From Azospirillum lipoferum 4B (GTDB lineage Bacteria > Pseudomonadota > Alphaproteobacteria > Azospirillales > Azospirillaceae): a DNA stretch of 64,000 bases. Made by a program: the position numbers and the translations under genes. Every line of letters starts with the position of its first letter. The first letter of the stretch is position 1. Location: assembly GCF_000283655.1 (NCBI RefSeq), contig NC_016585.1:129001-193000 (forward strand), read 5' to 3'. This document shows positions 1-64,000 of this stretch, in pieces. A model generated the notes under the pieces. The model saw only the letters and a program-made list of their open reading frames with translations, did not search any database and was not told where the DNA came from.

Positions 1-418
1 TGCTGCCGGAGGTGCTGTTCGGCTCCTGCCTGTGAAGGTCGATGCCTGGGGCGTCGAAGCGATGGCCGCACCGACCGTCAGGCAAGCCGTTCAGGAGTTG
101 CACCCGGACGATCATCGTATCGCAAAGGCCCATAGCAGGCTCCTGTCCGTCGACGGTCGGCATTCCGCCGGCCTGAGGTGCTTGGGGCGCGCTGGCGCAG
201 GCAAGATGCCGCAGCCTCGCACCCGAAATTGATTCCGGCTTGAACCTATATTATATAAATAAACTACGTTAATTTCGCATTCAACCCGGAATGCAGCCTT
301 CCATCCGCCGGATGCTCCGCGCGGGCTCCGTCCCGCCGTCGGTATCGCCAGTCGCAGATGTGCCAGGAGCGCCGGATATGCCTGTGCCGGCTGCATCCCT
401 TCAGAAGGACCCCTCTCT
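1..418 (+). other. Window edge: possible gene tail, then non-coding leader
   Basis: Positions 3-35 read as ten codons that nearly all end in G or C, followed by TGA, so this may be the C-terminal tail of a plus-strand gene lying outside the window. From 36 to 418 I see no gene I can support. A short AT-rich patch near 245-275 could hold promoter elements for the membrane-protein gene that starts at 419. Confidence 0.25.
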
Positions 419-1120
419 ATGACCGTGACCGGTTACGGCCAGACCTATGCCGAGGCATTGGCCGATGCGGAATCCAAGCTCCAATCCGAACGTGACGCTG
501 AGACTTTCGGCCAGATCGGCGGCGGCATCATCGGCCTGCTGGTCGCCGCCATCCTTAGTACAGGGTGGCTGTTAGCCAACGCGGCATTGCGTCCCATCGC
601 CGGAGCCACGTATCTAGTTCTGGCCGGGGCGTTGATCTGGCTGGTCAACACCGTGGCCGACCTGATCCTTGGCGGATTCGAGACTGGCCTGATCGGCCTG
701 CTCCTCCTCGTGATGGTCAAGATCGCGCTTCTCGGTCTGTTCATCGGACTCGCCTTCCAGTCGCGTTCGGCGATGCTCAGTCTGGAGCTGGTCGAGGCCC
801 GCCTGCTCCATGGCTGCTTCGCCGCCAGCCCGGCCATCGGCATGATCCTGCATGTCCTGCTCTATGGCCTGACCGCCGTCGGTGGCTACCTCTTCGCCGC
901 ATTCCTGCTCCGGCGCGGTGCCTCGCTGATTCTGGAGCGGGAGGCCTTTGTCCAATCCTTCGGCATCGAGGACACGCTGATGACGGTGGTCAACGGCCCG
1001 GCACCGCCCTGGGCGATGGCGGCTGCCGTCATCGCGGCGGTCGTCGCCCTGGTCCGGCGACGCTATCTCCATCCCTTCGCCCGACATTTCACCCTGTTGG
1101 GACAACTGCGGTCGGCATAG
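419..1120 (+). CDS. Multi-pass membrane protein, function unknown
   Basis: A 233-residue protein that I do not recognise. A short charged N-terminal stretch (about residues 1-30, rich in Ala, Glu and Asp) is followed by about five hydrophobic segments near residues 32-52, 58-83, 90-113, 140-163 and 198-212, so it should sit in the cytoplasmic membrane with several crossings. The last segment is followed by an Arg-rich stretch, which by the positive-inside rule suggests a cytoplasmic C-terminus. No catalytic motif is visible. An XRE-type regulator lies just downstream on the opposite strand, so the two genes converge; nothing links them functionally. The start is the first ATG after a weak purine-rich stretch. 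Confidence 0.6.
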   Translation: MTVTGYGQTYAEALADAESKLQSERDAETFGQIGGGIIGLLVAAILSTGWLLANAALRPIAGATYLVLAGALIWLVNTVADLILGGFETGLIGLLLLVMVKIALLGLFIGLAFQSRSAMLSLELVEARLLHGCFAASPAIGMILHVLLYGLTAVGGYLFAAFLLRRGASLILEREAFVQSFGIEDTLMTVVNGPAPPWAMAAAVIAAVVALVRRRYLHPFARHFTLLGQLRSA

Positions 1121-1159
1121 GCGGTCGATTGCGCGAGGTCATCCCTCAACCAGTGCCGG

Positions 1160-1516
1160 CTATGGCCGCTTGCCGTCCGGACGCAGCAGGGTCAGGGCCT
1201 CGACCTGCCGGAGCGCCACCTCGGCTTCCCGGTCGCTCAGGCCGCGCAGCACCTCGCGCAGCCGCATGTCGGTGGCGGCCCGGGCCGGTGACACCACCGC
1301 CTCGCCGTCGTCGAAGAAGTCGACCAGCGGCACGTCCAGGCGGCGCGACAGGCGGTCGAGCGTCTCCAGCGCCGCTAGCACCCGGCCGCGCTCGATGTTG
1401 CTCACCGTCTCAACGCTGCGGTCGATCGCCGCAGCCACGTCCTCCTGGCTGAGGGCCCGGCTCTCGCGCAAGGCCCGCAACCGTTTTCCTATCCTACGTT
1501 TCAGGTCATCGCTCAT
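1160..1516 (-). CDS. XRE-family helix-turn-helix transcriptional regulator
   Basis: A 118-residue protein. Residues about 8-62 form a Cro/C1-type HTH: the pattern LRALRESRALSQEDVA followed by a recognition helix with Arg-Ser-Val-Glu-Thr-Val-Ser and IERGR is typical of the family. The C-terminal half is a short helical tail of unknown role, probably for dimerisation. It should bind DNA as a small repressor; the target is unknown. It is transcribed away from the thioredoxin-like gene at 1656, and the 140-base gap between them could hold a shared divergent promoter. The family is clear; any specific regulatory role would be a guess. Confidence 0.85.
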   Translation of the reverse strand: MSDDLKRRIGKRLRALRESRALSQEDVAAAIDRSVETVSNIERGRVLAALETLDRLSRRLDVPLVDFFDDGEAVVSPARAATDMRLREVLRGLSDREAEVALRQVEALTLLRPDGKRP

Positions 1517-1655
1517 GAGCCGGAGTTTCGTTCCGGGTGAGTGGCTTGACCACGAAACGAATTCCTATTATGCAACGATCACTTGAAATCAGGTCGAGAC
1601 TGAAGCCGAACTGCGACGGCGGTCGGCCCGGACCTGCCACTGCCGGGGAGCCATC

Positions 1656-2357
1656 ATGCCGTCCGTCTTCTCTGCTGCTGTTCGGATCGGCGCCATCCTG
1701 TTCACCGCGGCGCCGGCGTTCGCGGCTTCCGTGACGATGCTGGCGGTGTCTCCGGTCCAGGCCCAATCCTATGGCTTCGCCGCCGGCGATCGGCTGCCCG
1801 TCTTCCGCTATCACGGCGAGGATGGCATCGCCCATCGCACCGATGAGTTCCGGGGCCGCTGGTTCCTGTTCAAGCGCGGTGCCGACTGGTGCGTGCCCTG
1901 TCTGGCAGAACGTCCGGGGTTGGATGCCTTCATGCGGGTCCACCCCGAGGTCCCCGTGGTGATGATGGTGGCGGTCAGCCGGGCCAGCCCCGCCGGCGCC
2001 GACCCGCAGCGACAGATGCAGCGCGACGTCGCCCACCAGCGCAGCAACGGCTTCGACCCGCACATCGTCGCGGTCCAGGATGGTCGCCAACCGAGCCAGG
2101 ACGAGTTGCCGGCGCCCAAGGAGATCGAACCGGTGCCGCTGACCGTCGTCATCGATCCCAATGGCGTCATCGCCGTGCTGTGGACCTCGACCCACCGCTA
2201 CGAACGCTTCTATGAGCGCAAGGGCATCGCCGGCCGGCGGGAGCCTCGCTTCGGCGACTATGTCGAGGCGGTGCTGCTCTGCAAGGGGGCCGCCCTGTCC
2301 ACCGTCGGCGAGGAGGCCCGGACGCTCGCCCGCAGCCTCGACGCCTCCTGCTCCTGA
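1656..2357 (+). CDS. Exported thioredoxin/redoxin-like protein
   Basis: A 233-residue protein with a hydrophobic N-terminus ending in an Ala-rich region (about residues 1-37) that looks like a signal peptide, so it probably acts in the periplasm. The mature part has a thioredoxin-like fold: GDRLPVFRYHGEDG, then the redox motif Trp-Cys-Val-Pro-Cys at about residues 77-81, and later a cis-Pro region and VIDPNGVIA, as in AhpC/TSA/redoxin proteins. It would reduce or oxidise disulfides or peroxides. The ATG at 1656 follows a GGGGAG ribosome site five bases upstream. It leads a run of three exported proteins with the CAP protein at 2384 and the rhodanese lipoprotein at 3714, and may be co-transcribed with them. 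Confidence 0.75.
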   Translation: MPSVFSAAVRIGAILFTAAPAFAASVTMLAVSPVQAQSYGFAAGDRLPVFRYHGEDGIAHRTDEFRGRWFLFKRGADWCVPCLAERPGLDAFMRVHPEVPVVMMVAVSRASPAGADPQRQMQRDVAHQRSNGFDPHIVAVQDGRQPSQDELPAPKEIEPVPLTVVIDPNGVIAVLWTSTHRYERFYERKGIAGRREPRFGDYVEAVLLCKGAALSTVGEEARTLARSLDASCS

Positions 2358-2383
2358 TCCTGCGCTTCCGGAAAGCCACCGCC

Positions 2384-3667
2384 ATGGTGAACATTTACAC
2401 CCCCACCGCCCAGGACGGCCTGAGCAGCGCCGAGATCGTCCTCTACGACCAGTTGATGGACTACCGGGCCCAACTGGGGCTGCCGGCCATCCCGCTGTCG
2501 AAGGCTCTGACCACCACCGCGGCCCGCCATGTCGTCGACATCGCCGACAATCTCGGCACCGCGGTGTCCGACCAATTGCCGGGCGAGAACCGCGCCCATA
2601 GCTGGAGCGACGCCGCGTACAATGCCAAGGACCCGAACACCTATGGCGCCATCTGGAATGCGCCGGCGCGTCTGGGCACCGGCTATGCCGGTTACGGCTT
2701 CGAGATCCTCGCCACCGGGACCGGCAGCGTCGTACGCAGCACGCCGGAGCAGACGGCCTCCGTTCTCCTCACCGCCTGGAAGATGAGCTCCGGCCATAAT
2801 GCGGTCATGACGAACCAGGGCGATTGGAAGTCCTACAGCTGGAACGCTGTCGGCGTCGCCGTCTACAAGAACTCGGCGGCGATCTGGTTCGGCCGCGAGG
2901 CCGATCCCACCGGGGGGCCTGCCATCGACGGCTTCGACCCGCTGCGCTACCTCGCGGGCAATGCTGATCTCGCCCAGGCGTTCGGCACCGACACTGCCGC
3001 CGCGCAGTCGCACTACATCCAGTTCGGTGCCCGCGAGGGCCGGTCGACGACGGCCTTCAACCCCCACCAGTATCTTGCCGGCTATGGCGACCTGATGGCC
3101 GCCTTTGGCAGCGACGCCCAGGCGGCCGAGAACCATTACATCCAGTCTGGCCTGCGGGAGGGGCGCAGCGCGACGGCGTTCGATGCGGACGCCTACCTCG
3201 CCTCGAACCCCGATCTTCTCGCCGCCTTCGGCTCCGACCGCGATGCCGCTTCCCGGCATTACATCGATTCCGGTCGAATGGAGCAGCGCCGTCTCGACGG
3301 CTTCGACGCCGCGGCCTACGAGCGGGCGAATCCCGACATCGCCGCCGCCTTCGGCGCCGACCTGACGGCGGCGACGCGCCATTATGTCGAGTACGGTTAC
3401 CACGAGCATCGCAGGACCGCTATCCCGCCGTCCGCCGCCCAGGGTGCTCCGCTGGCCGGGTCGGAAGTCGACAGCTTGCAATTCTCGGCTCCGGTTGAGG
3501 AGGGCAGCTTGATACTTGGACGGCTGGCCGAGGCGCCCGCCGACCTCACCTGGGCAGCTGGAGTGCCCGCCGTTCCCCTGGCGGCCCCGCTGCCGGGGAT
3601 CGGGATGGTGCCGTTCCACGGCTCCGATGCACAGAGCCTGATGCTCGCCTTCGCCGTGCCGGTCTGA
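2384..3667 (+). CDS. CAP (SCP/PR1)-domain protein with four C-terminal repeats
   Basis: A 427-residue protein. Residues about 10-175 match the CAP superfamily: an N-terminal helix with AEIVLYDQLMDYRAQLGL, a His in AARHVVD, and the later signature of Ala-Trp followed by SGHN and a Gly-Val-Ala strand ending in WFGREADP. CAP proteins are secreted proteins of varied function. Residues about 184-343 are four 41-residue repeats. No classical signal peptide is visible, so export would need a C-terminal (type I-like) or other signal. It starts 26 bases after the thioredoxin-like gene and is probably in one operon with it. I cannot assign a substrate or partner. Confidence 0.7.
   Translation: MVNIYTPTAQDGLSSAEIVLYDQLMDYRAQLGLPAIPLSKALTTTAARHVVDIADNLGTAVSDQLPGENRAHSWSDAAYNAKDPNTYGAIWNAPARLGTGYAGYGFEILATGTGSVVRSTPEQTASVLLTAWKMSSGHNAVMTNQGDWKSYSWNAVGVAVYKNSAAIWFGREADPTGGPAIDGFDPLRYLAGNADLAQAFGTDTAAAQSHYIQFGAREGRSTTAFNPHQYLAGYGDLMAAFGSDAQAAENHYIQSGLREGRSATAFDADAYLASNPDLLAAFGSDRDAASRHYIDSGRMEQRRLDGFDAAAYERANPDIAAAFGADLTAATRHYVEYGYHEHRRTAIPPSAAQGAPLAGSEVDSLQFSAPVEEGSLILGRLAEAPADLTWAAGVPAVPLAAPLPGIGMVPFHGSDAQSLMLAFAVPV
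2933..3412 (+). repeat. Four tandem 41-codon repeats within the CAP protein
   Basis: Each unit follows the pattern F-(D/N)-x3-Y-x3-N/G-x-D-(L/I)-x-AFG-x-D-x2-AA-x3-HY-(I/V)-x3-G-x2-E-x-R. The unit boundaries fall at the Phe-Asp or Phe-Asn pairs. Similar repeats occur in secreted proteins of related bacteria; their role is not known to me. Confidence 0.8.
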
Positions 3668-3713
3668 TGAGCATGAGCATTCTACACCGTTCTCCAATAT
3701 CCATGAGGGCAGT

Positions 3714-4301
3714 ATGACCAGATTGAAGTGGGTTGCCGTTACGCTTTGCGCCGCCACCCTGTCTCTGGCGGCCTGCCAGACCTCCCGCCCCACCGACCGT
3801 TCCCAGCTCGCCAGCATCGCCCTCACTGACAGGGTCTATGCCGACGAGGCTGCCGACTGGGGCATTTCGCCGCGCAGCACGTTGCTGGTCGGCGGCTATC
3901 ACGCCCGCACGCCGACGACGGTTCCGGGCGCGCGGACCATTTCGACCGCCGATCTCTTGCGGCTGCTCACCGCCGACCCGTCGGTGGTGCTGGTCGACGT
4001 TCTGGGCGGGTCCGCACACCCGGGTCTGCCGCAGTCGGTCTGGCTGGTGGACGCGGGGCTGGGCAAGAGCTTCGACGATCCGCTGCAGGCCAAGCTCGGT
4101 GACCGGTTGGCCCAGCTCACCGGCGGCGACCGGCAGCGGCCGGTCGTTTTCTACTGCCTGTCAGCGGAATGCTGGTTGTCCTACAATGCCTCGCTGCGGG
4201 CGGCAGCGCTCGGCTATCGGTCCGTCCTCTGGTACCGCGGCGGCATCGAGGCATGGAAGGCGGCCGGGCTGCCGATGGCGCCGGCCGTCGCTGGCTGGTA
4301 G
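3714..4301 (+). CDS. Rhodanese-like lipoprotein (PQQ-associated CXXCW-type)
   Basis: A 195-residue protein with a lipobox: residues about 1-20 end in LSLAAC, so Cys20 should be lipidated and the protein anchored in a membrane facing the periplasm. The body is a rhodanese fold. DVLGG near the middle marks the first strand, and the active-site loop reads FYCLSAECW, followed by a conserved Ala-Leu-Gly-Tyr then WYRGGIEAWKAAGLP. The Cys-x4-Cys-Trp arrangement resembles the rhodanese-like proteins linked to PQQ-dependent catabolism. It could transfer sulfur or act as a redox thiol protein. It closes the exported trio that starts at 1656. No PQQ gene is in view, so the pathway is open. Confidence 0.75.
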   Translation: MTRLKWVAVTLCAATLSLAACQTSRPTDRSQLASIALTDRVYADEAADWGISPRSTLLVGGYHARTPTTVPGARTISTADLLRLLTADPSVVLVDVLGGSAHPGLPQSVWLVDAGLGKSFDDPLQAKLGDRLAQLTGGDRQRPVVFYCLSAECWLSYNASLRAAALGYRSVLWYRGGIEAWKAAGLPMAPAVAGW

Positions 4302-4465
4302 GCATCCATGACAGAACCCAACGAAGGAGATGTGAAGGTGCCGGCCGATATCCGTGATGCTTCTCAGGCTACCGGGCGACAGCGGGACGATCTGCATGAG
4401 ATGGATAGCCGAAGAAGCGCCAGGACCCGGAGGTGTTCGTCGCAGGCAGGCTGCCGGCCAACCTT

Positions 4466-4765
4466 CTAGCGAACATCGGGGCTGCGGAATATGGCGCCCG
4501 CCCGCACACACATCGTTTGGTCAATATGGATGGCGCCACGTGAATTGGCTGCTGGAGCTTCATCATGACATCGCGAAAAGTCGCAGTCTCGGCCGATACC
4601 CTCGATGACGATCTCGACGCTGATCTGGTGGTACTGCTGCTCGCGGCGCTGAGGGTACCGCCTGACGATCAGGACCTCGCCGCGCTGGACCACCTTCTTG
4701 ACGCCCCGCTCGCGAATGAATCGGATACCGCCGACAGTGTCCTGTGAAGCTTCGTCACGTCGATC
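4466..4765 (-). other. Possible remnant coding frame in the 4302-4936 gap
   Basis: Between the rhodanese gene and the relaxase lies about 630 bases without a recognisable intact gene. On the minus strand, about 4570-4745 has strongly G/C-ending codons and a protein-like composition (for example RERGVKKVVQRGEVLIVRRY), inside an open frame that ends at 4466. I see no convincing start and do not recognise the product. It may be the tail of a gene broken at the edge of the mobilisation module. Confidence 0.25.
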
Positions 4766-4936
4766 TTGCTGTCGATAGCGCAAAGAACCTGCCGTGCGGC
4801 CCGTGCGGCGACTGGCGAATTGGAGGGGCCTCAGGCTCGTCCGAGGAAGGGGGCTGTGCTTTGCTCTCATGTTTTGGCGTCCTGATCTGATCCAATGTAA
4901 GCACCGTTCCATAGGTACTGGGCAGATTGGGATGGG

Positions 4937-7900
4937 TCACCGTTCGTCACGCCCGCTGCGACGCCGCTGCGGCTTCCTGCGGCTGACATCCGGTCCGGTG
5001 AGGTCCGGTGGAATGATTGGAGCCACCTTGTGTCCAATCCGTCGCTTTGGCTTGGCCGAGGGGGCAGGCGGCGGCGTGACAATGGGGGCGTAGCCCTCGC
5101 GCAGCCGTTCCGCCAGCGCATCGTCGGCCTGGATATCGTGGTCCGTCCAGCGACGGCGGCGTGTCTCGCAGCCGATCGCCCGGTACACCTCGTCGACCAC
5201 GGATGGCGGGGCCGGATGGGTGGAGTGCTGTGTCGTTGACACTCTGATTTGCCCACCGGTGTCGCGGAGTCGTATGCGCCATCCGTTGGCGGCAATATCC
5301 AACAGGCGGTGCGGGATCGGCGCCAACCGACGGACTCCAGCGATGACCCGGGGTCTGGACGGTCCGCTGGCGCCCAGCCTCCGCTCGATGGCTTGGCGGA
5401 GGTGATCCAGCAGATCAGGCTCCGGGCCGGGAGGGTCCTCCTGCAGGGTGGCGATACCGGACGATGTACGGAATCGTTCAATCCACGTGGCCGCGCGGAC
5501 GGTGCTGTGGGCATGCCGGGCACTGGCTGCCATGCGGTTGCGCAAGGTGCGCAACGCCGCCCGCAGCCCGGCGGCGGCCCGCAGGAGGCTGTCGGTGCTC
5601 GATGTCGCTTCCACTATCGGATCGGCCGATCGGCGCAGGATTGTCAAAGCGGAGTGCTGGACCGCCGGACGGGCGAGATCGGCAGCCATCCGGGCTATCA
5701 CCGCCTCACGATCTGGACGACGGCGCCCGCCGCTCCGGTCGCGGATGTCGTCCTCGATCGCCGTCCGGTTGACAACTAGCCGCACGTGATGGCGATTGCG
5801 CGACAGCATCACATAGGTGGAATTGCTGGTGCCGGTCCGCGTGCCGTGAGCCATCGCCGCCCAGACGTCGTCCACCGTCAGCCCCTGGGCACCGTGCACC
5901 GTGCTGGCGTAGGCATGGCCGAGCAGGATGTGTCCGACATCTGAATCGTATAGCTGGCGGGTGCTGAAGCGAACGCGTCGGTCGTCAATTGCGACCTCCA
6001 GGTCGGCGTGGCCATCCCCGGTCGCGGCGATCGAGACGACAGTTCCCATCGTGCCGTTGATGACATCCAGTGCATTGTCCCGGCGGTAGAAGCGGATGGT
6101 GTCTCCCGGTGCCAGAGCAAGGTCATGGGCCGTGCCGCTGGCGGCGCCTGCCCGGATCAGCACTTCCGGCTGCCGGGACACGAGGCCGCGCTCCTTCAAC
6201 ACCGCCCGCACCTGTGCATTGATATGCCGCACCTCGGCGTTGGTTTGAGCGAGAATCAAGGTATTGCGGTCGGGATGGGTGGCGGAGAACGCGGCCCAAT
6301 CGGCGACCGTGCTGTCGAGTGTGGCCTGCCACCCCTCAACGAGTCGCAGCCGGCCAGCCTCGTCCAGAGCCGCCAATGCCTTGGCCGCGTCGCCGTCACC
6401 CGCCCAGGTGGCGATGTCCCGGTCGCGAGGGTCGATCTGCCGGCGCGCCTGCCGCAGCCGGATCGAACGGCCGACGGCCCCGACTGCCAGCTCCAGGCCG
6501 GGGCCCGGACCGACCGGGGTGAGCTGGCGCCGGTCACCGGTCAGGATGACCTTGGCCTCCGCCTTGATGGCGGCGTCGAGGATCGTGCGCAGTTCCCGGG
6601 CGTCGGTCATGCCGGCTTCGTCCAGGATCAGGACCGTGTTTCGGTCCCACCGGTCGCGGCCGAGCCGCAGGTCGGTCACCCACTTCATCGTGGCGCGGGA
6701 ATCGATCCCGCAATCCTCGCCAAGTTGCCGCGCGACACGCCACGCAGCGGCGGCTCCGACAACGCGGCGTCCGGCCTGTTGATAGAGGCGGGCAACGATG
6801 GTCAGGGCATGGCTCTTGCCAGTGCCGGCTCCCCCTTCGATCACGGCGAGGTCCGGACCGGTGGTGGCCTGCACCACCGCGGCGCGCTGTTCGTCGGAGA
6901 GTCGGTGCGCCTGGGTCGCCAGCACGGCATCGACGACGTGCTGGTCCAGCCTGTGTCTCGCGTTTCCAGCCAGGTGCTTGGCACCATCCTCCACCGCTTG
7001 CTCGGCGTCGATCATTGCCGGCGTGGTGTAGAGTGGCTGTCCGCGTCCATCCTCGCCGATGCAGAGAAAATTCTGCTGAAGCTGGCGCTCAACCTCGGTG
7101 GCGATGGCGTCATAGTCGCCGATCCCCTGCATCGCGACGGCCACCCGCTGCCAGATACGGGCCTCCGGCACCACGCTGCTCGTCTCGGTCACCTCGCTGG
7201 CAAGGTCCACCAAACCGTCCAGGGCCGATTGGTCGGTCAGGTTCTGACCGCTCACGAAAACCGTGTCGAGGGTGTCGGGCGGAAACCCGGCAGCAGTGGC
7301 TTCGCGGCGCCAGCGCCGGTGGCGCGCCTCGGCGGTTTCGCTGTAGTCCTTGCCACAGCGCGTCCGCAGGATGGCAACCTCCTTCTCGCGCGCATTTGCT
7401 GCGGTGCGGCCCTGTACGGTCAAATCACGGCAGGCGGCGCGCGATCGCTTCGAGAATTCGTCGATCAGAAGGAACGGCACGCCCTCGACTTCGAAGGTGT
7501 CATCAATGATGTGGATGCCGACACCCACCCGCGTGCGCAGATCGTGGGCCAATGCCGCTCGATATATGGCGCCGAGTGCCAGCTTGTTGGCGTAGAGCGG
7601 GGCGGCGTCCAGCGCCCTGGTCCTGCCATCGGGGCATGAGACCAAGTTCAAAACGAATCCATGCGTGTGTAGCTGCATGTCACCGGGTTGCGACATCTCC
7701 TGCCCATCATCGTCGCGTTCTATGGTTGGCCGGGAGGCGCCATGCTGCCAACGAGCCACAGTGATGCGGCCCGGCAGGCGCTGCTCGATGTGGCGCAAGG
7801 CGGTGTGGACGGCGTGCCGGTGGGCGTCCTCGATTTTCTGCCGGACGGGTTCCGGGCACAACGCCCACAGGAGCGAGACCGACTTCGGTGCCGAGAAAGT

Positions 7901-8203
7901 CATGTCGAATCCCGACACCCGCTTGGCATCTTGTCGCTCCCCCTCCTTTCGGCCTGGGACACCTGCATTGCGCACCAGCGGGCGTCCATCGCCATCGAAT
8001 CCGGCATGCAGTTGCGCAAACAGCAGGGGATCGATGGTTGCACCATCGGCCACGCCGAACTGACCGCTCGGGTTGTACCAGACGCCGTCCGGCTCGGGCC
8101 CGCCGACACCTGTACGGGTGTAGTAGCCGGTCGTCGGGTCGGTTGACCAACCCAGTTCCTCCAGGTAATAGGCAGAGTTGACGGATTTCCGGATGCTCAG
8201 CAT
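4937..8203 (-). CDS. MobF-family conjugative relaxase-helicase (TrwC/TraI-like)
   Basis: A 1,088-residue protein with the MobF layout. The N-terminal relaxase has two tyrosine pairs (Tyr12-Tyr13 and Tyr27-Tyr28), the motif GFDMTFSAPKSVSLLWAL (about 98-115), and a metal-binding His-Thr-His at 179-181. The C-terminal half is an SF1 helicase with Walker A GGAGTGKSH near residue 460, Walker B LILDEAGM, motif III TGDRRQLTPVG and a late MLSRNRHHVRLVV. Such proteins nick oriT, bind covalently to the strand and unwind it for transfer. The start is set by TGATG, which overlaps the stop of the small upstream gene by one base. No type IV secretion genes are in view, so the element may be mobilisable only. 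Confidence 0.92.
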   Translation of the reverse strand: MLSIRKSVNSAYYLEELGWSTDPTTGYYTRTGVGGPEPDGVWYNPSGQFGVADGATIDPLLFAQLHAGFDGDGRPLVRNAGVPGRKEGERQDAKRVSGFDMTFSAPKSVSLLWALCPEPVRQKIEDAHRHAVHTALRHIEQRLPGRITVARWQHGASRPTIERDDDGQEMSQPGDMQLHTHGFVLNLVSCPDGRTRALDAAPLYANKLALGAIYRAALAHDLRTRVGVGIHIIDDTFEVEGVPFLLIDEFSKRSRAACRDLTVQGRTAANAREKEVAILRTRCGKDYSETAEARHRRWRREATAAGFPPDTLDTVFVSGQNLTDQSALDGLVDLASEVTETSSVVPEARIWQRVAVAMQGIGDYDAIATEVERQLQQNFLCIGEDGRGQPLYTTPAMIDAEQAVEDGAKHLAGNARHRLDQHVVDAVLATQAHRLSDEQRAAVVQATTGPDLAVIEGGAGTGKSHALTIVARLYQQAGRRVVGAAAAWRVARQLGEDCGIDSRATMKWVTDLRLGRDRWDRNTVLILDEAGMTDARELRTILDAAIKAEAKVILTGDRRQLTPVGPGPGLELAVGAVGRSIRLRQARRQIDPRDRDIATWAGDGDAAKALAALDEAGRLRLVEGWQATLDSTVADWAAFSATHPDRNTLILAQTNAEVRHINAQVRAVLKERGLVSRQPEVLIRAGAASGTAHDLALAPGDTIRFYRRDNALDVINGTMGTVVSIAATGDGHADLEVAIDDRRVRFSTRQLYDSDVGHILLGHAYASTVHGAQGLTVDDVWAAMAHGTRTGTSNSTYVMLSRNRHHVRLVVNRTAIEDDIRDRSGGRRRPDREAVIARMAADLARPAVQHSALTILRRSADPIVEATSSTDSLLRAAAGLRAALRTLRNRMAASARHAHSTVRAATWIERFRTSSGIATLQEDPPGPEPDLLDHLRQAIERRLGASGPSRPRVIAGVRRLAPIPHRLLDIAANGWRIRLRDTGGQIRVSTTQHSTHPAPPSVVDEVYRAIGCETRRRRWTDHDIQADDALAERLREGYAPIVTPPPAPSAKPKRRIGHKVAPIIPPDLTGPDVSRRKPQRRRSGRDER

Positions 8204-8499
8204 CAGCGCCTCGTCGGTGGGACGCGGCGGTCCAGCAGGGTCAGCACGCCGTCGCGGAGGTCGTCCGTCGTGGACGCGATGGCATCGGTGGCAGCGCGGA
8301 TTGTCTCCATCATGGCCCTCATCTCCTGCCGCATGGACGCGATCTCGGCGCGTTCCTCCTCCAGATCCAGAGCCTGCTCAAGCAGGCGCAACATCGTACC
8401 GGCATCGGTGCCGCGTCCCCGCCGCTGGCGGACGCGTTGCATCAGGTCGTCCGGCACGTCCAGCGGGACGCGCTCGTATCCAGTCCGGATTCTGGCCAT
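8203..8499 (-). CDS. Small relaxase-partner protein with coiled coil
   Basis: A 98-residue protein from the ATG at 8499; an earlier ATG at 8535 is possible. The N-terminus (about residues 1-40) is basic with VPLDVPDDLMQRVRQRR, resembling a short ribbon-helix-helix or other DNA-binding unit. Residues about 40-75 are Glu/Met-rich and likely helical. Its stop codon shares one base with the relaxase start, so the two are translationally coupled. Location and size fit an accessory protein that binds oriT and recruits the relaxase or represses the mob promoter. This role is inferred from context, as I do not recognise the family. Confidence 0.6.
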   Translation of the reverse strand: MARIRTGYERVPLDVPDDLMQRVRQRRGRGTDAGTMLRLLEQALDLEEERAEIASMRQEMRAMMETIRAATDAIASTTDDLRDGVLTLLDRRVPPTRR

Positions 8500-9021
8500 G
8501 TGATGATCTCGCTGACGTCGGTTCCCGCCCTCCATATGGGCTTGGCGCGGAACCCCGCCGAACCAGGTTTAGGCACCTCGTCCGAGCGGGCCGGCGACAC
8601 ATTGCTAGTCGATGAGGGTGGGCTATCCGCCGGAGCCGGGCGTCCAAATCCATCGTGACGATAGGAACCCGTTACGGCACCCTAACCAGCCGGAAAGCAA
8701 AGCCAGCAAGGGCTGGATCGTGCCGCGCCGGTACAATTCCGCATTTCAATGCACGGGTGTGTGTGAATGAATAATCATTGACTGGTCAATTCATGGTCAA
8801 TAACTTGGATTTCCTCAGACCCGTTGCCGATGCTCTTTCCATCCTGTGTCGATATGCCCGCATCCGTCCCTCCGGGTACCAGGTTGCTGTTCGATCCAAT
8901 GGCGCGGCCCGGCGACTCCGGCGCTGGGCCGCGCCTCCCTTCCAGATATTTCGCTCCGTCACGAGCGCGCGATGTCCGTCTCTCCCATGTCCCTGTAGGA
9001 TTTGGAGGAGAGGTGCTCACG
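8500..9021. promoter_or_regulatory. Divergent mob promoter region and candidate oriT
   Basis: This gap separates the minus-strand relaxase operon from the plus-strand TraK/L/M-like genes, which is where oriT usually lies. It contains a G/T-rich stretch (GGGTGTGTGTG at about 8754-8764) next to an AT-rich part. A cluster of ATTGAC (8777-8782), its inverted copy GTCAAT (8785-8790) and a direct copy GTCAAT (8796-8801) follows. Such repeats fit binding sites for an oriT or repressor protein. The nick site cannot be fixed from sequence alone. Confidence 0.4.
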
Positions 9022-9537
9022 ATGACGACACCCAGCTTCTGGGATGCCCGCCGGGTCGCGCAGGCCGCAGCGAAGCCGACGGTGCGTGATTTGATCCGTG
9101 CTCATCTGAAGGACATCCGTAAGGCACGCCAGGACGGCGACTCCTGGGCGGTGATCGCCGAGACGCTGGCCAGCCTGGGGGTCCGATGGAAGTCCGGAGC
9201 GCCCATCAATGGCGCGGCGCTCTGCCGGATGGTTGGCGATGTCGAGCGCCTGGACCACGGCATCCGCCGCCCGGTCGGACGACCGGGCCGGACGCAACCG
9301 TCCGCCGCTCCGATGGTAACGCGCTGCGAGCAGGGCAGCATGGCGGAATGGCAGAAGGAGGGCATCCCCATCGCTCAACCCCGACAGATCGCTCCTTCGG
9401 TGCAGGATCGGACCGCCGACACCCCCGATTACGAGCATCGCCTCTTGGAACCGCATCAACGGCGGTCGAAGGCGGTACCACCGGTAAAAAAATCACCGAT
9501 TAGAGGAAAATCCGCCTTTGCCCCGACTCTGTTCTGA
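9022..9537 (+). CDS. Putative oriT-binding protein, TraK-like
   Basis: A 171-residue protein. I chose the ATG at 9022 because a GGAGG ribosome site lies about 13 bases upstream, although the frame is open to 8824. Residues about 13-70 look like a winged or simple HTH: VRDLIRAHLKDIRKARQDG, then SWAVIAETLASLGV and PINGAALCRMV. This is the layout of plasmid TraK-like and related DNA-binding proteins. The C-terminal half is basic and low in complexity. It is the first of three co-directional genes; the second is a TraL-like ATPase, and the order matches traK-traL-traM of IncP-type oriT leader regions. The name rests mainly on context. Confidence 0.5.
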   Translation: MTTPSFWDARRVAQAAAKPTVRDLIRAHLKDIRKARQDGDSWAVIAETLASLGVRWKSGAPINGAALCRMVGDVERLDHGIRRPVGRPGRTQPSAAPMVTRCEQGSMAEWQKEGIPIAQPRQIAPSVQDRTADTPDYEHRLLEPHQRRSKAVPPVKKSPIRGKSAFAPTLF

Positions 9538-9615
9538 TTGCGCCATTGGCAATCCGACTCCAAGTCCCAAGCAGGGAGGCGCGCTGACGCCGCTCCCTCT
9601 TGAATGGAGGTCATG

Positions 9616-10452
9616 ATGACCAAGCGCATGGACAGCGTCCCGACGGCCGTCACCACCCCGGCCGAATCCCCCATGGTCCCCTGCATCGAGCCCCGGCCGC
9701 TGGTCGCCATCGTCGCCAACCAGCGCGGCGGCGTCGGCAAGACGACCATCGCCACCGCCATCGGCGAAACGCTGATTTCCCGCGGCGCCGGGGTGGGGTA
9801 CATCGAGATCGAGTCAAGCGCGCGGCTGTCACAGATCTACGGCGACGCCGTCCATCGTGTGCAGCCGCCGTCTCTGCAGGAAGCCGCCGAGGATGCCTCG
9901 CGAGCGCTCGCCACCTACGACGAGATCACTGACCGGACCGCGGAGGGCAACGTCGTCATCGACGTCGGCGCTAACGAGATTGCCTCCTTCGCCGAGTGGG
10001 CGGGCTTGTCGGACTTCTCCACCGACGTGATTGACCGCGGCCACCGCCTGCTCCTGGTAGCTGTCGCAACGGCGGAGCGGGAAGCAATGACCGGTGCCTT
10101 GGACGTGCTGTATGACAAGGTCAGGGCGTTTCCGGGCGCGGAGCGGTACCTCGTCCTCAATGGCCCCCCGCGTGCAAGCTTTGAGGATTGGGTCGATCTC
10201 CAGAGGGTGGAAGGCGAGGGAATCCGGATATTGCCGATTCCACGCTGCCTGAGCGACATGTGGCGCATCGTCGATGGCAAGATTCCGATGCGCTTGGTGA
10301 AAGCCTTGAAGCTCACGCGGATGGACCTGGAGGCGGATTACGGCATGACGCGGGCCATGTCCGCCCGCGCCGTCAGGTCCTACGCCGATTGGGTGACGAA
10401 GGTCATGGCTGCGATCAGCGGCACGCTGATCGAAGAGCGGGGGACGGTCTGA
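9616..10452 (+). CDS. ParA/MinD-type ATPase, TraL/StbC-like
   Basis: A 278-residue protein from the ATG at 9616, which has GGAGG five bases upstream; ATGs at 9604 and 9613 are possible. Near the N-terminus is a deviant Walker A, NQRGGVGKTT, as in ParA-like ATPases, with YIEIES and VVIDVGANE as later strands of the nucleotide-binding fold. TraL and StbC proteins of conjugative plasmids are ATPases of this type with roles in transfer or plasmid stability. It is preceded by the TraK-like gene and followed one base after its stop by a membrane-protein gene. A chromosome-type ParA is less likely because no ParB partner follows. Confidence 0.7.
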   Translation: MTKRMDSVPTAVTTPAESPMVPCIEPRPLVAIVANQRGGVGKTTIATAIGETLISRGAGVGYIEIESSARLSQIYGDAVHRVQPPSLQEAAEDASRALATYDEITDRTAEGNVVIDVGANEIASFAEWAGLSDFSTDVIDRGHRLLLVAVATAEREAMTGALDVLYDKVRAFPGAERYLVLNGPPRASFEDWVDLQRVEGEGIRILPIPRCLSDMWRIVDGKIPMRLVKALKLTRMDLEADYGMTRAMSARAVRSYADWVTKVMAAISGTLIEERGTV

Positions 10453-10453
10453 C

Positions 10454-11188
10454 ATGAGCGAGGCTGGCGGCATGACCCCACACCACCTCTTCCTTGAGGA
10501 GTTGGCGCGCCGTCGGGCGGAGGTCGACCAGGACTATGTGGGTGATCGGAATCGTCTGATCTGCCATATCCGCAGCCTGCCGCCAGCCGAGCGAAGGATC
10601 TATCTCTGCAGTGATGAGGAGGTTCTGTTGCTCCCGGCGGCTGACAGGCGGGAGCTGATGGTGGAGAGCAACGTCGAATCCGAGGCCGCGGTCAGCGCTT
10701 TGCTGCGGCGGCAGAGCTGGAAAGATGCGGCTGTCTGGGCCAGCCTTCTCGCAGTTGCCGGCGTTCTTGCGATGATGTCGGGTGGTCTGGTCCAGATCTC
10801 GGCGGCTATCGACCAAGCTCTGGCCGAAGGACGGGTACCTTTGGCTGCCGAGCAGCAGATTGCTTTGCAACGGATCAATGAAATTGGAACAGCGAAATTT
10901 GTGGATGTACCTCTTGCCGAACTGCGGCAGCGGGTGGAGATGCCCCGACAGATGATAGATGTGTGGCAAAGTCTCGAAGTGAATGATGCGACATCTTCCG
11001 CAGATAAGGAGGAGCGTGAGAAGTTGCGCATCAAAGTTGTTGGCACATTTCTATATTCAATTAATACGAAAGATCCGCTTGTTCAGAAGAGAGGCGTTGA
11101 TCTGTTGACTGATCTATTTGCAGATCCTGAAAGAAGGGGAGAGGTGCTGGAGAATCTCTGTCGCCAGAAAAGCTCGTCTCGCAGATAG
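10454..11188 (+). CDS. Membrane-anchored protein, possibly TraM-like
   Basis: A 244-residue protein of unknown function. It starts one base after the TraL-like stop codon, so it is surely in the same operon. An acidic, helical N-terminal part (about residues 1-90) is followed by one strong hydrophobic segment, about 97-117 (WASLLAVAGVLAMMSGGLV), and a C-terminal helical region. Position and topology fit the third gene of a traK-L-M cluster, but I see no diagnostic motif. GC content falls towards the 3' end (from about 10,975), which may mark the edge of the mobilisation module. Confidence 0.45.
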   Translation: MSEAGGMTPHHLFLEELARRRAEVDQDYVGDRNRLICHIRSLPPAERRIYLCSDEEVLLLPAADRRELMVESNVESEAAVSALLRRQSWKDAAVWASLLAVAGVLAMMSGGLVQISAAIDQALAEGRVPLAAEQQIALQRINEIGTAKFVDVPLAELRQRVEMPRQMIDVWQSLEVNDATSSADKEEREKLRIKVVGTFLYSINTKDPLVQKRGVDLLTDLFADPERRGEVLENLCRQKSSSRR

Positions 11189-11206
11189 TTGATTGAGTAC
11201 CAATAT

Positions 11207-11383
11207 TCACGCCAAGTTCGGCGCTGTGGGCAGAAGGGCAGCGGCCTCATCCACCACTTCGACCACAAGCTCAGTACGTTGCCATTTGCTATACCAATAA
11301 CTGACCGATGTGAGCATTCGCAAGAGTTCACGGATTAGGGCTGTGCGGCGATATGTGTTCTCCTGGGAGCATTCCAGCGACAC
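11207..11383 (-). CDS. Possible small protein in the gap before the five-gene operon
   Basis: Within the 306-base gap (11189-11494), a minus-strand frame from GTG at 11383 to TGA at 11207 encodes 58 residues with a protein-like sequence (for example SVSYWYSKWQRTELVVEV). There is no clear ribosome site and I do not recognise the family, so it may be a remnant. The rest of the gap is AT-richer than its surroundings and probably carries the promoter for the operon at 11495. Confidence 0.25.
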   Translation of the reverse strand: MSLECSQENTYRRTALIRELLRMLTSVSYWYSKWQRTELVVEVVDEAAALLPTAPNLA

Positions 11384-11494
11384 TCACAACGCATGACGGT
11401 GTGGTTCATATTCCTGGCATGGAATCGATCTGGAGAGCTGTTACAGCTTATGATAGGAGTTGCGCAGAGCCGTTTCTAGACAAACGATGGCTGC

Positions 11495-13546
11495 ATGCTG
11501 CACTTCAAGGATTTCCTTCCCGCTGCCCCTCCCCCCGATGCCGCCGACCGCATGTTCATTCGGCATGACCAGGGCTTTGCCGCAGTGATCGATGGCGTTT
11601 CCGGATGCTCCTATCCGAAGCTGGCGGCGGACATGTGCGTCGAGGTGCTGGAGTCGCTCGGGTCGGAGACCCGCGACATCCCGCTCGAAGCGATCCTGGA
11701 CCGCATGCACGAACGCCTGCGGAGCTTCAGCACGGCCCGGCTCATGGCCGTCGCCGCCTTGGTCCGGGCGGTCGGTGACGGGTACGAGGTCGCCACGGTC
11801 GGCAACCTTGCGCTGGTCGACGCCTCCAACCCAAAGCGCGCCCGGCTCGCCATCGAAGCGACCACCCAGCCGCTCTCCGCCCTCGGCCAGGATGGCGCTC
11901 CGCGCATCGTTACATGTACCCTGCCGATGCCCAAGGACGGCTTCCATGTGCTGGCGACGGATGGCCTGCATCCGCAACGCCTTGCCCATGCGGTCGCGCA
12001 GCATGGGGAATCGGCGACCAACGCGGACTGGCGTGCGCTCGGCGAGCGGGTGTGCACGGATTCGGACTGGAGCTTCCTCGTCTTTCCTTTCGAGCGCCGT
12101 CTGCACTTCCAGCGCGACCACTGGCCCTACGACCCCTTCGTCGGGGTGCAGGAAGGTCACGACCATGAGCGGCGCGGTCTTGCGGAGTTGGCGGACGCGC
12201 TGTTCCGCTCGAACCGCTACCCGGGTTTCCGCATCCTCGGCAGCATGACCGTGGACCGCGCTCGCGCGTCGTATCTCGCCGACGGCGTGCTCGTCATCCC
12301 CGAAGGCCTCGTGCTCCTCGAACTGAAGGACCATTGGGGGCGGATCGAGATCCCGCTGGAATCGGGCGCCGGCATGCGGACGCACCGCCGCGAGCCGGAA
12401 TCCAATCCGGTGTACAAGCTCAAGAAGGCGCTGCGCCACATCAGCGGTTGGGTGCCGGACCTGCCGCTGGAGCCCTGGCAGCGCAAGATGGCCGCGGTGG
12501 TCTTCACCAACCCCGGGGCCCAGGTCTTCGGAGTCCGCGCCTCCGGGCAGATCGATGCCGCGCCGCTGATCTCCGGCGAGGTGATGGTGGCCGGCACCGC
12601 ACGCTTCCCGGCGCTTCTCGCCGACTTTCTCAAACCGTTCCGGACCCAGTCGAAAGGGGGCCGCGTCCGCCTTCTCTCGCCCGCGGAGATCGAAGAGGTG
12701 GCCGGGCGGCTGGCCGCCGGGCAGGAGGAGGAGGCCGAGGATCCGGAGGCGTGGCGCATCGGATCATACAGCTTCGACCGCAAGCCGGCCCAGGAGACGG
12801 GATACCACGCGCTGCACACCGGACGGTCGAACCGCGGCAAGCCCGTTCTGCTGAAGCATTACCGTCTCAAGAGCCTGATGCGCGGCGACCGGGACGCCGC
12901 GTTGGCCGCTCTCGGCCGCGAGGCGGAGATCCTCAGCGAACTGCCGCAAGATCCCCGCCTCGAGCGCCTGTTGGGGCACGGCGAGGATGGCGATGCCTAC
13001 TATGTCATCCTCGAGGCCGTGCAGTCCCCCGACCTCGACCAATGGCTGGCCGGCGACCCGCCGCGGGCCGAACGGCTCGCGATCCTGCGGGATCTGGCCG
13101 AGCTGCTTGCGCTCCTCGCGGGCGCCGACGTCGTCCACCGCGGCATCACGCCGAAGAGCTTGCGGGTACGCGACGGACGCCCCGTTCTGACCGGCTTCGA
13201 ACTGGCCCGGCTCGACAGCGTGGCGACGCTGCTGGTCGACGCCCGGCGGCTTTTCGACCAGCAGTATCAGGCGCGCGAGGTGTTCGTCGGGGGAGTCCTG
13301 GGACAGGCGACCGACAGCTACAGCCTGGGTGCGCTGGCCATCCGCATGCTGGCCGGCACGCTGCCGTTCCGCGATTTCCAGGAACTCGCCGTCCGCCGCG
13401 GCAAGCCGGGCTTCTGGGAGAAGGTCGCCGCCGGCATGGCGCTGCCGCCGTCCGCTGCGGCCGACCTCAAGCGGCTGCTGTCTCCCGACCCGATCCAACG
13501 GCCGACCGGCCGCGCCCTCGTCGATCTGGTCTCGGGCTGGAGTTGA
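11495..13546 (+). CDS. PP2C phosphatase-NERD nuclease-pseudokinase fusion
   Basis: A 683-residue protein with three parts. Residues 1-200 resemble a PP2C phosphatase: VIDGVSG (Asp33), VATVGNLALVD, LATDG (Asp156) and a late Asp191 keep the metal-binding pattern. Residues about 240-390 match a NERD nuclease-related domain: the Asp263 in LADGVLV and Glu276-x-Lys278 give the D...ExK pattern of an active site. Residues about 420-683 are kinase-like, with a Lys454 in VLLKHY. However, HRD has become HRG (548-550) and DFG is TGF, so this is probably a pseudokinase. NERD-kinase fusion recalls PglW of BREX type 2, but the PP2C part is extra. It heads a five-gene operon. The ATG at 11495 lacks a strong ribosome site. 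Confidence 0.75.
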   Translation: MLHFKDFLPAAPPPDAADRMFIRHDQGFAAVIDGVSGCSYPKLAADMCVEVLESLGSETRDIPLEAILDRMHERLRSFSTARLMAVAALVRAVGDGYEVATVGNLALVDASNPKRARLAIEATTQPLSALGQDGAPRIVTCTLPMPKDGFHVLATDGLHPQRLAHAVAQHGESATNADWRALGERVCTDSDWSFLVFPFERRLHFQRDHWPYDPFVGVQEGHDHERRGLAELADALFRSNRYPGFRILGSMTVDRARASYLADGVLVIPEGLVLLELKDHWGRIEIPLESGAGMRTHRREPESNPVYKLKKALRHISGWVPDLPLEPWQRKMAAVVFTNPGAQVFGVRASGQIDAAPLISGEVMVAGTARFPALLADFLKPFRTQSKGGRVRLLSPAEIEEVAGRLAAGQEEEAEDPEAWRIGSYSFDRKPAQETGYHALHTGRSNRGKPVLLKHYRLKSLMRGDRDAALAALGREAEILSELPQDPRLERLLGHGEDGDAYYVILEAVQSPDLDQWLAGDPPRAERLAILRDLAELLALLAGADVVHRGITPKSLRVRDGRPVLTGFELARLDSVATLLVDARRLFDQQYQAREVFVGGVLGQATDSYSLGALAIRMLAGTLPFRDFQELAVRRGKPGFWEKVAAGMALPPSAAADLKRLLSPDPIQRPTGRALVDLVSGWS

Positions 13547-13576
13547 GGCGATGGCGCGGGCACCCGGATACTCATC

Positions 13577-14386
13577 ATGCTGACGGTCAGTCTCGACCTT
13601 CGCCTCGACATCCTTGCCGAGATTTATCCCATGGCGGACACCGGCCGCGCGCTCTTCAAGGTGCGCAGCAGCCTGGACGGCCTCACCTATGCCTTGAAGC
13701 AGTTCAGCCTGGAGCGGAACAACGGAGGGGCGATCCGCCGGGAGATGGCGGCGCTCAACCGCCAGCTCAACCATCCGGAACGCTTTCCGCGATACCGCGC
13801 CTACTTCGAGAAGGACGGCTTCGGCTTTCTGCTGCTGGACTGGATGGATGGCACGCCGCTGTCCGGCGCGGTTTCCGCGGCACCGGTCCGCGGACCCGCC
13901 GAAGCCGCATCGCGCGTCGAGATCCTGCGGCACATCTGCGAGGCCTTGAGCTGGGTGCATCGCGTACGGCACCTTCATCGCGACTTGAAGCCTCAGAACA
14001 TCCTGCTGCGCGATCCGCGAGACCCCCGTAAAGGCGTGGCGCTGATCGACTTCGGCCTCGCCCTGGAGCGCCGCGGCGGTCTGGAGGGCACGCCCGGCTA
14101 CACCGCGCCCGAACAGACCGACCGGCCGGACTTCCCCCTCGACCAGCGGACCGACCTGTTCGCCGTCGGTGCCATCGCCTGGTGGCTTATGACGGGTCAG
14201 GAATTCCGCTATTTCGGCGACGGCGACGGGTGGTCAGGCGTCGGTCCCGGAACCTTGTGTGCGCTTGCTCCCGGCGTTACACCCGCGTTGGAGGCCGTCA
14301 TTCTGCGGGCGCTCGCCTATCGTCCGGATCGGAGGCCGCGTTCCGCGCAGGAGTTGAAGGCGCAGTTGGCCGGAGCCCGGTCATGA
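13577..14386 (+). CDS. Ser/Thr protein kinase (Hanks type)
   Basis: A 269-residue kinase domain with no transmembrane segment, so it is soluble. It keeps every key residue I can check: Lys41 in YALKQF, Glu56, His-Arg-Asp at 134-136 followed by LKPQN, Asp158-Phe-Gly, and GTPGYTAPEQ at 171-180. It starts 30 bases after the PP2C-NERD-pseudokinase gene, and its stop overlaps the helicase start by four bases (ATGA). Its likely partners are the neighbouring PP2C domain, which could remove the phosphates it adds, and the pseudokinase, which could regulate it. Substrates might be operon members or BREX proteins; that is inference. Confidence 0.88.
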   Translation: MLTVSLDLRLDILAEIYPMADTGRALFKVRSSLDGLTYALKQFSLERNNGGAIRREMAALNRQLNHPERFPRYRAYFEKDGFGFLLLDWMDGTPLSGAVSAAPVRGPAEAASRVEILRHICEALSWVHRVRHLHRDLKPQNILLRDPRDPRKGVALIDFGLALERRGGLEGTPGYTAPEQTDRPDFPLDQRTDLFAVGAIAWWLMTGQEFRYFGDGDGWSGVGPGTLCALAPGVTPALEAVILRALAYRPDRRPRSAQELKAQLAGARS

Positions 14387-17300
14387 CTGCCGACCGGCTG
14401 TCCTTCTGGCATCCCGCATCGCTGGTGACGCTTCCGGGCGCTCTCCCCATCCTGCTGCCGCGGAACGCCGCCGATTTCCGCGGGCGCTGGCCGGGCGCGA
14501 CCGTTCCCAGCCTCGACCAGCTTGCCGCGGAACTTGCGCAGGCGACGATGTGCTGCGTGCGCTGCCGGCCCGCTCGCGAGGGTGGCCGCACCTTCGTCGA
14601 CATCCTTACCGGACGCCTTCTCATTTCCGCCTGGGCGCCCGACGGGGAAGCACCGAAACTGATCCTCAGCAAGAACGGCGTGAAGCCGGCCCTGGGCGGT
14701 GACAAGTCCGGCATCCTGGCAGCGGGCGGGCGGGTACGGGTGCAGGGTGTCGAGCTGGTGAGCGGCACCGCTTTGCGCCAGCGGTTCGAGGAGCGTGCCG
14801 ACGCCTACCGGTCGGGCGACTATGTCCGCTGGATCCTCAATGCCCCTCCGGCCTCCGCCGGCGGCGGTACGGTTGACGAGGACGACGAAGGCGAAGGCGA
14901 GGCGGGGTCCGACGCCGAAATCGGGGAATCGGGAGTGGCGTGGGCGGCCGACCTTCTCCGCCAGGTGACGGATATTGCCCACGAGCTGGAGGATGAGGAA
15001 CTCAGGGCCGAGCCGCCCTTCCAGTATGTGGCGCGGCGGGCCGAAGCGCATCGTGGCAATGTCCAGCAACAGTTCCGCCTGACCCTGCCGGAAGCCGACC
15101 ACCGCCGGCTGATCGAGCGGAAGGCCGCCATGCTGGAACGCATGGACATGGCGAGCGGCGATACGCTGCAGATGCAGGTGCGGGATCTGGAGGCCGGAAC
15201 GGGCGAGATCATCGTCTCGGTGCCTCGCCAGATCGATGCGGCGGCGCTCCCTGCGACGGGGGAACTGCGCCTCGCCAATCCGCCGGTCCTCAGGCGGGTT
15301 CGGGAACAGGTCATCGACCGTCTGGCCACGGGGCAGGCGGCGAACCGCTGGCTCCTTCCCCTGTTGGGGGGAGAGCACCCGTTTCCTCCCTTCCACGCTC
15401 CCACGGTCGAACCGCCTCCCGGCGCGACGCCCATGCCGTCGCAGCAGGAGGCGATGAACCGGGCCGCCGGCAGCCCGGACGTCTTCCTCGTGCTCGGACC
15501 GCCGGGGACCGGCAAGACCACGGTCATTCTCACCTGGGTCAGGCATCTGGTGGCCGAGGGCAAGCGCATTCTCGTCACGTCGCAGAACAACAAGGCGGTC
15601 GACAATGTGCTGGAGCGCCTCGCGCGCGATCCCGCCACCACCTGCGTTCGCCTCGGTCAGGAACACAAGGTCTCGACCGCGGTCCAGCCCTTCCTGATCG
15701 ACAACTGCGCGGCGACCTTGCAGAAGCGGCTGCTGACCGATGTCGAGACGGTCCTCGCCGACCTCGATGCTGCGGCAGCCTGGGCCGAACAGGCGCCGGC
15801 CGCCATCGCGCGGCAGGACGCCGCGCTTGCGGAACTGGCGGCGGTGGAACGCAGGCAGGAAGACGCCCGTTCGGCGTTGTCCCGGATCGGCGCCGACCTT
15901 CGGCAGGCCAGGGAGACCGCGGCTGCGGCCGGCACCGAGTACGAAGAGCAGCGCAAGGCTCTGAACGACCTTCTGGTCCGGCAGCAGGAGGCCGCCTCCG
16001 CCAGCGGCTGGCGTGCGCCCTTCGCCCGCGTCGGCGGACTCTGGGCCACTATGAAGGAACCGTTCGCCACCAAGTCGCTTTCGGCTGCGGGAGAGCGCAA
16101 GCGCTTGGCCGACCAGGCCGTGGCCGCGGCGCAGTCGCGGCTGGGCAACCTGCAGGCCGATGTCGACGCGCTGGCCGGTCAGGCCGCGTCGGCGCGTGCC
16201 CGGTTCCGCTCGCAGCTGCCGCCCATCCCGGACTCGTCCTTGCCGCCCCGCTTTCGCCCTTGGGATACGCTGAACGTCGAGGCGCTGCGGTTCGGCGCGC
16301 GGGAGCGGCTGCTGGAGGATGCGCGACGCCTTGCCGATCTCCGTCTGCTGGTCGGGCGCTGGCGGAACGCCGTCGCCGAGAGCCGGCAGGAAACCCTCTA
16401 TCCCCAGCTCATCGCCGGCGTCGACGTGGTGGGGGCGACCTGCATCGGAATCCATACCAGCGCCGCCTTCCGTGACGTGCAGTTCGACGTTGTGATCGCC
16501 GACGAGTCGGGACAGATCCAGGTCCAGGATCTGATCGTGCCCCTGTCGCGCGCGCCGAAGGCGATTCTGGTGGGCGACCACAAGCAGCTGCCGCCCATCG
16601 TCAAGCCGGAATTCCGTGACGCCCTGACGGCCCGCTACGTCGAGGACGACGGGCTCATGAACGTAAGCTGGTTCGAGCATCTGTGGGGGCGCGTGCCGGA
16701 CGACCGCAAGGCGGTTCTGGACACCCAGTTCCGCTGTCCCGCCGTCATCAGCGACTTCATCTCGTCCAGCTTCTACGAGGGCCGCTATCATGCCGGTCCC
16801 GGCATGGCGGCGACACCGCTGTGCGGTGCCTTCACGTCGCCGCTGGTGCTGGTCGACACCAGCCTGCACCCGCGCCGCGGCGAAAGCTCCCGACGCGCCG
16901 GCGGCAGGACGGAGGTGCTCGGCAATCGTCTGGAAACGGAGCTGGCCGTCTCGCTGCTGGACCGGGTTCTAGCCGAAAGACCGGACGTCGCCATGGATGG
17001 CGAGGTCGGCATCATCGCGCCTTACAAGAGCCACGTCGAGGAGGTCCGCCGCGCGCTCGACCAGGCACGGGCCGTCGGAGGGCCGATCGCCGAACTGACC
17101 TTGCCGGCCCGCGACGTGGTGGCCAGCGTCGACAGCTTCCAGGGACAGGAGCGCAAGCTGATCATCGTGACGCTGACCAGGGCGAACTCCGCAGGCGTCA
17201 TCGGCTTCCTATCCGACTGGCGCCGTCTCAACGTGGCAATGACGCGGACCAGGCATCAGCTCGTGCTGATCGCCGACATGGCGACGATGACGAGGCGGCG

Positions 17301-17412
17301 GAAAGACCCCGTGGCGAAGGAGGAAGCCTTCCGCTCGGCAATGGAAGGCCTGCGCACGCACGCGCGCAGGCACGGACAGTTCATCGATGCCCGTACCCTG
17401 ACGGGCGAGTAG
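14383..17412 (+). CDS. SF1 helicase, Upf1/Dna2-like, with long N-terminal extension
   Basis: A 1,009-residue protein; the start is the ATG overlapping the kinase stop (ATGA). Residues 1-330 are an unrecognised extension with an acidic low-complexity stretch near 160-180. The SF1 helicase core follows: Walker A GPPGTGKTT at 372-380, QNNKAVDNVL, then a long Ala/Arg/Glu-rich coiled-coil insertion (about 440-640). After it come motif II DESGQ at 707, GDHKQLPPIV near 731, TQFRCP, DSFQGQE near 917 and RRLNVAMTRTRH near 947. These are Upf1/Dna2-type features, implying ATP-driven 5'-3' unwinding of DNA or RNA. No nuclease motif is obvious in this chain; the NERD domain encoded at 11495 could supply cleavage. 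Confidence 0.88.
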   Translation: MTADRLSFWHPASLVTLPGALPILLPRNAADFRGRWPGATVPSLDQLAAELAQATMCCVRCRPAREGGRTFVDILTGRLLISAWAPDGEAPKLILSKNGVKPALGGDKSGILAAGGRVRVQGVELVSGTALRQRFEERADAYRSGDYVRWILNAPPASAGGGTVDEDDEGEGEAGSDAEIGESGVAWAADLLRQVTDIAHELEDEELRAEPPFQYVARRAEAHRGNVQQQFRLTLPEADHRRLIERKAAMLERMDMASGDTLQMQVRDLEAGTGEIIVSVPRQIDAAALPATGELRLANPPVLRRVREQVIDRLATGQAANRWLLPLLGGEHPFPPFHAPTVEPPPGATPMPSQQEAMNRAAGSPDVFLVLGPPGTGKTTVILTWVRHLVAEGKRILVTSQNNKAVDNVLERLARDPATTCVRLGQEHKVSTAVQPFLIDNCAATLQKRLLTDVETVLADLDAAAAWAEQAPAAIARQDAALAELAAVERRQEDARSALSRIGADLRQARETAAAAGTEYEEQRKALNDLLVRQQEAASASGWRAPFARVGGLWATMKEPFATKSLSAAGERKRLADQAVAAAQSRLGNLQADVDALAGQAASARARFRSQLPPIPDSSLPPRFRPWDTLNVEALRFGARERLLEDARRLADLRLLVGRWRNAVAESRQETLYPQLIAGVDVVGATCIGIHTSAAFRDVQFDVVIADESGQIQVQDLIVPLSRAPKAILVGDHKQLPPIVKPEFRDALTARYVEDDGLMNVSWFEHLWGRVPDDRKAVLDTQFRCPAVISDFISSSFYEGRYHAGPGMAATPLCGAFTSPLVLVDTSLHPRRGESSRRAGGRTEVLGNRLETELAVSLLDRVLAERPDVAMDGEVGIIAPYKSHVEEVRRALDQARAVGGPIAELTLPARDVVASVDSFQGQERKLIIVTLTRANSAGVIGFLSDWRRLNVAMTRTRHQLVLIADMATMTRRRKDPVAKEEAFRSAMEGLRTHARRHGQFIDARTLTGE

Positions 17413-17419
17413 GTCACGC

Positions 17420-18679
17420 ATGCAGCCAAGGCGATTCATCCCCTTCGACCGCTTCGTCGTTCCCGCCGTCGCCGCCGGAGCCCGTCCGCTTCTGATCGGC
17501 CGGGTCCTGTACCCGGTGATCGAGGTCCAGGTCGTTCTCCGCGAGCGCTCGCGGGGGGACATGTCCGAGATCGAACTGGCGTTCCTCGCCGTCATCTCCG
17601 CCGGCATCGACCGGACGGAAGACCTCCACGCGCTGCTGGCGGTGCGGGAACGGTTCGCGGGTCAGCTCCTCGACCGGCTGGAAGGGCTAGGGCTCATCGA
17701 CGCTGCCGGCACGGAGCTGCGGACGACGGAACTCGGGGACCTGTCGCTGCGCGAAGGCGCGCTGGTCAAGGATGTCGAGCGGGCGCTGCTCGTCTGTGGA
17801 TTGACCGGACATCTGCTGCCGCGCGAGGTGTACGATCTTCCCCGGCTTGCGCCGGAGAAGGCCGCGTCGAACCTTTTCGGGCGGCGCTTCCTGGAACCGC
17901 GGGACGGAGTTCCGAACCGGATCCTGTCGTTGCGGCTGGACGCGATGCGGAACGAAGGCGGACGCGAAGCCCTGGCCCGCTTCGGCATTCCGGACGAGGC
18001 AGTCGCCATCAATTCGGTGGGCGACGGCATCGGCAGATTCGTCGAGGGCGGCCTCGTGCTGGCGGCGGACCCCGGAGGCGGCTGGATGGGGGAACTCCGC
18101 CTGGGCTCCGCCACCGCTCTCGCCCTGGATGGCATGCTCGACCTGCTGGTCCCGGAGATGGACATCGCGCTGGCTCAGAGCCACGACGCAAGGGATCGGC
18201 TGGCCCAAGCCCTTGCCGCGCATGGCGTCGCCCTGGAGGGCGCGCCGTTCGTTTCCGAGCGGCGCGGCATCGAGGCGCGGGTGACGGCTCTGGCGCCGCC
18301 GAAGCCGCTGACCCTTCAGGGCCGGTCCTGGCTTTCCCGCCTCGGCACGCCGGATCAGCCTGCGCTTCCCATCTGGGAGTTCCGGGCCACCGGACCGGAC
18401 GACCGCCGCCGTGACATGCTGGACGGGGCCTGCATGTATCTTTCGACGGACGAGCCTGCGCTGTGCCGCGATGCCCGCGCCCTGCGCATCGCCGGTGAGG
18501 CGGCCGATCGCTGGTATGCCACGCCGCGCGCCAAGCGTGCGGCGACTGTGGGGGCCGACATGTGCGATGCCCTCGAGGCCGCCGGGTACGAGCCCGGACG
18601 GGTTCGGGTTCTGGCTGAACGCCATGGGGACGGACAGGTTCTTCGGCATCTCGACGAGGTGGAGCTGGTCGAATCATGA
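17420..18679 (+). CDS. Unrecognised protein with possible winged-helix domain
   Basis: A 419-residue soluble protein that starts seven bases after the helicase stop and overlaps the next gene by four bases. I do not recognise the family. Residues about 45-115 look like a winged helix: a helical run beginning MSEIELAFLAVISAG, a second helix with ERFAGQLLDRLEGLGLI and a strand pair with TELRTTELG. The middle (about 120-330) has mixed alpha/beta character without visible catalytic residues, and the C-terminus ends in a helix-strand unit. It could be the DNA- or signal-recognition component of the operon. This is an inference from its predicted fold and tight coupling. Confidence 0.6.
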   Translation: MQPRRFIPFDRFVVPAVAAGARPLLIGRVLYPVIEVQVVLRERSRGDMSEIELAFLAVISAGIDRTEDLHALLAVRERFAGQLLDRLEGLGLIDAAGTELRTTELGDLSLREGALVKDVERALLVCGLTGHLLPREVYDLPRLAPEKAASNLFGRRFLEPRDGVPNRILSLRLDAMRNEGGREALARFGIPDEAVAINSVGDGIGRFVEGGLVLAADPGGGWMGELRLGSATALALDGMLDLLVPEMDIALAQSHDARDRLAQALAAHGVALEGAPFVSERRGIEARVTALAPPKPLTLQGRSWLSRLGTPDQPALPIWEFRATGPDDRRRDMLDGACMYLSTDEPALCRDARALRIAGEAADRWYATPRAKRAATVGADMCDALEAAGYEPGRVRVLAERHGDGQVLRHLDEVELVES

Positions 18680-19947
18680 GCATTGCCGATTCCCTGCCCG
18701 CGGATGCACGATTCCGTCTCGCCGCTTGGCTGCTCGTGCCCGTCCGGACCGGGCTTCTGGCTGGAGCCGCCGCGCCGCCGACCGGCTGGACCGGCCTCGC
18801 CGGCGGTGCAGCCGGCCCGACATGGGGCACTCCGGACGATCAGGCGCGCTTCTTCCTCGGCGGACTGCGCCGCAGGCTTGGTTTCGACCATGGGCGGCGC
18901 TGGAGAATGGAAGCGGTGCCGCCGACGGAGTTGCGCTGTGGGGCTAAGGCGGCGGCTCTGCGGGTCGTTGATCTGCTGGCGCTGGGCGAATGGGGTTTCC
19001 TGTTGCTCCGCGTCGAAGCTGCCGACCTGTTGACGGCCGACGAGGTGCTGCGCTTCAACCGCGCCCTGCCGGCCTGGATTCCGCGAACCGTATCCGAACA
19101 TCTTCCGGACTGGCACGTCGGCGACGGCGTGATGCCGCTGAGCGGTGTCGTGCGCCGGCTGCTGCCGATGGGCGTGGAACCGGCGGAGGAACTGGACTGG
19201 TTCGGCCATGACGTGCCCCTGATCCTGATGGTGACGCGGGACGCCGCGGACGGCGTCGAGCCCGACACCCTGACGGCGGCCCTGCTTGCCGGACTTCCGC
19301 CGGCACGTCCGGACTACACCCTTGCGGTGCCGGAACAGGAACGGCTGGTCGGGAACACCATGGCGGTCTGGCGGAACTGGCTGGTCGGCCAGCACGGCGC
19401 CCGCACGCTGTTCTATGCCGCAGGCGAAACGCCGCTGACGGTCAACATCGACCGCTACTACCATCTGCTGGTCGTGCTGACGGCGCATCAGCAAGTCCGA
19501 TTGTGGGATTTCATGGAGCGGCTTGCCGGCCTACCCGACGCCGGCATCGGCAGCGAGGGTCTCGACCTTCGCCGTGAGCTTGCCGAGTTCCGCCGGATCT
19601 ACATGCCGTCGAAGGCGTCCACCTATCCGATCGGGGATCGGCTATACCGCTTCTTCATGGATCGGGCGGCCGTGGACGAGCTGGCGTCGACAATCAACCG
19701 CGACATCGCCGAACGGGACAAGGTCGAGCAGCTCATGGGCCAGCGACGGGAATCGGCGATCCTGACGGCGCTGACGGCCATCGCGTCCCTCGCCGTGCCG
19801 GCCACCACCGTAGCGACGATCCTCCAGCTCGACCTGGATAAGCTCGGAAGTCCGCTCCATTTCTGGGGACCTGCTACGATTGCCACCGCGCTGGCAGTTG
19901 GTATCGTGGTCATATCGTGGCTTCGGTCAGGTGCTCCTAAACGATAG
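18676..19947 (+). CDS. Membrane protein with CorA-like C-terminal topology
   Basis: A 423-residue protein and the last gene of the five-gene operon; its ATG overlaps the previous stop (ATGA). Residues about 1-270 form a soluble domain, then a long charged helix (about 285-355) leads into two closely spaced hydrophobic segments, about 357-377 (LTALTAIASLAVPATTVA) and 390-412. This helix-plus-two-TM plan resembles CorA-type channels, but I do not see the GMN signature, so magnesium transport is unlikely. In a defence setting such a protein could be a membrane-damaging effector or a membrane anchor; this is speculative. The 3' end faces brxL across a 221-base gap. Confidence 0.6.
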   Translation: MSIADSLPADARFRLAAWLLVPVRTGLLAGAAAPPTGWTGLAGGAAGPTWGTPDDQARFFLGGLRRRLGFDHGRRWRMEAVPPTELRCGAKAAALRVVDLLALGEWGFLLLRVEAADLLTADEVLRFNRALPAWIPRTVSEHLPDWHVGDGVMPLSGVVRRLLPMGVEPAEELDWFGHDVPLILMVTRDAADGVEPDTLTAALLAGLPPARPDYTLAVPEQERLVGNTMAVWRNWLVGQHGARTLFYAAGETPLTVNIDRYYHLLVVLTAHQQVRLWDFMERLAGLPDAGIGSEGLDLRRELAEFRRIYMPSKASTYPIGDRLYRFFMDRAAVDELASTINRDIAERDKVEQLMGQRRESAILTALTAIASLAVPATTVATILQLDLDKLGSPLHFWGPATIATALAVGIVVISWLRSGAPKR

Positions 19948-20168
19948 GGCGTCGAGTCTGATTGGCGAGCAACTTTGCCCGCCGATCCCATCGAATAGGC
20001 AGATTAACTCATCGTCACTCCCGTAAATGACCGACAGGGTGTCCGCGGGCTCGGTAGAAGCTCAGTCGCCAATCAAGGTTAATGCGTGGAACGCTGCCAT
20101 TGCCGCGCACGCTCTGCCAGCCCAGTAAGCAAACACGCTTGCAGTACACCTGGAACAATCGTGGCAAA
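19948..20168. other. Convergent gap between the five-gene operon and BREX
   Basis: No gene is visible here. The inverted 9-mers GATTGGCGA (19960-19968) and TCGCCAATC (20066-20074) could pair across about 100 bases. The two operons end facing each other, so a bidirectional terminator is expected, but I see no compact GC hairpin with a T run. Confidence 0.3.
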
Positions 20169-22220
20169 TCAATCTTCTAGCGCCTTGAAGACCGCGTCCG
20201 CGGCGTCTTTATAAAATTCAATACTGATCCTGGTCCACAGCTCATCGGGAAGGTCGTTGAGCTGCTTGCGGGCGCTGACCGGCATCAGGAGCGTCTGTGC
20301 CTGACGGTCCACAGCCAATTCAGCGATGCGCACCGCGTTGGGAATGAGTTCGACCGACCCGCCGAGATTCAGCGAGCCGACCACGATCGTTCCTCCTCGG
20401 CTGTTCCGACCCAGCAGCGAACCGCAAAGCGCGACCAGAACGGGAAGGCCCAGACCGGCCCCAGTCTTATCGCTGTCCATAGCCCGCATCTGGATGGAGA
20501 ACTCCTCCTCACGCGGATTGCGATCGCCGACCATTTCGCGCGAGCGGGCGTAGAGATTCTGTTCGCCGACTTTGACGCTCTCCCGGAGTGCCGGCGGTGT
20601 CGGCTGATTCAGGATCTTCACGCCACTTCCAGGTCCGCAGGTCACCTCAAGCCGATACAGGCCCGGCGCCGTCTCCGCCGAGGCGCCCACCGCCCAGACC
20701 TGACCCGGGGGCAGGGGATCGCTCTCGATGGCTTCGTCGCTGTGGAGCTCGGGCGTCGAGACGAACTGCTCCACCCCATCGGCTCCCAGGGTATAGCTGA
20801 AGTGCGTGTTCCGGAACTCGCTCTTGAACACGCGCTTCTGCTGCTCCTTGACCCGCCGGCGGGCCTCCAGCGCCAGTCGGACGATCCACTCCAGATCTTC
20901 ATCCGGGATCGGCGTGTCCGGGTCCGGGAAGAGCAGCTTGGCAACACCGTTGAATGTCTTGCGCACCGCCTCGATGTCGCGGCCGCTTAGGGCGCCGCCG
21001 AAGTGGACGCGCTCGAGCGCCTGAGTCCGATTGACGCTGCGCAGCCGGCTCCAGCACTCGCTGATAAAGTCGCTAACAAGGCCGAAGTGGTCGGTCAGGT
21101 GCTCGGTCGGGCTGAGCTTCGGGAAGTCCCAACCGGGCACATAGGCGTGGAGGCGGTCCATGAAGGCGGTGTCGTTGCGCATTTCCGGCGGCAGCGGACC
21201 GAGCAGGTGTCCGATCTTCTGCTGCTGCTCCAGGTCGACATCCAGATTACCGACCATCACGATGGCCCCTTCGGCCCGGATGTTCTCCTTCCCCCGGCTG
21301 AACTGGCCGGAGGCCATGTAACCCTTCATGATGTTGACGCCGTCCTTCTGGTCGAAGGACACGCCGGCAACCTCGTCGAAGCAGACCACATCATAGCGGC
21401 ACACCAAGCCGCGCTCGCCCGACGAGTTGTTGACGAACATCTTGGCGACCGTGGCCTTGCCGCCGGAGATCAGGTGAGCGTAGGGCGAGATTTGTTGGAA
21501 CAGGTGGCTCTTGCCGGTACCACGTGGACCCAGCTCCACGAGGTTATAGTTCGATTCCACGAAGGGGGCCATGCGCAGCAGCATGACCTGCTTTGCCCGA
21601 TCCGTGAGGGAGGATGGCTCAAGGCCGACGGAGCGGATCAAAAAATCCAGCCATTCACGGGTGGAGAATTTGGCGCGGCCGCGGGCAAGTACCTCCAACG
21701 CATCGGATTTGGAGAGCTGAATCGGGCGCAGCGCCTCGATGCCGAAGGGCCTGCCGCCCTTCTCCTGCGCGATGATGGCATCATACGACAGAGTGACCTC
21801 GGCATAGAAGCCGTCGGTCAACATGCGTTCGTTCTCGCGCACGACGCTGTCATCGATGCGCACGTCACGCAGCGTCAGGCTGGGCAGTTCGGCGATATAG
21901 CAGTCGTTCTTCGTATCCAGGCGCGCTTTGACGATATCGATGATCTTGACCGAGCCGCGGTCGCGCGCCTGGGCCTTGAACAGCTCCTCCGTCCCGGTGC
22001 GGACCGTCCGGTCGCGGAGCTGCTTTTCAACGATCTCCAGACCTTCGGCGATCTCCTCCTCATCCACGCTGGCGCAGTAGCGGCCGAGAAGGAATTCGAC
22101 GACGTAGGTCGGCACCGGGTACTGCCGGGCGTACCGGCGGACCAAGTCCTTGCGCACGAGGAAGCCGTCGAAGGCAGCAGCGCCAAGCCGGTCCAGGCTG
22201 TCCATTTCCACGTTCATCAT
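20169..22220 (-). CDS. brxL: BrxL, Lon-related AAA+ protein of BREX
   Basis: A 683-residue protein, the usual length of the Lon-related BREX protein. The N-terminal part is helical. An AAA+ core follows, with Walker A GPRGTGKSH at 231-239 and Walker B VVCFDEVAG. A C-terminal Lon-protease-like domain (from about 545) includes IQMRAMDSDKTGAGLGLPV and VVGSLNLGGSVELI. At the place where Lon has the catalytic Pro-Ser-Ala-Gly, this protein reads Thr-Gly-Ala-Gly, so proteolysis is doubtful. BrxL is known as an AAA+ DNA-binding ring needed for phage defence in type 1 BREX. Its ATG overlaps the pglZ stop (ATGA), and it is the last gene of the operon. Confidence 0.93.
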   Translation of the reverse strand: MMNVEMDSLDRLGAAAFDGFLVRKDLVRRYARQYPVPTYVVEFLLGRYCASVDEEEIAEGLEIVEKQLRDRTVRTGTEELFKAQARDRGSVKIIDIVKARLDTKNDCYIAELPSLTLRDVRIDDSVVRENERMLTDGFYAEVTLSYDAIIAQEKGGRPFGIEALRPIQLSKSDALEVLARGRAKFSTREWLDFLIRSVGLEPSSLTDRAKQVMLLRMAPFVESNYNLVELGPRGTGKSHLFQQISPYAHLISGGKATVAKMFVNNSSGERGLVCRYDVVCFDEVAGVSFDQKDGVNIMKGYMASGQFSRGKENIRAEGAIVMVGNLDVDLEQQQKIGHLLGPLPPEMRNDTAFMDRLHAYVPGWDFPKLSPTEHLTDHFGLVSDFISECWSRLRSVNRTQALERVHFGGALSGRDIEAVRKTFNGVAKLLFPDPDTPIPDEDLEWIVRLALEARRRVKEQQKRVFKSEFRNTHFSYTLGADGVEQFVSTPELHSDEAIESDPLPPGQVWAVGASAETAPGLYRLEVTCGPGSGVKILNQPTPPALRESVKVGEQNLYARSREMVGDRNPREEEFSIQMRAMDSDKTGAGLGLPVLVALCGSLLGRNSRGGTIVVGSLNLGGSVELIPNAVRIAELAVDRQAQTLLMPVSARKQLNDLPDELWTRISIEFYKDAADAVFKALED

Positions 22221-24532
22221 TCGTCTCCGACGGTCGTCATCTGCGCCGCGATCACATTGCCATCCGTGTCGAGAACGACGACGAAGGCGGCCGTGCCCAT
22301 GTTGCTGTCGTCCTCGACCGCCAGACTGGCCTCACCGGTGTCTTTCAGCTCCTTGACGGAGGCGGCGATGCTGGTGCCCGGATTGTTTCGCTTCTGGCGA
22401 AGGTCCACGGCCAGTCCCGGCGTGGAGGTCTCGACCTTGATCCGGACACGCAGGCCACGCCAACCCACCTGCTTGATGGTGGCCGAGATGGGCGCCGCGC
22501 CACGGGAAACGGTCAATTCGGGAATGACGCACTCCTGCGGGCTGATGCCGCCGTGAGCGTATGCCGCATTGGCCAGATAGGATCCGACCCCCGGTGGCAT
22601 GGCGATGCGGACATGTGGGTCCCAGTACCAGGGGAAGGTCGCAGCCCCCGGCGAGGCGCCGTCCTTCACGGCGGCGCAGCGCGCCCATTTCGCCGAGGTC
22701 ACCGACTTGGGCAGGTCGACCTTCGGCAGCCCGTCCGGCATGAGCAGCCAGCCATGGTCGGTGACGATGCGCACGCGGGGCCAGCCGACCGAAAGAAGGC
22801 TGTCGATCAGCATGACCAAGTCGGACAACTCGTCTTCGATCTGGCGGACGAGCCCGATGTCGAGTTTGTGCCCCAACTCATCAAGCTTGCCGGTCTCACA
22901 CCATCCGACGTCGCCGGCTCTGGCCGGTCCCTGCGGGCTTGCCGGCGCGACGATGACGGCGCCCTTCTGCTCCAACGCTTGCCGCAGCTTCAGGACGCCT
23001 GCCGCCGCCGTCGTTCCGGACAGGTGGGGGCAGAAGTCCTCCGGTGCGCCGCCCGGCCCGATGATCGGCCCGACCGGCATGGCGACGGGTTTGGCCGTGG
23101 CAGTGACCGTCGGCAGCGGCGCGAAGCGATGCCCTGCGGTGCAGGGAAGTTGCAGCCCCTCCAACTGCTCCTTTAGCGCCATGGCGACGTCGTAGCGGAG
23201 TCCATCCACGAACAGGAAACAGGTCCCGGCTTCGGGCGTGAACGGATGGACCAGCGCGGACGCCGCTGTATCCGAGGCCCCCAGCAGGTCCTGGAGATGG
23301 CGGGCCGACTGATCCAGCCAGGGCAGATACAGGGCCCGGATGACCCGGCAGAGCAACCCGGCTTGCGGCTTGTGCGCCATCGCCTTGGTCAGAGCCTCCA
23401 GCGCCGCGCGATCGCAGCGCCACCCGTCGGCGGCATAGGCGTCCGCCATCGCGGCGGCATTGGCGCCGCCCAGGCCGGACCGCGCCATCTGGGCCAGTTT
23501 GGCCAGCGGCTGCAAGGCGTCCGCCAGGGGGCTCTCGCCCAGTTCAGCCCATGGGGAGTTGCGTCGGTCGGCGTGCTCCGCTTCCAGGGCGATGACCTTG
23601 TCGCAGGCGTCCTGATGCGGCAGGTCGACCGCGGCCTCCAGCCCGGCCCGCAGTTTTACCTCGCCGTCCTCATTGAAGCGGGGGTTGCGGTCGCTCCCGG
23701 CGAACAGGTCCTTGTAGGACATGCGCAGGACCTTGGAGAGGCCCGGATAGAGTTTGGGAGCGGCACAGAACCGCCGCCAAACGCCCGCCCAGGTCGGCGA
23801 CTGGTCATTCACCAGCTTGTCACCGGCTGCCGTCACGCCGTCCGCTTCCGGGTCGAAGCCGTAGGTCTTAAGCCAGAGCTGGCGGATGGACTGCCATTTC
23901 CCGTCGTCGCAACGCTGGCGGAAGGCCCCCGGCTCGCTCATCCAGCTCAGCAGGTCGCCGACCGGGTCATCCACGTCAAGCTTCAGCAGGTTCTCTGCAT
24001 CGATGCGGCGACCGAGGAGAGAAACCACGGGTTCGGTGGCCACACGGGGGAGCATCCGCAACAACGCCTTGCGGGTGGCCTGATCGCCGGCGAGGTCGAT
24101 CTCCAGAACCGCCTCCACGAACCCCTCGACCGTCCAGTCGCGGCCGTTCCGGTGGTGCCAGGTCTGGCCGCGGTAGCACAGCTCCACCAGCGGCTGATGG
24201 GCGGGCGGACAGTCCTCCGCCGAGCGCAGCACCGCGCGCGCCACCCCCGGCAGGTAGAGCACGGGGATGGCATCCGCCGGCAGGTCGAGATCGGGCAAGG
24301 CGCGGTCGACGACGCATTTCAGCCAGATCGCAGGCCCCGTCTTGTGTTCCGGGTCATAGGGTCCCAGCGCATACAGGTGCGGCACCAGCTTGCGCAGTGG
24401 CTCGACCAGGGGCCGCCACTGCCCGTCCGGATCGGTCCAGAGGATGGCGGCCGGCGGCGCGACGCCATCGGCTGTCTTCCCTGCATCGGCCAATCCGTGC
24501 TGGATCGCCTCCAGCAGGGTCTTGGGGCTCAT
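22217..24532 (-). CDS. pglZ: PglZ, BREX alkaline-phosphatase-fold protein
   Basis: A 771-residue protein. The C-terminal half carries the PglZ alkaline-phosphatase-like core: FLFVDGLRYDVAMAL near residue 440 (metal-binding Asp) and IVTDHGWLLMP near 590 (Asp-His pair). The N-terminal half is helical and probably scaffolding. PglZ is a core BREX component and behaves as a metal-dependent nuclease or phosphatase in tested systems; its substrate in vivo is unsettled. The length and pattern fit the longer (type B) PglZ class of BREX type 1, a guess from memory of the family. It overlaps both neighbours by four bases (ATGA), so translation is coupled. Confidence 0.93.
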   Translation of the reverse strand: MSPKTLLEAIQHGLADAGKTADGVAPPAAILWTDPDGQWRPLVEPLRKLVPHLYALGPYDPEHKTGPAIWLKCVVDRALPDLDLPADAIPVLYLPGVARAVLRSAEDCPPAHQPLVELCYRGQTWHHRNGRDWTVEGFVEAVLEIDLAGDQATRKALLRMLPRVATEPVVSLLGRRIDAENLLKLDVDDPVGDLLSWMSEPGAFRQRCDDGKWQSIRQLWLKTYGFDPEADGVTAAGDKLVNDQSPTWAGVWRRFCAAPKLYPGLSKVLRMSYKDLFAGSDRNPRFNEDGEVKLRAGLEAAVDLPHQDACDKVIALEAEHADRRNSPWAELGESPLADALQPLAKLAQMARSGLGGANAAAMADAYAADGWRCDRAALEALTKAMAHKPQAGLLCRVIRALYLPWLDQSARHLQDLLGASDTAASALVHPFTPEAGTCFLFVDGLRYDVAMALKEQLEGLQLPCTAGHRFAPLPTVTATAKPVAMPVGPIIGPGGAPEDFCPHLSGTTAAAGVLKLRQALEQKGAVIVAPASPQGPARAGDVGWCETGKLDELGHKLDIGLVRQIEDELSDLVMLIDSLLSVGWPRVRIVTDHGWLLMPDGLPKVDLPKSVTSAKWARCAAVKDGASPGAATFPWYWDPHVRIAMPPGVGSYLANAAYAHGGISPQECVIPELTVSRGAAPISATIKQVGWRGLRVRIKVETSTPGLAVDLRQKRNNPGTSIAASVKELKDTGEASLAVEDDSNMGTAAFVVVLDTDGNVIAAQMTTVGDE

Positions 24533-26271
24533 ACCGCTTGCCCGGCTTCGCGGGCGTCGGAGCGCTTCTCAGGGGTGTCCTGCGCCTCATTGACCAGATT
24601 TGGAAAAGCACGCCACGGATTTTCTTCGGGATCCTTGTATGTATCCTTGAGCCTGCTGAATTCGGTCAGAAGGAAAGATTCTGCACCCTTCTCAAGATGA
24701 TCAACCGCGTGAAGAAATTTGCGATGATCAAGTTGCGATAGATCTCTTGAGCAGACGTTATCGATAACCCACTTTCCAAGCAGCATGCCAGCCGCTTTGA
24801 AGAAGGTATCTCTCCTTCTTTTGTTTTCACGGAGCAGCCGGTCCTCTGTATGTCTTTCTGGAAACGACTCCTTGATATAAAGTCGCTCGACCTGCTGCCG
24901 GATCAGGCAGGCAAGAATTGCCTGCGCCCCGTTGAGCGATCCGGTGAACACATTGTCATAGTGCTCGCGGAAGAGAGCGGACTCATTCGGTACGTCAATA
25001 ATTTTCCTGCGCCACACTGCGTAGACGGAGCGGGCCACATCGAGGCTGGTGAACTCCTTAGGAGCAATTGGTCGGTCAAGCCGCTTGCGGCGGTACCGAT
25101 AGCCGAGTTCCTCAATCGATTTTTCAAGAAGAATCTGCACTTCGTCATTCGCTCTCAGATCGGAGAGAGTTACCGGGTTCTGATTGTTGGTCGCCCAGGT
25201 GATGCGCTCGACCAGTTCCTTGTTTTCCGGCAGTTCGTAGATGCGGGTCAGCACGCACGCACCGGGCGCGGGCGTCTCGTCGCCCAGAACGCGGCCAATG
25301 ATGAGACTGGTCTGTCCGCCATTCACAATCTGGATATTGTCAGCCTGCAGAATTGGGCTCTCATGTGCCCCCTGATGATAATCGACGCGATCGCAAGTAA
25401 TGGTCAATCCGTTATTGTAGAAATAAAAGTTCCCGCAATCGTCGTTCGTTTGGAGGGATTTCTCAATTTCGGAGTTGACCGAGTCCTTTTCCGCGCCGAG
25501 AAAATACCGGACGTTCCGTCCGACAAGCCGAATGTCGTATTCTTTAACCAACCGCGCAATCTCTTGTACAGCAACCTTTCCGATGATTACCCTGTGTCCG
25601 CCGATTTCCTCTTCCAGGTACTTCCCCTGCAGCTTTATCGTGTCATTCACGGGTTCGGTCGGATGCCAAAGGCGGTGCATCTCCGTGGGGCCAAAATGGA
25701 TCCATTTGGACGGGAGCTTTTTCCTGCGGACGGCGTCCTTGATCCGCGTCTCGACGGCATCGACCCAAGTGCGCCCGTTGCTCGCCATCAGCACCGTGAC
25801 ATCGGGAATGCGGCCTTCCCGCAGCAGCTTGCGGAAATGGTCCACCTGCCGGGTCAGCCGTGAGTTGCCGGCGAACTCCGCGTCGGGGTCCAGCAAGGTC
25901 TCCAGCGCCGATATCATTTCCGTAACGGCGCCCTGTTCATAATTGCAGGCACCGTCCAGCCGATCGTGAAGCTTGCTCTGGATGAAGGTCAGCTTGAATC
26001 GCGTGCCGGTCACTGACGACACGACGATCGCATCGACGCCATAATCGTCTTTGCCGTCCACCACCGCGTCGAGCGCATCCGCATCGTCAAGGCCGCAATA
26101 GAGCTTCAGGGTGAGCACGGTCAGGGCTGCCGAACGCAGGCGCCTTTCATCAACATCCAAGTATCGGCCGGTGTCCGTCGGCGTGATGCCGATGATGCCC
26201 GCCAGCCGGTCACGCAACGCCTCGACGGTCTCGCCGACCCTCTGGTCGACCAGTTCAACTGCGGCTTTCAT
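24529..26271 (-). CDS. AIPR-family protein inserted in the BREX operon
   Basis: A 580-residue AIPR-family (abortive infection phage resistance) protein. Diagnostic stretches are FYFYNNGLTITCD and IQIVNGGQTSLIIG, followed by ATNNQNPV. Near the N-terminus, Asp80 in DDYGVDAIVV and Gln98-x-Lys100 in FIQSK form a D...QxK pattern like PD-(D/E)XK nucleases. It overlaps pglX and pglZ by four bases on each side, so it is a built-in operon member. Long stretches (about 24,600-25,700) have noticeably lower GC than pglZ and brxC, suggesting later acquisition. It may be an abortive-infection effector that fires if BREX fails; that is inference. Confidence 0.85.
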   Translation of the reverse strand: MKAAVELVDQRVGETVEALRDRLAGIIGITPTDTGRYLDVDERRLRSAALTVLTLKLYCGLDDADALDAVVDGKDDYGVDAIVVSSVTGTRFKLTFIQSKLHDRLDGACNYEQGAVTEMISALETLLDPDAEFAGNSRLTRQVDHFRKLLREGRIPDVTVLMASNGRTWVDAVETRIKDAVRRKKLPSKWIHFGPTEMHRLWHPTEPVNDTIKLQGKYLEEEIGGHRVIIGKVAVQEIARLVKEYDIRLVGRNVRYFLGAEKDSVNSEIEKSLQTNDDCGNFYFYNNGLTITCDRVDYHQGAHESPILQADNIQIVNGGQTSLIIGRVLGDETPAPGACVLTRIYELPENKELVERITWATNNQNPVTLSDLRANDEVQILLEKSIEELGYRYRRKRLDRPIAPKEFTSLDVARSVYAVWRRKIIDVPNESALFREHYDNVFTGSLNGAQAILACLIRQQVERLYIKESFPERHTEDRLLRENKRRRDTFFKAAGMLLGKWVIDNVCSRDLSQLDHRKFLHAVDHLEKGAESFLLTEFSRLKDTYKDPEENPWRAFPNLVNEAQDTPEKRSDAREAGQAV

Positions 26272-29200
26272 GCTTCGCCCCCCTTCCGTTCCCGCGCCGC
26301 GCGCTTGGCGTCGTTGCTGTAATGAAGATCGTTCCAGCGCTGGCCGTCGGGCTCGTCACCCGTGCCGGCGAAATTCGCCGTCTTCTGATCCCAGTTCCAG
26401 AACCAGGGATAGTCGTCCTTCGGGCGCGTCGGCTCCTTCCCGCGGTCCTTGTCCCACTTGATGCGCGGGGTGACGCGCAGGATGCAGGCGGTGGCGGACT
26501 TGGCGTCCAGGGGGCGGGCGGTCAGGAAGGGGCGGATGTTCATGCGCACCCCGTCATTGACGTCCGGCTCCCAGCCGATGGCCTGACGGCGCAGCGGCTT
26601 CCAGCGGACGAAGATGTCGTAGGGCGGCTCCCCCTCCAGGATGGCCTCAAGCCGGCCGCGCAGATGCTCCGCCGCGGCCAGCCGGCCCTCCGCTCCATCG
26701 GCACCCGCCTTCACCTCCGTCCGGCAGCGGTCGATCCATTCCCGCAGGTAGGTATAGACCAGCTTCTCCAGCGTCCGCCGGCCCTCGCCGCCGGGGGCCG
26801 CCAGCTTGTGATAGTTCACCAGGGCGTGGAAGCCGTCATCCTGCCGCCCGTCCCAGACATGCCAGATGAAGGGCCGGTTCTGGAACAGCTCCACATGCCG
26901 CTTGAAGAAATGGTTGCGCAGATAGGCGTCGAGGTCGCGCGCCTTGCCGTCGCCGGCGGCGGACAGCAGGGCGGTCAGGCGCTGCGGCGTCCAGTCGGCG
27001 CCATAGGCGGAGGCCAGCAGGGCGGACAGGCGCTCCGCCGCCGCCGGTTCCCCCTTGACCGGGGACAGGCAGACGATGCCGTCGCTGTCGGCATGGGGCT
27101 CCAGCCCGTCCGGCTCGGTGATGGCCGGGCAGTCCATGAAGCTGCTGCCGGTCTGGCGCGGCCAGCGATAGCCCAGCAGCCGGGCCACCGCCACCTGCAA
27201 CGGATCGTCCGAGCCGACGGGATGGCCGTTGAACAGCCACTGGGTCGGGTCGTCGGAATGCGGCTTCGGCAGGCCGTCCGGGTATTTCTCCGCCGCGACC
27301 CTCTGCCAGTGGGCGAGGTCGAAGGGGATCAATTCGAAAGTGCCATTGTTCACCTTACTGCCTGGCTCAATTTTTCTGACTCGCTTAGTAAGTTCACCAG
27401 AATGAGCAAAGCAAAGCAGTGCAGATACGTGCTCCCTGTTGTTCGGAATGAGAACGCAAACATTACTGTCAAAAATTTCACCGCCATAGATGGTTGCGGG
27501 TAGCAGCCGCATTTGGCCGATAGAAACACCAATATTTCCCCAGGCTTTCGTTCCTTGCCGCCGTGCTACGCTTGATCCTCCATCAGCCCACCAGATAACG
27601 TTGGACTGTCCGCCATAGTTCTTTTGCTCCTGAGATGTCGACTGCATTGGATGCCAGTTTTCCGTCAACGCTGGGGTTTCCCAGAAACTGCGCACCAGTC
27701 GGTCGTCATCGCCAGTCTTTAATCCCTGAGATGCTCTGGCGAAATGGCCAATAATATTTCCTTTGTGCCCGCCCTGAAGGTCGAGGCGCGAATCCTTGCC
27801 GACCAACGCAGTCGAGGATGGAAGCACCGTGAACCCGCCACCTTCTTGTCCGGAGAGTATTGCCTCTTTCACTGAGATGCTCTTATTCTCTCCGGCATCA
27901 ATGAGATTGATGTGCGATGTTACAATGTTGCTCCTACGAGACATAGCGAACAGCCCTGTTCGCGCTGCCCACCAATTCATATCTTGGAACGCAGCCGGAC
28001 CAAGTAGGGCGCAGATATCTAATCCGTTCTTGATCAGGGATGTTTTCCTCAGATCACGATAGGCTGGTAAAAAAAGCCAATTATCCGGCGCAACGGTACT
28101 AAAAGTCCCATTTGGGACAATTATCTCCAACAGCCGCTCCATGAAGACGGTAGCAATGTCGTTTTTTGATCTCGGATAGTGCTCATCTATCCAGTTTCGC
28201 AACGAGTCTGACTGTTTTCCACGTCCCAAATACGGTACGTTTGTCGCCACCAGCACATACCGATTCGCTAGCAACTCCGCCGCCTTGGCAAGGCCTTGTG
28301 CGGCGACGGCCATTTCTGCTACCTCGTCGCTGCCGTCGGCCAGCGCTTGCGTCAGGATCGGTTCCAGCAGGTCCCAGTCGGCGGCGAACAGGTCGCCGCC
28401 GGCCCGACGCGGTTCGATCAGGCTACCCAGCACCGGCGCTTTCTCGAACAGGTCATACAGGCGGGACAGGCCGGTGCGGATGCGGCTGTCCACCTGCGCG
28501 TTCAGCAGCGTCGCCTCCGCGCCCAGCAGGTCGGTCCTGGCCTGCGGGTCGGCGGCGCGGGCCACCTTGTCCGCCAGCTTCAGGAAATCCTGCTTCGCCA
28601 TGCCGATGGAAAGGCCGGAGCAGGCGAGATGCAAGGGCGGCAATTGCACGTACTCGCCGATCAGGCGCCAGGCGGCGAAGGCCAGATTGAAGGCGGCAAT
28701 CTGGGTGCAGCGAAAATCGATCTCCAGCCCGTGCAGATTGTCCCGCAGCACCGCCAGCACGGCGTCCTTCCGGTTCAGCCCCTCCTCCGCCATGCGCAGC
28801 GCCGCCAGGATGGGCAGGGTGAAGACCAGGAAATGGCCGGACCCCATGCAGGGATCGAGGAAGGTGATGTCCTTCACATCCCCGGGCCAGCCGGGGAAGG
28901 TGCCGGCCGCCGGGCGCCAGTCGCCCTCGCCGCCATCCTCCCGCGTTTCCCGGACGAAGCGCAGATAGGTCCAGTCCACCCCCGGCAGGGCGCAGGCCGC
29001 GCGCAGCTCCGCCTCGTCCGCCGCCCCGGCGGCGAGCGCCGGGTTCGCCGACAGGATCTTGCCGGCCCACCACGCCCCCAGCGTGTTGTGCAGCAGGAAC
29101 AGGACCATGTAGTCCTCGGTGAAGAGCTGGGTGACGGCCGGCAGCTCGTCCGCCCCGATCGGCCCGCCCGACTTGTTGACCCTCTCCTTCTCGTCGGCCT

Positions 29201-29756
29201 GCCAGAACTGATAGACCCAGCCCAGGCTGTCGTCGGCCCGGAACACGGCGGGCGGCAACGCCTTCAGCCGGTCCTCCAGCGCCGAGCGGGTCTCCGGCGG
29301 CAGGGCCAGGGCCAGCGCCGGATCCTCGCTGCGGAAGATCTCCGGCAGCATGCGTTGGGCATAGCCGGCGGCGAGCTCCAGCCAGTCCTTTCCCTGCTCC
29401 CGCGCCAGTTCCTGGACATCGGCAAGGGTAAGCGCCAGCCCGTCGTCGATCAGCAGGTCGCTTTCCGCCAGGAAGCGGGCGAACAGCATGCGGTGCCAGT
29501 GCTCGTACGCCACCTCCGGCACCAGCCGCTTGATGTCCTGGCTGCCGTCGGAGCGGCGCTCGTCGCCCAGCCGCTTGGCATGGGCGCGCAGCTTGGCGCG
29601 CAGCTTCTTCTCCTGGTCGGTCAGATAGCCGGGGCTGGCGGACAGATGTACCCCCAGCCGTTCCAGCGCCTTGCGCGCCCCGACCTCCGCCAGCACCCGC
29701 GCTTCGCGGACCCTGGTCTCCAGATTGCGGCGAAGATCACGCGCCAGCGATGCCAT
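26268..29756 (-). CDS. pglX: PglX, BREX adenine-specific DNA methyltransferase
   Basis: A 1,162-residue protein, typical for BREX type 1 PglX. The SAM-binding motif I is FLDPCMGSGHFLVF. Motif IV at 506-509 reads Asn-Val-Pro-Tyr instead of the common Asn-Pro-Pro-Tyr. The C-terminus (DGVRMNIRPF, IKWDKDRGKE, YPWFWNW) matches known PglX proteins. It should methylate adenine in a non-palindromic site to mark self DNA. The section encoded at about 27,330-28,280 (residues 490-810, motif IV through the presumed target-recognition region) has about 42-57% GC against about 70% on both sides. A ribosome site (AAGGGAG) precedes the ATG. It follows brxC after 45 bases. Confidence 0.93.
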   Translation of the reverse strand: MASLARDLRRNLETRVREARVLAEVGARKALERLGVHLSASPGYLTDQEKKLRAKLRAHAKRLGDERRSDGSQDIKRLVPEVAYEHWHRMLFARFLAESDLLIDDGLALTLADVQELAREQGKDWLELAAGYAQRMLPEIFRSEDPALALALPPETRSALEDRLKALPPAVFRADDSLGWVYQFWQADEKERVNKSGGPIGADELPAVTQLFTEDYMVLFLLHNTLGAWWAGKILSANPALAAGAADEAELRAACALPGVDWTYLRFVRETREDGGEGDWRPAAGTFPGWPGDVKDITFLDPCMGSGHFLVFTLPILAALRMAEEGLNRKDAVLAVLRDNLHGLEIDFRCTQIAAFNLAFAAWRLIGEYVQLPPLHLACSGLSIGMAKQDFLKLADKVARAADPQARTDLLGAEATLLNAQVDSRIRTGLSRLYDLFEKAPVLGSLIEPRRAGGDLFAADWDLLEPILTQALADGSDEVAEMAVAAQGLAKAAELLANRYVLVATNVPYLGRGKQSDSLRNWIDEHYPRSKNDIATVFMERLLEIIVPNGTFSTVAPDNWLFLPAYRDLRKTSLIKNGLDICALLGPAAFQDMNWWAARTGLFAMSRRSNIVTSHINLIDAGENKSISVKEAILSGQEGGGFTVLPSSTALVGKDSRLDLQGGHKGNIIGHFARASQGLKTGDDDRLVRSFWETPALTENWHPMQSTSQEQKNYGGQSNVIWWADGGSSVARRQGTKAWGNIGVSIGQMRLLPATIYGGEIFDSNVCVLIPNNREHVSALLCFAHSGELTKRVRKIEPGSKVNNGTFELIPFDLAHWQRVAAEKYPDGLPKPHSDDPTQWLFNGHPVGSDDPLQVAVARLLGYRWPRQTGSSFMDCPAITEPDGLEPHADSDGIVCLSPVKGEPAAAERLSALLASAYGADWTPQRLTALLSAAGDGKARDLDAYLRNHFFKRHVELFQNRPFIWHVWDGRQDDGFHALVNYHKLAAPGGEGRRTLEKLVYTYLREWIDRCRTEVKAGADGAEGRLAAAEHLRGRLEAILEGEPPYDIFVRWKPLRRQAIGWEPDVNDGVRMNIRPFLTARPLDAKSATACILRVTPRIKWDKDRGKEPTRPKDDYPWFWNWDQKTANFAGTGDEPDGQRWNDLHYSNDAKRAARERKGGEA

Positions 29757-29801
29757 CGGACAGGCTCCCTTTCAGACGTTCTTGTGCTCGCATGCTTTTC
29801 G

Positions 29802-32800
29802 TCAGCTCACCATCACCGGACCGTCGCCGAGGGCGTCGGTCAGGGTCGCGCGCGCCTTCGCCAGCCACGCCTCGACTTCCTCCGGCGTCTTCAGCGTGGT
29901 GCGCTCCAGCATGACCATGCGGACCTTGGGCTCCAGCAGCTTGGCCGCCTTCTCCAGCGCCCGCTGAACCCGGCCGGCGACCGCGTCGATTTCGGCGCGG
30001 GCGGTGGGCAGGGGCTTGCGGTCGAGATGCTGCAACAGCGTCTCGTCCGAGGACAGGTTGGGGTCCGCCGGCGCCGTCAGCCCGACATCCGCGAGGATGG
30101 AGGCCTGCTGGTCGGCGGCGAGCCGGCCCCACAGGACGTTCCCGGCGAGTTCCGCCTCCGCCGCCCGATGCGCCTTCAGGTGCGCGGCATGGAGCGTCCC
30201 GACCTCCTCCCGCAGGAGGGCGGCCAGGGCGGCCCGCACCGGCGTGACGTGGTCGGTCCCGTCCAGCAGCAGCCGCTTGTCCCGGATCGTCTCCACCTGC
30301 TCCAGCGGGTCCTTGGCACCGTCCAGGCCGCGGGCGTGGCCGGACAGGCGATCCAGCACCGTCCAGGCCGGCAGGCGCTTGTCCTTCAGCTCCTTCAGCG
30401 CGGTCCATGCCTCGATCCTGGCCGTGAAGTCCGCGGCCTTCGCGTGGATCGCGTTCAGCCGCTCGTTGCCGGCCAGATGCTCGATGTCGGCGATGTCCTT
30501 GGTGTCCGGCGATGCGGGCAGGGGGGCAGCGCCGCCCGCCTCCGCGCCGAGGCCCTTGAGCTTGGAGAGGAATTCCGGCGCATTCGCCGCCAGCTGTTCC
30601 GCTGCATTGGGGACGCCGAGCAGCTGATAGAGCTTCCGCAGGGCCAGCTTCTGCGTGGCGCTGAGCGTGAAGCCCTCCTTCCGGAAGTCGGCCTTGGGGA
30701 TGCGGTTGTGGTCGAGGTGTTTCGGGGCGATCACCTCCCCGTTGGCCACGGCCGTGACCACCCCGGCGCTGTGCAGGGCGACCAGCGCCGCATCGATGGC
30801 CTCCTTCGGCCAGCCGAGCGGCGGTGCCTGAAGCTCCTTGCGGATATCGGAGCCGCTCCGGCCGGCGCCGATGGTGGTCAGCACCTGCTGGCAGACCGGG
30901 TGCGTTTCCAGGGCGCCGGCATGGCCGACCACCTGGAACGGATTGTCGGCTCCCTCCCGCGCCCGCTTGAAGACGGTCTCCCAGTGACCGCTGTCGGCCT
31001 CCTTGAAGCGGGGGAACAGGCGGACAAGCGAATCCTCTGCGGCCGCTTCGATCTGGTCGGCCACGGTCAGGCGCATGACCTCGTTTCCGCCGCCCTGATA
31101 CACCTTGGTCTGGCCGACGATCTCCTTAACCAGGGTCTGGACGGCCTTGGTCGCGATGCTCAGCCGGCTGTCCATACTGAGCTTGGCCTCTTCGCCTTCC
31201 TTGGTGGAGGGAATGCCCTTGGCATCCAGCGTGGCCTTGGCGGCGATCATGTCCCGGATGCCGTCCCTCAAGGCGTCCGGATGCGCCCGTGGGATGAAGA
31301 CGAAGATGGTCGGGCTTTCGTTGCCGGCGGCGCGCGCGGCGTCCTGGGCCTGCTTTTCCGTGCTCGTCCAGCCGTCCCGCATCCAGACCTGAATGACGCT
31401 GGTCTCGGCCGGCGGCGGCGTGTCGCCACGGTGGATGGCGAGCTTGCGGAGTTCCTTCGCGTCGCCCTGGAGCAGCTGCACGCCCTTGATCGCGCTTTCG
31501 AACTCCGCTCCGATCAACTGTTCGCGGCGGAAATAGACGGTGGAGGTGTCTGCGGCGGCCCGGTTCTGCTGAGCCCGGAATTCCCGGTCCCACTCGGTAC
31601 CCTCGCGGGTCTGAAGCCGGTACTCCTCGTCCACCGGCATCAGGTCGCCCCGGTCGACCAGTCGCTTCAACATCTCGTCGACGTCCGCCCGGAGCCTGCC
31701 GTTGTCCGCGGTCAGATCATCGACCAGCAGGTCGGCGATGTGCTCCTTGGTCGAGCGGATGCCGGTGTCCATACCGGCCTCGCGCTTCAGCCGGTTGATC
31801 AGGAACACCACGCCGCAGATGCGCGCGGCCAGATCGCCCACATCCTTCCGAACCTGGAGGATGCGCTCGTTGATCTCGCGCAGCAGGATGCCGGTGTTGA
31901 CCAGCTCCGGCGCGAGCGCCTCATAGAGCTCGTCGGCCGGAATCAGGGTCCCCAGATTCCGGTCCGCCCGCTTGTGCAGGGCGTCATGGACGATGCGGAG
32001 CTGCGAGCGCAGTTGGCTCTGGGTGCCCCCCGCATCCAGCTGGCGAAAGCATTCCTCGAAAAAGCGGCGGCGGACCGGCAGGATCGGGTAGTCATCCACG
32101 ATGACGGCGCGGTCTTCCGGGCCCTCCTGGATGCGGGTGCCGCTCAATTGGCGGGAGACCTCGCCGGCATGGGTGTCCAGCGTGCTGCGCACATTCCCCA
32201 GTGCGGCGGGCTTCTTCTGAAGCAGGACCTTCCGAGTGACGGTCTCCACATCAATGTCGGACAGCGGCACCCGGACGGTGAACCGGTCCATCAGACGCTG
32301 AAGGTGGGGGGCCGAGCTCAGCGCGCTCTGGCCGGCGCCGACGATCATGACGCGGCCGTTCATCTGCTTCGACACCGCCTCCGCTACTTCGGAGACCAGC
32401 ACCGACCGGTCATGGACCGTGCCGATGTACTGTTGAACCTCATCCAGGACCAGCAGGGTCAACGGAATCTGGCCGTCGTGGCCGCGGAGCCTGAGGGCAG
32501 CCCGCGCGGCATCCAGGAATTCCGTCGTCGTGATGTCGGTGAGCTTCTGCGGAAACTGCTCGCGGAGCAGAAGCCGGACCTGACCGGGGCCGGTGGCCAG
32601 GTCCGGGATGGCCGACATCAGTGCATTGGCGATCAGCGGGCTGACATAGAGGCTGTTGAGTTCGGCATTGAAGTCCTTGCCGGCCGCTTTCACCGCGTCG
32701 CGTATGTGATCGAGCTTGCCTTGCTCTTCCAGCCAGAGGCAGAAACGGGCGGGCGCATACTGCTCCGGCAGACCGACCGCGCGCAGGATGACGGACAGGA

Positions 32801-33248
32801 TGGTCAGGCGGACCGCATCCGTGCCCCCATTGGGCATGGCCCCGGCGGCGGCGAGCAGCCCGCCGGCCCTCTTCCCCTGAGTGTCCAGTTCCTTGAGGAG
32901 CTCCTTCACTTCGTCCGGCAGGCTGGGGACGAGGGCGCGGGCGGTGGCGCCGTCAGGAAATGCCGTGTTTTGCCACAGATGACAGAGCATCTTCAGCAGG
33001 TGCGACTTGCCGCTGCCGTAGAAACCGGAAACCCAGGCCCCGGGAAGGCTGGTGCCGCCATTGAGAAAGGCGCGGAGGATCTTGATCATCCCGTCGGCGT
33101 ACTGGCCCTCGCAGACGAAGCTCTTCAGCTCCTCCCGCAGCTCCAGCATGGCTTTCTCAGTGTCGCGGTCGTCGACCAGGCGAGCCTGACCGTTGTTGGC
33201 AAGACGCGTCTGGCCCGGATCGCGCAGCAGAACATCCTTCAGCTTCAT
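29802..33248 (-). CDS. brxC: BrxC, BREX P-loop ATPase
   Basis: A 1,148-residue protein. I chose the ATG at 33248 because it overlaps the brxB stop (ATGA) and has a GGAGGGGGAG ribosome site; the frame stays open 17 codons further. The N-terminal ATPase has Walker A GFYGSGKSH at 75-83 and a Walker B of LTLLVLDEVQQYIG. Long helical regions follow. BrxC (PglY-like) is a core BREX ATPase, probably a motor or regulatory scaffold for the PglX/PglZ machinery. It is the third gene of the operon. A long plus-strand open frame opposite it is an antisense artefact of GC-rich codons. Confidence 0.93.
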   Translation of the reverse strand: MKLKDVLLRDPGQTRLANNGQARLVDDRDTEKAMLELREELKSFVCEGQYADGMIKILRAFLNGGTSLPGAWVSGFYGSGKSHLLKMLCHLWQNTAFPDGATARALVPSLPDEVKELLKELDTQGKRAGGLLAAAGAMPNGGTDAVRLTILSVILRAVGLPEQYAPARFCLWLEEQGKLDHIRDAVKAAGKDFNAELNSLYVSPLIANALMSAIPDLATGPGQVRLLLREQFPQKLTDITTTEFLDAARAALRLRGHDGQIPLTLLVLDEVQQYIGTVHDRSVLVSEVAEAVSKQMNGRVMIVGAGQSALSSAPHLQRLMDRFTVRVPLSDIDVETVTRKVLLQKKPAALGNVRSTLDTHAGEVSRQLSGTRIQEGPEDRAVIVDDYPILPVRRRFFEECFRQLDAGGTQSQLRSQLRIVHDALHKRADRNLGTLIPADELYEALAPELVNTGILLREINERILQVRKDVGDLAARICGVVFLINRLKREAGMDTGIRSTKEHIADLLVDDLTADNGRLRADVDEMLKRLVDRGDLMPVDEEYRLQTREGTEWDREFRAQQNRAAADTSTVYFRREQLIGAEFESAIKGVQLLQGDAKELRKLAIHRGDTPPPAETSVIQVWMRDGWTSTEKQAQDAARAAGNESPTIFVFIPRAHPDALRDGIRDMIAAKATLDAKGIPSTKEGEEAKLSMDSRLSIATKAVQTLVKEIVGQTKVYQGGGNEVMRLTVADQIEAAAEDSLVRLFPRFKEADSGHWETVFKRAREGADNPFQVVGHAGALETHPVCQQVLTTIGAGRSGSDIRKELQAPPLGWPKEAIDAALVALHSAGVVTAVANGEVIAPKHLDHNRIPKADFRKEGFTLSATQKLALRKLYQLLGVPNAAEQLAANAPEFLSKLKGLGAEAGGAAPLPASPDTKDIADIEHLAGNERLNAIHAKAADFTARIEAWTALKELKDKRLPAWTVLDRLSGHARGLDGAKDPLEQVETIRDKRLLLDGTDHVTPVRAALAALLREEVGTLHAAHLKAHRAAEAELAGNVLWGRLAADQQASILADVGLTAPADPNLSSDETLLQHLDRKPLPTARAEIDAVAGRVQRALEKAAKLLEPKVRMVMLERTTLKTPEEVEAWLAKARATLTDALGDGPVMVS

Positions 33249-33808
33249 GACTGTGCTCCCCCTCCGTGCATCGTGATCGGCACGGCCAAGTAGTTCCACC
33301 CATCCCGCGCATCGAGCAGGCGGTACGTGTTGTCCTCATACTGCCCCGGGAAGAAGACCAGCAACCGGCCGCGAATGTCCGGCTCAACCAGGGTCAACAC
33401 GCGCGAAAGGCGCGTAAAGCCGAAGAGTGAGCCGGCGCCGATGACCGCAACGACCGTGTCCTCATCAACGGCCGGGTCGGTCAGCGCCAATCGAATGCGA
33501 TCGGCAACGAAGCCGGCGAACTCCGCATCCAGCTTCAGTTGCAGGTCTTCCGGCATCTCGAAGTACGCGTCGCGGTATTCTTCGCCCGCCATCCAGGCAG
33601 CAAAGCTGTCCGTGATGTCGACCGTTCGCCACGTCTTGCCGGCTTCAGCCGTGGCGATCTCGAAGTTCTTGAGGCGCGCCCTCAGGGCGCGCTCAGCTTC
33701 CTTCTCATAGACGAGCATGACGATGCGCTGCGCTCCCGCGACGGTACGCTGCCACGGCAATTTGATGTGGCGTTCGTAAACCTTTGCAAGATCTTCGATT
33801 CTCGCCAT
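33245..33808 (-). CDS. brxB: BrxB (DUF1788) BREX protein
   Basis: A 187-residue protein matching the DUF1788/BrxB family by size, position and sequence. It has an N-terminal helix, a P-loop-like strand pattern without a Walker A (QRIVMLVYEKEAERALRAR), and the late signature VVAVIGAGSLFGF followed by GRLLVFFPGQYEDNTYRLLD. BrxB is required for BREX in tested hosts; its biochemical role is unclear. It starts one base after the brxA stop and overlaps brxC by four bases. Confidence 0.92.
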   Translation of the reverse strand: MARIEDLAKVYERHIKLPWQRTVAGAQRIVMLVYEKEAERALRARLKNFEIATAEAGKTWRTVDITDSFAAWMAGEEYRDAYFEMPEDLQLKLDAEFAGFVADRIRLALTDPAVDEDTVVAVIGAGSLFGFTRLSRVLTLVEPDIRGRLLVFFPGQYEDNTYRLLDARDGWNYLAVPITMHGGGAQS

Positions 33809-33809
33809 G

Positions 33810-34607
33810 TCAGCGCTCCCAGAAGGTCCCGTCGAGGCGCGCGAAATCGAGCGTCACGACCTGTTCGGCGATGTCCATATCAAGCAGTCGCAGGCGGCGC
33901 GCTTCGCCTGCCAGGCGCAGGGCATGCGGCTGCTCCAGGTCGAGTGTGTTGACCCATCCGCTCTGGAAGGCTTCCGTGTCGCTGAACCCAGCTTGGCAGG
34001 CGATCCACAGCGCAAAGGCCACGGTGATCGGTGTCGCGATGACCTGCTGTCGCCGCTTGAAAGTGCGTCCGATCAGATGACCGGATTGCGTCCAAGAACT
34101 GGCTGTGTTGCGCAGCACTTTGTCGAGCACTGCTGCGCTGAGCCGATCACCGGAGGTGTTGAGCAAGGCCGACCGTACGGCACCCCGCTGCAAGTCTTCG
34201 CCCGGCCTGAGTTGCAGTACGGCAGGCGCTGTTGCCAGCAAGAGCGGGTCCCGCGCCAGACCTGCCAGAAGGGCGAGGAGGGGCCGGCTGGTCTCGTCCA
34301 AGCGCCACAGCCGTCGTAGAATTCGGAACAGCGGGACCGTGGGGTCCAGGGCGTACAGCTCTCCGAGCCTGGTGTAGCTCAGTCGGCGTGTTGCGGCCGT
34401 TTGCTTGCCAAGCCGATTGTCCTGGATGATCAACTCGGCATACTCGGCGCGATCAGACGGTTGCGGCTCAATCGATAGCAGGGTCGACAGCTCCGCAAGC
34501 ATGATCGTACGGCTTGTATGCGTGCCACCCGCATGCGGCCGTAGCCCAACGCCCGATTTGAACGGGCGTCCCACCGGGAAGAAGCTCGTGAAAGAGACGG
34601 CAGCCAT
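33810..34607 (-). CDS. brxA: BrxA (DUF1819) BREX protein
   Basis: A 265-residue protein if the ATG at 34607 is used; a longer frame begins at 34742 and an ATG at 34646 is also possible. I prefer 34607 because the conserved part begins soon after it (HAGGTHTSRTIMLAELSTLL), and because a perfect inverted repeat at 34668-34689 lies in the longer version. The rest is helical, with DFARLDGTFWER at the C-terminus. BrxA is a small DNA-binding helical protein in BREX type 1. It is the first gene of the seven-gene operon, so the promoter must lie between here and 35,260. Confidence 0.85.
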   Translation of the reverse strand: MAAVSFTSFFPVGRPFKSGVGLRPHAGGTHTSRTIMLAELSTLLSIEPQPSDRAEYAELIIQDNRLGKQTAATRRLSYTRLGELYALDPTVPLFRILRRLWRLDETSRPLLALLAGLARDPLLLATAPAVLQLRPGEDLQRGAVRSALLNTSGDRLSAAVLDKVLRNTASSWTQSGHLIGRTFKRRQQVIATPITVAFALWIACQAGFSDTEAFQSGWVNTLDLEQPHALRLAGEARRLRLLDMDIAEQVVTLDFARLDGTFWER

Positions 34608-34667
34608 TGGGGTATCCGCGATCGTGTGATACCACCATGATGTCATCGATGAGAAAGCGCAACAGGG

Positions 34668-34689
34668 AAGCCGGCAAGTTTGCCGGCTT
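34668..34689. promoter_or_regulatory. Perfect inverted repeat upstream of brxA
   Basis: The arms AAGCCGGCAA (34668-34677) and TTGCCGGCTT (34680-34689) are exact reverse complements with two bases between. It could be an operator for BREX control or a terminator shielding the operon; the short spacer favours an operator. Confidence 0.45.
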
Positions 34690-35013
34690 TCTGGTGAGCT
34701 AACAGCCTGAGCCCGGCGTAGTCGGCTTCCTCTTCCGAACACTCCGCTTCATACATCGCAGGATAAAGTTGAGGGAGCGATGAAGCGCATGCCAGTGAGG
34801 TCGATCGGCATTGCACGGTGATCCGCGCCGGACCTGTCGAAAGCTACTGGTTGGGCGGTGCCGCCCTGCCGACGACCTCGGCTTGAGCATGGTAGCGTGC
34901 TATAGCCTTGCCGGTGGAATGTTCTTTGTCTGCTCATTGAGTAGACATCGCTTGAGTGTGGCACTGACTGGCTTCGTGAGGGCTGGCCCTCAGCGTCAAC
35001 TACTGCGCCACTC

Positions 35014-35047
35014 TGGTGCCCAAGCTGGTGCCCCTTCCCTGGTGCCC
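35014..35047 (+). repeat. Three TGGTGCCC direct repeats upstream of the integrase
   Basis: TGGTGCCC occurs at 35014, 35026 and 35040. Spacing of 12 and 14 bases close to an integrase gene is what recombinase arm-type or accessory sites look like. The function is unproven. Confidence 0.4.
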
Positions 35048-35268
35048 AGCGATCACCTTTAATCAGGAGAACGGCGGCGGAACTGGCTTTCTGAGCGGTC
35101 GTGACGAGGCGGGCGGACGGGAGTTCAGAATCCTAGTCCCCCAACCAACCTTTCCTAGAAATCCTTGCACATCAGGCACTTAGGGCGAAGCCAGCAGGCT
35201 GGTCCCCCAACTGTGCCATCGGCCTGTGCCAACGACGGTTCGGCGCCCTTCACAGGGGAGTGCCGGGG

Positions 35269-37620
35269 ATGTCGCTTGGGGTCCATCTCTACCGCCGCGG
35301 ATCCGTCTACTGGTGGCGCCGGATCCTGCCGGTGTGTGGGGCTGCGGTCGGGGATGAAGGCGCCCCGGAAAATTCGTCGAAAAAAATTGCTGGTCGGGAG
35401 ATACGCCTCTCCCTGCGGACCAATATGCCCGGCCTCGCACGGCAGCGAGGGCGGCGTCTCAGCGTCGTGGTCGATGCCGTGCTCGCACTCCTCGGCGAGG
35501 TCATGCAGGCCGGCACCATCGACACCAGCGCGCTCCGCGCCCTCCTCCAACCGATCCTGCTCGGCGAGCTGGAACGGGCTGAGGTGGCGCGTGCCCTGGG
35601 CGGGGAGCGGGGGCCGGAGGAGATCGCCCGGCGGGTCCAGGCCGAACTCGACGCCGTCGCCACCATCGAGGACGCCGTCCGGCACAACCGGCTCGACGCC
35701 GCCCGCGCGGTGCTCGAGCGCGCAGTCACCGTCGGCCTGCCGGTGCCGGCGGCGGAGACGGCCGAGCACAGCTACCTCGCGCGACTGGTGCTGCGCGGGC
35801 TTCCCCGCATTCACCGCATCAACGCCGAACGGGAGCAGAATCACTACGACGACCTCGAGGACGTCCTGCCGCCCTTGCCGGCCAGCAGCATGGCGGTCGG
35901 CATGCCGGCAGGCGCACCGTCTGGCACTGCGGTTCCCGGAGTCGAGGGGCGGCCTGCCACCGTCGTGGCGCCGTCGGCACCGGCGCTGGTGCCGACCGTC
36001 ATGCCTGCGCAGCCGGCGGTGCAGTCCTCCTTGGTCGCGGCCCCCGTGGCATCAATTGACCCCGTTGAACCCAACACCAGCCCGGTGCCCAACCGGAAGG
36101 AGGTGGAAGCCCACCCGCACTCGCAGGCCGCTCAGCCCGCCGTCGCTGCGGCGGCGTCCGTGCTCGTCACGACGTCCTCTGCCGCGGCTTCAGCGGGCTC
36201 GACCGGCCCCGCTGCCAGCGTTGTCGACCGGACGCCCGAAGCGACGACGGTGGAAGCAAGCCCACAGCCGCAGAAAACCAGCCCGGCAAAGGACTGGACG
36301 ATCCAGCAGGCCATGGGCGAATGGGTCCGCCGCCGTCAGCGGGATACGAACCCCCACAAGACAGCAGCTCTGTGCAAGGAGGAGGAGCGGAACTACCGCG
36401 TTGCCGCGGAGCTGTTCACCAGCCTCATCGGCGACCGCCGTGCCGTCGAGGTGACGGAAGAAGACCTGTTGCGGTTCCGGGGGGAACTGCACCGGGTTCC
36501 GAACCTGTTCGGCCGCGGCACCTATCGCAACATGACCGGCGCCGAGGCCGTCGCCAGGGCCGACGCGGTGACGGCGTCCCAGCAGGCTGCGGTGATGGCG
36601 CGTGCGGAGGACGGACAGCTCGACCGCGACAATCTGGCCCACGAGATGCGCGACGCGGAGGTGCCGCGCCTGTCGATGAAGACCGTCAACAAGCATCTCG
36701 ACAAGATCAAGGGGCTGCTCCGTTGGCTCCGGACCACAATTAAGGTGGCGATTGACCGGGATCTGCTCGATCTCAAGATCCGCTACGATCAGAAGGACAT
36801 CGGACGCGCGGCCAACGCCGATCGGGAAGCCTTCTCGAGCGCGGAGATGCGCAAGCTGTTCGCCAGCCCGTGCTGGACCGGCTGCGCCGGGGTGGACTAC
36901 CGGCATCGTCCGGGCTCCAACACGGTGAAGGACGCCAAGTTCTGGATTCCGCTGCTGGCTGCCCTCGAGGGCGTGCGGCTCGGCGAAGCGGCGCAGTTGC
37001 TGACCACCGACATCCAACTGCGCTGCTTCGATCAGGAGGACTTCACCGACTGGGATGTCGATCTCGACGATCCGTCGGGGCCGTGGCCCCGTCTGCGGCG
37101 GTTCTCGCCCAAGGACGCGGACGGTGTTCCCACCGTCGGCATCTGGTGCATCGACGTCATACCTGAGGACGGCAAGAGCGTGAAGACCCCCTCTTCGAAG
37201 CGGATCATTCCGATCCACCCGCTGCTGCTCGAACTCGGCTTCCTCGACTACGTCGACGCGCAGAAACGCGCCGGCAAACGGGACCTGTTCCCCGGCCTCC
37301 GGCCAGAAAAGGCGACGTGCGCCGGCGAAAACCTTGGGGAATGGTTCAGCCGCTACCTCGAGTACATTGGGATGAAGCGGGAACGGCTTTCGTTTCATTC
37401 GTTTCGCCACAGCTTCGACACGCACTTGCTCAACCGCGAGGTTCCGGATGTCCGGGTGAGCGAGCTGATGGGGCACGCGCAGCACGGGCAGACCCGAAAC
37501 CGCTACTACAAGGGCGCGCGGCTGGCGAAGCTGACCGAGGCGATCGCGTCGATCAACTACCGCCTCCACACGGCCATGGTCGACGGCCAGCTGTGCCTGG
37601 TGCTGCCGCCGGGCGCGTGA
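35269..37620 (+). CDS. Large tyrosine recombinase (integrase)
   Basis: A 783-residue protein from the ATG at 35269, which has GGGGAG eight bases upstream. The N-terminus VHLYRRGSVYWWRRILP is the opening found in many phage-type integrases of this group. Residues about 205-345 are a Pro/Ala/Thr-rich linker. The catalytic domain shows Arg570 (LEGVRLGEA), His710-x-x-Arg713 (HSFRH), His736 (MGHAQ) and the Tyr746/747 nucleophile (RYYKG), so it looks active. It would integrate or excise a mobile element. Its place beside BREX and at the opposite end from the relaxase module suggests it marks the right side of a mobile defence island. Confidence 0.9.
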   Translation: MSLGVHLYRRGSVYWWRRILPVCGAAVGDEGAPENSSKKIAGREIRLSLRTNMPGLARQRGRRLSVVVDAVLALLGEVMQAGTIDTSALRALLQPILLGELERAEVARALGGERGPEEIARRVQAELDAVATIEDAVRHNRLDAARAVLERAVTVGLPVPAAETAEHSYLARLVLRGLPRIHRINAEREQNHYDDLEDVLPPLPASSMAVGMPAGAPSGTAVPGVEGRPATVVAPSAPALVPTVMPAQPAVQSSLVAAPVASIDPVEPNTSPVPNRKEVEAHPHSQAAQPAVAAAASVLVTTSSAAASAGSTGPAASVVDRTPEATTVEASPQPQKTSPAKDWTIQQAMGEWVRRRQRDTNPHKTAALCKEEERNYRVAAELFTSLIGDRRAVEVTEEDLLRFRGELHRVPNLFGRGTYRNMTGAEAVARADAVTASQQAAVMARAEDGQLDRDNLAHEMRDAEVPRLSMKTVNKHLDKIKGLLRWLRTTIKVAIDRDLLDLKIRYDQKDIGRAANADREAFSSAEMRKLFASPCWTGCAGVDYRHRPGSNTVKDAKFWIPLLAALEGVRLGEAAQLLTTDIQLRCFDQEDFTDWDVDLDDPSGPWPRLRRFSPKDADGVPTVGIWCIDVIPEDGKSVKTPSSKRIIPIHPLLLELGFLDYVDAQKRAGKRDLFPGLRPEKATCAGENLGEWFSRYLEYIGMKRERLSFHSFRHSFDTHLLNREVPDVRVSELMGHAQHGQTRNRYYKGARLAKLTEAIASINYRLHTAMVDGQLCLVLPPGA

Positions 37621-37723
37621 GTGGGGAAGATTCCGCAAATTTGGAGGACGCCCCCGACGAGCGAACCGATCTTCCCTTCCCGGCACCGCAAGGACGTGGT
37701 GCCCTCGGTAAGGAACGGAACGC

Positions 37724-38092
37724 ATGACTGACACGATCGACACGGAGTGCATGATCCTCATCGCCACGCTGAAGCGTGATGTGGAATCGCTGAAGAAGGT
37801 GAGTGACGCAGCCGCTGATGCCATGCTGGCTGTCTATCGGACGGCCGTGCCGCTGGCGAAACACGAAGAGTCGCTCGAAGCAATGCTCGAGGGGTTGGAT
37901 CAGGCGCTGGACAAATCGCTCAAGCTGACCAAGGCGCTCCGTAGCCTGTCCTGTCGCATGGAGAATGATGAGATCAGCGGGCACGAGCTGGCGGAAATCC
38001 TCGCCCGCAAACACTATCTCGATCGCCGGGGCTACACATCCTGGACTTTCGCTCCGCTGGTGCCGGAACGCGATCCGGCGCCGGGCGAATAG
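37724..38092 (+). CDS. Small helical protein, function unknown
   Basis: A 122-residue protein with an extended helical first two-thirds (TLKRDVESLKKVSDAAADAML and LEAMLEGLDQALDKSLKL, rich in Leu, Asp and Lys) that could form a coiled coil, and a C-terminal tail with a Tyr/Arg cluster. It lies about 100 bases downstream of the integrase in the same direction, after a GGAACGG-like ribosome site. Small accessory genes next to integrases are common, but I do not recognise this one. Confidence 0.45.
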   Translation: MTDTIDTECMILIATLKRDVESLKKVSDAAADAMLAVYRTAVPLAKHEESLEAMLEGLDQALDKSLKLTKALRSLSCRMENDEISGHELAEILARKHYLDRRGYTSWTFAPLVPERDPAPGE

Positions 38093-38193
38093 CGAGATCG
38101 GTCACCCTTTCCCTTTGTGGATGATGCCGGACGCTGCCTGCCGCGCTGATGGGGGGCGCTACCGAAAGCGTTGCCAACGGGCACTGGATCCAC

Positions 38194-38217
38194 GGCCTCC
38201 TACCCGAGTAGGAGGCC
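38194..38217. terminator. GC-rich hairpin at the end of the jetD relic
   Basis: A perfect 10-bp stem, GGCCTCCTAC (38194-38203) and GTAGGAGGCC (38208-38217), has a CCGA loop and overlaps the stop codon of the jetD relic. It probably acted as a terminator between convergent genes; no T run is present. Confidence 0.45.
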
Positions 38218-38890
38218 GGTTTCCACAATCGTCCGAGCGATGATCCCGGCCGCTCCGGGACGGCGGCTGAGCGCTGTCAGGTCGGCGGTGCGGCCGGCGC
38301 GCCCGAAACGCCGCACGGTCGATGCGTCCATCAGGTGGGGAACGACCGCGGCCCCGAGACTGTCCTCCAGATGTCCGGCGATGCGCGCGCCGCCGGCGTC
38401 GACGTCGCCCCAATGGAACAGGCGGGGTGGCGTCGGGGCCGCGCGGAGCAGATGGCGCAGCGCCCGAAGCACGGTGAGGCTCGGGAAACCCCCGGTGTAG
38501 ACCACGCACACGTCCGCCTGCCGCGCCTCGCGCACCTGGCGGTGAAAGGACGTGAGGTTCTCGACCGTCAGAATCGAAAAGGGGCCTTCGCCGTCCCAGG
38601 ACAGCCCGTCCAGCCATTCGCGCTGGACAGCCACGAAGGGCGGGGCCGTGCCGGGCAGCAGGCCGTCCTCCGGAGCGTTCCCGAAGCGTACGGTCACCGG
38701 ACCGCTGAGGAAGACCGGGGCCGGGAAACGCGTCAGGCCGAAGCGGGCGAGGAGCTCGTCATCGGACAGCCCCTCGTCCGTCGTTGGCGCGAGGCCCGAC
38801 GACGGGGCGCCCTCCGCGTCCTCGGCGTCGGCCTGTGCCACCGAGCGCAGCATCCGCACCAGCCCGGTCCGGTGCCGTTCGACGATCTTG
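38200..38890 (-). pseudogene. jetD: C-terminal relic of Wadjet JetD (DUF2220)
   Basis: This frame, ending at a TAG at 38200, encodes the C-terminal half of a DUF2220/JetD protein: FVAVQREWLDGL, a strand with SILTVENLTSFH, VVYTGGFPS and the Toprim-like LFHWGDVDAGGARI, ending in VETGLLLG. JetD is the topoisomerase-VI-like nuclease subunit of the Wadjet (JetABCD) plasmid-defence system. The N-terminal half is missing, and the frame runs at about 38,890 into an IS1182-type transposase fragment. No JetA, JetB or JetC gene is in the window. It is a dead remnant showing that another defence system once stood here. Confidence 0.75.
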
Positions 38891-39345
38891 CTGGCTCGGT
38901 TGGGTTCGCCAGCGCGTCCGGGTCCACGCTCGGGGCAGGCTCCTTTGGCTTGCGGCCCCGCTTGTGCTTTCCGGTTTCCTGCTCCTCGACCTCCCGCGCC
39001 GCGATCCTCTCCTTCTGACGGGCGGCGACCGCAGTGGCGCGGGCTTCCAGCTTCTCCGGGCACGCCTTCAGGCGGGCCTGTCGGTCGACGTGGCAGCCCA
39101 GGTCTTTCGGCATGGGCGGGCCGCCGGCCTCGGTCCCGAACTGACGGTCCTCCTGGGCATCGGCCATCTCGGTTTCCGTCAGCATCCGGCTGATCTGCTC
39201 CGCGATGGTGCCGGCTATGCGGTTTGCGTCCAGCGCCGGGTTGGCCTTCACTTTCGTGCCGTCCAACGCCACCGGCCCCAGCTTGATCAGCCCGGCCTGG
39301 CGGCACAGCTCCTCGCCGCGGTGACAGACAAGCGCGATTACGGCA
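38890..39345 (-). pseudogene. IS1182-type transposase internal fragment
   Basis: A minus-strand frame encodes the middle of an IS1182-family transposase: LCRQAGLIKLGPVALDGTK, then KANPALDANRIAG, a DAQEDRQFG stretch and a Lys/Arg-rich KRGRKPKE linker. Both the N-terminal and the C-terminal catalytic parts are missing. Its 3' side is joined out of frame to the jetD relic near 38,890. It cannot encode an active transposase. Confidence 0.65.
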
Positions 39346-39375
39346 GCGGATGCTGATACGGTGCAGAGGATGTGA

Positions 39376-39914
39376 CAATGAGCTGACGTATTGTCCTTAT
39401 CAGCTCATTGGCGGTAACTGCTTGTATGGGGTTTTCGGTGCTGTCAAGCCGGTTATCTCCGTTTCCTCCCTCCAGTCCCGCAACTCAATCGCACCGTGGC
39501 CGCTGCGCAGGACGGGGGCCGGGTCAAGGGCGCGCACGGTCGGCGCCCGTGGCGCCGAGTGGTGCGGCGCGCCCTTGAGGCGGACGCCGGCCGGAACACG
39601 CTGCGTTCGCCCCGAAAGCCTCGCTTTCGGGGCTGCCCCGCGGCGAGCGGTCTTTTTGCCTTCGTCCCGAGGGGAGCCCGCCATCGGGCGCGAACCATCG
39701 CGCCGCGTCCTTGTATCCGGTGGGTCCGGCTGGACCCGAACCATGATGCAGCCATGCGCATCGGCGGCGAGGCTCCGGGGCGGCGGACCCATTCTCACGG
39801 TCGGCATGGAGGCCATGCAGTTACGCGGGACCCCGCCACCTCGGATCGTCGGCGGCACCCAACGGCGGCTGGGCCGGTGGGTGCCGGATCTCTCTATGCC
39901 TCCCTCGGGGGCGG
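39376..39914 (-). other. Non-coding segment downstream of the truncated IS110 transposase
   Basis: About 540 bases without a supportable gene. The outstanding feature is a perfect 11-bp stem with a 3-base loop at 39609-39633 (GCCCCGAAAGC paired with GCTTTCGGGGC), followed on the plus strand by a C/G-rich stretch and TTTTT at about 39653-39657. IS110-family elements carry a structured guide (bridge) RNA in a non-coding end, and in the IS1111 group this lies downstream of the gene. This may be such an end or a simple terminator. Confidence 0.35.
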
Positions 39915-40705
39915 TCACGCAGTCGGGCGCAGGACCACGCCGTCGGGCACCGCGCCCGTGGTTGCAAACCGCCACAGAGCCACCAGCAGCTTTCGGGCGA
40001 GTGCCACGACCATCGTCTTGCAGGCGCCGCGCGCGTTCTCGGTGCGCTGGCGGTACCAGCGCGCCAGGGCGCTGTCCTTCTGGAAGATGAGGAAGCGCCA
40101 GGCCAACTGGATCATGCCGCGGCGGACCCGGGCATTGCCCGAGCGGGCCAAGCCCTTGTCCCGGCGTTTGGAGCCGCTCTCGTCGGGCGAACCAGTCAGG
40201 CCGGCGTAGCGCGCCACCGCGCGGCGGTCCCGGAGATCGCGCGAGAGCACCTCGTGGACCAGCATGTCGGCGGTCTCGACCCCGACACCGACGACTTGGA
40301 CCAGCAGGCGTACCATAGCGTGGGAGCCGGTCACCGGCATGCGCTCCAACTGCTCCAGGCGCGCCCGCTCGATGGCCTCGATCTGCTCCCGGATCAAGGC
40401 CAAGCGGGTCATGTCGCGGCGCAGCTCGGCCAAGGCGTTGGGCGGGATCGGCTCCCCTTCGGGGGTCCGGACCGTCTCCAGCCGCTCCGGCGCCTTCTTG
40501 AGCGTCGGGTTGAAGTCGCGGACGCCCAGACGGACCAGGGTTGCCTTCATGCGGTTGACGATCCGCGTGCGCTCCCCGACTAGGGCCTCGCGCTCGCGGC
40601 TCGGCCGCTTGGCGTCCTCCTGCCCCACGGTCGGGACGGCGGCCATCTTGCAGTGGTCGCGCTCGCCGCGCAGCCAGCCCAGGAAGGCGCGCTTGAGCAG
40701 CTCAG
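39915..40705 (-). pseudogene. 5'-truncated IS110-family transposase
   Basis: The open frame from 40705 encodes the C-terminal two-thirds of an IS110-family transposase: GWLRGERDHCKMAAVPT, a helical middle with IVNRMKATLVRLG, then the helix-hairpin-helix region VVGVGVETADM and the signature ARYAGLTGSPDESG with ARSGNARVRRGM. The N-terminal RuvC-like (DEDD) part is gone because the frame is cut exactly at the end of the IS3 copy at 40706. It is inactive. It differs from the IS110 at 58,160. Confidence 0.8.
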
Positions 40706-40744
40706 TGAACCGCGCCGGTTTTCCCGGAGACCATTTGTGTTAAA

Positions 40745-41650
40745 TCACGCCGCCATGGCGACGTCCTCGGTTTGAGCATAGTAGCGCGCTTCGGCCTCGG
40801 CGGGCGGAGTGTTGCCGATGGGTTCGAGGAGGCGCCGGTGGTTGAACCAGTCGACCCATTCCAGAGTGGCGAACTCGACAGCCTCCAAGGTGCGCCATGG
40901 CCCGCGGCGCCGGATCACCTCGGTCTTGTAGAGACCGTTGATGGTCTCGGCCAACGCGTTATCGTAGGAATCGCCAACGCTGCCCACGGAAGGCTCGACC
41001 CCAGCTTCGGTGAGACGCTCGGTGTAGCGAATCGCAACGTATTGCGATCCCCTGTCGGAGTGATGGATGAGGCCGCTGCCCTTGGCCGGTCGGCGGTCGT
41101 GAAGTGCCTGTTCGAGCGCATCCAGAACGAAGCCGGCGTGGGCTGTGCTGGACACCCGCCAGCCCACGATGCGGCGCGCGAAGGCGTCGATGACGAAGGC
41201 CACGTAGACGAAGCCCTGCCATGTCGATACGTACGTGAAATCGGCCAACCACAGGGCGTTTGGGCGTGGCGCCTGGAATTGGCGGTTCACCCGGTCAGCA
41301 GGGCATGACGCCGCCCGGTCGCTGATCGTGGTGCGCACCACCTTGCCACGCATCGCTCCTTTCAAGCCCATCTGCTTCATCAGTCGAGCCACTGTGCAGC
41401 GTGCCACGTCGATACCCTCCCGCCGCAACTGCCGCCAAACTTTACGTACCCCATAGACCTGGAAGTTCGCGTCCCAGACCCGCCGGATAGCCTCCCTCAG
41501 CACTGCGTCGCTTCGCGAACGGGCCGGCGCCTTGGACGGATCGGCCTGTCGGGCGGCATGGGCGTAATAGGTGGACGGGGCGATCGGCAGCACTCGGCAG
41601 ATCGGCTCGACCCCGTGAACGGCGCGGTGCGCGTCGATGAAGGCGATCAT
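40745..41650 (-). CDS. IS3-family transposase OrfB, copy 1
   Basis: A 301-residue integrase-core protein. It has the N-terminal HTH_21-like region ([17 protein letters not shown]), then a DDE core: Asp in LWLADFTYV, Asp in [10 protein letters not shown] and Glu in [13 protein letters not shown]. It joins transposon ends to new DNA together with OrfA. Its ATG overlaps the OrfA stop (ATGA), so it may be translated by coupling, or as an OrfAB fusion after frameshifting. The sequence is identical to the copy at 53735. The subgroup looks IS51-like. Confidence 0.93.
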
Positions 41651-41976
41651 TTCCGGAACGGGCGGTCGAGCTCCGCCTGGGCGAAATACGCCGACGCCTT
41701 GCGTAGGATCTCATTCGCCTGGCGCAGCTCCCGCACCTCACGCTCCAAAGCCTTGATCCGTTCCTGCTCGTCCGTTGTCGGCCCCGGCCGCTTGCCCTGG
41801 TCACGCTCGGCCTGCCGGACCCAGCCCCGCAGCGTTTCCGGAGTGCAGCCGATCTTCGCCGCGATCGAACTGATCGCCGCCCACTGCGAGGCATGCTCGC
41901 CTTCGTGCTCGAACACCATCCGAACCGCGCGCTCGCGCACTTCAGGGGCGTATTTGGGTGATGCCTGTTTCGTCAT
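41647..41976 (-). CDS. IS3-family transposase OrfA, copy 1
   Basis: A 109-residue protein with an N-terminal HTH ([17 protein letters not shown], then [18 protein letters not shown]) and a leucine-zipper-like helix ([20 protein letters not shown]). OrfA recognises the terminal inverted repeats and dimerises. It is identical to the copy at 53409. Confidence 0.93.
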
Positions 41977-42029
41977 GAGGACCCCATCCTCTCAGGAAAT
42001 GGGGCCTCCGACAAACCCGGGGCGGTTCA

Positions 42030-42661
42030 CTCCAGCGTGCGGGCGTCGCGCCGCGCGCCTTCGACACGGCGTTCCAGCGGCTCGATGCGCTCCAGCAGCC
42101 GCTCGGCGGCCACCGCCCGCCAATAGGCGGTCCGCACGTCCTGAAGGATGCCCTGGACGACGCGGCGGCGGCGTTCGTCGGCGACCAGCACAAGGTTGGA
42201 ACTTTGCCGCGCCCGCAGATAGCTGACGCCGAAATCCAGCACGTTCCAGGTGAAGCCGAGATCACCGGTGCGGCGCCCGGTAGCGAGGTTCAGGCTTTCC
42301 GATCCACTGTCGTTGTTGCGCCCGACATAGCCCGCCGCGCCACCACGCGCGGCAGCATGTCGTAGTGCGACAGGTCGAGCTGCTGACTGGCGACCGCCGT
42401 CTCCATCACCTTCACGCGTTCGTTGAGGTTGTACTTGATGGCCTGCGCCATCGCCTCGTGCATCGAGATCGCCTTGGTCACCGGCTCCTGCGGGGCGAGC
42501 GCGACGCTCAGATCCGTGCGCACGCGGGCCAGATTGTCGGCGGCCATCAGCGGTTCCGGCGTTACCGCGCAGCCGGCGGCCAGAAGGGATGCGCACAGCG
42601 CGGTGGCCGGAAGCGCCGAGGACAGCCGGGGGCGGCGAAGGCGGACGGTCGGAGTCTTCAT
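42030..42661 (-). pseudogene. TolC-like outer-membrane lipoprotein, frameshifted and cut by IS3
   Basis: The frame starting at 42661 encodes a lipoprotein signal (LCASLLAAGC) and the first part of an outer-membrane efflux protein (ISMHEAMAQAIKYNLNERVKVME). Near 42,331-42,340 one base appears to be missing in a CGGG-type run. The frame then changes and continues with YVGRNNDSGSESLNLATGRR and LGFTWNVLDFGVSYLRARQ, which is the classic TolC-family middle. The IS3 copy ends the gene at 42029 and the rest is absent. It follows the giant adhesin on the same strand, so it was probably the outer-membrane channel of its type I secretion system. Confidence 0.8.
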
Positions 42662-42735
42662 GGGGAGGCGTGATCCGTTTTGGCGTGAAGAAGGCGAGGC
42701 GGAGGGAATCGGCTGTACCGGCAGCCGAATCGCCG

Positions 42736-45700
42736 CTAGGAGGCCCGGCTTTCAGGAAGGACATGGTTGGCGAGCGCCGCCAGCAGGGCCGAGGCCCCAG
42801 CCGGGCCACCATAGGCGCGGGCCACCTGATGGGCGAAGCCCGGCGAAACCCGGCCCACAAGCGCTACGTCGGCCTGGCCGCCCGTTCCGCCTCCCCGTTG
42901 TCCAACGTCCTGCCGGGAGGTGGAACCGTCCGGAGCATCGGTGCCGCCTCGATCCTGGCCTTGCGGATTCGGCGGCTGTCCCCGGCCTTCATCGGCCGGT
43001 GCGTTGCCTTGGTTGGCATTGCCCTGGCCCCGGCCGGGAGCCCCCTGGTCCGGCGCGGTGCCGCGCTGTGGCGTGCCGGTGCGGGGACCTGCTTGGCCGC
43101 GCGGCTGGCCGTTCCCATCGGTGGGACCAGTTCCGGAAGGAGTGCCGGTGCCGATGCCTCCATTGTTGGGGCTCCCCGGCAGGCCACTGCCCAGGCCGCT
43201 TCCACCCAATCCATCACCGCCGGCCCCCAGGCCACCGCCCCAACCACCACCCAAGCCCCCGCCCAGCGCGCTGCCACCGCTGGAGCCGGAGCTTCCGATG
43301 CCGCCCGACAGGCTGCTCGAGCTGCTGCCACTGCCACCCGAACCTTGCCCGCCGATGCTGCTCAGCGTGATCGAACGCCCGGCGTCGCTGCTCGACGAGC
43401 CGCCGCTGATGCTGCCCAGCGTGATCCAACGTCCCGCATCGGTGCTCGACGAACCGTTCGTCAGGCCGCCGCTGTCGCCAGGCAACGCCGGCGCCGAGGA
43501 CGATCCGGCGAACGGGTTGGAAAACGAACCGGACGAGGGACTGTTGGCCGTCGTCGGGGCCGTCGCCGGCACCGCGCTGCCCGGCACCGTGACCGCAATC
43601 GTCGCCAATCCGCTCTCGTTGCCGGCGGCGTCGCGTGCCGACACGCTGATCGACCGGCTCGACGCCGCTCCGGCGAAGCTCGGGTCGCTGGCGCTCGACC
43701 GAAGGCCGATCGCCCGCACCGCCGCCTGGTAATCCGCCACCGAGGCGACGCCCGACAGCACGATCCGGTTGCCGTCCCGCGTCGCCGTGATGCCGTCGGG
43801 CAACGCGCCGATCACCAACTCGTCGCCCGCCCGCGCGTCGGTCAGGGTGACTGTCACCCGGTCCAGCGCGCTCGCGTCGGACAGCGACACGCCGCTGCCG
43901 ATCGACACCGTCGCGCCGGTGCCCAGGCTCGGCGCGGTGCCGCCGACCGACACCGTCGGGCCGCGCGTGTCCACCGTGATGACCAGGGCGTCGGACAATT
44001 GTGTGCCGGCGTTTCCGACCGCGTCGGTGGCACTGACCTGGACGCGGTGCGTGCCGTCCGACAGGGCGCTGCCCAGCGTCAGGCTCCAGCCCCCCGACGC
44101 ATCGACCCGCGCGGTGCCGGCCGCCGAGCCATCGACGAAGACGGTCACCGTGCCGTTGGCCGTCGCGGTGCCCTGCAAGGTCGGTTGGGTGACGTTGGTC
44201 AGACCGTCGCTCGACGAGGCGCCACTGTCGCCCGACGCCAGCGTCGGGGCGCCCGGCGCCGCCGGGGTCGTGGTGCGCACGGTGAAGCTCTGGCTCGGCG
44301 ATGTGCCGGTGTTGCCGGCCCGGTCGGTCGCCGTCGTCTGGACGCTGTGGTCGCCGTCCGACAGTGCGGTGGCGACGGTGAAGCTCCAAATCCCGTCGGC
44401 TCCCGCCGTCACCGTGCCGATCAGGGCGCCATCGAGGATGACGTTGACCGTGCTGTTCGGCTCGGCCGTGCCGGTCAGGGTCGGGCGCGTCACGCTGGTG
44501 ATGCGGTCGCTGGTCGGGGAGCCGTTGTCGGACCCCGCCGCCAGACCTGGCGCCGCCGGCGCCGTCGCGGTCGCGTCGATGGTCAGCGCCAGGGGCGGCG
44601 AGGCCGCACTGACGTTGCCCGCCAGATCGGTCGCCGTGGTGGTGATCGACCGGGCGCCGTCGGCCAGCGGGGTGGCGAAGGTGAAGCTCCATTGCCCGTT
44701 GGCGTCGGCCGTCGTGGTGCCCAGCGCGACGCCGAAGACCAGTACGGTCACGGTCGATCCGGCCTCCGCCGTGCCGCTGATGGTCGGGCGGTTGATGTTG
44801 GTTAGCCCGTCGGTCGCCGACGCGCCGCTATCCTGTCCGGCCGCCAGGACCGGAGCCGACGGTGCGGCGGGAGCCTCCGTGTCGATCAGCACGCCCTGGG
44901 TTCCCGGCACGCCGTTTAGCGTGGTCGGAGCCGGGGTGCGAGCCAGATCGGCGATGGTGGCACCGTGCATCGACAATTGCTTGACCTCGATGCCGTTCAG
45001 GTCGTTGTCGCCCGCCTGCACGACATAGTCGAACCGCAGGACCGTGTTGGTACTGCCGACGGCGTTGTAGACCGCCTCGCGCGTCACACCGCCGACGTCG
45101 ATCAGGATCGACGGGGTGCCGCCGGCGACCGCCACCGTCTCGCTGAACTGCACGAAGACGCTCAACGTCCTGCCGACGCCATACATCCCGTCCGCCGGAA
45201 CGACGACGTTCACGATGCTGGGCGGGGTGGTGTCGATGGCGATGTCCTTCGACCCGCCCAGCGACGCCGCCGCCCCCGTCGTCGGCAGCGTCAGCGTCGC
45301 GGTGTTGCCCGACGCGTCCTTGATGGTGCCGCTGTTCAGGCTCAAGGCCCCGGCGTCCAGATCGGCGGCGGTGTCGCCGGACTGCACCGTGTAGGTGAAG
45401 CTCAGGGTCTTGCCGCCCGACCCGCCGGCATAGGTGGCGCTGCGTCCGGTGTTCAGCGACAGGGTCGGCGCGCCGGTGACCGTCACCGCTTCCGAGAAGG
45501 TCACGGTCAGCGTCACCGTGTCGCCGGTCGTGTAGGAGCCGTTGGCGGTGGGGGAGGTCACGAGATCCACCGTCGGGATCACACTGTCCACCTTCACCCC
45601 GCCGGTGCCGGGGGTGCCGTTCAGCGTCAGGGTGGCCTCGTTGCCGACCGCGTCCTTGATGCTGCCACCGTTCAGCACCACCGCGCGGCCCACCACGATG

Positions 45701-48700
45701 CCGTCGGCGTCGCTCTTGTCCGCCGGCACGGTGTAGCGGAAGGTCAGCGTCCGCCCGCCCGATCCCGACACATAGGCGGCCTGCGCCACCTCGCCGTTGT
45801 CGAAGGTGATCGGCAAGGTCGGTGCGCCGCCGACCGTCACCGCTTCGGAGAAGGTGACGGTGAACTCCATCACCCCGCCGGCCAGATAGGTGGCGTCGGC
45901 CGGCACCGTGACCGACGAGACGGTCGGGGCCGTGGTGTCGATGACGATGTCCTTCGCCCCGCCCAGCGACGTCCCGCCGCCGGTTGCCGGCAGGGTCAGC
46001 GTCGCGCTGTTGCCGGCGGTGTCCCTGATCGTCCCCGACAGCGCGCCGGTCGAGCCGTAGTCGAGATCGGCCGCCGTCTCGCCGCTGCCCACCGTGTAGG
46101 TGAAGGTCAGGGTGGAACTGCCCGATCCGCCGGCGTAGGTCGCCGTGCCGCCGCTGTTCAGGGCCAGCGTCGGCGTGCCGGTGACATGCACCACCTCGGA
46201 GAAGGCGACGGTGATGGTGACGGTGTCGCCCGACTTGTAGGTGCCGTTGGCGGTCGAGGCGGTGACCGACGAGACGGTCGGCGCGGTGGCGTCGATGGTG
46301 ACCGACTGGCTCGGTGAAACGCTGGAGACGTTGCCGGCGCTGTCGGTGGCCTTGGCGGTGACGCTGTGGGTACCCGCCGTCAGGGTCGAAACGGTGATCG
46401 AATAGTTGCCCGACCCGTCGGCGGTGCCGGTGCCCAGCACCGTGGTGCCGTCGGTGTCGTAGAGCGTGACCGTCGATCCGGCCTCGGCGATGCCGGTGAA
46501 GGTCGGGGTGGCGGTGCTGGTGATCCCGTCGGCGACCGACGTGCCGGTGTCGCTGCCTGAACCGAGGGTCGGAGTGCCCGGCGCGCCGGGGGCGCTGGTG
46601 TCGATGGTGACCGCCAGCCCCGACGAGACGCTGGAGACGTTGCCCGCCGCGTCGGTCACCTTGGCGGTGACGGTGTGGGTACCCGCCGACAGGGGCGTGC
46701 TGGTGATCGACCAGTTGCCGCTGCCGTCCGCCGCCGTGGTGCCGAGTACCGTGGTACCGTCGGTGTCGTACAGCGTGACCGTGCTGTTGGCTTCCGCCGT
46801 GCCGGTGAAGGTCGGGGTGGTGGTTTTGGTGATGTTGTCGATGCTGGAACTGCCGGTGTCGCTGCCCGCCGTCATGTCCGGCGCGCTCGATGCGCCGGGC
46901 GCAGCGGTGTCGATGACGATCGCCTTGTTGGCGCCCAGCGAGTTGGCCGCACCCGGGGTGGCCAGCGTCAGGATCGCGTCGAGGCTGGTGGAGCTGTCGG
47001 CGATGCTGCCGCCGTTCAGCGTCAGCGCACCCGTCGAGGCATAATCGAGGTCGGCCGAGTTGTCGCCGTCCTGCACCGTGTAGGTGAAGGTCAGCGCCGT
47101 CGTCCCCGACCCGCCGCTGTATGTGGCGCTGCGGCCGGTGATGCCCAGCGCAAGCGCCGGCGTGCCGGTGACCGTCACCGCCCGGTTGAAGGTGACGGTG
47201 ATGGTGACGGTGCTGCCGGCCTTGTAGGTGCCGTCGGCGGTGGTGGCGCTGACCGACGAGACGGTCGGGTTGACCAGCGCGGTCACGACGAGGTCGTTGC
47301 CGGTGCCGCCGACGTAATCGACCGTGTAGAGGTCGCCGTTCGTGCTCAGCGTGTCGCCCTGCGCCAGCCCCGACAGGGTGTTGGACACCGCACCGCTGCC
47401 GGTCTGGTTGACGACCGTGTAGGTGGCGGCGTTGACGGCGGCGAAGCTGTTGACCCGGGCGACTGTGACGGCGCTGGAGCCGCTGGCCAGCGTGACGCCG
47501 CCGCTGACGATCACCTGGTCGTAGCCGGAGCCGGCGGTCGTGCCGGCGATCTCGACCGCCAGGGTGCCGCTCATCGACAGGTTGCCGTTGACGGTCAGCG
47601 AACCGATGCCGTTGTTGGTCCCGGCGACGCCGGGGGCCAGCGTGGCGCCGGAGGCCACCGTCAGCGTGTTGGAGGAGCCGCTGGCGAAGATGCTGCCGGT
47701 GCCGCCCAGCGTGGCGCCGGAGGCCACCGTCACCCCGCTGGTGTCGCCCAGCGCTCCAGTCACCAGCACCGTCCCCGCCGACACGGTGGTGCTGCCGCTG
47801 TAGGTGCTGCTGCCCGACAGGGTCAGCGTGCCGGCCCCCGACTTGGTCAGGTCGAAGGAGCCGTCGATGGTGTTGCTGAGGGTGGCGGTGTATCCCGAGC
47901 CGACATCGATGGTGGCGGCGCCGCTCAGTTGGATGTAGTTGCCGAAACTCCCCGTCACCGCGAAGCTCAGCGTCGTGCCGGCGGCCAGATCGACGCCGGA
48001 CGCACCCAGACCGCCGGTGGAGGCGGCGATGATCGTGCCGGCGAAAATGCTGGTGCCGCCGTTGTGGGTGTTGGTTCCCGACAGGGTCAGCGTGCCGCTG
48101 CCCTGCTTGACGAGGGACCCGCCGCCGGAGCCGCTGATGACGCCGCTGAACTCCGTCGACGTGTTGTTGCCGCCGGCCGTCAGAGTCCCGCCCAGCACGA
48201 TGGCGCCGGCTCCGGCGATCGACCCCACCGTTTCCGTGTCCGGCACCGACAGCGTCGCCCCGCTCGCCACCGTCACCGCGCTGCCGTCCGCGATGACCGA
48301 GACGCCGGACACCGTCAGCGTGCCGCCGGACACGGTGGTGGCACCGGTGTAGGTGTTGGCGCCCGACAGGGTCAGGCTGCCGGCACCCGACTTGGTCAGG
48401 CCGCCGGTGCCGGACAGCACGCCGGAGAAGCTGGTGGAACCGCTCGACGGGCTGACGGTCAGAGTGTTGGCGCCCAGCGTGACGTTGCCGGCACCGCTCA
48501 GCGAACCGATGGTCTCTGCGGCAGAGAGTGCCAGGGTGGCGCCGGAGCTGACCGACACCGCGTTGTCGTCGGCGATGGCCGAGCCGCCCGACACCGTCAG
48601 CGTGCCGGCCGACACGGTGGTGGCGCCGGTGTAGCTGTTGGCCCCCGACAGGGTCAGCGTGCCGGTGCCGGTCTTGGTCAGGCCGCCGGTGCCGCTGATG

Positions 48701-51700
48701 ACGCCGTCGAAGCTGGTGCTGCTGTTGGCGACGCCGGTTGTCAGCGTGTTGCCGTTCAGCGTGACGCTGCCGGCGCCGGCCAGCGACCCGATGGTCTCGC
48801 TGCCGGACAGGTCCAGCGTGGCGCCGCTGGATACCGTGACGGCGCTGCTGTCGCCGATGCCGCCGTCGACCGTCAGCGTGCCGGTGCTGACGGTGGTGGC
48901 GCCGCTGTAGTCGTTGCTGCCGCTCAGCGTCGCCGTGCCGGCGCCGCTCTTGGTCACCGCACCGCTGCCAGAGAGCTTGCTGGAGACGGTCAGCGTGTCG
49001 CTGCCGCCGTTGCTGATGGTCAGCACCGTTCCGGTCGACACGGTGATGGTGCTGCCGGCGATGGTCAGGCCGCTGGCGGCGTCGGAGTCGAAGGTCAGGT
49101 TTTCCGTCACCGCCAGGCCGGAGCCCAGCGTGATGGTGCCGTTGGCCAGCCCGCTGGCGAACTTGATGGTCTGGCTGCCGGTGGTGTCGGCCAGGGCGAT
49201 CGCCACCGCCTCGCGCAGGCCGACGCCATCGGCCACGCCGGTGCCGGCATCGTCGGCGGTGTTGGTGACATAGATGGTGTCGCTGGTCACCGTCACGTCG
49301 GCGGTGGTGCTGCCGCCGTTGCCGTCGGTCAGGCTGTAGCGGATGACGGTGTCGCCGGTCGGCGTGTCGTTCCGGTACAGGATGTTCCGCATCACCGTCT
49401 GGATCAGCGTCGCGGTAGCGCTGCCGTTGAAGGTGACGGTCAGGGTGCCGTTCGCGTTGGTGACGGTGCCGAAGACGGCATTGGAGTTCGCCGTATCCAG
49501 CAGGCTGCCGCCGCTCTCCGAGAAGGAGGCGTTGCTGTTGAACGAGAAGATGTCCGAGGGCAGCGGCGTCGCCGTGCCCGAGACCGAGCGGCGGACCGTC
49601 AGGACACTGCCGGTCCAGCTGCCGGCGCCGTTCTCCGTATCGGATGCGGTGGCGGCGGTGCCGGCATCCAGCAGCACCGTCTGGCCTTCGCCGGCCCAGG
49701 CGACGCTGTCGCCGTCCAGGTTGCCGATCACCGGGGGGGCGTTGGCGTTGGCGACGGTTGCCGTGACGCTTGCCGTGCTGGACGTGCCGCCGATCCCGTC
49801 GGTCAGCGTGAAATTCACGGTGCGGTCGCCGGACGTGGTCCCCGATGTATCGAAGGTGATGTTCTGCAACACAGCCGAAACGACCGCCGCCGTGGCGCTG
49901 CCGTTGAAGGTGACGACCAGATCGTCGGCGCCGGTTCCACCGGTGTAGGTTCCGACAACGGCACCACCATAGGTGACCGTGCCGCCGGAAGCCCCGACCT
50001 GCCCGGTGGCCGTGCCCTGGTTGCGGATTCCCAGGAAATCCTCGCCCGTGACCCGGCCCGTGCCGATCGACACCGTCAGCGTGCCGTCGTTGAAGCTGGC
50101 GGCATCGGCGTCGGAGGCGCTGGCGGCCGTGCCCTGGTCGATGACCGTGGCGTCGTCGGTGGGAGCGACCGTCACCGCATCGCTGCCCAAATTGCCGATG
50201 ACCGGCAACTGATTCAATGCAAGCGGCTTGAAGGATACGATGTAGCTGACGGAACTGCTGAGACTGCCTGAATTGATGTCCTTCAGCAAAAAGGTGCCCG
50301 CCGTCGTCCCGTCGGTAATCCAGGGTTCGGAACCGCTTGTGCCGTCGTTGGCCTTGAACATGACCCTGCCGTCGGCCAGCAGGGTCAGCACTGTCGGGCT
50401 GGAACCGTTGCTTCCGCTTCTGATCTCCTTCAACAGCGTGGTGCCGTTGGCCGTACCGTCGGTGACCCAGAGCTCCTGTCCTGACGTGGATGTCGTGGCC
50501 GCGAGCACGGCCTTGCCGTTCGGCATGACCGTGATGGACGTCGGGTTGGAGCCCGAGCTGCCGCTGTTGATGTCCTTGACCAGAACGGTGCCGTTGGCTG
50601 TCCCGTCGGTGATCCAAAGCTCCCGGCCGGTCGTGGACGTACTGGCGCTGAACAGCACCTTGCCGTCCGACAGCAACGCAAAATTTGTCGGAGAAGAACC
50701 TGGCGTTCCAGATTCGATATCCTTCAAGAGGACCGTGCCGTTGGCTGTGCCATCCGTGATCCACAACTCCGACCCATTGTTGGTTGAGCCGTTTGTCGCA
50801 CCGAACAAGGCCGTGCCGTTCGGAAGCGCAACGAAGGATGAGGCAGAGGATCCTGTGGAACCGGCATTGATGTCCTTCAGCAGAACCGTCCCCGCCGTGG
50901 TCCCGTCGGTGATCCACGGCTCCTGTCCGTTTGTGCCGTCATCGGCCAGGAACAGAACGGATCCATTCGACAGCTTGGTGAAATTGCTAAGATTGGAAGT
51001 GGAGGAACCGACTTGAATATCCTTCAGCAGAACCGTCCCGGCCGTGGTCCCGTCCGTGATCCAAAGCTCCCGTCCGTGTGTGCCGTCATCGGCCACGAAC
51101 AGCATCCTGCCATCGTTCAATGCAATCAAATTGCTCAAGGAACTGTTGCCGCTGCCGGGATTGATGTCCTTCACCAGGGTCGTGCCGGCCTGCGTGCCGT
51201 CGGTGATCCAAAGCTCGTTGCCGTTTGTGGCATCGGTCGCCCCAAACAGGATCTTGCCGTTCGACAGTGTGGTGATGAGTCCTGGGTTCGAGCCGCCGCT
51301 GCCGCCGTTGATATCCTTGACCAGAACGGTGCCGGCCGCTGTGCCGTCGGTGATCCAAAGTTCGGTGCCATTCGTCCCGTCATTGGCGCTGAACAGCATT
51401 TTGCCATTGGGGAGCAAGACGATGGCTTGGGCATCGGAGCTGTTGGTTCCGGGATTTATGTCCTTCAGCAGGAAGGTGCCAGACGTGGTGCCGTCGGTGG
51501 CAAACAATTCCCCACCCGCCGTGTTATCGAATCCGTTGAAGATGACGCGAATTCCGGTGGTGAAGCTGTAGGCCGTGCCATCGGTGACCGCGGCGATCGG
51601 GTTGGGCGTGGCGGCCGTGTCGGTGATGGAACCGGCGGTGAACAGCACGGTGAACTGGCTGGCGGAAGCCAGAATGCCGCTGGGATTGATGGTCAGCTTG

Positions 51701-52743
51701 TCGCCGCTGATGGTCAGGGTGCTGCCGTCGCTCAGCGTGATGCCGCCGCCCGAAGCCGTCGAAACGTCGAAGACCGCCGTGTTCAGCCGGGAGGTCATGT
51801 TGTACAGGGTGATCTTACCGGACGTCCCGAGGGCGATGTTCTCACTGAAATCGATGACGATGTCCGCATCGACCGCCACCGCGGTGGTACCGTGGGCGGG
51901 GACGGAATTCGCGGCGTCAACGGTCGGCGGGGTGGTATCCGGAGTGGACAGCAGCCCATCGAAACCGGAAAAAGAGATGATGGATCTTGCACCGTCCGCG
52001 ACGGTGCCGTGGCTGAACTCCAGAAGACCGTCGCCGCCTTTCGCGGTTGCTCCCGTGGGATTTGTCGAGGCGGCCACATCGGCCCCGCTGAGATCGGCCA
52101 GTGTGGCGATAAACGCGCTCCCCGTTTTCGAGGCGACGGAGCATCCATAGAGAAGAAGATCGCCATCCGCCTTGAGGGCCGCCCCGAGAGCCGCCAGGTC
52201 CGCGCTCCGCGATTCCGCCGTCGCGCTGTCCAGCGTCACCGAGCCGAGCGATATCTGCCCCTCTGCGCCGTGGCTGATGATGTGGATGGCGTCATAGCCG
52301 GTGTGGGTCTTCGCCCATTCCGCCATCTGCGACAGGCCATCCTGGTTGGAATCCAAAAGCACCACCTCGACGCCGGCTTTCACCCCGTCCACAAGGGTCT
52401 GGTAACCCGCGGTGTTGGTCTCGACGAAGACGACGTCCTTCCTGCCATCGTTTCGTGCCGGGTCGGCGGCACGGATTTCCACCGGGGCGGTTGCGGCGGG
52501 CGTGACCTCGGCGACCGCCTGGGCCAGTGATGGGCCGGCGCTGTGGTCGGTGCTGTCGTGGCTGGCAGCCACCGGATCGGCGGCATGGTCGCCGGCCGTC
52601 GCCTGATCGGCGGTGGCGGCGCCGGCTGCGTCGAACATGAACCGTGGCTCCAGCGCGAAGCCCAGCGGCGGCCGGACCACCGGCTTGCCCGCCGCTCGGG
52701 CCTTTTTCGCCGAACCCTTCGTCCATATGAACGAGAAACTCAT
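42736..52743 (-). CDS. Giant DUF4347 adhesin with ELWxxDGT, PATR and Ig-like repeats
   Basis: About 3,335 residues from the ATG at 52743 (GGGAG ribosome site upstream; an ATG at 52770 is also possible). The N-terminus has the LEPR-type motif LGFALEPRFMFDAAG. A DUF4347 domain follows (residues about 100-255; AIHIISHGAEGQ, LLLYGCSVAS), then nine ELWxxDGT repeats, VCBS/cadherin-like segments, five autotransporter-type PATR repeats and many bacterial Ig-like domains. The tail is Gly/Ser/Pro-rich rather than RTX. Proteins with this N-terminus are large surface adhesins or biofilm proteins, usually exported by type I systems. The downstream TolC-like gene is broken and no ABC or HlyD gene is seen, so export may be lost or depend on another system. 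The promoter region is extremely AT-rich. Confidence 0.85.
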   Translation of the reverse strand: MSFSFIWTKGSAKKARAAGKPVVRPPLGFALEPRFMFDAAGAATADQATAGDHAADPVAASHDSTDHSAGPSLAQAVAEVTPAATAPVEIRAADPARNDGRKDVVFVETNTAGYQTLVDGVKAGVEVVLLDSNQDGLSQMAEWAKTHTGYDAIHIISHGAEGQISLGSVTLDSATAESRSADLAALGAALKADGDLLLYGCSVASKTGSAFIATLADLSGADVAASTNPTGATAKGGDGLLEFSHGTVADGARSIISFSGFDGLLSTPDTTPPTVDAANSVPAHGTTAVAVDADIVIDFSENIALGTSGKITLYNMTSRLNTAVFDVSTASGGGITLSDGSTLTISGDKLTINPSGILASASQFTVLFTAGSITDTAATPNPIAAVTDGTAYSFTTGIRVIFNGFDNTAGGELFATDGTTSGTFLLKDINPGTNSSDAQAIVLLPNGKMLFSANDGTNGTELWITDGTAAGTVLVKDINGGSGGSNPGLITTLSNGKILFGATDATNGNELWITDGTQAGTTLVKDINPGSGNSSLSNLIALNDGRMLFVADDGTHGRELWITDGTTAGTVLLKDIQVGSSTSNLSNFTKLSNGSVLFLADDGTNGQEPWITDGTTAGTVLLKDINAGSTGSSASSFVALPNGTALFGATNGSTNNGSELWITDGTANGTVLLKDIESGTPGSSPTNFALLSDGKVLFSASTSTTGRELWITDGTANGTVLVKDINSGSSGSNPTSITVMPNGKAVLAATTSTSGQELWVTDGTANGTTLLKEIRSGSNGSSPTVLTLLADGRVMFKANDGTSGSEPWITDGTTAGTFLLKDINSGSLSSSVSYIVSFKPLALNQLPVIGNLGSDAVTVAPTDDATVIDQGTAASASDADAASFNDGTLTVSIGTGRVTGEDFLGIRNQGTATGQVGASGGTVTYGGAVVGTYTGGTGADDLVVTFNGSATAAVVSAVLQNITFDTSGTTSGDRTVNFTLTDGIGGTSSTASVTATVANANAPPVIGNLDGDSVAWAGEGQTVLLDAGTAATASDTENGAGSWTGSVLTVRRSVSGTATPLPSDIFSFNSNASFSESGGSLLDTANSNAVFGTVTNANGTLTVTFNGSATATLIQTVMRNILYRNDTPTGDTVIRYSLTDGNGGSTTADVTVTSDTIYVTNTADDAGTGVADGVGLREAVAIALADTTGSQTIKFASGLANGTITLGSGLAVTENLTFDSDAASGLTIAGSTITVSTGTVLTISNGGSDTLTVSSKLSGSGAVTKSGAGTATLSGSNDYSGATTVSTGTLTVDGGIGDSSAVTVSSGATLDLSGSETIGSLAGAGSVTLNGNTLTTGVANSSTSFDGVISGTGGLTKTGTGTLTLSGANSYTGATTVSAGTLTVSGGSAIADDNAVSVSSGATLALSAAETIGSLSGAGNVTLGANTLTVSPSSGSTSFSGVLSGTGGLTKSGAGSLTLSGANTYTGATTVSGGTLTVSGVSVIADGSAVTVASGATLSVPDTETVGSIAGAGAIVLGGTLTAGGNNTSTEFSGVISGSGGGSLVKQGSGTLTLSGTNTHNGGTSIFAGTIIAASTGGLGASGVDLAAGTTLSFAVTGSFGNYIQLSGAATIDVGSGYTATLSNTIDGSFDLTKSGAGTLTLSGSSTYSGSTTVSAGTVLVTGALGDTSGVTVASGATLGGTGSIFASGSSNTLTVASGATLAPGVAGTNNGIGSLTVNGNLSMSGTLAVEIAGTTAGSGYDQVIVSGGVTLASGSSAVTVARVNSFAAVNAATYTVVNQTGSGAVSNTLSGLAQGDTLSTNGDLYTVDYVGGTGNDLVVTALVNPTVSSVSATTADGTYKAGSTVTITVTFNRAVTVTGTPALALGITGRSATYSGGSGTTALTFTYTVQDGDNSADLDYASTGALTLNGGSIADSSTSLDAILTLATPGAANSLGANKAIVIDTAAPGASSAPDMTAGSDTGSSSIDNITKTTTPTFTGTAEANSTVTLYDTDGTTVLGTTAADGSGNWSITSTPLSAGTHTVTAKVTDAAGNVSSVSSGLAVTIDTSAPGAPGTPTLGSGSDTGTSVADGITSTATPTFTGIAEAGSTVTLYDTDGTTVLGTGTADGSGNYSITVSTLTAGTHSVTAKATDSAGNVSSVSPSQSVTIDATAPTVSSVTASTANGTYKSGDTVTITVAFSEVVHVTGTPTLALNSGGTATYAGGSGSSTLTFTYTVGSGETAADLDYGSTGALSGTIRDTAGNSATLTLPATGGGTSLGGAKDIVIDTTAPTVSSVTVPADATYLAGGVMEFTVTFSEAVTVGGAPTLPITFDNGEVAQAAYVSGSGGRTLTFRYTVPADKSDADGIVVGRAVVLNGGSIKDAVGNEATLTLNGTPGTGGVKVDSVIPTVDLVTSPTANGSYTTGDTVTLTVTFSEAVTVTGAPTLSLNTGRSATYAGGSGGKTLSFTYTVQSGDTAADLDAGALSLNSGTIKDASGNTATLTLPTTGAAASLGGSKDIAIDTTPPSIVNVVVPADGMYGVGRTLSVFVQFSETVAVAGGTPSILIDVGGVTREAVYNAVGSTNTVLRFDYVVQAGDNDLNGIEVKQLSMHGATIADLARTPAPTTLNGVPGTQGVLIDTEAPAAPSAPVLAAGQDSGASATDGLTNINRPTISGTAEAGSTVTVLVFGVALGTTTADANGQWSFTFATPLADGARSITTTATDLAGNVSAASPPLALTIDATATAPAAPGLAAGSDNGSPTSDRITSVTRPTLTGTAEPNSTVNVILDGALIGTVTAGADGIWSFTVATALSDGDHSVQTTATDRAGNTGTSPSQSFTVRTTTPAAPGAPTLASGDSGASSSDGLTNVTQPTLQGTATANGTVTVFVDGSAAGTARVDASGGWSLTLGSALSDGTHRVQVSATDAVGNAGTQLSDALVITVDTRGPTVSVGGTAPSLGTGATVSIGSGVSLSDASALDRVTVTLTDARAGDELVIGALPDGITATRDGNRIVLSGVASVADYQAAVRAIGLRSSASDPSFAGAASSRSISVSARDAAGNESGLATIAVTVPGSAVPATAPTTANSPSSGSFSNPFAGSSSAPALPGDSGGLTNGSSSTDAGRWITLGSISGGSSSSDAGRSITLSSIGGQGSGGSGSSSSSLSGGIGSSGSSGGSALGGGLGGGWGGGLGAGGDGLGGSGLGSGLPGSPNNGGIGTGTPSGTGPTDGNGQPRGQAGPRTGTPQRGTAPDQGAPGRGQGNANQGNAPADEGRGQPPNPQGQDRGGTDAPDGSTSRQDVGQRGGGTGGQADVALVGRVSPGFAHQVARAYGGPAGASALLAALANHVLPESRAS
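47745..48990 (-). repeat. Five autotransporter-associated (PATR) beta repeats in the adhesin
   Basis: Units have the pattern SGxGxLTKxGxGTLTLSGxNxYxGxTTVSxGTL, separated by spacers with VSSGATL or VASGATL. PATR repeats normally occur in type V passenger domains, where they form beta-helix rungs. Confidence 0.8.
50270..51525 (-). repeat. Nine ELWxxDGT repeats in the adhesin
   Basis: Nine units of about 46-48 residues share the core ELW(I/V)TDGTxxGTxLLKDI, with two EPW variants and one ELF variant. The high nucleotide similarity between units makes slippage or recombination likely, so the copy number may vary between strains. Confidence 0.85.
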
Positions 52744-52789
52744 CACCGCTCCCGCCTGTCGATCGGACAATGGAGGTCTCGCGCTAACT

Positions 52790-53000
52790 CATCGCCCCAA
52801 AGAAAAAACCATCAACTCGCAACCTATTCAGAATAATAAAAAGAAATTTCACCGTAAAACAAACCGCGTGGCACCAATATTTTAATATTAAATCGATGAA
52901 ATTCTGATTGTTCACAAAATTTTATTTATAGCATATTAATATAATTGGAAAATAATCAAAATATAGTTGAAAGTCAACCAACAGAATCTGACTTTTTATT
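52790..53000 (-). promoter_or_regulatory. Very AT-rich upstream region of the adhesin
   Basis: Three 60-base blocks counted between 52801 and 52980 have about 30%, 30% and 18% GC, against roughly 65-70% in neighbouring genes. It contains runs such as AATATTTTAATATTAAAT. This fits a strong, silencer-bound or UP-element-type promoter, or recently acquired DNA. The promoter cannot be placed exactly. Confidence 0.5.
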
Positions 53001-53150
53001 GTTATGATTCAAGGTATTCCATCGGGATCCGTCAGGATTCGTTGGGTTTTGGGTTCGGATTTGGGGGCTTGGTCGCAGAGGCGCGTTGTTGCACGGATGG
53101 ATCTGGTGGGGTAAGCCATGGCCCGTTGTTCGTCAGCCGGATTTCCCGCG

Positions 53151-53355
53151 ATGCCGGACAAGGTGAACGCCGATCGTCGCCATCACATCTCGCGACCGAA
53201 GCGGAAGGTGACGAACTGGGCCGAGTACGATGCATCGCTGCGCCGGCGCGGCAGCCTGACCGTCTGGGTCTCCGACGAGGCGATCGCGCATTGGAAGGCG
53301 GCGCCGCGCAGCACGCCGGGCTGACAGCCCAGCTGCTCCGACCTGGCGATCGCAC
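53151..53355 (+). pseudogene. IS5-type transposase, N-terminal relic
   Basis: The frame MPDKVNADRRHHISRPKRK, then NWAEYDASLRRRGSLTVWVS is the standard N-terminus of one IS5-family transposase group. An in-frame TGA at about 53322 stops it where the intact protein has a Gly. The sequence QPSCSDLAIA continues up to the IS3 insertion point at 53356. The triplet CAC on both sides of the IS3 copy shows that the IS3 inserted into this already decaying gene. Confidence 0.7.
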
Positions 53356-53408
53356 TGAACCGCCCCGGGTTTGTCGGAGGCCCCATTTCCTGAGAGGATG
53401 GGGTCCTC

Positions 53409-53738
53409 ATGACGAAACAGGCATCACCCAAATACGCCCCTGAAGTGCGCGAGCGCGCGGTTCGGATGGTGTTCGAGCACGAAGGCGAGCATGCCTCGCA
53501 GTGGGCGGCGATCAGTTCGATCGCGGCGAAGATCGGCTGCACTCCGGAAACGCTGCGGGGCTGGGTCCGGCAGGCCGAGCGTGACCAGGGCAAGCGGCCG
53601 GGGCCGACAACGGACGAGCAGGAACGGATCAAGGCTTTGGAGCGTGAGGTGCGGGAGCTGCGCCAGGCGAATGAGATCCTACGCAAGGCGTCGGCGTATT
53701 TCGCCCAGGCGGAGCTCGACCGCCCGTTCCGGAAATGA
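53409..53738 (+). CDS. IS3-family transposase OrfA, copy 2
   Basis: A 109-residue HTH protein with a leucine-zipper-like C-terminal helix, identical to OrfA at 41647-41976. It should bind the IS ends. Its stop overlaps the orfB start by four bases. Confidence 0.93.
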
Positions 53739-54640
53739 TCGCCTTCATCGACGCGCACCGCGCCGTTCACGGGGTCGAGCCGATCTGCCGAGTGCTGCCG
53801 ATCGCCCCGTCCACCTATTACGCCCATGCCGCCCGACAGGCCGATCCGTCCAAGGCGCCGGCCCGTTCGCGAAGCGACGCAGTGCTGAGGGAGGCTATCC
53901 GGCGGGTCTGGGACGCGAACTTCCAGGTCTATGGGGTACGTAAAGTTTGGCGGCAGTTGCGGCGGGAGGGTATCGACGTGGCACGCTGCACAGTGGCTCG
54001 ACTGATGAAGCAGATGGGCTTGAAAGGAGCGATGCGTGGCAAGGTGGTGCGCACCACGATCAGCGACCGGGCGGCGTCATGCCCTGCTGACCGGGTGAAC
54101 CGCCAATTCCAGGCGCCACGCCCAAACGCCCTGTGGTTGGCCGATTTCACGTACGTATCGACATGGCAGGGCTTCGTCTACGTGGCCTTCGTCATCGACG
54201 CCTTCGCGCGCCGCATCGTGGGCTGGCGGGTGTCCAGCACAGCCCACGCCGGCTTCGTTCTGGATGCGCTCGAACAGGCACTTCACGACCGCCGACCGGC
54301 CAAGGGCAGCGGCCTCATCCATCACTCCGACAGGGGATCGCAATACGTTGCGATTCGCTACACCGAGCGTCTCACCGAAGCTGGGGTCGAGCCTTCCGTG
54401 GGCAGCGTTGGCGATTCCTACGATAACGCGTTGGCCGAGACCATCAACGGTCTCTACAAGACCGAGGTGATCCGGCGCCGCGGGCCATGGCGCACCTTGG
54501 AGGCTGTCGAGTTCGCCACTCTGGAATGGGTCGACTGGTTCAACCACCGGCGCCTCCTCGAACCCATCGGCAACACTCCGCCCGCCGAGGCCGAAGCGCG
54601 CTACTATGCTCAAACCGAGGACGTCGCCATGGCGGCGTGA
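53735..54640 (+). CDS. IS3-family transposase OrfB, copy 2
   Basis: A 301-residue DDE integrase-core transposase, identical to the copy at 40745-41650. The catalytic residues are in [19 protein letters not shown] and [10 protein letters not shown]. With an intact element and target duplication around it, this copy is likely still active. Confidence 0.93.
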
Positions 54641-54682
54641 TTTAACACAAATGGTCTCCGGGAAAACCGGCGCGGTTCACAC

Positions 54683-55068
54683 CGGCCTTGATGCCGCCCG
54701 CTGTGTTTCGGCTGGCACTGCGCCAGACTGAAGGGCTGATCGCCTCCGTCCTGCTGCTGCTTGGCCTCGACCGACCGGTGCCGGAGCCCGCAAGGGCCAG
54801 CGCAGCTACCATTCCACCATCGCCCGGCATGCCAGAACGGACCGCCACATCCAGGTGATTGCCGAGACCAGCCGGATGGCGTGGCAGACGGCCAGCAGGC
54901 ACAATCAAAAGGAGAAGCTCGATGACATATCGGCCACTGTAAGCAGGTGCTCGGACCTGCGTTGCGCTTCCATACCGACGACGCTCAAGCGGCGGAGGTG
55001 GCCATCGGCGTCGTGGTCCTCAACCGCCCCCGACCTCGGACGCGCGAACTCTGTCCGCGTCGCCTGAT
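54683..55068 (+). pseudogene. IS5-type transposase, C-terminal relics
   Basis: Fragments in shifted frames continue the IS5-type transposase interrupted at 53356. VFRLALRQTEGLIASVL comes right after the IS3 end, ISRMAWQTASRHNQKEKLD near 54,870-54,920, and GPALRFHTDDAQAAEVAIGV near 54,955-55,010. The central catalytic part is deleted and several frameshifts are present, so the element is dead. The stretch from 55,070 to 55,233 has no gene. Confidence 0.6.
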
Positions 55069-55233
55069 CAGCACTGGGGCTGGGGCAAAATCTTGCCCTT
55101 CTCTCCTCGATGCAACACGTCGCTCCCCTTCCCAGCGCCGGCTGCCCGACTCATACCGAGACCTGCTGCTCAATATGGACACTGGCGGCCAAGCTCTGTA
55201 TTTTTTTATCAAATTGTAGGAGCCTATCATTTC

Positions 55234-56010
55234 ATGTTGGAGCCGTATGTCAGTGGTCATCACGAGCGATCTATAGTCATCGTGGAAGACGACCCAGACC
55301 TTCAGGCTCTTTTGGTGCAGAGCCTCGCGCTTCAGGGCTTCCGTGTCGAAGCAGTCGGCTCCGCACTTGAGCTGTACCGGCTTCTTGGGCAGCGCAAAGT
55401 TGACGTTGTCATCGTCGATCTTGGGCTTCCCGATTTGGACGGCATGGAAATCGCCCGTTTTCTGCGCCAGCAGACAGCAATTGGGATCATCGCCATTACG
55501 GCGAATACTGCGCCCGACACACGTCTGCGCTTCTTTGAAAATGGTGCCGATTTGTTCTTTGCCAAGCCGATCGACTGCCGCGAGTTGGCCGTTGCCGCCC
55601 GTGGATTAATCCAGCGACTGCGGGCTACATCAGTTCCCGCGCACCCCGAGGCAGCGGTGACCGTCATCCCTGCCCCGGCGCCAGTCCCCGTGCCGGACAG
55701 CCAGGGGCCTCATTGGCTGATCGACAACAGCGGTTGGACGATCTCGGCCCCTGGCGGTCAACCGATGCATTTATCCGCCAAAGAGATGCGCCTCGTCACT
55801 ATTTTGTGCCGATCACCAGGGGAGCCGGTGATCCGTGAGGTCTTGCACGACGCTTTGGGCTACGCGAACAACCTGGACGGTGACCGTGCGCTGGAAGCCC
55901 TCGTTCGGCGGCTCCGCAGCAAGCTCAAACTGGTAGGCGACGACACCACGCCGATCCAGACTGTCCATGGGGTGGGTTATCTGTTTTCAGCCCCGGTGGT
56001 GATACGATAG
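55234..56010 (+). CDS. OmpR/PhoB-type response regulator
   Basis: A 258-residue regulator from the ATG at 55234 (TAGGAG upstream). The receiver domain (about residues 13-128) has the acidic pair Asp19-Asp20, the phospho-acceptor Asp62 in VIVDLGLPDLDG and the Lys of FFAKP. After a Pro/Val/Ala-rich linker comes a winged-helix DNA-binding domain (about 165-258) with LSAKEMRLVTIL, ALEALVRRLRSKL and IQTVHGVGYLF. It is phosphorylated by its partner kinase and binds DNA. The sensor kinase gene begins 17 bases after its stop, so they form one operon. Target genes are unknown. Confidence 0.9.
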   Translation: MLEPYVSGHHERSIVIVEDDPDLQALLVQSLALQGFRVEAVGSALELYRLLGQRKVDVVIVDLGLPDLDGMEIARFLRQQTAIGIIAITANTAPDTRLRFFENGADLFFAKPIDCRELAVAARGLIQRLRATSVPAHPEAAVTVIPAPAPVPVPDSQGPHWLIDNSGWTISAPGGQPMHLSAKEMRLVTILCRSPGEPVIREVLHDALGYANNLDGDRALEALVRRLRSKLKLVGDDTTPIQTVHGVGYLFSAPVVIR

Positions 56011-56027
56011 GGAGTCGGTTGCCATTT

Positions 56028-58094
56028 ATGCCGCTACATCAGCTTCCGAACAGACAAACTGCGTCGCGAACTCGCCTTTGGCTGTGGGCGATGGCACTGC
56101 TGCTGTTGGCGGGGATGGTTTCGGCCAGGGCAGAGGAACCGGGCTATCGCCAACCGCCCATCGATCTGGTGGCTGCCCAGACCCCACTGTCGATATCCGG
56201 GCATTTGGAAGCGATGCGGGATCCGACGGGTCAGATGACGCTTGCCGATGCGCTTTCAGCGACCTTCCTCCCGATTCCCCTGACCCTTGGCGCGGGATAC
56301 ACATCGGATGCGGTTTGGGTCCGCTTTCGTCTGCGTCAACCTGGGCCTGATGCCGGGCACTGGATTCTGGACCTGCTTCCGCCGATTATCGATCGAATAG
56401 ACCTTTATATCGCGACGACGGACAAGCCCCATGGACCCGAGGATTTTCAGCGGCAATCCGTCGGATCCATGGTGCCGGTCCCCGAGCACCGAGTGGCCAA
56501 CAGCAATTTGCTGGTTTCCTTCAATCTGCCGCCCGGTGCCGTACGGGACGTGTACGCGCGCGTCACCAGTGCGACGGTGGTCAGTTTCCGCGGCGCCATC
56601 TTTGATGATCGGTCGTTGACGGCGACAGTATCAAACCATTCCCTGTTTCATGGCCTGATATACGGCTCTTTTGCTCTGGTTTTTATCTTTAATGTGCTCT
56701 GGTTTATCTGGCTGCGAGAAAGATTGAATCTGTACTACGCTGGATACGTCCTGTCACTTCTTATCAATCACATGGCCATCAGCAATACATTGGCGTCGCT
56801 GATGCCCGAGACCTTCGCGCCGACATCGAAGCTATGGATGTCGATCAGCAACGCAACCAGCTTGACCTGCGGGGCGCTCTTCGTCGTCACTTTCCTTCGG
56901 CTTCGGGAGAAAGCACCATGGGGGCGAGCCACCATTCTCACCCTCGGCGCGTTGTGCCCGTTGACCGTCATCCCGGTCCTTTTCGGCGATTATCGATCGG
57001 GGGCCACGGCTGGCCAGTTCATTGGTTTGGCCCTCATCATCGCCGATACGTCTTTCAGCATTAAGCTGGCTTTGCGTGGCGACATCCTGGCCCGGCGTTT
57101 TCTGATCGCTTTTGCGCCGGCCTTGTGCGGTGGTGGTGTCTCGATCATGCGAGCCCTCGGGCTGATTCCGAACACTTGGTGGACCGAACAGTTCTACTTT
57201 ATCGCCAGCCTTCTCCATATCGTGTTGATGAACATCTCGATGATGACCCGGATGCGTGACGCGGAGAACGCCCGACGGGAGGCTCAGGCGACGGCCCTGG
57301 CGGCTTCACATGCGGCTGAAGAACGTGCGCTGCGGATCATTGACGAGCAGACCCGCGAATTGGTGAGCGCCAAACGCGAGGTGGAGGCGGCTCTCGCTGC
57401 CGAGCGGCAGGCTGCCAAGGACCAGATCCAGTTCATCGACATGATCGGGCATGAATACCGCACACCGATGTCGGTGATCCGCGCCGGTATCGACGTCATG
57501 GAATTGAGCGCGGCAGTGCCCGGTCCATCACAAACGACGTTGCTGGATCGCATGCGCCGGTCTGCTGATCGCCTTGTCGAACTGATCGAAGTTGGGTTGC
57601 AGCGTGATCGCTTCGACCAACCAAGCCTTGCGGTTGATCTGCGTCCTCTCGACCTCGCCCGGTTGGCGCGGGACGTCGTCATGGAACTGCCGCCCGACGG
57701 CCCCGATGTGCTGGTCCATGCCCCGGAACCGGTGCCGGTGCATGCCGATCTGCTTTTGTTGCGCACTGTCGTCATCAATCTTCTCGACAACGCCCAAAAA
57801 TACGGTGGTGTCGAAAAGCCGATCGAGATCACAGTTGGCATAGAGGACTCTATTGCCATCTTCCGTATCACCGACCGAGGACCAGGGATCCCGCCGTCGG
57901 TTATCCCGCACATCTTTGACAAGTATTATCGTGCCCCTAGAGCACGCACCGTTGTCGGCATAGGGCTGGGTCTTTACCTGGCCCATAAGATTGCCATACT
58001 GCACAAGGGTAAGCTGGAACTCGAGTCAGGGGACCCGGGACAGTGCATGTTCCGCCTGTGTTTGCCGGTTTTCGCCAATCCTGTAGAGGGGTGA
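56028..58094 (+). CDS. 7TMR-DISM sensor histidine kinase
   Basis: A 688-residue protein from the ATG at 56028; a TTG at 56019 is an alternative. An N-terminal signal or TM segment (about 15-35) precedes a periplasmic 7TMR-DISMED2-like sensing domain (about 40-195). Seven hydrophobic segments follow (about 205-405), then a coiled coil, a HisKA domain with His475 in DMIGHEYRTPMS, and an HATPase with NLLDNAQKYGG, DRGPGIP and GIGLGLYLAHKI. DISM sensor domains are thought to bind carbohydrate-like ligands. It pairs with the regulator just upstream. An IS110 element lies only 65 bases after its stop but has not damaged it. Confidence 0.9.
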   Translation: MPLHQLPNRQTASRTRLWLWAMALLLLAGMVSARAEEPGYRQPPIDLVAAQTPLSISGHLEAMRDPTGQMTLADALSATFLPIPLTLGAGYTSDAVWVRFRLRQPGPDAGHWILDLLPPIIDRIDLYIATTDKPHGPEDFQRQSVGSMVPVPEHRVANSNLLVSFNLPPGAVRDVYARVTSATVVSFRGAIFDDRSLTATVSNHSLFHGLIYGSFALVFIFNVLWFIWLRERLNLYYAGYVLSLLINHMAISNTLASLMPETFAPTSKLWMSISNATSLTCGALFVVTFLRLREKAPWGRATILTLGALCPLTVIPVLFGDYRSGATAGQFIGLALIIADTSFSIKLALRGDILARRFLIAFAPALCGGGVSIMRALGLIPNTWWTEQFYFIASLLHIVLMNISMMTRMRDAENARREAQATALAASHAAEERALRIIDEQTRELVSAKREVEAALAAERQAAKDQIQFIDMIGHEYRTPMSVIRAGIDVMELSAAVPGPSQTTLLDRMRRSADRLVELIEVGLQRDRFDQPSLAVDLRPLDLARLARDVVMELPPDGPDVLVHAPEPVPVHADLLLLRTVVINLLDNAQKYGGVEKPIEITVGIEDSIAIFRITDRGPGIPPSVIPHIFDKYYRAPRARTVVGIGLGLYLAHKIAILHKGKLELESGDPGQCMFRLCLPVFANPVEG

Positions 58095-58159
58095 CGCCAT
58101 AGATACCGTGGCGTATGTGAAGCGACAAAGCGGGTTGGGGCCAGACCGGCCGCTGGGGC

Positions 58160-59345
58160 TCAGGCGGTCGTCTCCTGAGGTGGTGAGGGCGACCAGGCGC
58201 GCCGCTGTTTGGCGACGGTCCAGACGGCGACCATCAGCTTGCGCATCGCGGCGATCAGCGCGACCTTGCCCGGTTTTCCGCGGGTACGCAGGCCATCGTA
58301 GAAGGCGCGTAGCCAGGGACTGGCTTGCACCGCGTGAAGTGTTGGCATCCACAGCGCCCGCCGCAAGGCCGCCTTGCCGATCGGCGACAGCCCCGCCCGC
58401 TTCGGCGTTTGTTTGCCGGAGTGCTTGAGGGCCGGAACGAGGCCAATGTAGGAGGCCAAAGCATCCGGCGAGCGGAACCGCGCGGGATCGTCGAGCTCGG
58501 CCACCAGACGCGCCGCCGTTGTCGTGCCAATTCCTTCGATGGAGGTCAGCAGACGACCGACCTGATGATCGTCGAGCAACGTCTCGATCATCGCGTCGAT
58601 GGCGAGAAGCCGGGTGCGCCAGAGCGCCAGATCCTCGCAAGCATGCCGGTTCCGCACGCGATAGACATCGCCGCTCTGGGCGGCCACGGTCTGTTTGGCG
58701 GCGGCGATCAGCTGGCGCGCCAACGCGTCGCCAACGAGGTGCCGCGGTCCGTTGCGCAGCTTGGCCAGACGCCGGGGCATGGCGGCGGCGACATCCGTCG
58801 CGGTCGGGAACGCTTTCAGGATCGTCAGGGCGAGTGCCGTGTCCAGCAGGGCGACATGGTGCTTGAACTCGGGGAAAGGGAGGTCCAGCAGGCGATGGAG
58901 TTGCCGCACGCGGTCGCCGCAGTCTTGGACAAGGCGGTCGCGATGACGGACCAGTTCGCGCAACTGCTCGGTGGCCTGATCAGGCAAGGTTGCCGGCAGT
59001 GGCCGCTTCTGCTGGCCGAGGCGGGCGAGCCCCAGGGCGTCGAGTGCGTCGGTCTTGGTGCGCATCAGCGCTTCCTGCTGGAAGCGGGCGGACTGCAGCG
59101 GGTGGAGGACGGCCACCGGTAGGTCGCGGGCGACCAGCGCGGCGGCGAGGTTTTTTCCAATAGTGTCCGGTGGCTTCCAGCACGACGAGCTGAATCAATG
59201 CCAGCCGCTCAAGCTCGGCGAACAGTGCGGTATGTCCCGCTTGGTCCGCGGTGAAACGGAACGGCTTGCACACCGTTGAGCCTTGATCGTTCACCGCGGC
59301 GGCGGCATGGACTTCCGCGTCGATGTCGATGCCAACGAAGGTCAT
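58160..59345 (-). pseudogene. IS110-family transposase split by a homopolymer frameshift
   Basis: The N-terminal frame from 59345 reads MTFVGIDIDAEVHAAAAVND and ends in VVLEATGHYWKK; the C-terminal frame continues with VAVLHPLQSARFQ, MRTKTDALDALGLARLG and, at the end, SPDALASYIGLVPALKHSGK and SPIGKAALRRALW. The two frames meet at a run of six T (59151-59156; A on the coding strand), where five would restore one protein of about 395 residues. The DEDD (first Asp in GIDID) and Ser-containing C-terminal parts are otherwise intact. The shift may be a real mutation, transcriptional slippage or a sequencing error. The element is inserted between the sensor kinase and the region at 59.8 kb. Confidence 0.75.
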
Positions 59346-59835
59346 GGCGTCCCTCCTGTCATTACGGGCCGCGAAGAGCCTCGGAGCCGTTACCGGCACC
59401 TGTCCTTGTGAATGCGGCGCCCGCGGCGGGTCGGTGCCGATGCGTCGTGATACCGTGCGGGTCCCGGGGCAACGGACGAGGGTGCCAATCTATGGCGCGG
59501 GGCCGAACTCCGGAACGGGCGACGACACCCCTCTTCCGAACCCACCCCTCTCAACCGCGGGGCAGCCAGAAGGGCGGACACAGAACATACAAGAACGGGC
59601 TCGACTTTTCGCACTCTGGGACTCTGGTCCTTTCAGGTTCGGATCCAGAAGGCCGGTTCGTCCAAGATAAAGACGAGAGCTTCGTAGAGGTCGAGCATCC
59701 ATATGCCTGTGGTGTTGTTGTTGGAGATCCACTGAATACATGTGGTGAGCCGTCTCGTTTCCCATCCATATCAGATCGTAACCGCCAAGAACTGTCGCTC
59801 TCGGCTATTGCGTGCCCCCGCAACCACCGACAGTT
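59346..59835 (-). other. Non-coding region upstream of the IS110 transposase
   Basis: About 490 bases with no gene I can support. In IS110-group elements the long non-coding left end upstream of the transposase encodes the bridge RNA, so part of 59346-59620 may do so here. The gap between the transposase 3' end and the kinase gene is only 65 bases, which agrees with the long non-coding end being on this side. Confidence 0.35.
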
Positions 59836-59865
59836 GACAGCCCGCCTCCAACGAGGCGGGCTGTC
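59836..59865. terminator. Perfect 13-bp hairpin, probable terminator
   Basis: GACAGCCCGCCTC (59836-59848) and its exact reverse complement (59853-59865) are separated by a CAAC loop. It lies downstream of the minus-strand small membrane-protein gene ending at 60039. There is no clear T run, so termination is likely but not certain. Confidence 0.6.
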
Positions 59866-60038
59866 GGCGTTTCGGGTCCGCCTCGGCGCACGCCTCCAGG
59901 ATCGCCAGCAGGTCGCCATGAAGCTGCGCCTCCAGCCCAGCGCCCGAGGGGCAGGGGGACAGCACGAGTACGCATCCCGGTCGGTCCGCTGGATGAAATG
60001 GGACGGCGCAACGCCCGTAAGCGCCTTGCCGCTCCATT

Positions 60039-60212
60039 TCATCCGCCGCGCGCCCTCGACATCAGGTAACGGCCGCCGAGAACCGCCAGGGCCCCCAGCA
60101 GCAGGATGAGCAGCACGATCATCGCCACCCCGCCGAGAAGGGCACCGAGGGTGTCCCAGAATCCGATCTGGGCAATCACGATCGCAAGGATCAGCAGCAG
60201 GATCAGTGGCAT
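60039..60212 (-). CDS. 57-residue membrane protein
   Basis: A small gene from the ATG at 60212 to TGA at 60039, preceded by a GGAG ribosome site about eight bases upstream. The product has two hydrophobic segments, about residues 3-17 (LILLLILAIVIAQIG) and 25-48 (LLGGVAMIVLLILLLGALAV), and a basic tail (SRARGG). It resembles the many two-helix small membrane proteins of stress or envelope responses, but I do not recognise a family. The strong hairpin at 59836 lies downstream and would end its transcript. Confidence 0.6.
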   Translation of the reverse strand: MPLILLLILAIVIAQIGFWDTLGALLGGVAMIVLLILLLGALAVLGGRYLMSRARGG

Positions 60213-60365
60213 GCTTCAGCTCCATTCGCCGGGACGGATCATGTCTGGAAAGAACTGGCGCCGCGCCCATCGGTTCCCTGGGCCGTGCTCCATCGGGCGG
60301 CATCGGGCAGTGGCGCGGTCCTCTGCATGGCCTCGCCATATCGGCCGGATAGCGGGACTTCTAAA

Positions 60366-60380
60366 TTGTACGTAATACAA
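60366..60380. promoter_or_regulatory. TTGTA-N5-TACAA palindrome, candidate operator
   Basis: TTGTA (60366-60370) and TACAA (60376-60380) are perfect inverted half-sites with a 5-base centre, inside an otherwise GC-rich gap. This is typical of a dimeric regulator site. It lies between the minus-strand small membrane-protein gene and the plus-strand candidate transcript at 60400-60610 and could control either. Confidence 0.4.
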
Positions 60381-60399
60381 ACTTGACCGCGCCGTCCGT

Positions 60400-60610
60400 C
60401 CGGCGCATGATGACTGCCGTGATGGATGGTGCCGAAAATGCATTGTTCCCACGACGCCGACCGGCCTGACGGCCGGCCGGAACCACGGCTGGAGTTCCAG
60501 AGGCAACGCCTTGCGGCCGCTGTGATGCGCGCCGACGAATGACCTGTTGCCCGTCCGGCTGAGCGGCGGCGGAGCCATACCCGGGTGGCTCCGCCGCCGA
60601 TTGTTTTTTG
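60400..60610 (+). ncRNA. Candidate small RNA or small-ORF transcript
   Basis: A plus-strand transcript is suggested by the strong terminator at 60564-60610, with no ordinary gene to serve, and by the palindrome at 60366. Within it, an ATG at 60426 opens a 38-codon frame to TGA at 60542 (an in-frame ATG at 60438 is also possible) whose product is charged and ends RLEFQRQRLAAAVMRADE. No good ribosome site is visible, so it may be a non-coding RNA of about 200 bases. Confidence 0.35.
60564..60610 (+). terminator. Strong rho-independent terminator
   Basis: A perfect 14-bp stem, CGGCGGCGGAGCCA (60564-60577) with its reverse complement (60586-60599), has an 8-base loop and is followed by ATTGTTTTTT. 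This is a textbook intrinsic terminator on the plus strand. Confidence 0.85.
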
Positions 60611-61056
60611 GGCCGGCTGTTTTTGGCCTTCCGCCCGCGACGGCCTCATTCCCGTCCGATCCCGGCCATCTTCCCGCCTCATTCCTGTCACGTCCTGTCG
60701 CCCTCCGCCTGTACCCCACAAAGCGGTCGACGTAGAATGGACTTGACCAGATTGCATACCACTTTTGAGCAAAGCACGGGGAGTTGCCTGTCTCATTCGC
60801 TCGAAATTCAAACGAAACTCCGCAAAATATTGGTAGTCTTTCGCAAAATGGGGGTATCTGCTGTGGCTTTAACGCGCCATTAACCAGGATAGACTGATTT
60901 TATGGTCATCGGACGCGGTCAACTCCAACTCAGACGCGAAGTGAATTTTGCGAACGGATGGAAATGGCCGGTTCCCGTGTTCATGCCGCCATAGCCGACC
61001 GCCTCGTGTTTGTCCCTCAAGTTCTTGCCCCTCCAGTTTTTGAAAGGCTCGCCCCC
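60611..61056 (+). promoter_or_regulatory. Leader region of the lipoprotein-chvI-chvG operon
   Basis: About 445 bases with no supportable gene. The part around 60,760-60,960 is AT-richer than its surroundings and probably holds the promoter of the lipoprotein gene at 61057. I cannot place the promoter elements. Confidence 0.35.
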
Positions 61057-61719
61057 ATGACCGTGCCGGCAGTCCTCCGCGATGTGGCGCAGTTCGGCGC
61101 CTACGCCGCCGGCCGGGGCCGACATGCGGGCCTGCTGGTCGCGGTCCTGCTGCTGGCCGGCTGCCCGGCCAACACGGTCGGGCCGGGATGGGGCGGACCC
61201 GATTTGTCGGCAGCCAACCCGAAGGCCCGTCCGGCTTCCCCGCCGGTGCCCAAGCAGAAGCCGGTCCGCAAGAGTCCCGACGCCGCATCGCTGGCGCCGA
61301 CCCTGCCGCTGCCGCAGCCGGGTCCCCCGGTGACGAACGGCGACGTGGCGGCGGCCGGCATGGATGCCAACACGGCCGCCACCCAGCTGGCGGCCGTGGG
61401 GCAGACGCCCACCCCTCCCGCAACCGCCAACGCCGACCCCGACAGCCTTGTCGGGCTGGACGAAGTCCAGACTCTCAACCTCCTGGGGTCCCCTGTTGCA
61501 AGGGAAGAGGCGCCTCCCGCCAAAATCTGGCGGTATTCCAAGGGTGACTGCACCCTCAAGGTCTTCTTCTTCATGGATATGACCTCGTCCCAGGACTTCC
61601 GCGCCCTCTCCTACGATATGAAGAGCAGCCAAAATGTCCCTGACGCCGACCACCGATGCTTCGCCCAACTCCTCGCTCACGCTGACGCAGGGCGCCCTGT
61701 CCGCGCCGGGGTTCAGTAA
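61057..61719 (+). CDS. Lipoprotein preceding the ChvI/ChvG pair
   Basis: A 220-residue protein from the ATG at 61057 (GAAAGG about nine bases upstream; the frame is open further). The signal region ends in the lipobox LLLAGC, so it should be lipidated. A Pro/Ala-rich linker leads to a C-terminal domain with GLDEVQTLNLLGSP, then PPAKIWRYSKGDCTLKVFFFM, the look of a small SmpA/BamE-type fold. Its stop is only 28 bases before the chvI start, so the genes are probably co-transcribed. It may be an envelope sensor or target linked to ChvGI signalling; that is inferred from position. Confidence 0.65.
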   Translation: MTVPAVLRDVAQFGAYAAGRGRHAGLLVAVLLLAGCPANTVGPGWGGPDLSAANPKARPASPPVPKQKPVRKSPDAASLAPTLPLPQPGPPVTNGDVAAAGMDANTAATQLAAVGQTPTPPATANADPDSLVGLDEVQTLNLLGSPVAREEAPPAKIWRYSKGDCTLKVFFFMDMTSSQDFRALSYDMKSSQNVPDADHRCFAQLLAHADAGRPVRAGVQ

Positions 61720-61747
61720 GGCGGAGTCGAACAAGGGAATGTCAGCA

Positions 61748-62620
61748 ATGACCGAACCGACCATTGGCCGCATCGCCCTGGTGGACGACGACGATCTGTT
61801 CCGTGAGTCGCTCAGCCTCAACCTCGGCGATGAGGGATACGAGGTCATCACCTTCGACCGCGGCGAGCCGGCGCTCGATTTCTTCGCCGGCGGCGGGTCT
61901 GTCGACATCGTCCTGCTGGACTGGCGCATGCCCAAGCTTGACGGCATCGACGTCCTGCGCCAGATGCGCGCCCGCGGCATCGCCACCCCGGTCATCTTCC
62001 TGACCGTGCTGTCCGACCAGATTTATGAGGAGGCGGCGCTGGCCGGCGGCGCGCTGGACTTCGTGGAGAAGTCCCGCAGCCTGTCGATCCTGCTGAAGCG
62101 CATGCGCCTGATCCTGGACGGCACCAAGGGCGATGCGGTCAAGGGTGCCGACGAGGCGGAGGCCGGCGGCGCCGCCACCATGCATCGCCTGGGCGAGCTG
62201 GAGCTGCGCCTGGACAACAGCCGCGCCTTCTGGAAGGGCAAGCGCATCGACCTGACGCTGACCGAGTTCAACATCGTCAAGCTGATGTCGACCCGCCCGG
62301 AAGAGGATGTGTCCTACCGCGAGATCTACGACCTCGTCCACGGCAAGGGCTTCGTCGCCGGCTACGGCCCGTCGGGCTACCGCGCCAACGTCCGCGCCTT
62401 CATCAAGCGCATCCGCCAGAAGTTCCGCTCGGTCGACGCCAGCTTCGCCTGCATCGAGAATTACCCGGGCTTCGGCTATCGCTGGGGCAAGGGTGAGAAC
62501 CCGGCCGGCCAGGGTGGCGACGAGGACGGCGTGGACAATGCCCCGGGCACCGGCACGCGCAATGGCCAGCGCGGTGGAATGAGCGAGGACATGCTGATCG
62601 ATGGCGCTGCTGCCGAGTGA
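61748..62620 (+). CDS. chvI: ChvI-type response regulator
   Basis: A 290-residue OmpR-family regulator from the ATG at 61748 (AAGGGA nine bases upstream; an ATG at 61739 is also possible). The receiver domain has RIALVDDDDLFRESL, the phospho-acceptor Asp58 in VLLDWRMPKLDG and the Lys of DFVEKSRS. The winged helix reads LTLTEFNIVKLM, then RANVRAFIKRIRQKF and ENYPGFGYRWGKG, close to ChvI/ExoR-ChvGI regulators of alphaproteobacteria. These respond to acid or envelope stress and control exopolysaccharide and motility genes. The tail after the wing is an extra low-complexity extension. It overlaps chvG by 20 bases. Confidence 0.85.
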   Translation: MTEPTIGRIALVDDDDLFRESLSLNLGDEGYEVITFDRGEPALDFFAGGGSVDIVLLDWRMPKLDGIDVLRQMRARGIATPVIFLTVLSDQIYEEAALAGGALDFVEKSRSLSILLKRMRLILDGTKGDAVKGADEAEAGGAATMHRLGELELRLDNSRAFWKGKRIDLTLTEFNIVKLMSTRPEEDVSYREIYDLVHGKGFVAGYGPSGYRANVRAFIKRIRQKFRSVDASFACIENYPGFGYRWGKGENPAGQGGDEDGVDNAPGTGTRNGQRGGMSEDMLIDGAAAE

Positions 62621-64000
62621 CCTCGCGATGCGGGCGCCCAGACAAGCGTCCGCCCGCCTGCTTTGGCTGTGGCGTTCGATGGCGAGCCGCCTGGTGCTGC
62701 TCACCGTCGTCTTCGTCGCCGTGCCGGTCCTGCTCTACGACCAGTTCCAGCGCGCCGACGAGGCCTCGCAGCAGCTCCTGCTGAAGAGCGCCCAGCGCCA
62801 GGGCGAGCTGATCGCCCGCGCTCTCGAACCGGAGCTTCTGGGCGTCGACCGCACGGCGCTGCCCAGCCTCAGCAGCGCGCTGGCCCGCTACGGCGACGAC
62901 CGCACCCGGCTGAAGCTGCTGGTGCGGCCGCGCGTGGCGGCCACCGGGACCGCGGCGGTCAGGACCGGACCGGAACCCTTCTTCTATGTCGCGGCGGCGC
63001 CCAGCCTGTCGACTACCGACATCGATGCCGAACGGCGCCTGCTGCTCGAACAGGGGGTGCTGGACCGGCTGGGGTCGAGCTGCGCCGGCAACTCCACGTT
63101 GGCGATGCGCGTTCCCCATGCCGAAGGCGGGGAGGAGGTGCTGTCCTCCATCACCCCGATCAAGACCAGTTTCGGCTGCTGGGCGCTGGTGACCAGCCAC
63201 GCCACCGAAGCCTACATCTCCTCCTCCATCGGCCGTCCCTATTGGAGCACGCCGGCGGTCCAGGCCGCCGCGGCGATCTATCTGGCGATGGCGGCGCTGG
63301 TGCTGGCGGTGCTCGCCGGCATCTGGCGCAACCTGAACCGCTTCGGCGATCTGGCCCGCCGCATCGTCGGCGGCGAGGATACCCCCGACCATCAGGACCG
63401 CAGCGCCTCCTTCGCCGCACGCAACACCGTGCCGGAACTGGCCGGGGTGGCGGAGGATTTCGACCGTCTCGTTTCCACCCTGCGCGACAGCGCCCAGTCG
63501 CTGCGCCGCGCGGCGGAGGACAACGCCCACGCCTTCAAGACGCCGATCGCCGTCATCCGCCAGTCGGTGGAGCCGCTGCGTCGCGCCCTGCCGGCGGAGA
63601 ACGCCCGCAGCCAGCGCGCGCTGACGATGATCGAGAAGTCGCTGGACAAGCTGGACGGCCTCGTCTCCTTCGCCCGCCGCATGGACGAGGCGGCGGCCGA
63701 CCTGCTGGCGCCTGCGCGCCGCCGCGTCGACCTGTCATCGCTGGTGGAGCGGATGGCCGGCGGTTATACCGGCCTGCTGGCTGAACAGCGCCTGCACATG
63801 CGCTCGCGCATCGATGCCGGGCTGGTGGTGCGGGCCAGCGAGGAGACGCTGGAGACCATCGTCGAGAATCTGGTGGAGAACGCCGTCAGCTTCTCGCCGG
63901 CCGATTCCGCCGTCAGCGTCCGCCTGACCCGCAACGGCCGCTGGGCCGAGCTGGTGGTGGACGACGAAGGGCCGGGCGTCGATCCCGCCAACCTGGAGCG
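62601..64000 (+). CDS. chvG: ChvG-type sensor histidine kinase (cut by window end)
   Basis: An open frame from the ATG at 62601 to the window edge, giving 466 codons without a stop. A first TM segment (about residues 31-46), a periplasmic domain (about 50-210) and a second TM (about 215-235) are followed by HAMP-like and HisKA regions. The phospho-acceptor is His310 in DNAHAFKTPIAVIR, with the Phe-Lys variant of the H box seen in ChvG-like kinases. The N box ENLVENAVSFSPA and the G1 box DDEGPGVDP are visible before the sequence ends. It overlaps chvI by 20 bases, so translation is coupled. It senses envelope or acid signals and phosphorylates ChvI. Confidence 0.85.
   Translation, partial: MALLPSDLAMRAPRQASARLLWLWRSMASRLVLLTVVFVAVPVLLYDQFQRADEASQQLLLKSAQRQGELIARALEPELLGVDRTALPSLSSALARYGDDRTRLKLLVRPRVAATGTAAVRTGPEPFFYVAAAPSLSTTDIDAERRLLLEQGVLDRLGSSCAGNSTLAMRVPHAEGGEEVLSSITPIKTSFGCWALVTSHATEAYISSSIGRPYWSTPAVQAAAAIYLAMAALVLAVLAGIWRNLNRFGDLARRIVGGEDTPDHQDRSASFAARNTVPELAGVAEDFDRLVSTLRDSAQSLRRAAEDNAHAFKTPIAVIRQSVEPLRRALPAENARSQRALTMIEKSLDKLDGLVSFARRMDEAAADLLAPARRRVDLSSLVERMAGGYTGLLAEQRLHMRSRIDAGLVVRASEETLETIVENLVENAVSFSPADSAVSVRLTRNGRWAELVVDDEGPGVDPANLE

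Follow-up and report, generated by a model that had tools for sequence, protein, structure and literature searches.

The window analysed here, a 64,000-nucleotide stretch of Azospirillum lipoferum 4B DNA, contains five co-directional open reading frames on the + strand, A to E, whose junctions are either 4-base overlaps or gaps of no more than 30 bases. The first, A (11495..13546, +), encodes a putative effector-adaptor with a weakly PP2C-like N-terminus, a NERD nuclease-like domain and a pseudokinase; B (13577..14386, +) encodes a serine/threonine protein kinase whose catalytic motifs (ALK, HRDLKPQN and DFG) are intact; C (14383..17412, +) encodes an SF1 helicase of the Upf1/IGHMBP2-like kind that resembles the helicase half of MkoA; D (17420..18679, +) encodes a winged-helix protein with an MkoB-like N-terminus; and E (18676..19947, +), whose start overlaps the end of D by 4 bases, encodes a CorA-like membrane protein with two hydrophobic segments near its C-terminus. 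Outside this unit, in convergent orientation and separated from it by 221 bases, lies a BREX operon (20169..34742, −) comprising BrxL, PglZ, an AIPR/AbiU-like gene within the operon, PglX, BrxC, BrxB and BrxA. The opposite flank carries a TrwC relaxase and a ParA-like gene. Both the five-gene operon and its defence setting, as proposed in the initial annotation, were borne out, and so were most of the protein assignments (NERD, pseudokinase, kinase, helicase, winged helix and CorA-like); the PP2C label fared less well.

The best model for A was MAD6 (NF047741; 9.3e-32, residues 223-673), which covers the NERD and kinase parts at a score of 110.3 bits, below the NCBIfam cut-off of 460. Judged by eye, the NERD core occupies about residues 242-339 (12218..12511, +) and includes the motif ELKDHWG. 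The Pfam NERD model stayed below its cut-off both in A (0.11) and in the A homologue of Betaproteobacteria bacterium UKL13-2 (0.0023), but residues D263, E276 and K278 of A occur in that homologue too and align with identical residues of enterobacterial MkoA. The pseudokinase domain, at about residues 434-675 (12794..13519, +; limits again by eye), has lost its catalytic motifs (HRD to HRG, DFG to GFE). At the N-terminus, two PP2C-like motifs could be aligned to a profile of 17 sequences from 27 listed places (18 extracted, one dropped for in-frame stops); the SpoIIE match was sub-threshold, a PDB sequence search gave no meaningful match, and the AlphaFold model of A was poor (pLDDT 36.6). Both motifs are gone in UKL13-2, so the PP2C-like start is not a general part of A, and PP2C is a weak label for it. 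The TerY-P triad consists of a vWA protein (TerY), a PP2C phosphatase and a kinase; none of the five proteins A-E matched vWA, and this candidate was rejected.

The kinase B matched the MkoA model in PADLOC at 2.6e-22, with other kinase models scoring higher, and C matched MkoA PDLC03920 at 9.9e-96. The likeness of C to mad8 was weak (4e-6). Since A scored 110.3 of the 460 bits for MAD6, with the likeness lying in its NERD-kinase region, and no other MADS gene apart from the weak mad8 likeness was recognised in the operon, we did not assign the operon to MADS. D matched MkoB through its N-terminal part only (9.2e-8, residues 28-144), and its profile aligned moderately with enterobacterial MkoB in the winged-helix region (hhalign, 79% probability, 1.5e-5). 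A MarR-like winged helix lies at residues 45-114 of D (AlphaFold mean pLDDT 74.1); the Foldseek hits were largely winged-helix regulators, and no hit reached E ≤ 0.001.

E matched the PADLOC CorA-like model PDLC01043 (3.8e-7, residues 255-387), an accessory protein that we take to be linked to type III CRISPR. The similarity is low, and no cas locus was recognised among A-E and the neighbouring proteins scanned with PADLOC; CRISPR-related matches were limited to the CorA models and, for D, a weak likeness to CARF (0.068). GMN, the CorA motif, is absent from E and present in its Azospirillum relative. A PDB sequence search with E gave no meaningful match.

A second copy of the first four genes, A-B-C-D, lies collinear in UKL13-2 (identities of 41% for C, 33% for A and 32% for D), where E is missing from the operon; E is thus not a general part of it. 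By eye, the 25 kb around that copy hold no BREX or other defence gene. A proteobacterial metagenome-assembled genome (MAG; L106/L144) has a cyclase-FHA gene followed by B, C and D. The exact set A-E was not found outside the window in the searches made: the conserved five-gene co-occurrence that would have spoken for a system was not recovered, the four-gene set appearing in one other genome and E in none of 120 listed helicase loci of at most 8 kb each. Searches with short exact peptides found no close relatives of A, either in viral contigs or in the genome collection (none of 73 stretches), and in viral contigs they found none for C, D or E. The viral contigs yielded no relative either when scanned with a DNA pattern or, a second time, with a profile. 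A search of plasmid proteins returned nothing for A or D, one record for E, located in a defence-like Azospirillum operon, and 257 records for C, all below 60% identity, of which 14 were inspected. Among phages, A matched six records through its kinase part only. Sampling with the helicase profile recovered one of 369 genomes in the class of UKL13-2 (UKL13-2 itself), one of 398 in the phylum (again itself), one of 396 in the phylum of L067 (L067 itself) and none of 385 in an alphaproteobacterial class sample. Because two candidates were as a rule scored per genome and the alphaproteobacterial sample had no positive control, these figures are loose hints that operons of this helicase type are rare. 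P0004, run against two genomes and likewise lacking a control, found nothing.

Mokosh is a kinase-helicase system with a nuclease. Mokosh type I (PDLC03920-PDLC03923) and A-D have in common an SF1 helicase, an active kinase and a winged-helix MkoB partner. In enterobacterial long-form MkoA the NERD domain spans 53-141, the kinase 577-655 and the helicase 1066-1610, with the MkoB gene next; between NERD and kinase we see by eye a kinase-like stretch that has lost DFG. NERD, pseudokinase, kinase, helicase and MkoB-like parts hence follow in the same order as in A-B-C-D. A review counts both NERD and PLD as type I domains (PMC10952713). On that basis, with B and C matching the two halves of MkoA and D being MkoB-like, four of the five genes map to Mokosh I, and the initial annotation's view that this composition matches no named system is not supported. 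Its own ground for refutation, a listing of the whole set as a known system, applies only in part.

MkoA is one protein, whereas its counterparts here are three genes: NERD, at the N-terminus of long MkoA, sits in A, a gene separate from the helicase, and the fused kinase and helicase of MkoA are separate ORFs, B and C, in both the window and UKL13-2. A PLD nuclease is found in MkoB of the five short-form systems examined and is absent from D, although Pfam detects none in enterobacterial long-form MkoB either. The PP2C-like domain and the CorA-like gene are extra in A-E. Profile comparison of A with the N-terminus of enterobacterial MkoA was weak (8% probability), so the common order could stem from domain shuffling. 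Taken together, the MkoA and MkoB matches, the domain order and the UKL13-2 collinearity indicate that the operon is Mokosh-related, with a putative MkoA split in three. We have not filed it as Mokosh I, because the fused MkoA is absent and D lacks PLD, a trait of short-form MkoB.

The initial annotation had also pointed to PglW, and this likeness held. In PglW of BREX type 2, and in certain DndF proteins, NERD, an inactive kinase and an active kinase form one arrangement, according to a 2026 paper (PMC12839542). As described there, these are the three modules of A-B in the same order, but PglW and DndF carry them in one protein with other partners, whereas here they are divided between two proteins, with an SF1 helicase and D alongside. 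The match of A to the PADLOC PglW model is partial (1.6e-13), and neither BrxHI nor BrxD was matched among the ten neighbouring proteins scanned with PADLOC; the operon does not fit BREX type 2 (Pgl), where a one-protein PglW goes with BrxHI and BrxD. The operon would most likely work in the manner of Mokosh and of the NERD-pseudokinase-kinase module found in PglW and DndF.

Scanning the genome collection for a DNA pattern that covers two helicase motifs gave at least 120 loci in slices of at most 8 kb. In a quick tree built from 38 helicases, C fell into a clade of 20 (window, UKL13-2, the MAG and 17 others; SH-aLRT 99). This clade stands apart from both the short and the long MkoA rows, which are themselves not one group, and adjoins five helicases of Bacteroidota and Campylobacterota, D being absent from the locus in all four of these that were checked. 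A profile built from 12 clade members split the 120 listed loci into 27 at 461 bits or more and 93 at 338 bits or less, rows inside the profile scoring high by construction; eight of the 27 lie outside the tree (L026, L031, L066, L075, L094, L108, L116 and L118). Among the listed loci, D follows the close helicase in all 24 with a readable downstream side and was found in none of the 93 lower-scoring loci. It was seen within 23 of the 27 slices; in the other four (L026, L031, L075 and L106) fewer than 90 bases or so separate the helicase from the end of the slice, and extending L106 beyond that end revealed D.

The upstream side was readable in 23 of the 27 close-helicase loci (not in L047, L094, L116 and L118). 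Directly before the helicase, 21 of these 23 listed loci have a gene with a kinase domain; L039 and L075 have none. What accompanies this kinase varies from locus to locus: SEFIR (L035, L062, L069), TIR (L066), Trypsin_2 (L015, L023, L117), an LmuA-type nuclease (L026, L031, L067, L074), PNP_UDP_1 (L108), DUF4145 (L064, with a similar domain in L132 by PADLOC model only), NERD (L038), a separate CHAT gene before the kinase (L043) or a separate cyclase-FHA gene before it (L106), and no assigned extra domain in L014, L020, L056 and L121. The kinase and helicase profiles used for this reading include many of the scored rows, which therefore score high by construction; L026 and L031 are in neither, and in L031 the kinase gene matched at 2.3e-73 and the LmuA-type domain at 2.7e-31. 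This pattern suggests that the relatives keep a sensor core and exchange a killing domain, as a modular phage-defence family would; it is the exchange itself, as in other immune families, that leads us to a defence reading. A comparable case is that of the vWA-MoxR/GTPase-centred conflict systems, in which trypsin, REase, helicase and inactive kinase modules are exchanged on a constant core (PMC7159879). The core there is vWA-MoxR or GTPase, whereas here it is the SF1 helicase and D. Searches of an open-licence library brought up no account that we recognised as dealing with a helicase-pseudokinase-MkoB family whose domains are exchangeable.

The kinase that is fused to an exchangeable domain is nearly always a predicted pseudokinase. 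The HRD aspartate is missing from 18 of 19 aligned effector-linked kinases, the window included (L164 retains it), and arginine replaces the ATP-binding lysine in 12 of the 19. Active kinases look different: the ATP-binding lysine, HRD aspartate and DFG aspartate are kept in all four B-type kinases and in all five short MkoA kinases. The upstream kinase of L106 belongs to the active type; L038 and L056 each encode an active kinase in addition to their pseudokinase. In a kinase tree of 28 rows (L026 and L031 left out), 15 effector-linked pseudokinases with six assigned kinds of N-terminal domain formed one supported group (99/98), with the window and UKL13-2 pseudokinases on a separate branch. 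The effector-linked pseudokinases thus need two label changes on this tree, and a single clade is not rejected (p-AU 0.395), nor does the tree establish one.

These comparisons point to an anti-phage system related to Mokosh type I, working through a sensor, a kinase and NERD and possibly through a further arm in E, a reading from sequence to which we give a probability of roughly two in three. C and D would together sense abnormal nucleic acid that arises during infection. The active kinase B may then phosphorylate its partners and thereby set the trigger, which the PP2C-like part of A, if active, could reset. A would serve as the effector-adaptor, its pseudokinase docking the effector domain to the C-D sensor; we infer this role from the constant place of the pseudokinase before C while the N-terminal domain is exchanged among relatives. 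Once activated, the NERD domain of A would cut nucleic acid; a second lethal activity may come from E, through disturbance of the inner membrane. We are evenly divided over a broader proposal, in which the operon would belong to a sister family of Mokosh with C-D as a constant sensor, the pseudokinase as a socket and a killing domain plugged into it, the Azospirillum form being two-armed.

The likeliest of the rival readings concerns E. Its absence beside A-D in UKL13-2 and from the 120 listed loci would suit a system made up of A-D alone, with E an unrelated passenger or an ordinary ion channel. We find this rather doubtful, given that E overlaps D by 4 bases, lacks the GMN motif and has as its best match a CorA-like model from a defence library, and that the Azospirillum operon around its single plasmid relative is also defence-like. 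Alternatively, the operon could be a split version of plain Mokosh type I, of common ancestry with fused MkoA-MkoB and functionally nothing new. That would account for the MkoA and MkoB matches of B, C and D and for the domain order of long MkoA, but it is unlikely: the clade of C lies apart from short and long MkoA in the quick tree, D has no PLD, and pseudokinase-effector fusions were not seen in the five short MkoA proteins examined, the long form having NERD only. A regulator of stress or RNA processing would fit the kinase and phosphatase-like parts and the grouping of C with five helicases, the four checked all being without an adjacent D; we judge it improbable, because TIR, SEFIR, protease and nuclease domains are exchanged beside one helicase-D pair and the operon lies beside BREX and a relaxase. 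The least probable reading, that A-E are a PglW-like accessory of the BREX operon 221 bases away, draws on the PglW match of A and on the three-part arrangement described for PglW in PMC12839542, but was rejected as the main reading since the two operons are convergent rather than co-directional, no BREX gene was seen by eye in the 25 kb around the UKL13-2 copy and the neighbouring BREX gave no BrxHI or BrxD match.

Should the anti-phage reading hold and the sensor be common while the killing domain is swapped, the question becomes what such a helicase sensor detects. There is a fair chance that the helicase clade deserves its own name. The candidate plug-in domains in the sister-family proposal are TIR/SEFIR, trypsin, CHAT, LmuA nuclease, nucleoside phosphorylase and NERD, and readouts in such a family would be NAD loss, proteolysis, DNA cutting and membrane leakage. 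In the Azospirillum form, one arm would be a nuclease and the other a CorA-like membrane effector, with a kinase and perhaps a phosphatase in control. The effector-linked pseudokinase, for its part, gains a testable role as an adaptor.

The kinase-domain gene that typically lies upstream of the clade of helicases close to gene C is absent at the clade-like helicases of a Ktedonobacteria locus (L168) and an Actinokineospora locus (L075). D, the winged-helix protein, was found in the Ktedonobacteria locus, and because D is retained there with no upstream kinase gene, the core may be the helicase and D alone. On a Deinococcus plasmid (L004, 3719-9611), an ATP-binding protein, a helicase and a D-like protein (2.4e-9) occur together, and the N-terminal part of the helicase appears kinase-like by eye; this locus is perhaps another branch.

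Upstream of gene A, about 300 bases of the window (11189-11494) carry no listed plus-strand gene. The 2-kb bin that contains them has a lower GC content (0.60), and a search of this interval for forward sigma-70-like sites gave none.

Other SF1 helicases were seen on plasmids. A Nostoc BREX operon (L158, 5891-12639) contains one and also encloses genes for a DarT-like ADP-ribosyltransferase and for an ADP-ribosylglycohydrolase, and plasmids of Leisingera, Polaromonas and Acinetobacter (L153, L154 and L155) share a repeated cassette of SF1 helicase, PIN-domain protein, hypothetical protein, AAA ATPase and 4Fe-4S protein. An Azospirillum argentinense plasmid (L001, 11350-18209) bears another CorA-containing operon, defence-like in character, in which a CorA-like gene with the GMN motif precedes an SMC-like ATPase and a VPA1262 protein with a PLD domain; an abortive-infection gene lies close by. 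Finally, inside the BREX operon of the window, PglZ and PglX flank an AIPR/AbiU-like gene (24529-26271, minus strand; Pfam AIPR 4e-37, PADLOC AbiU 3.8e-39).
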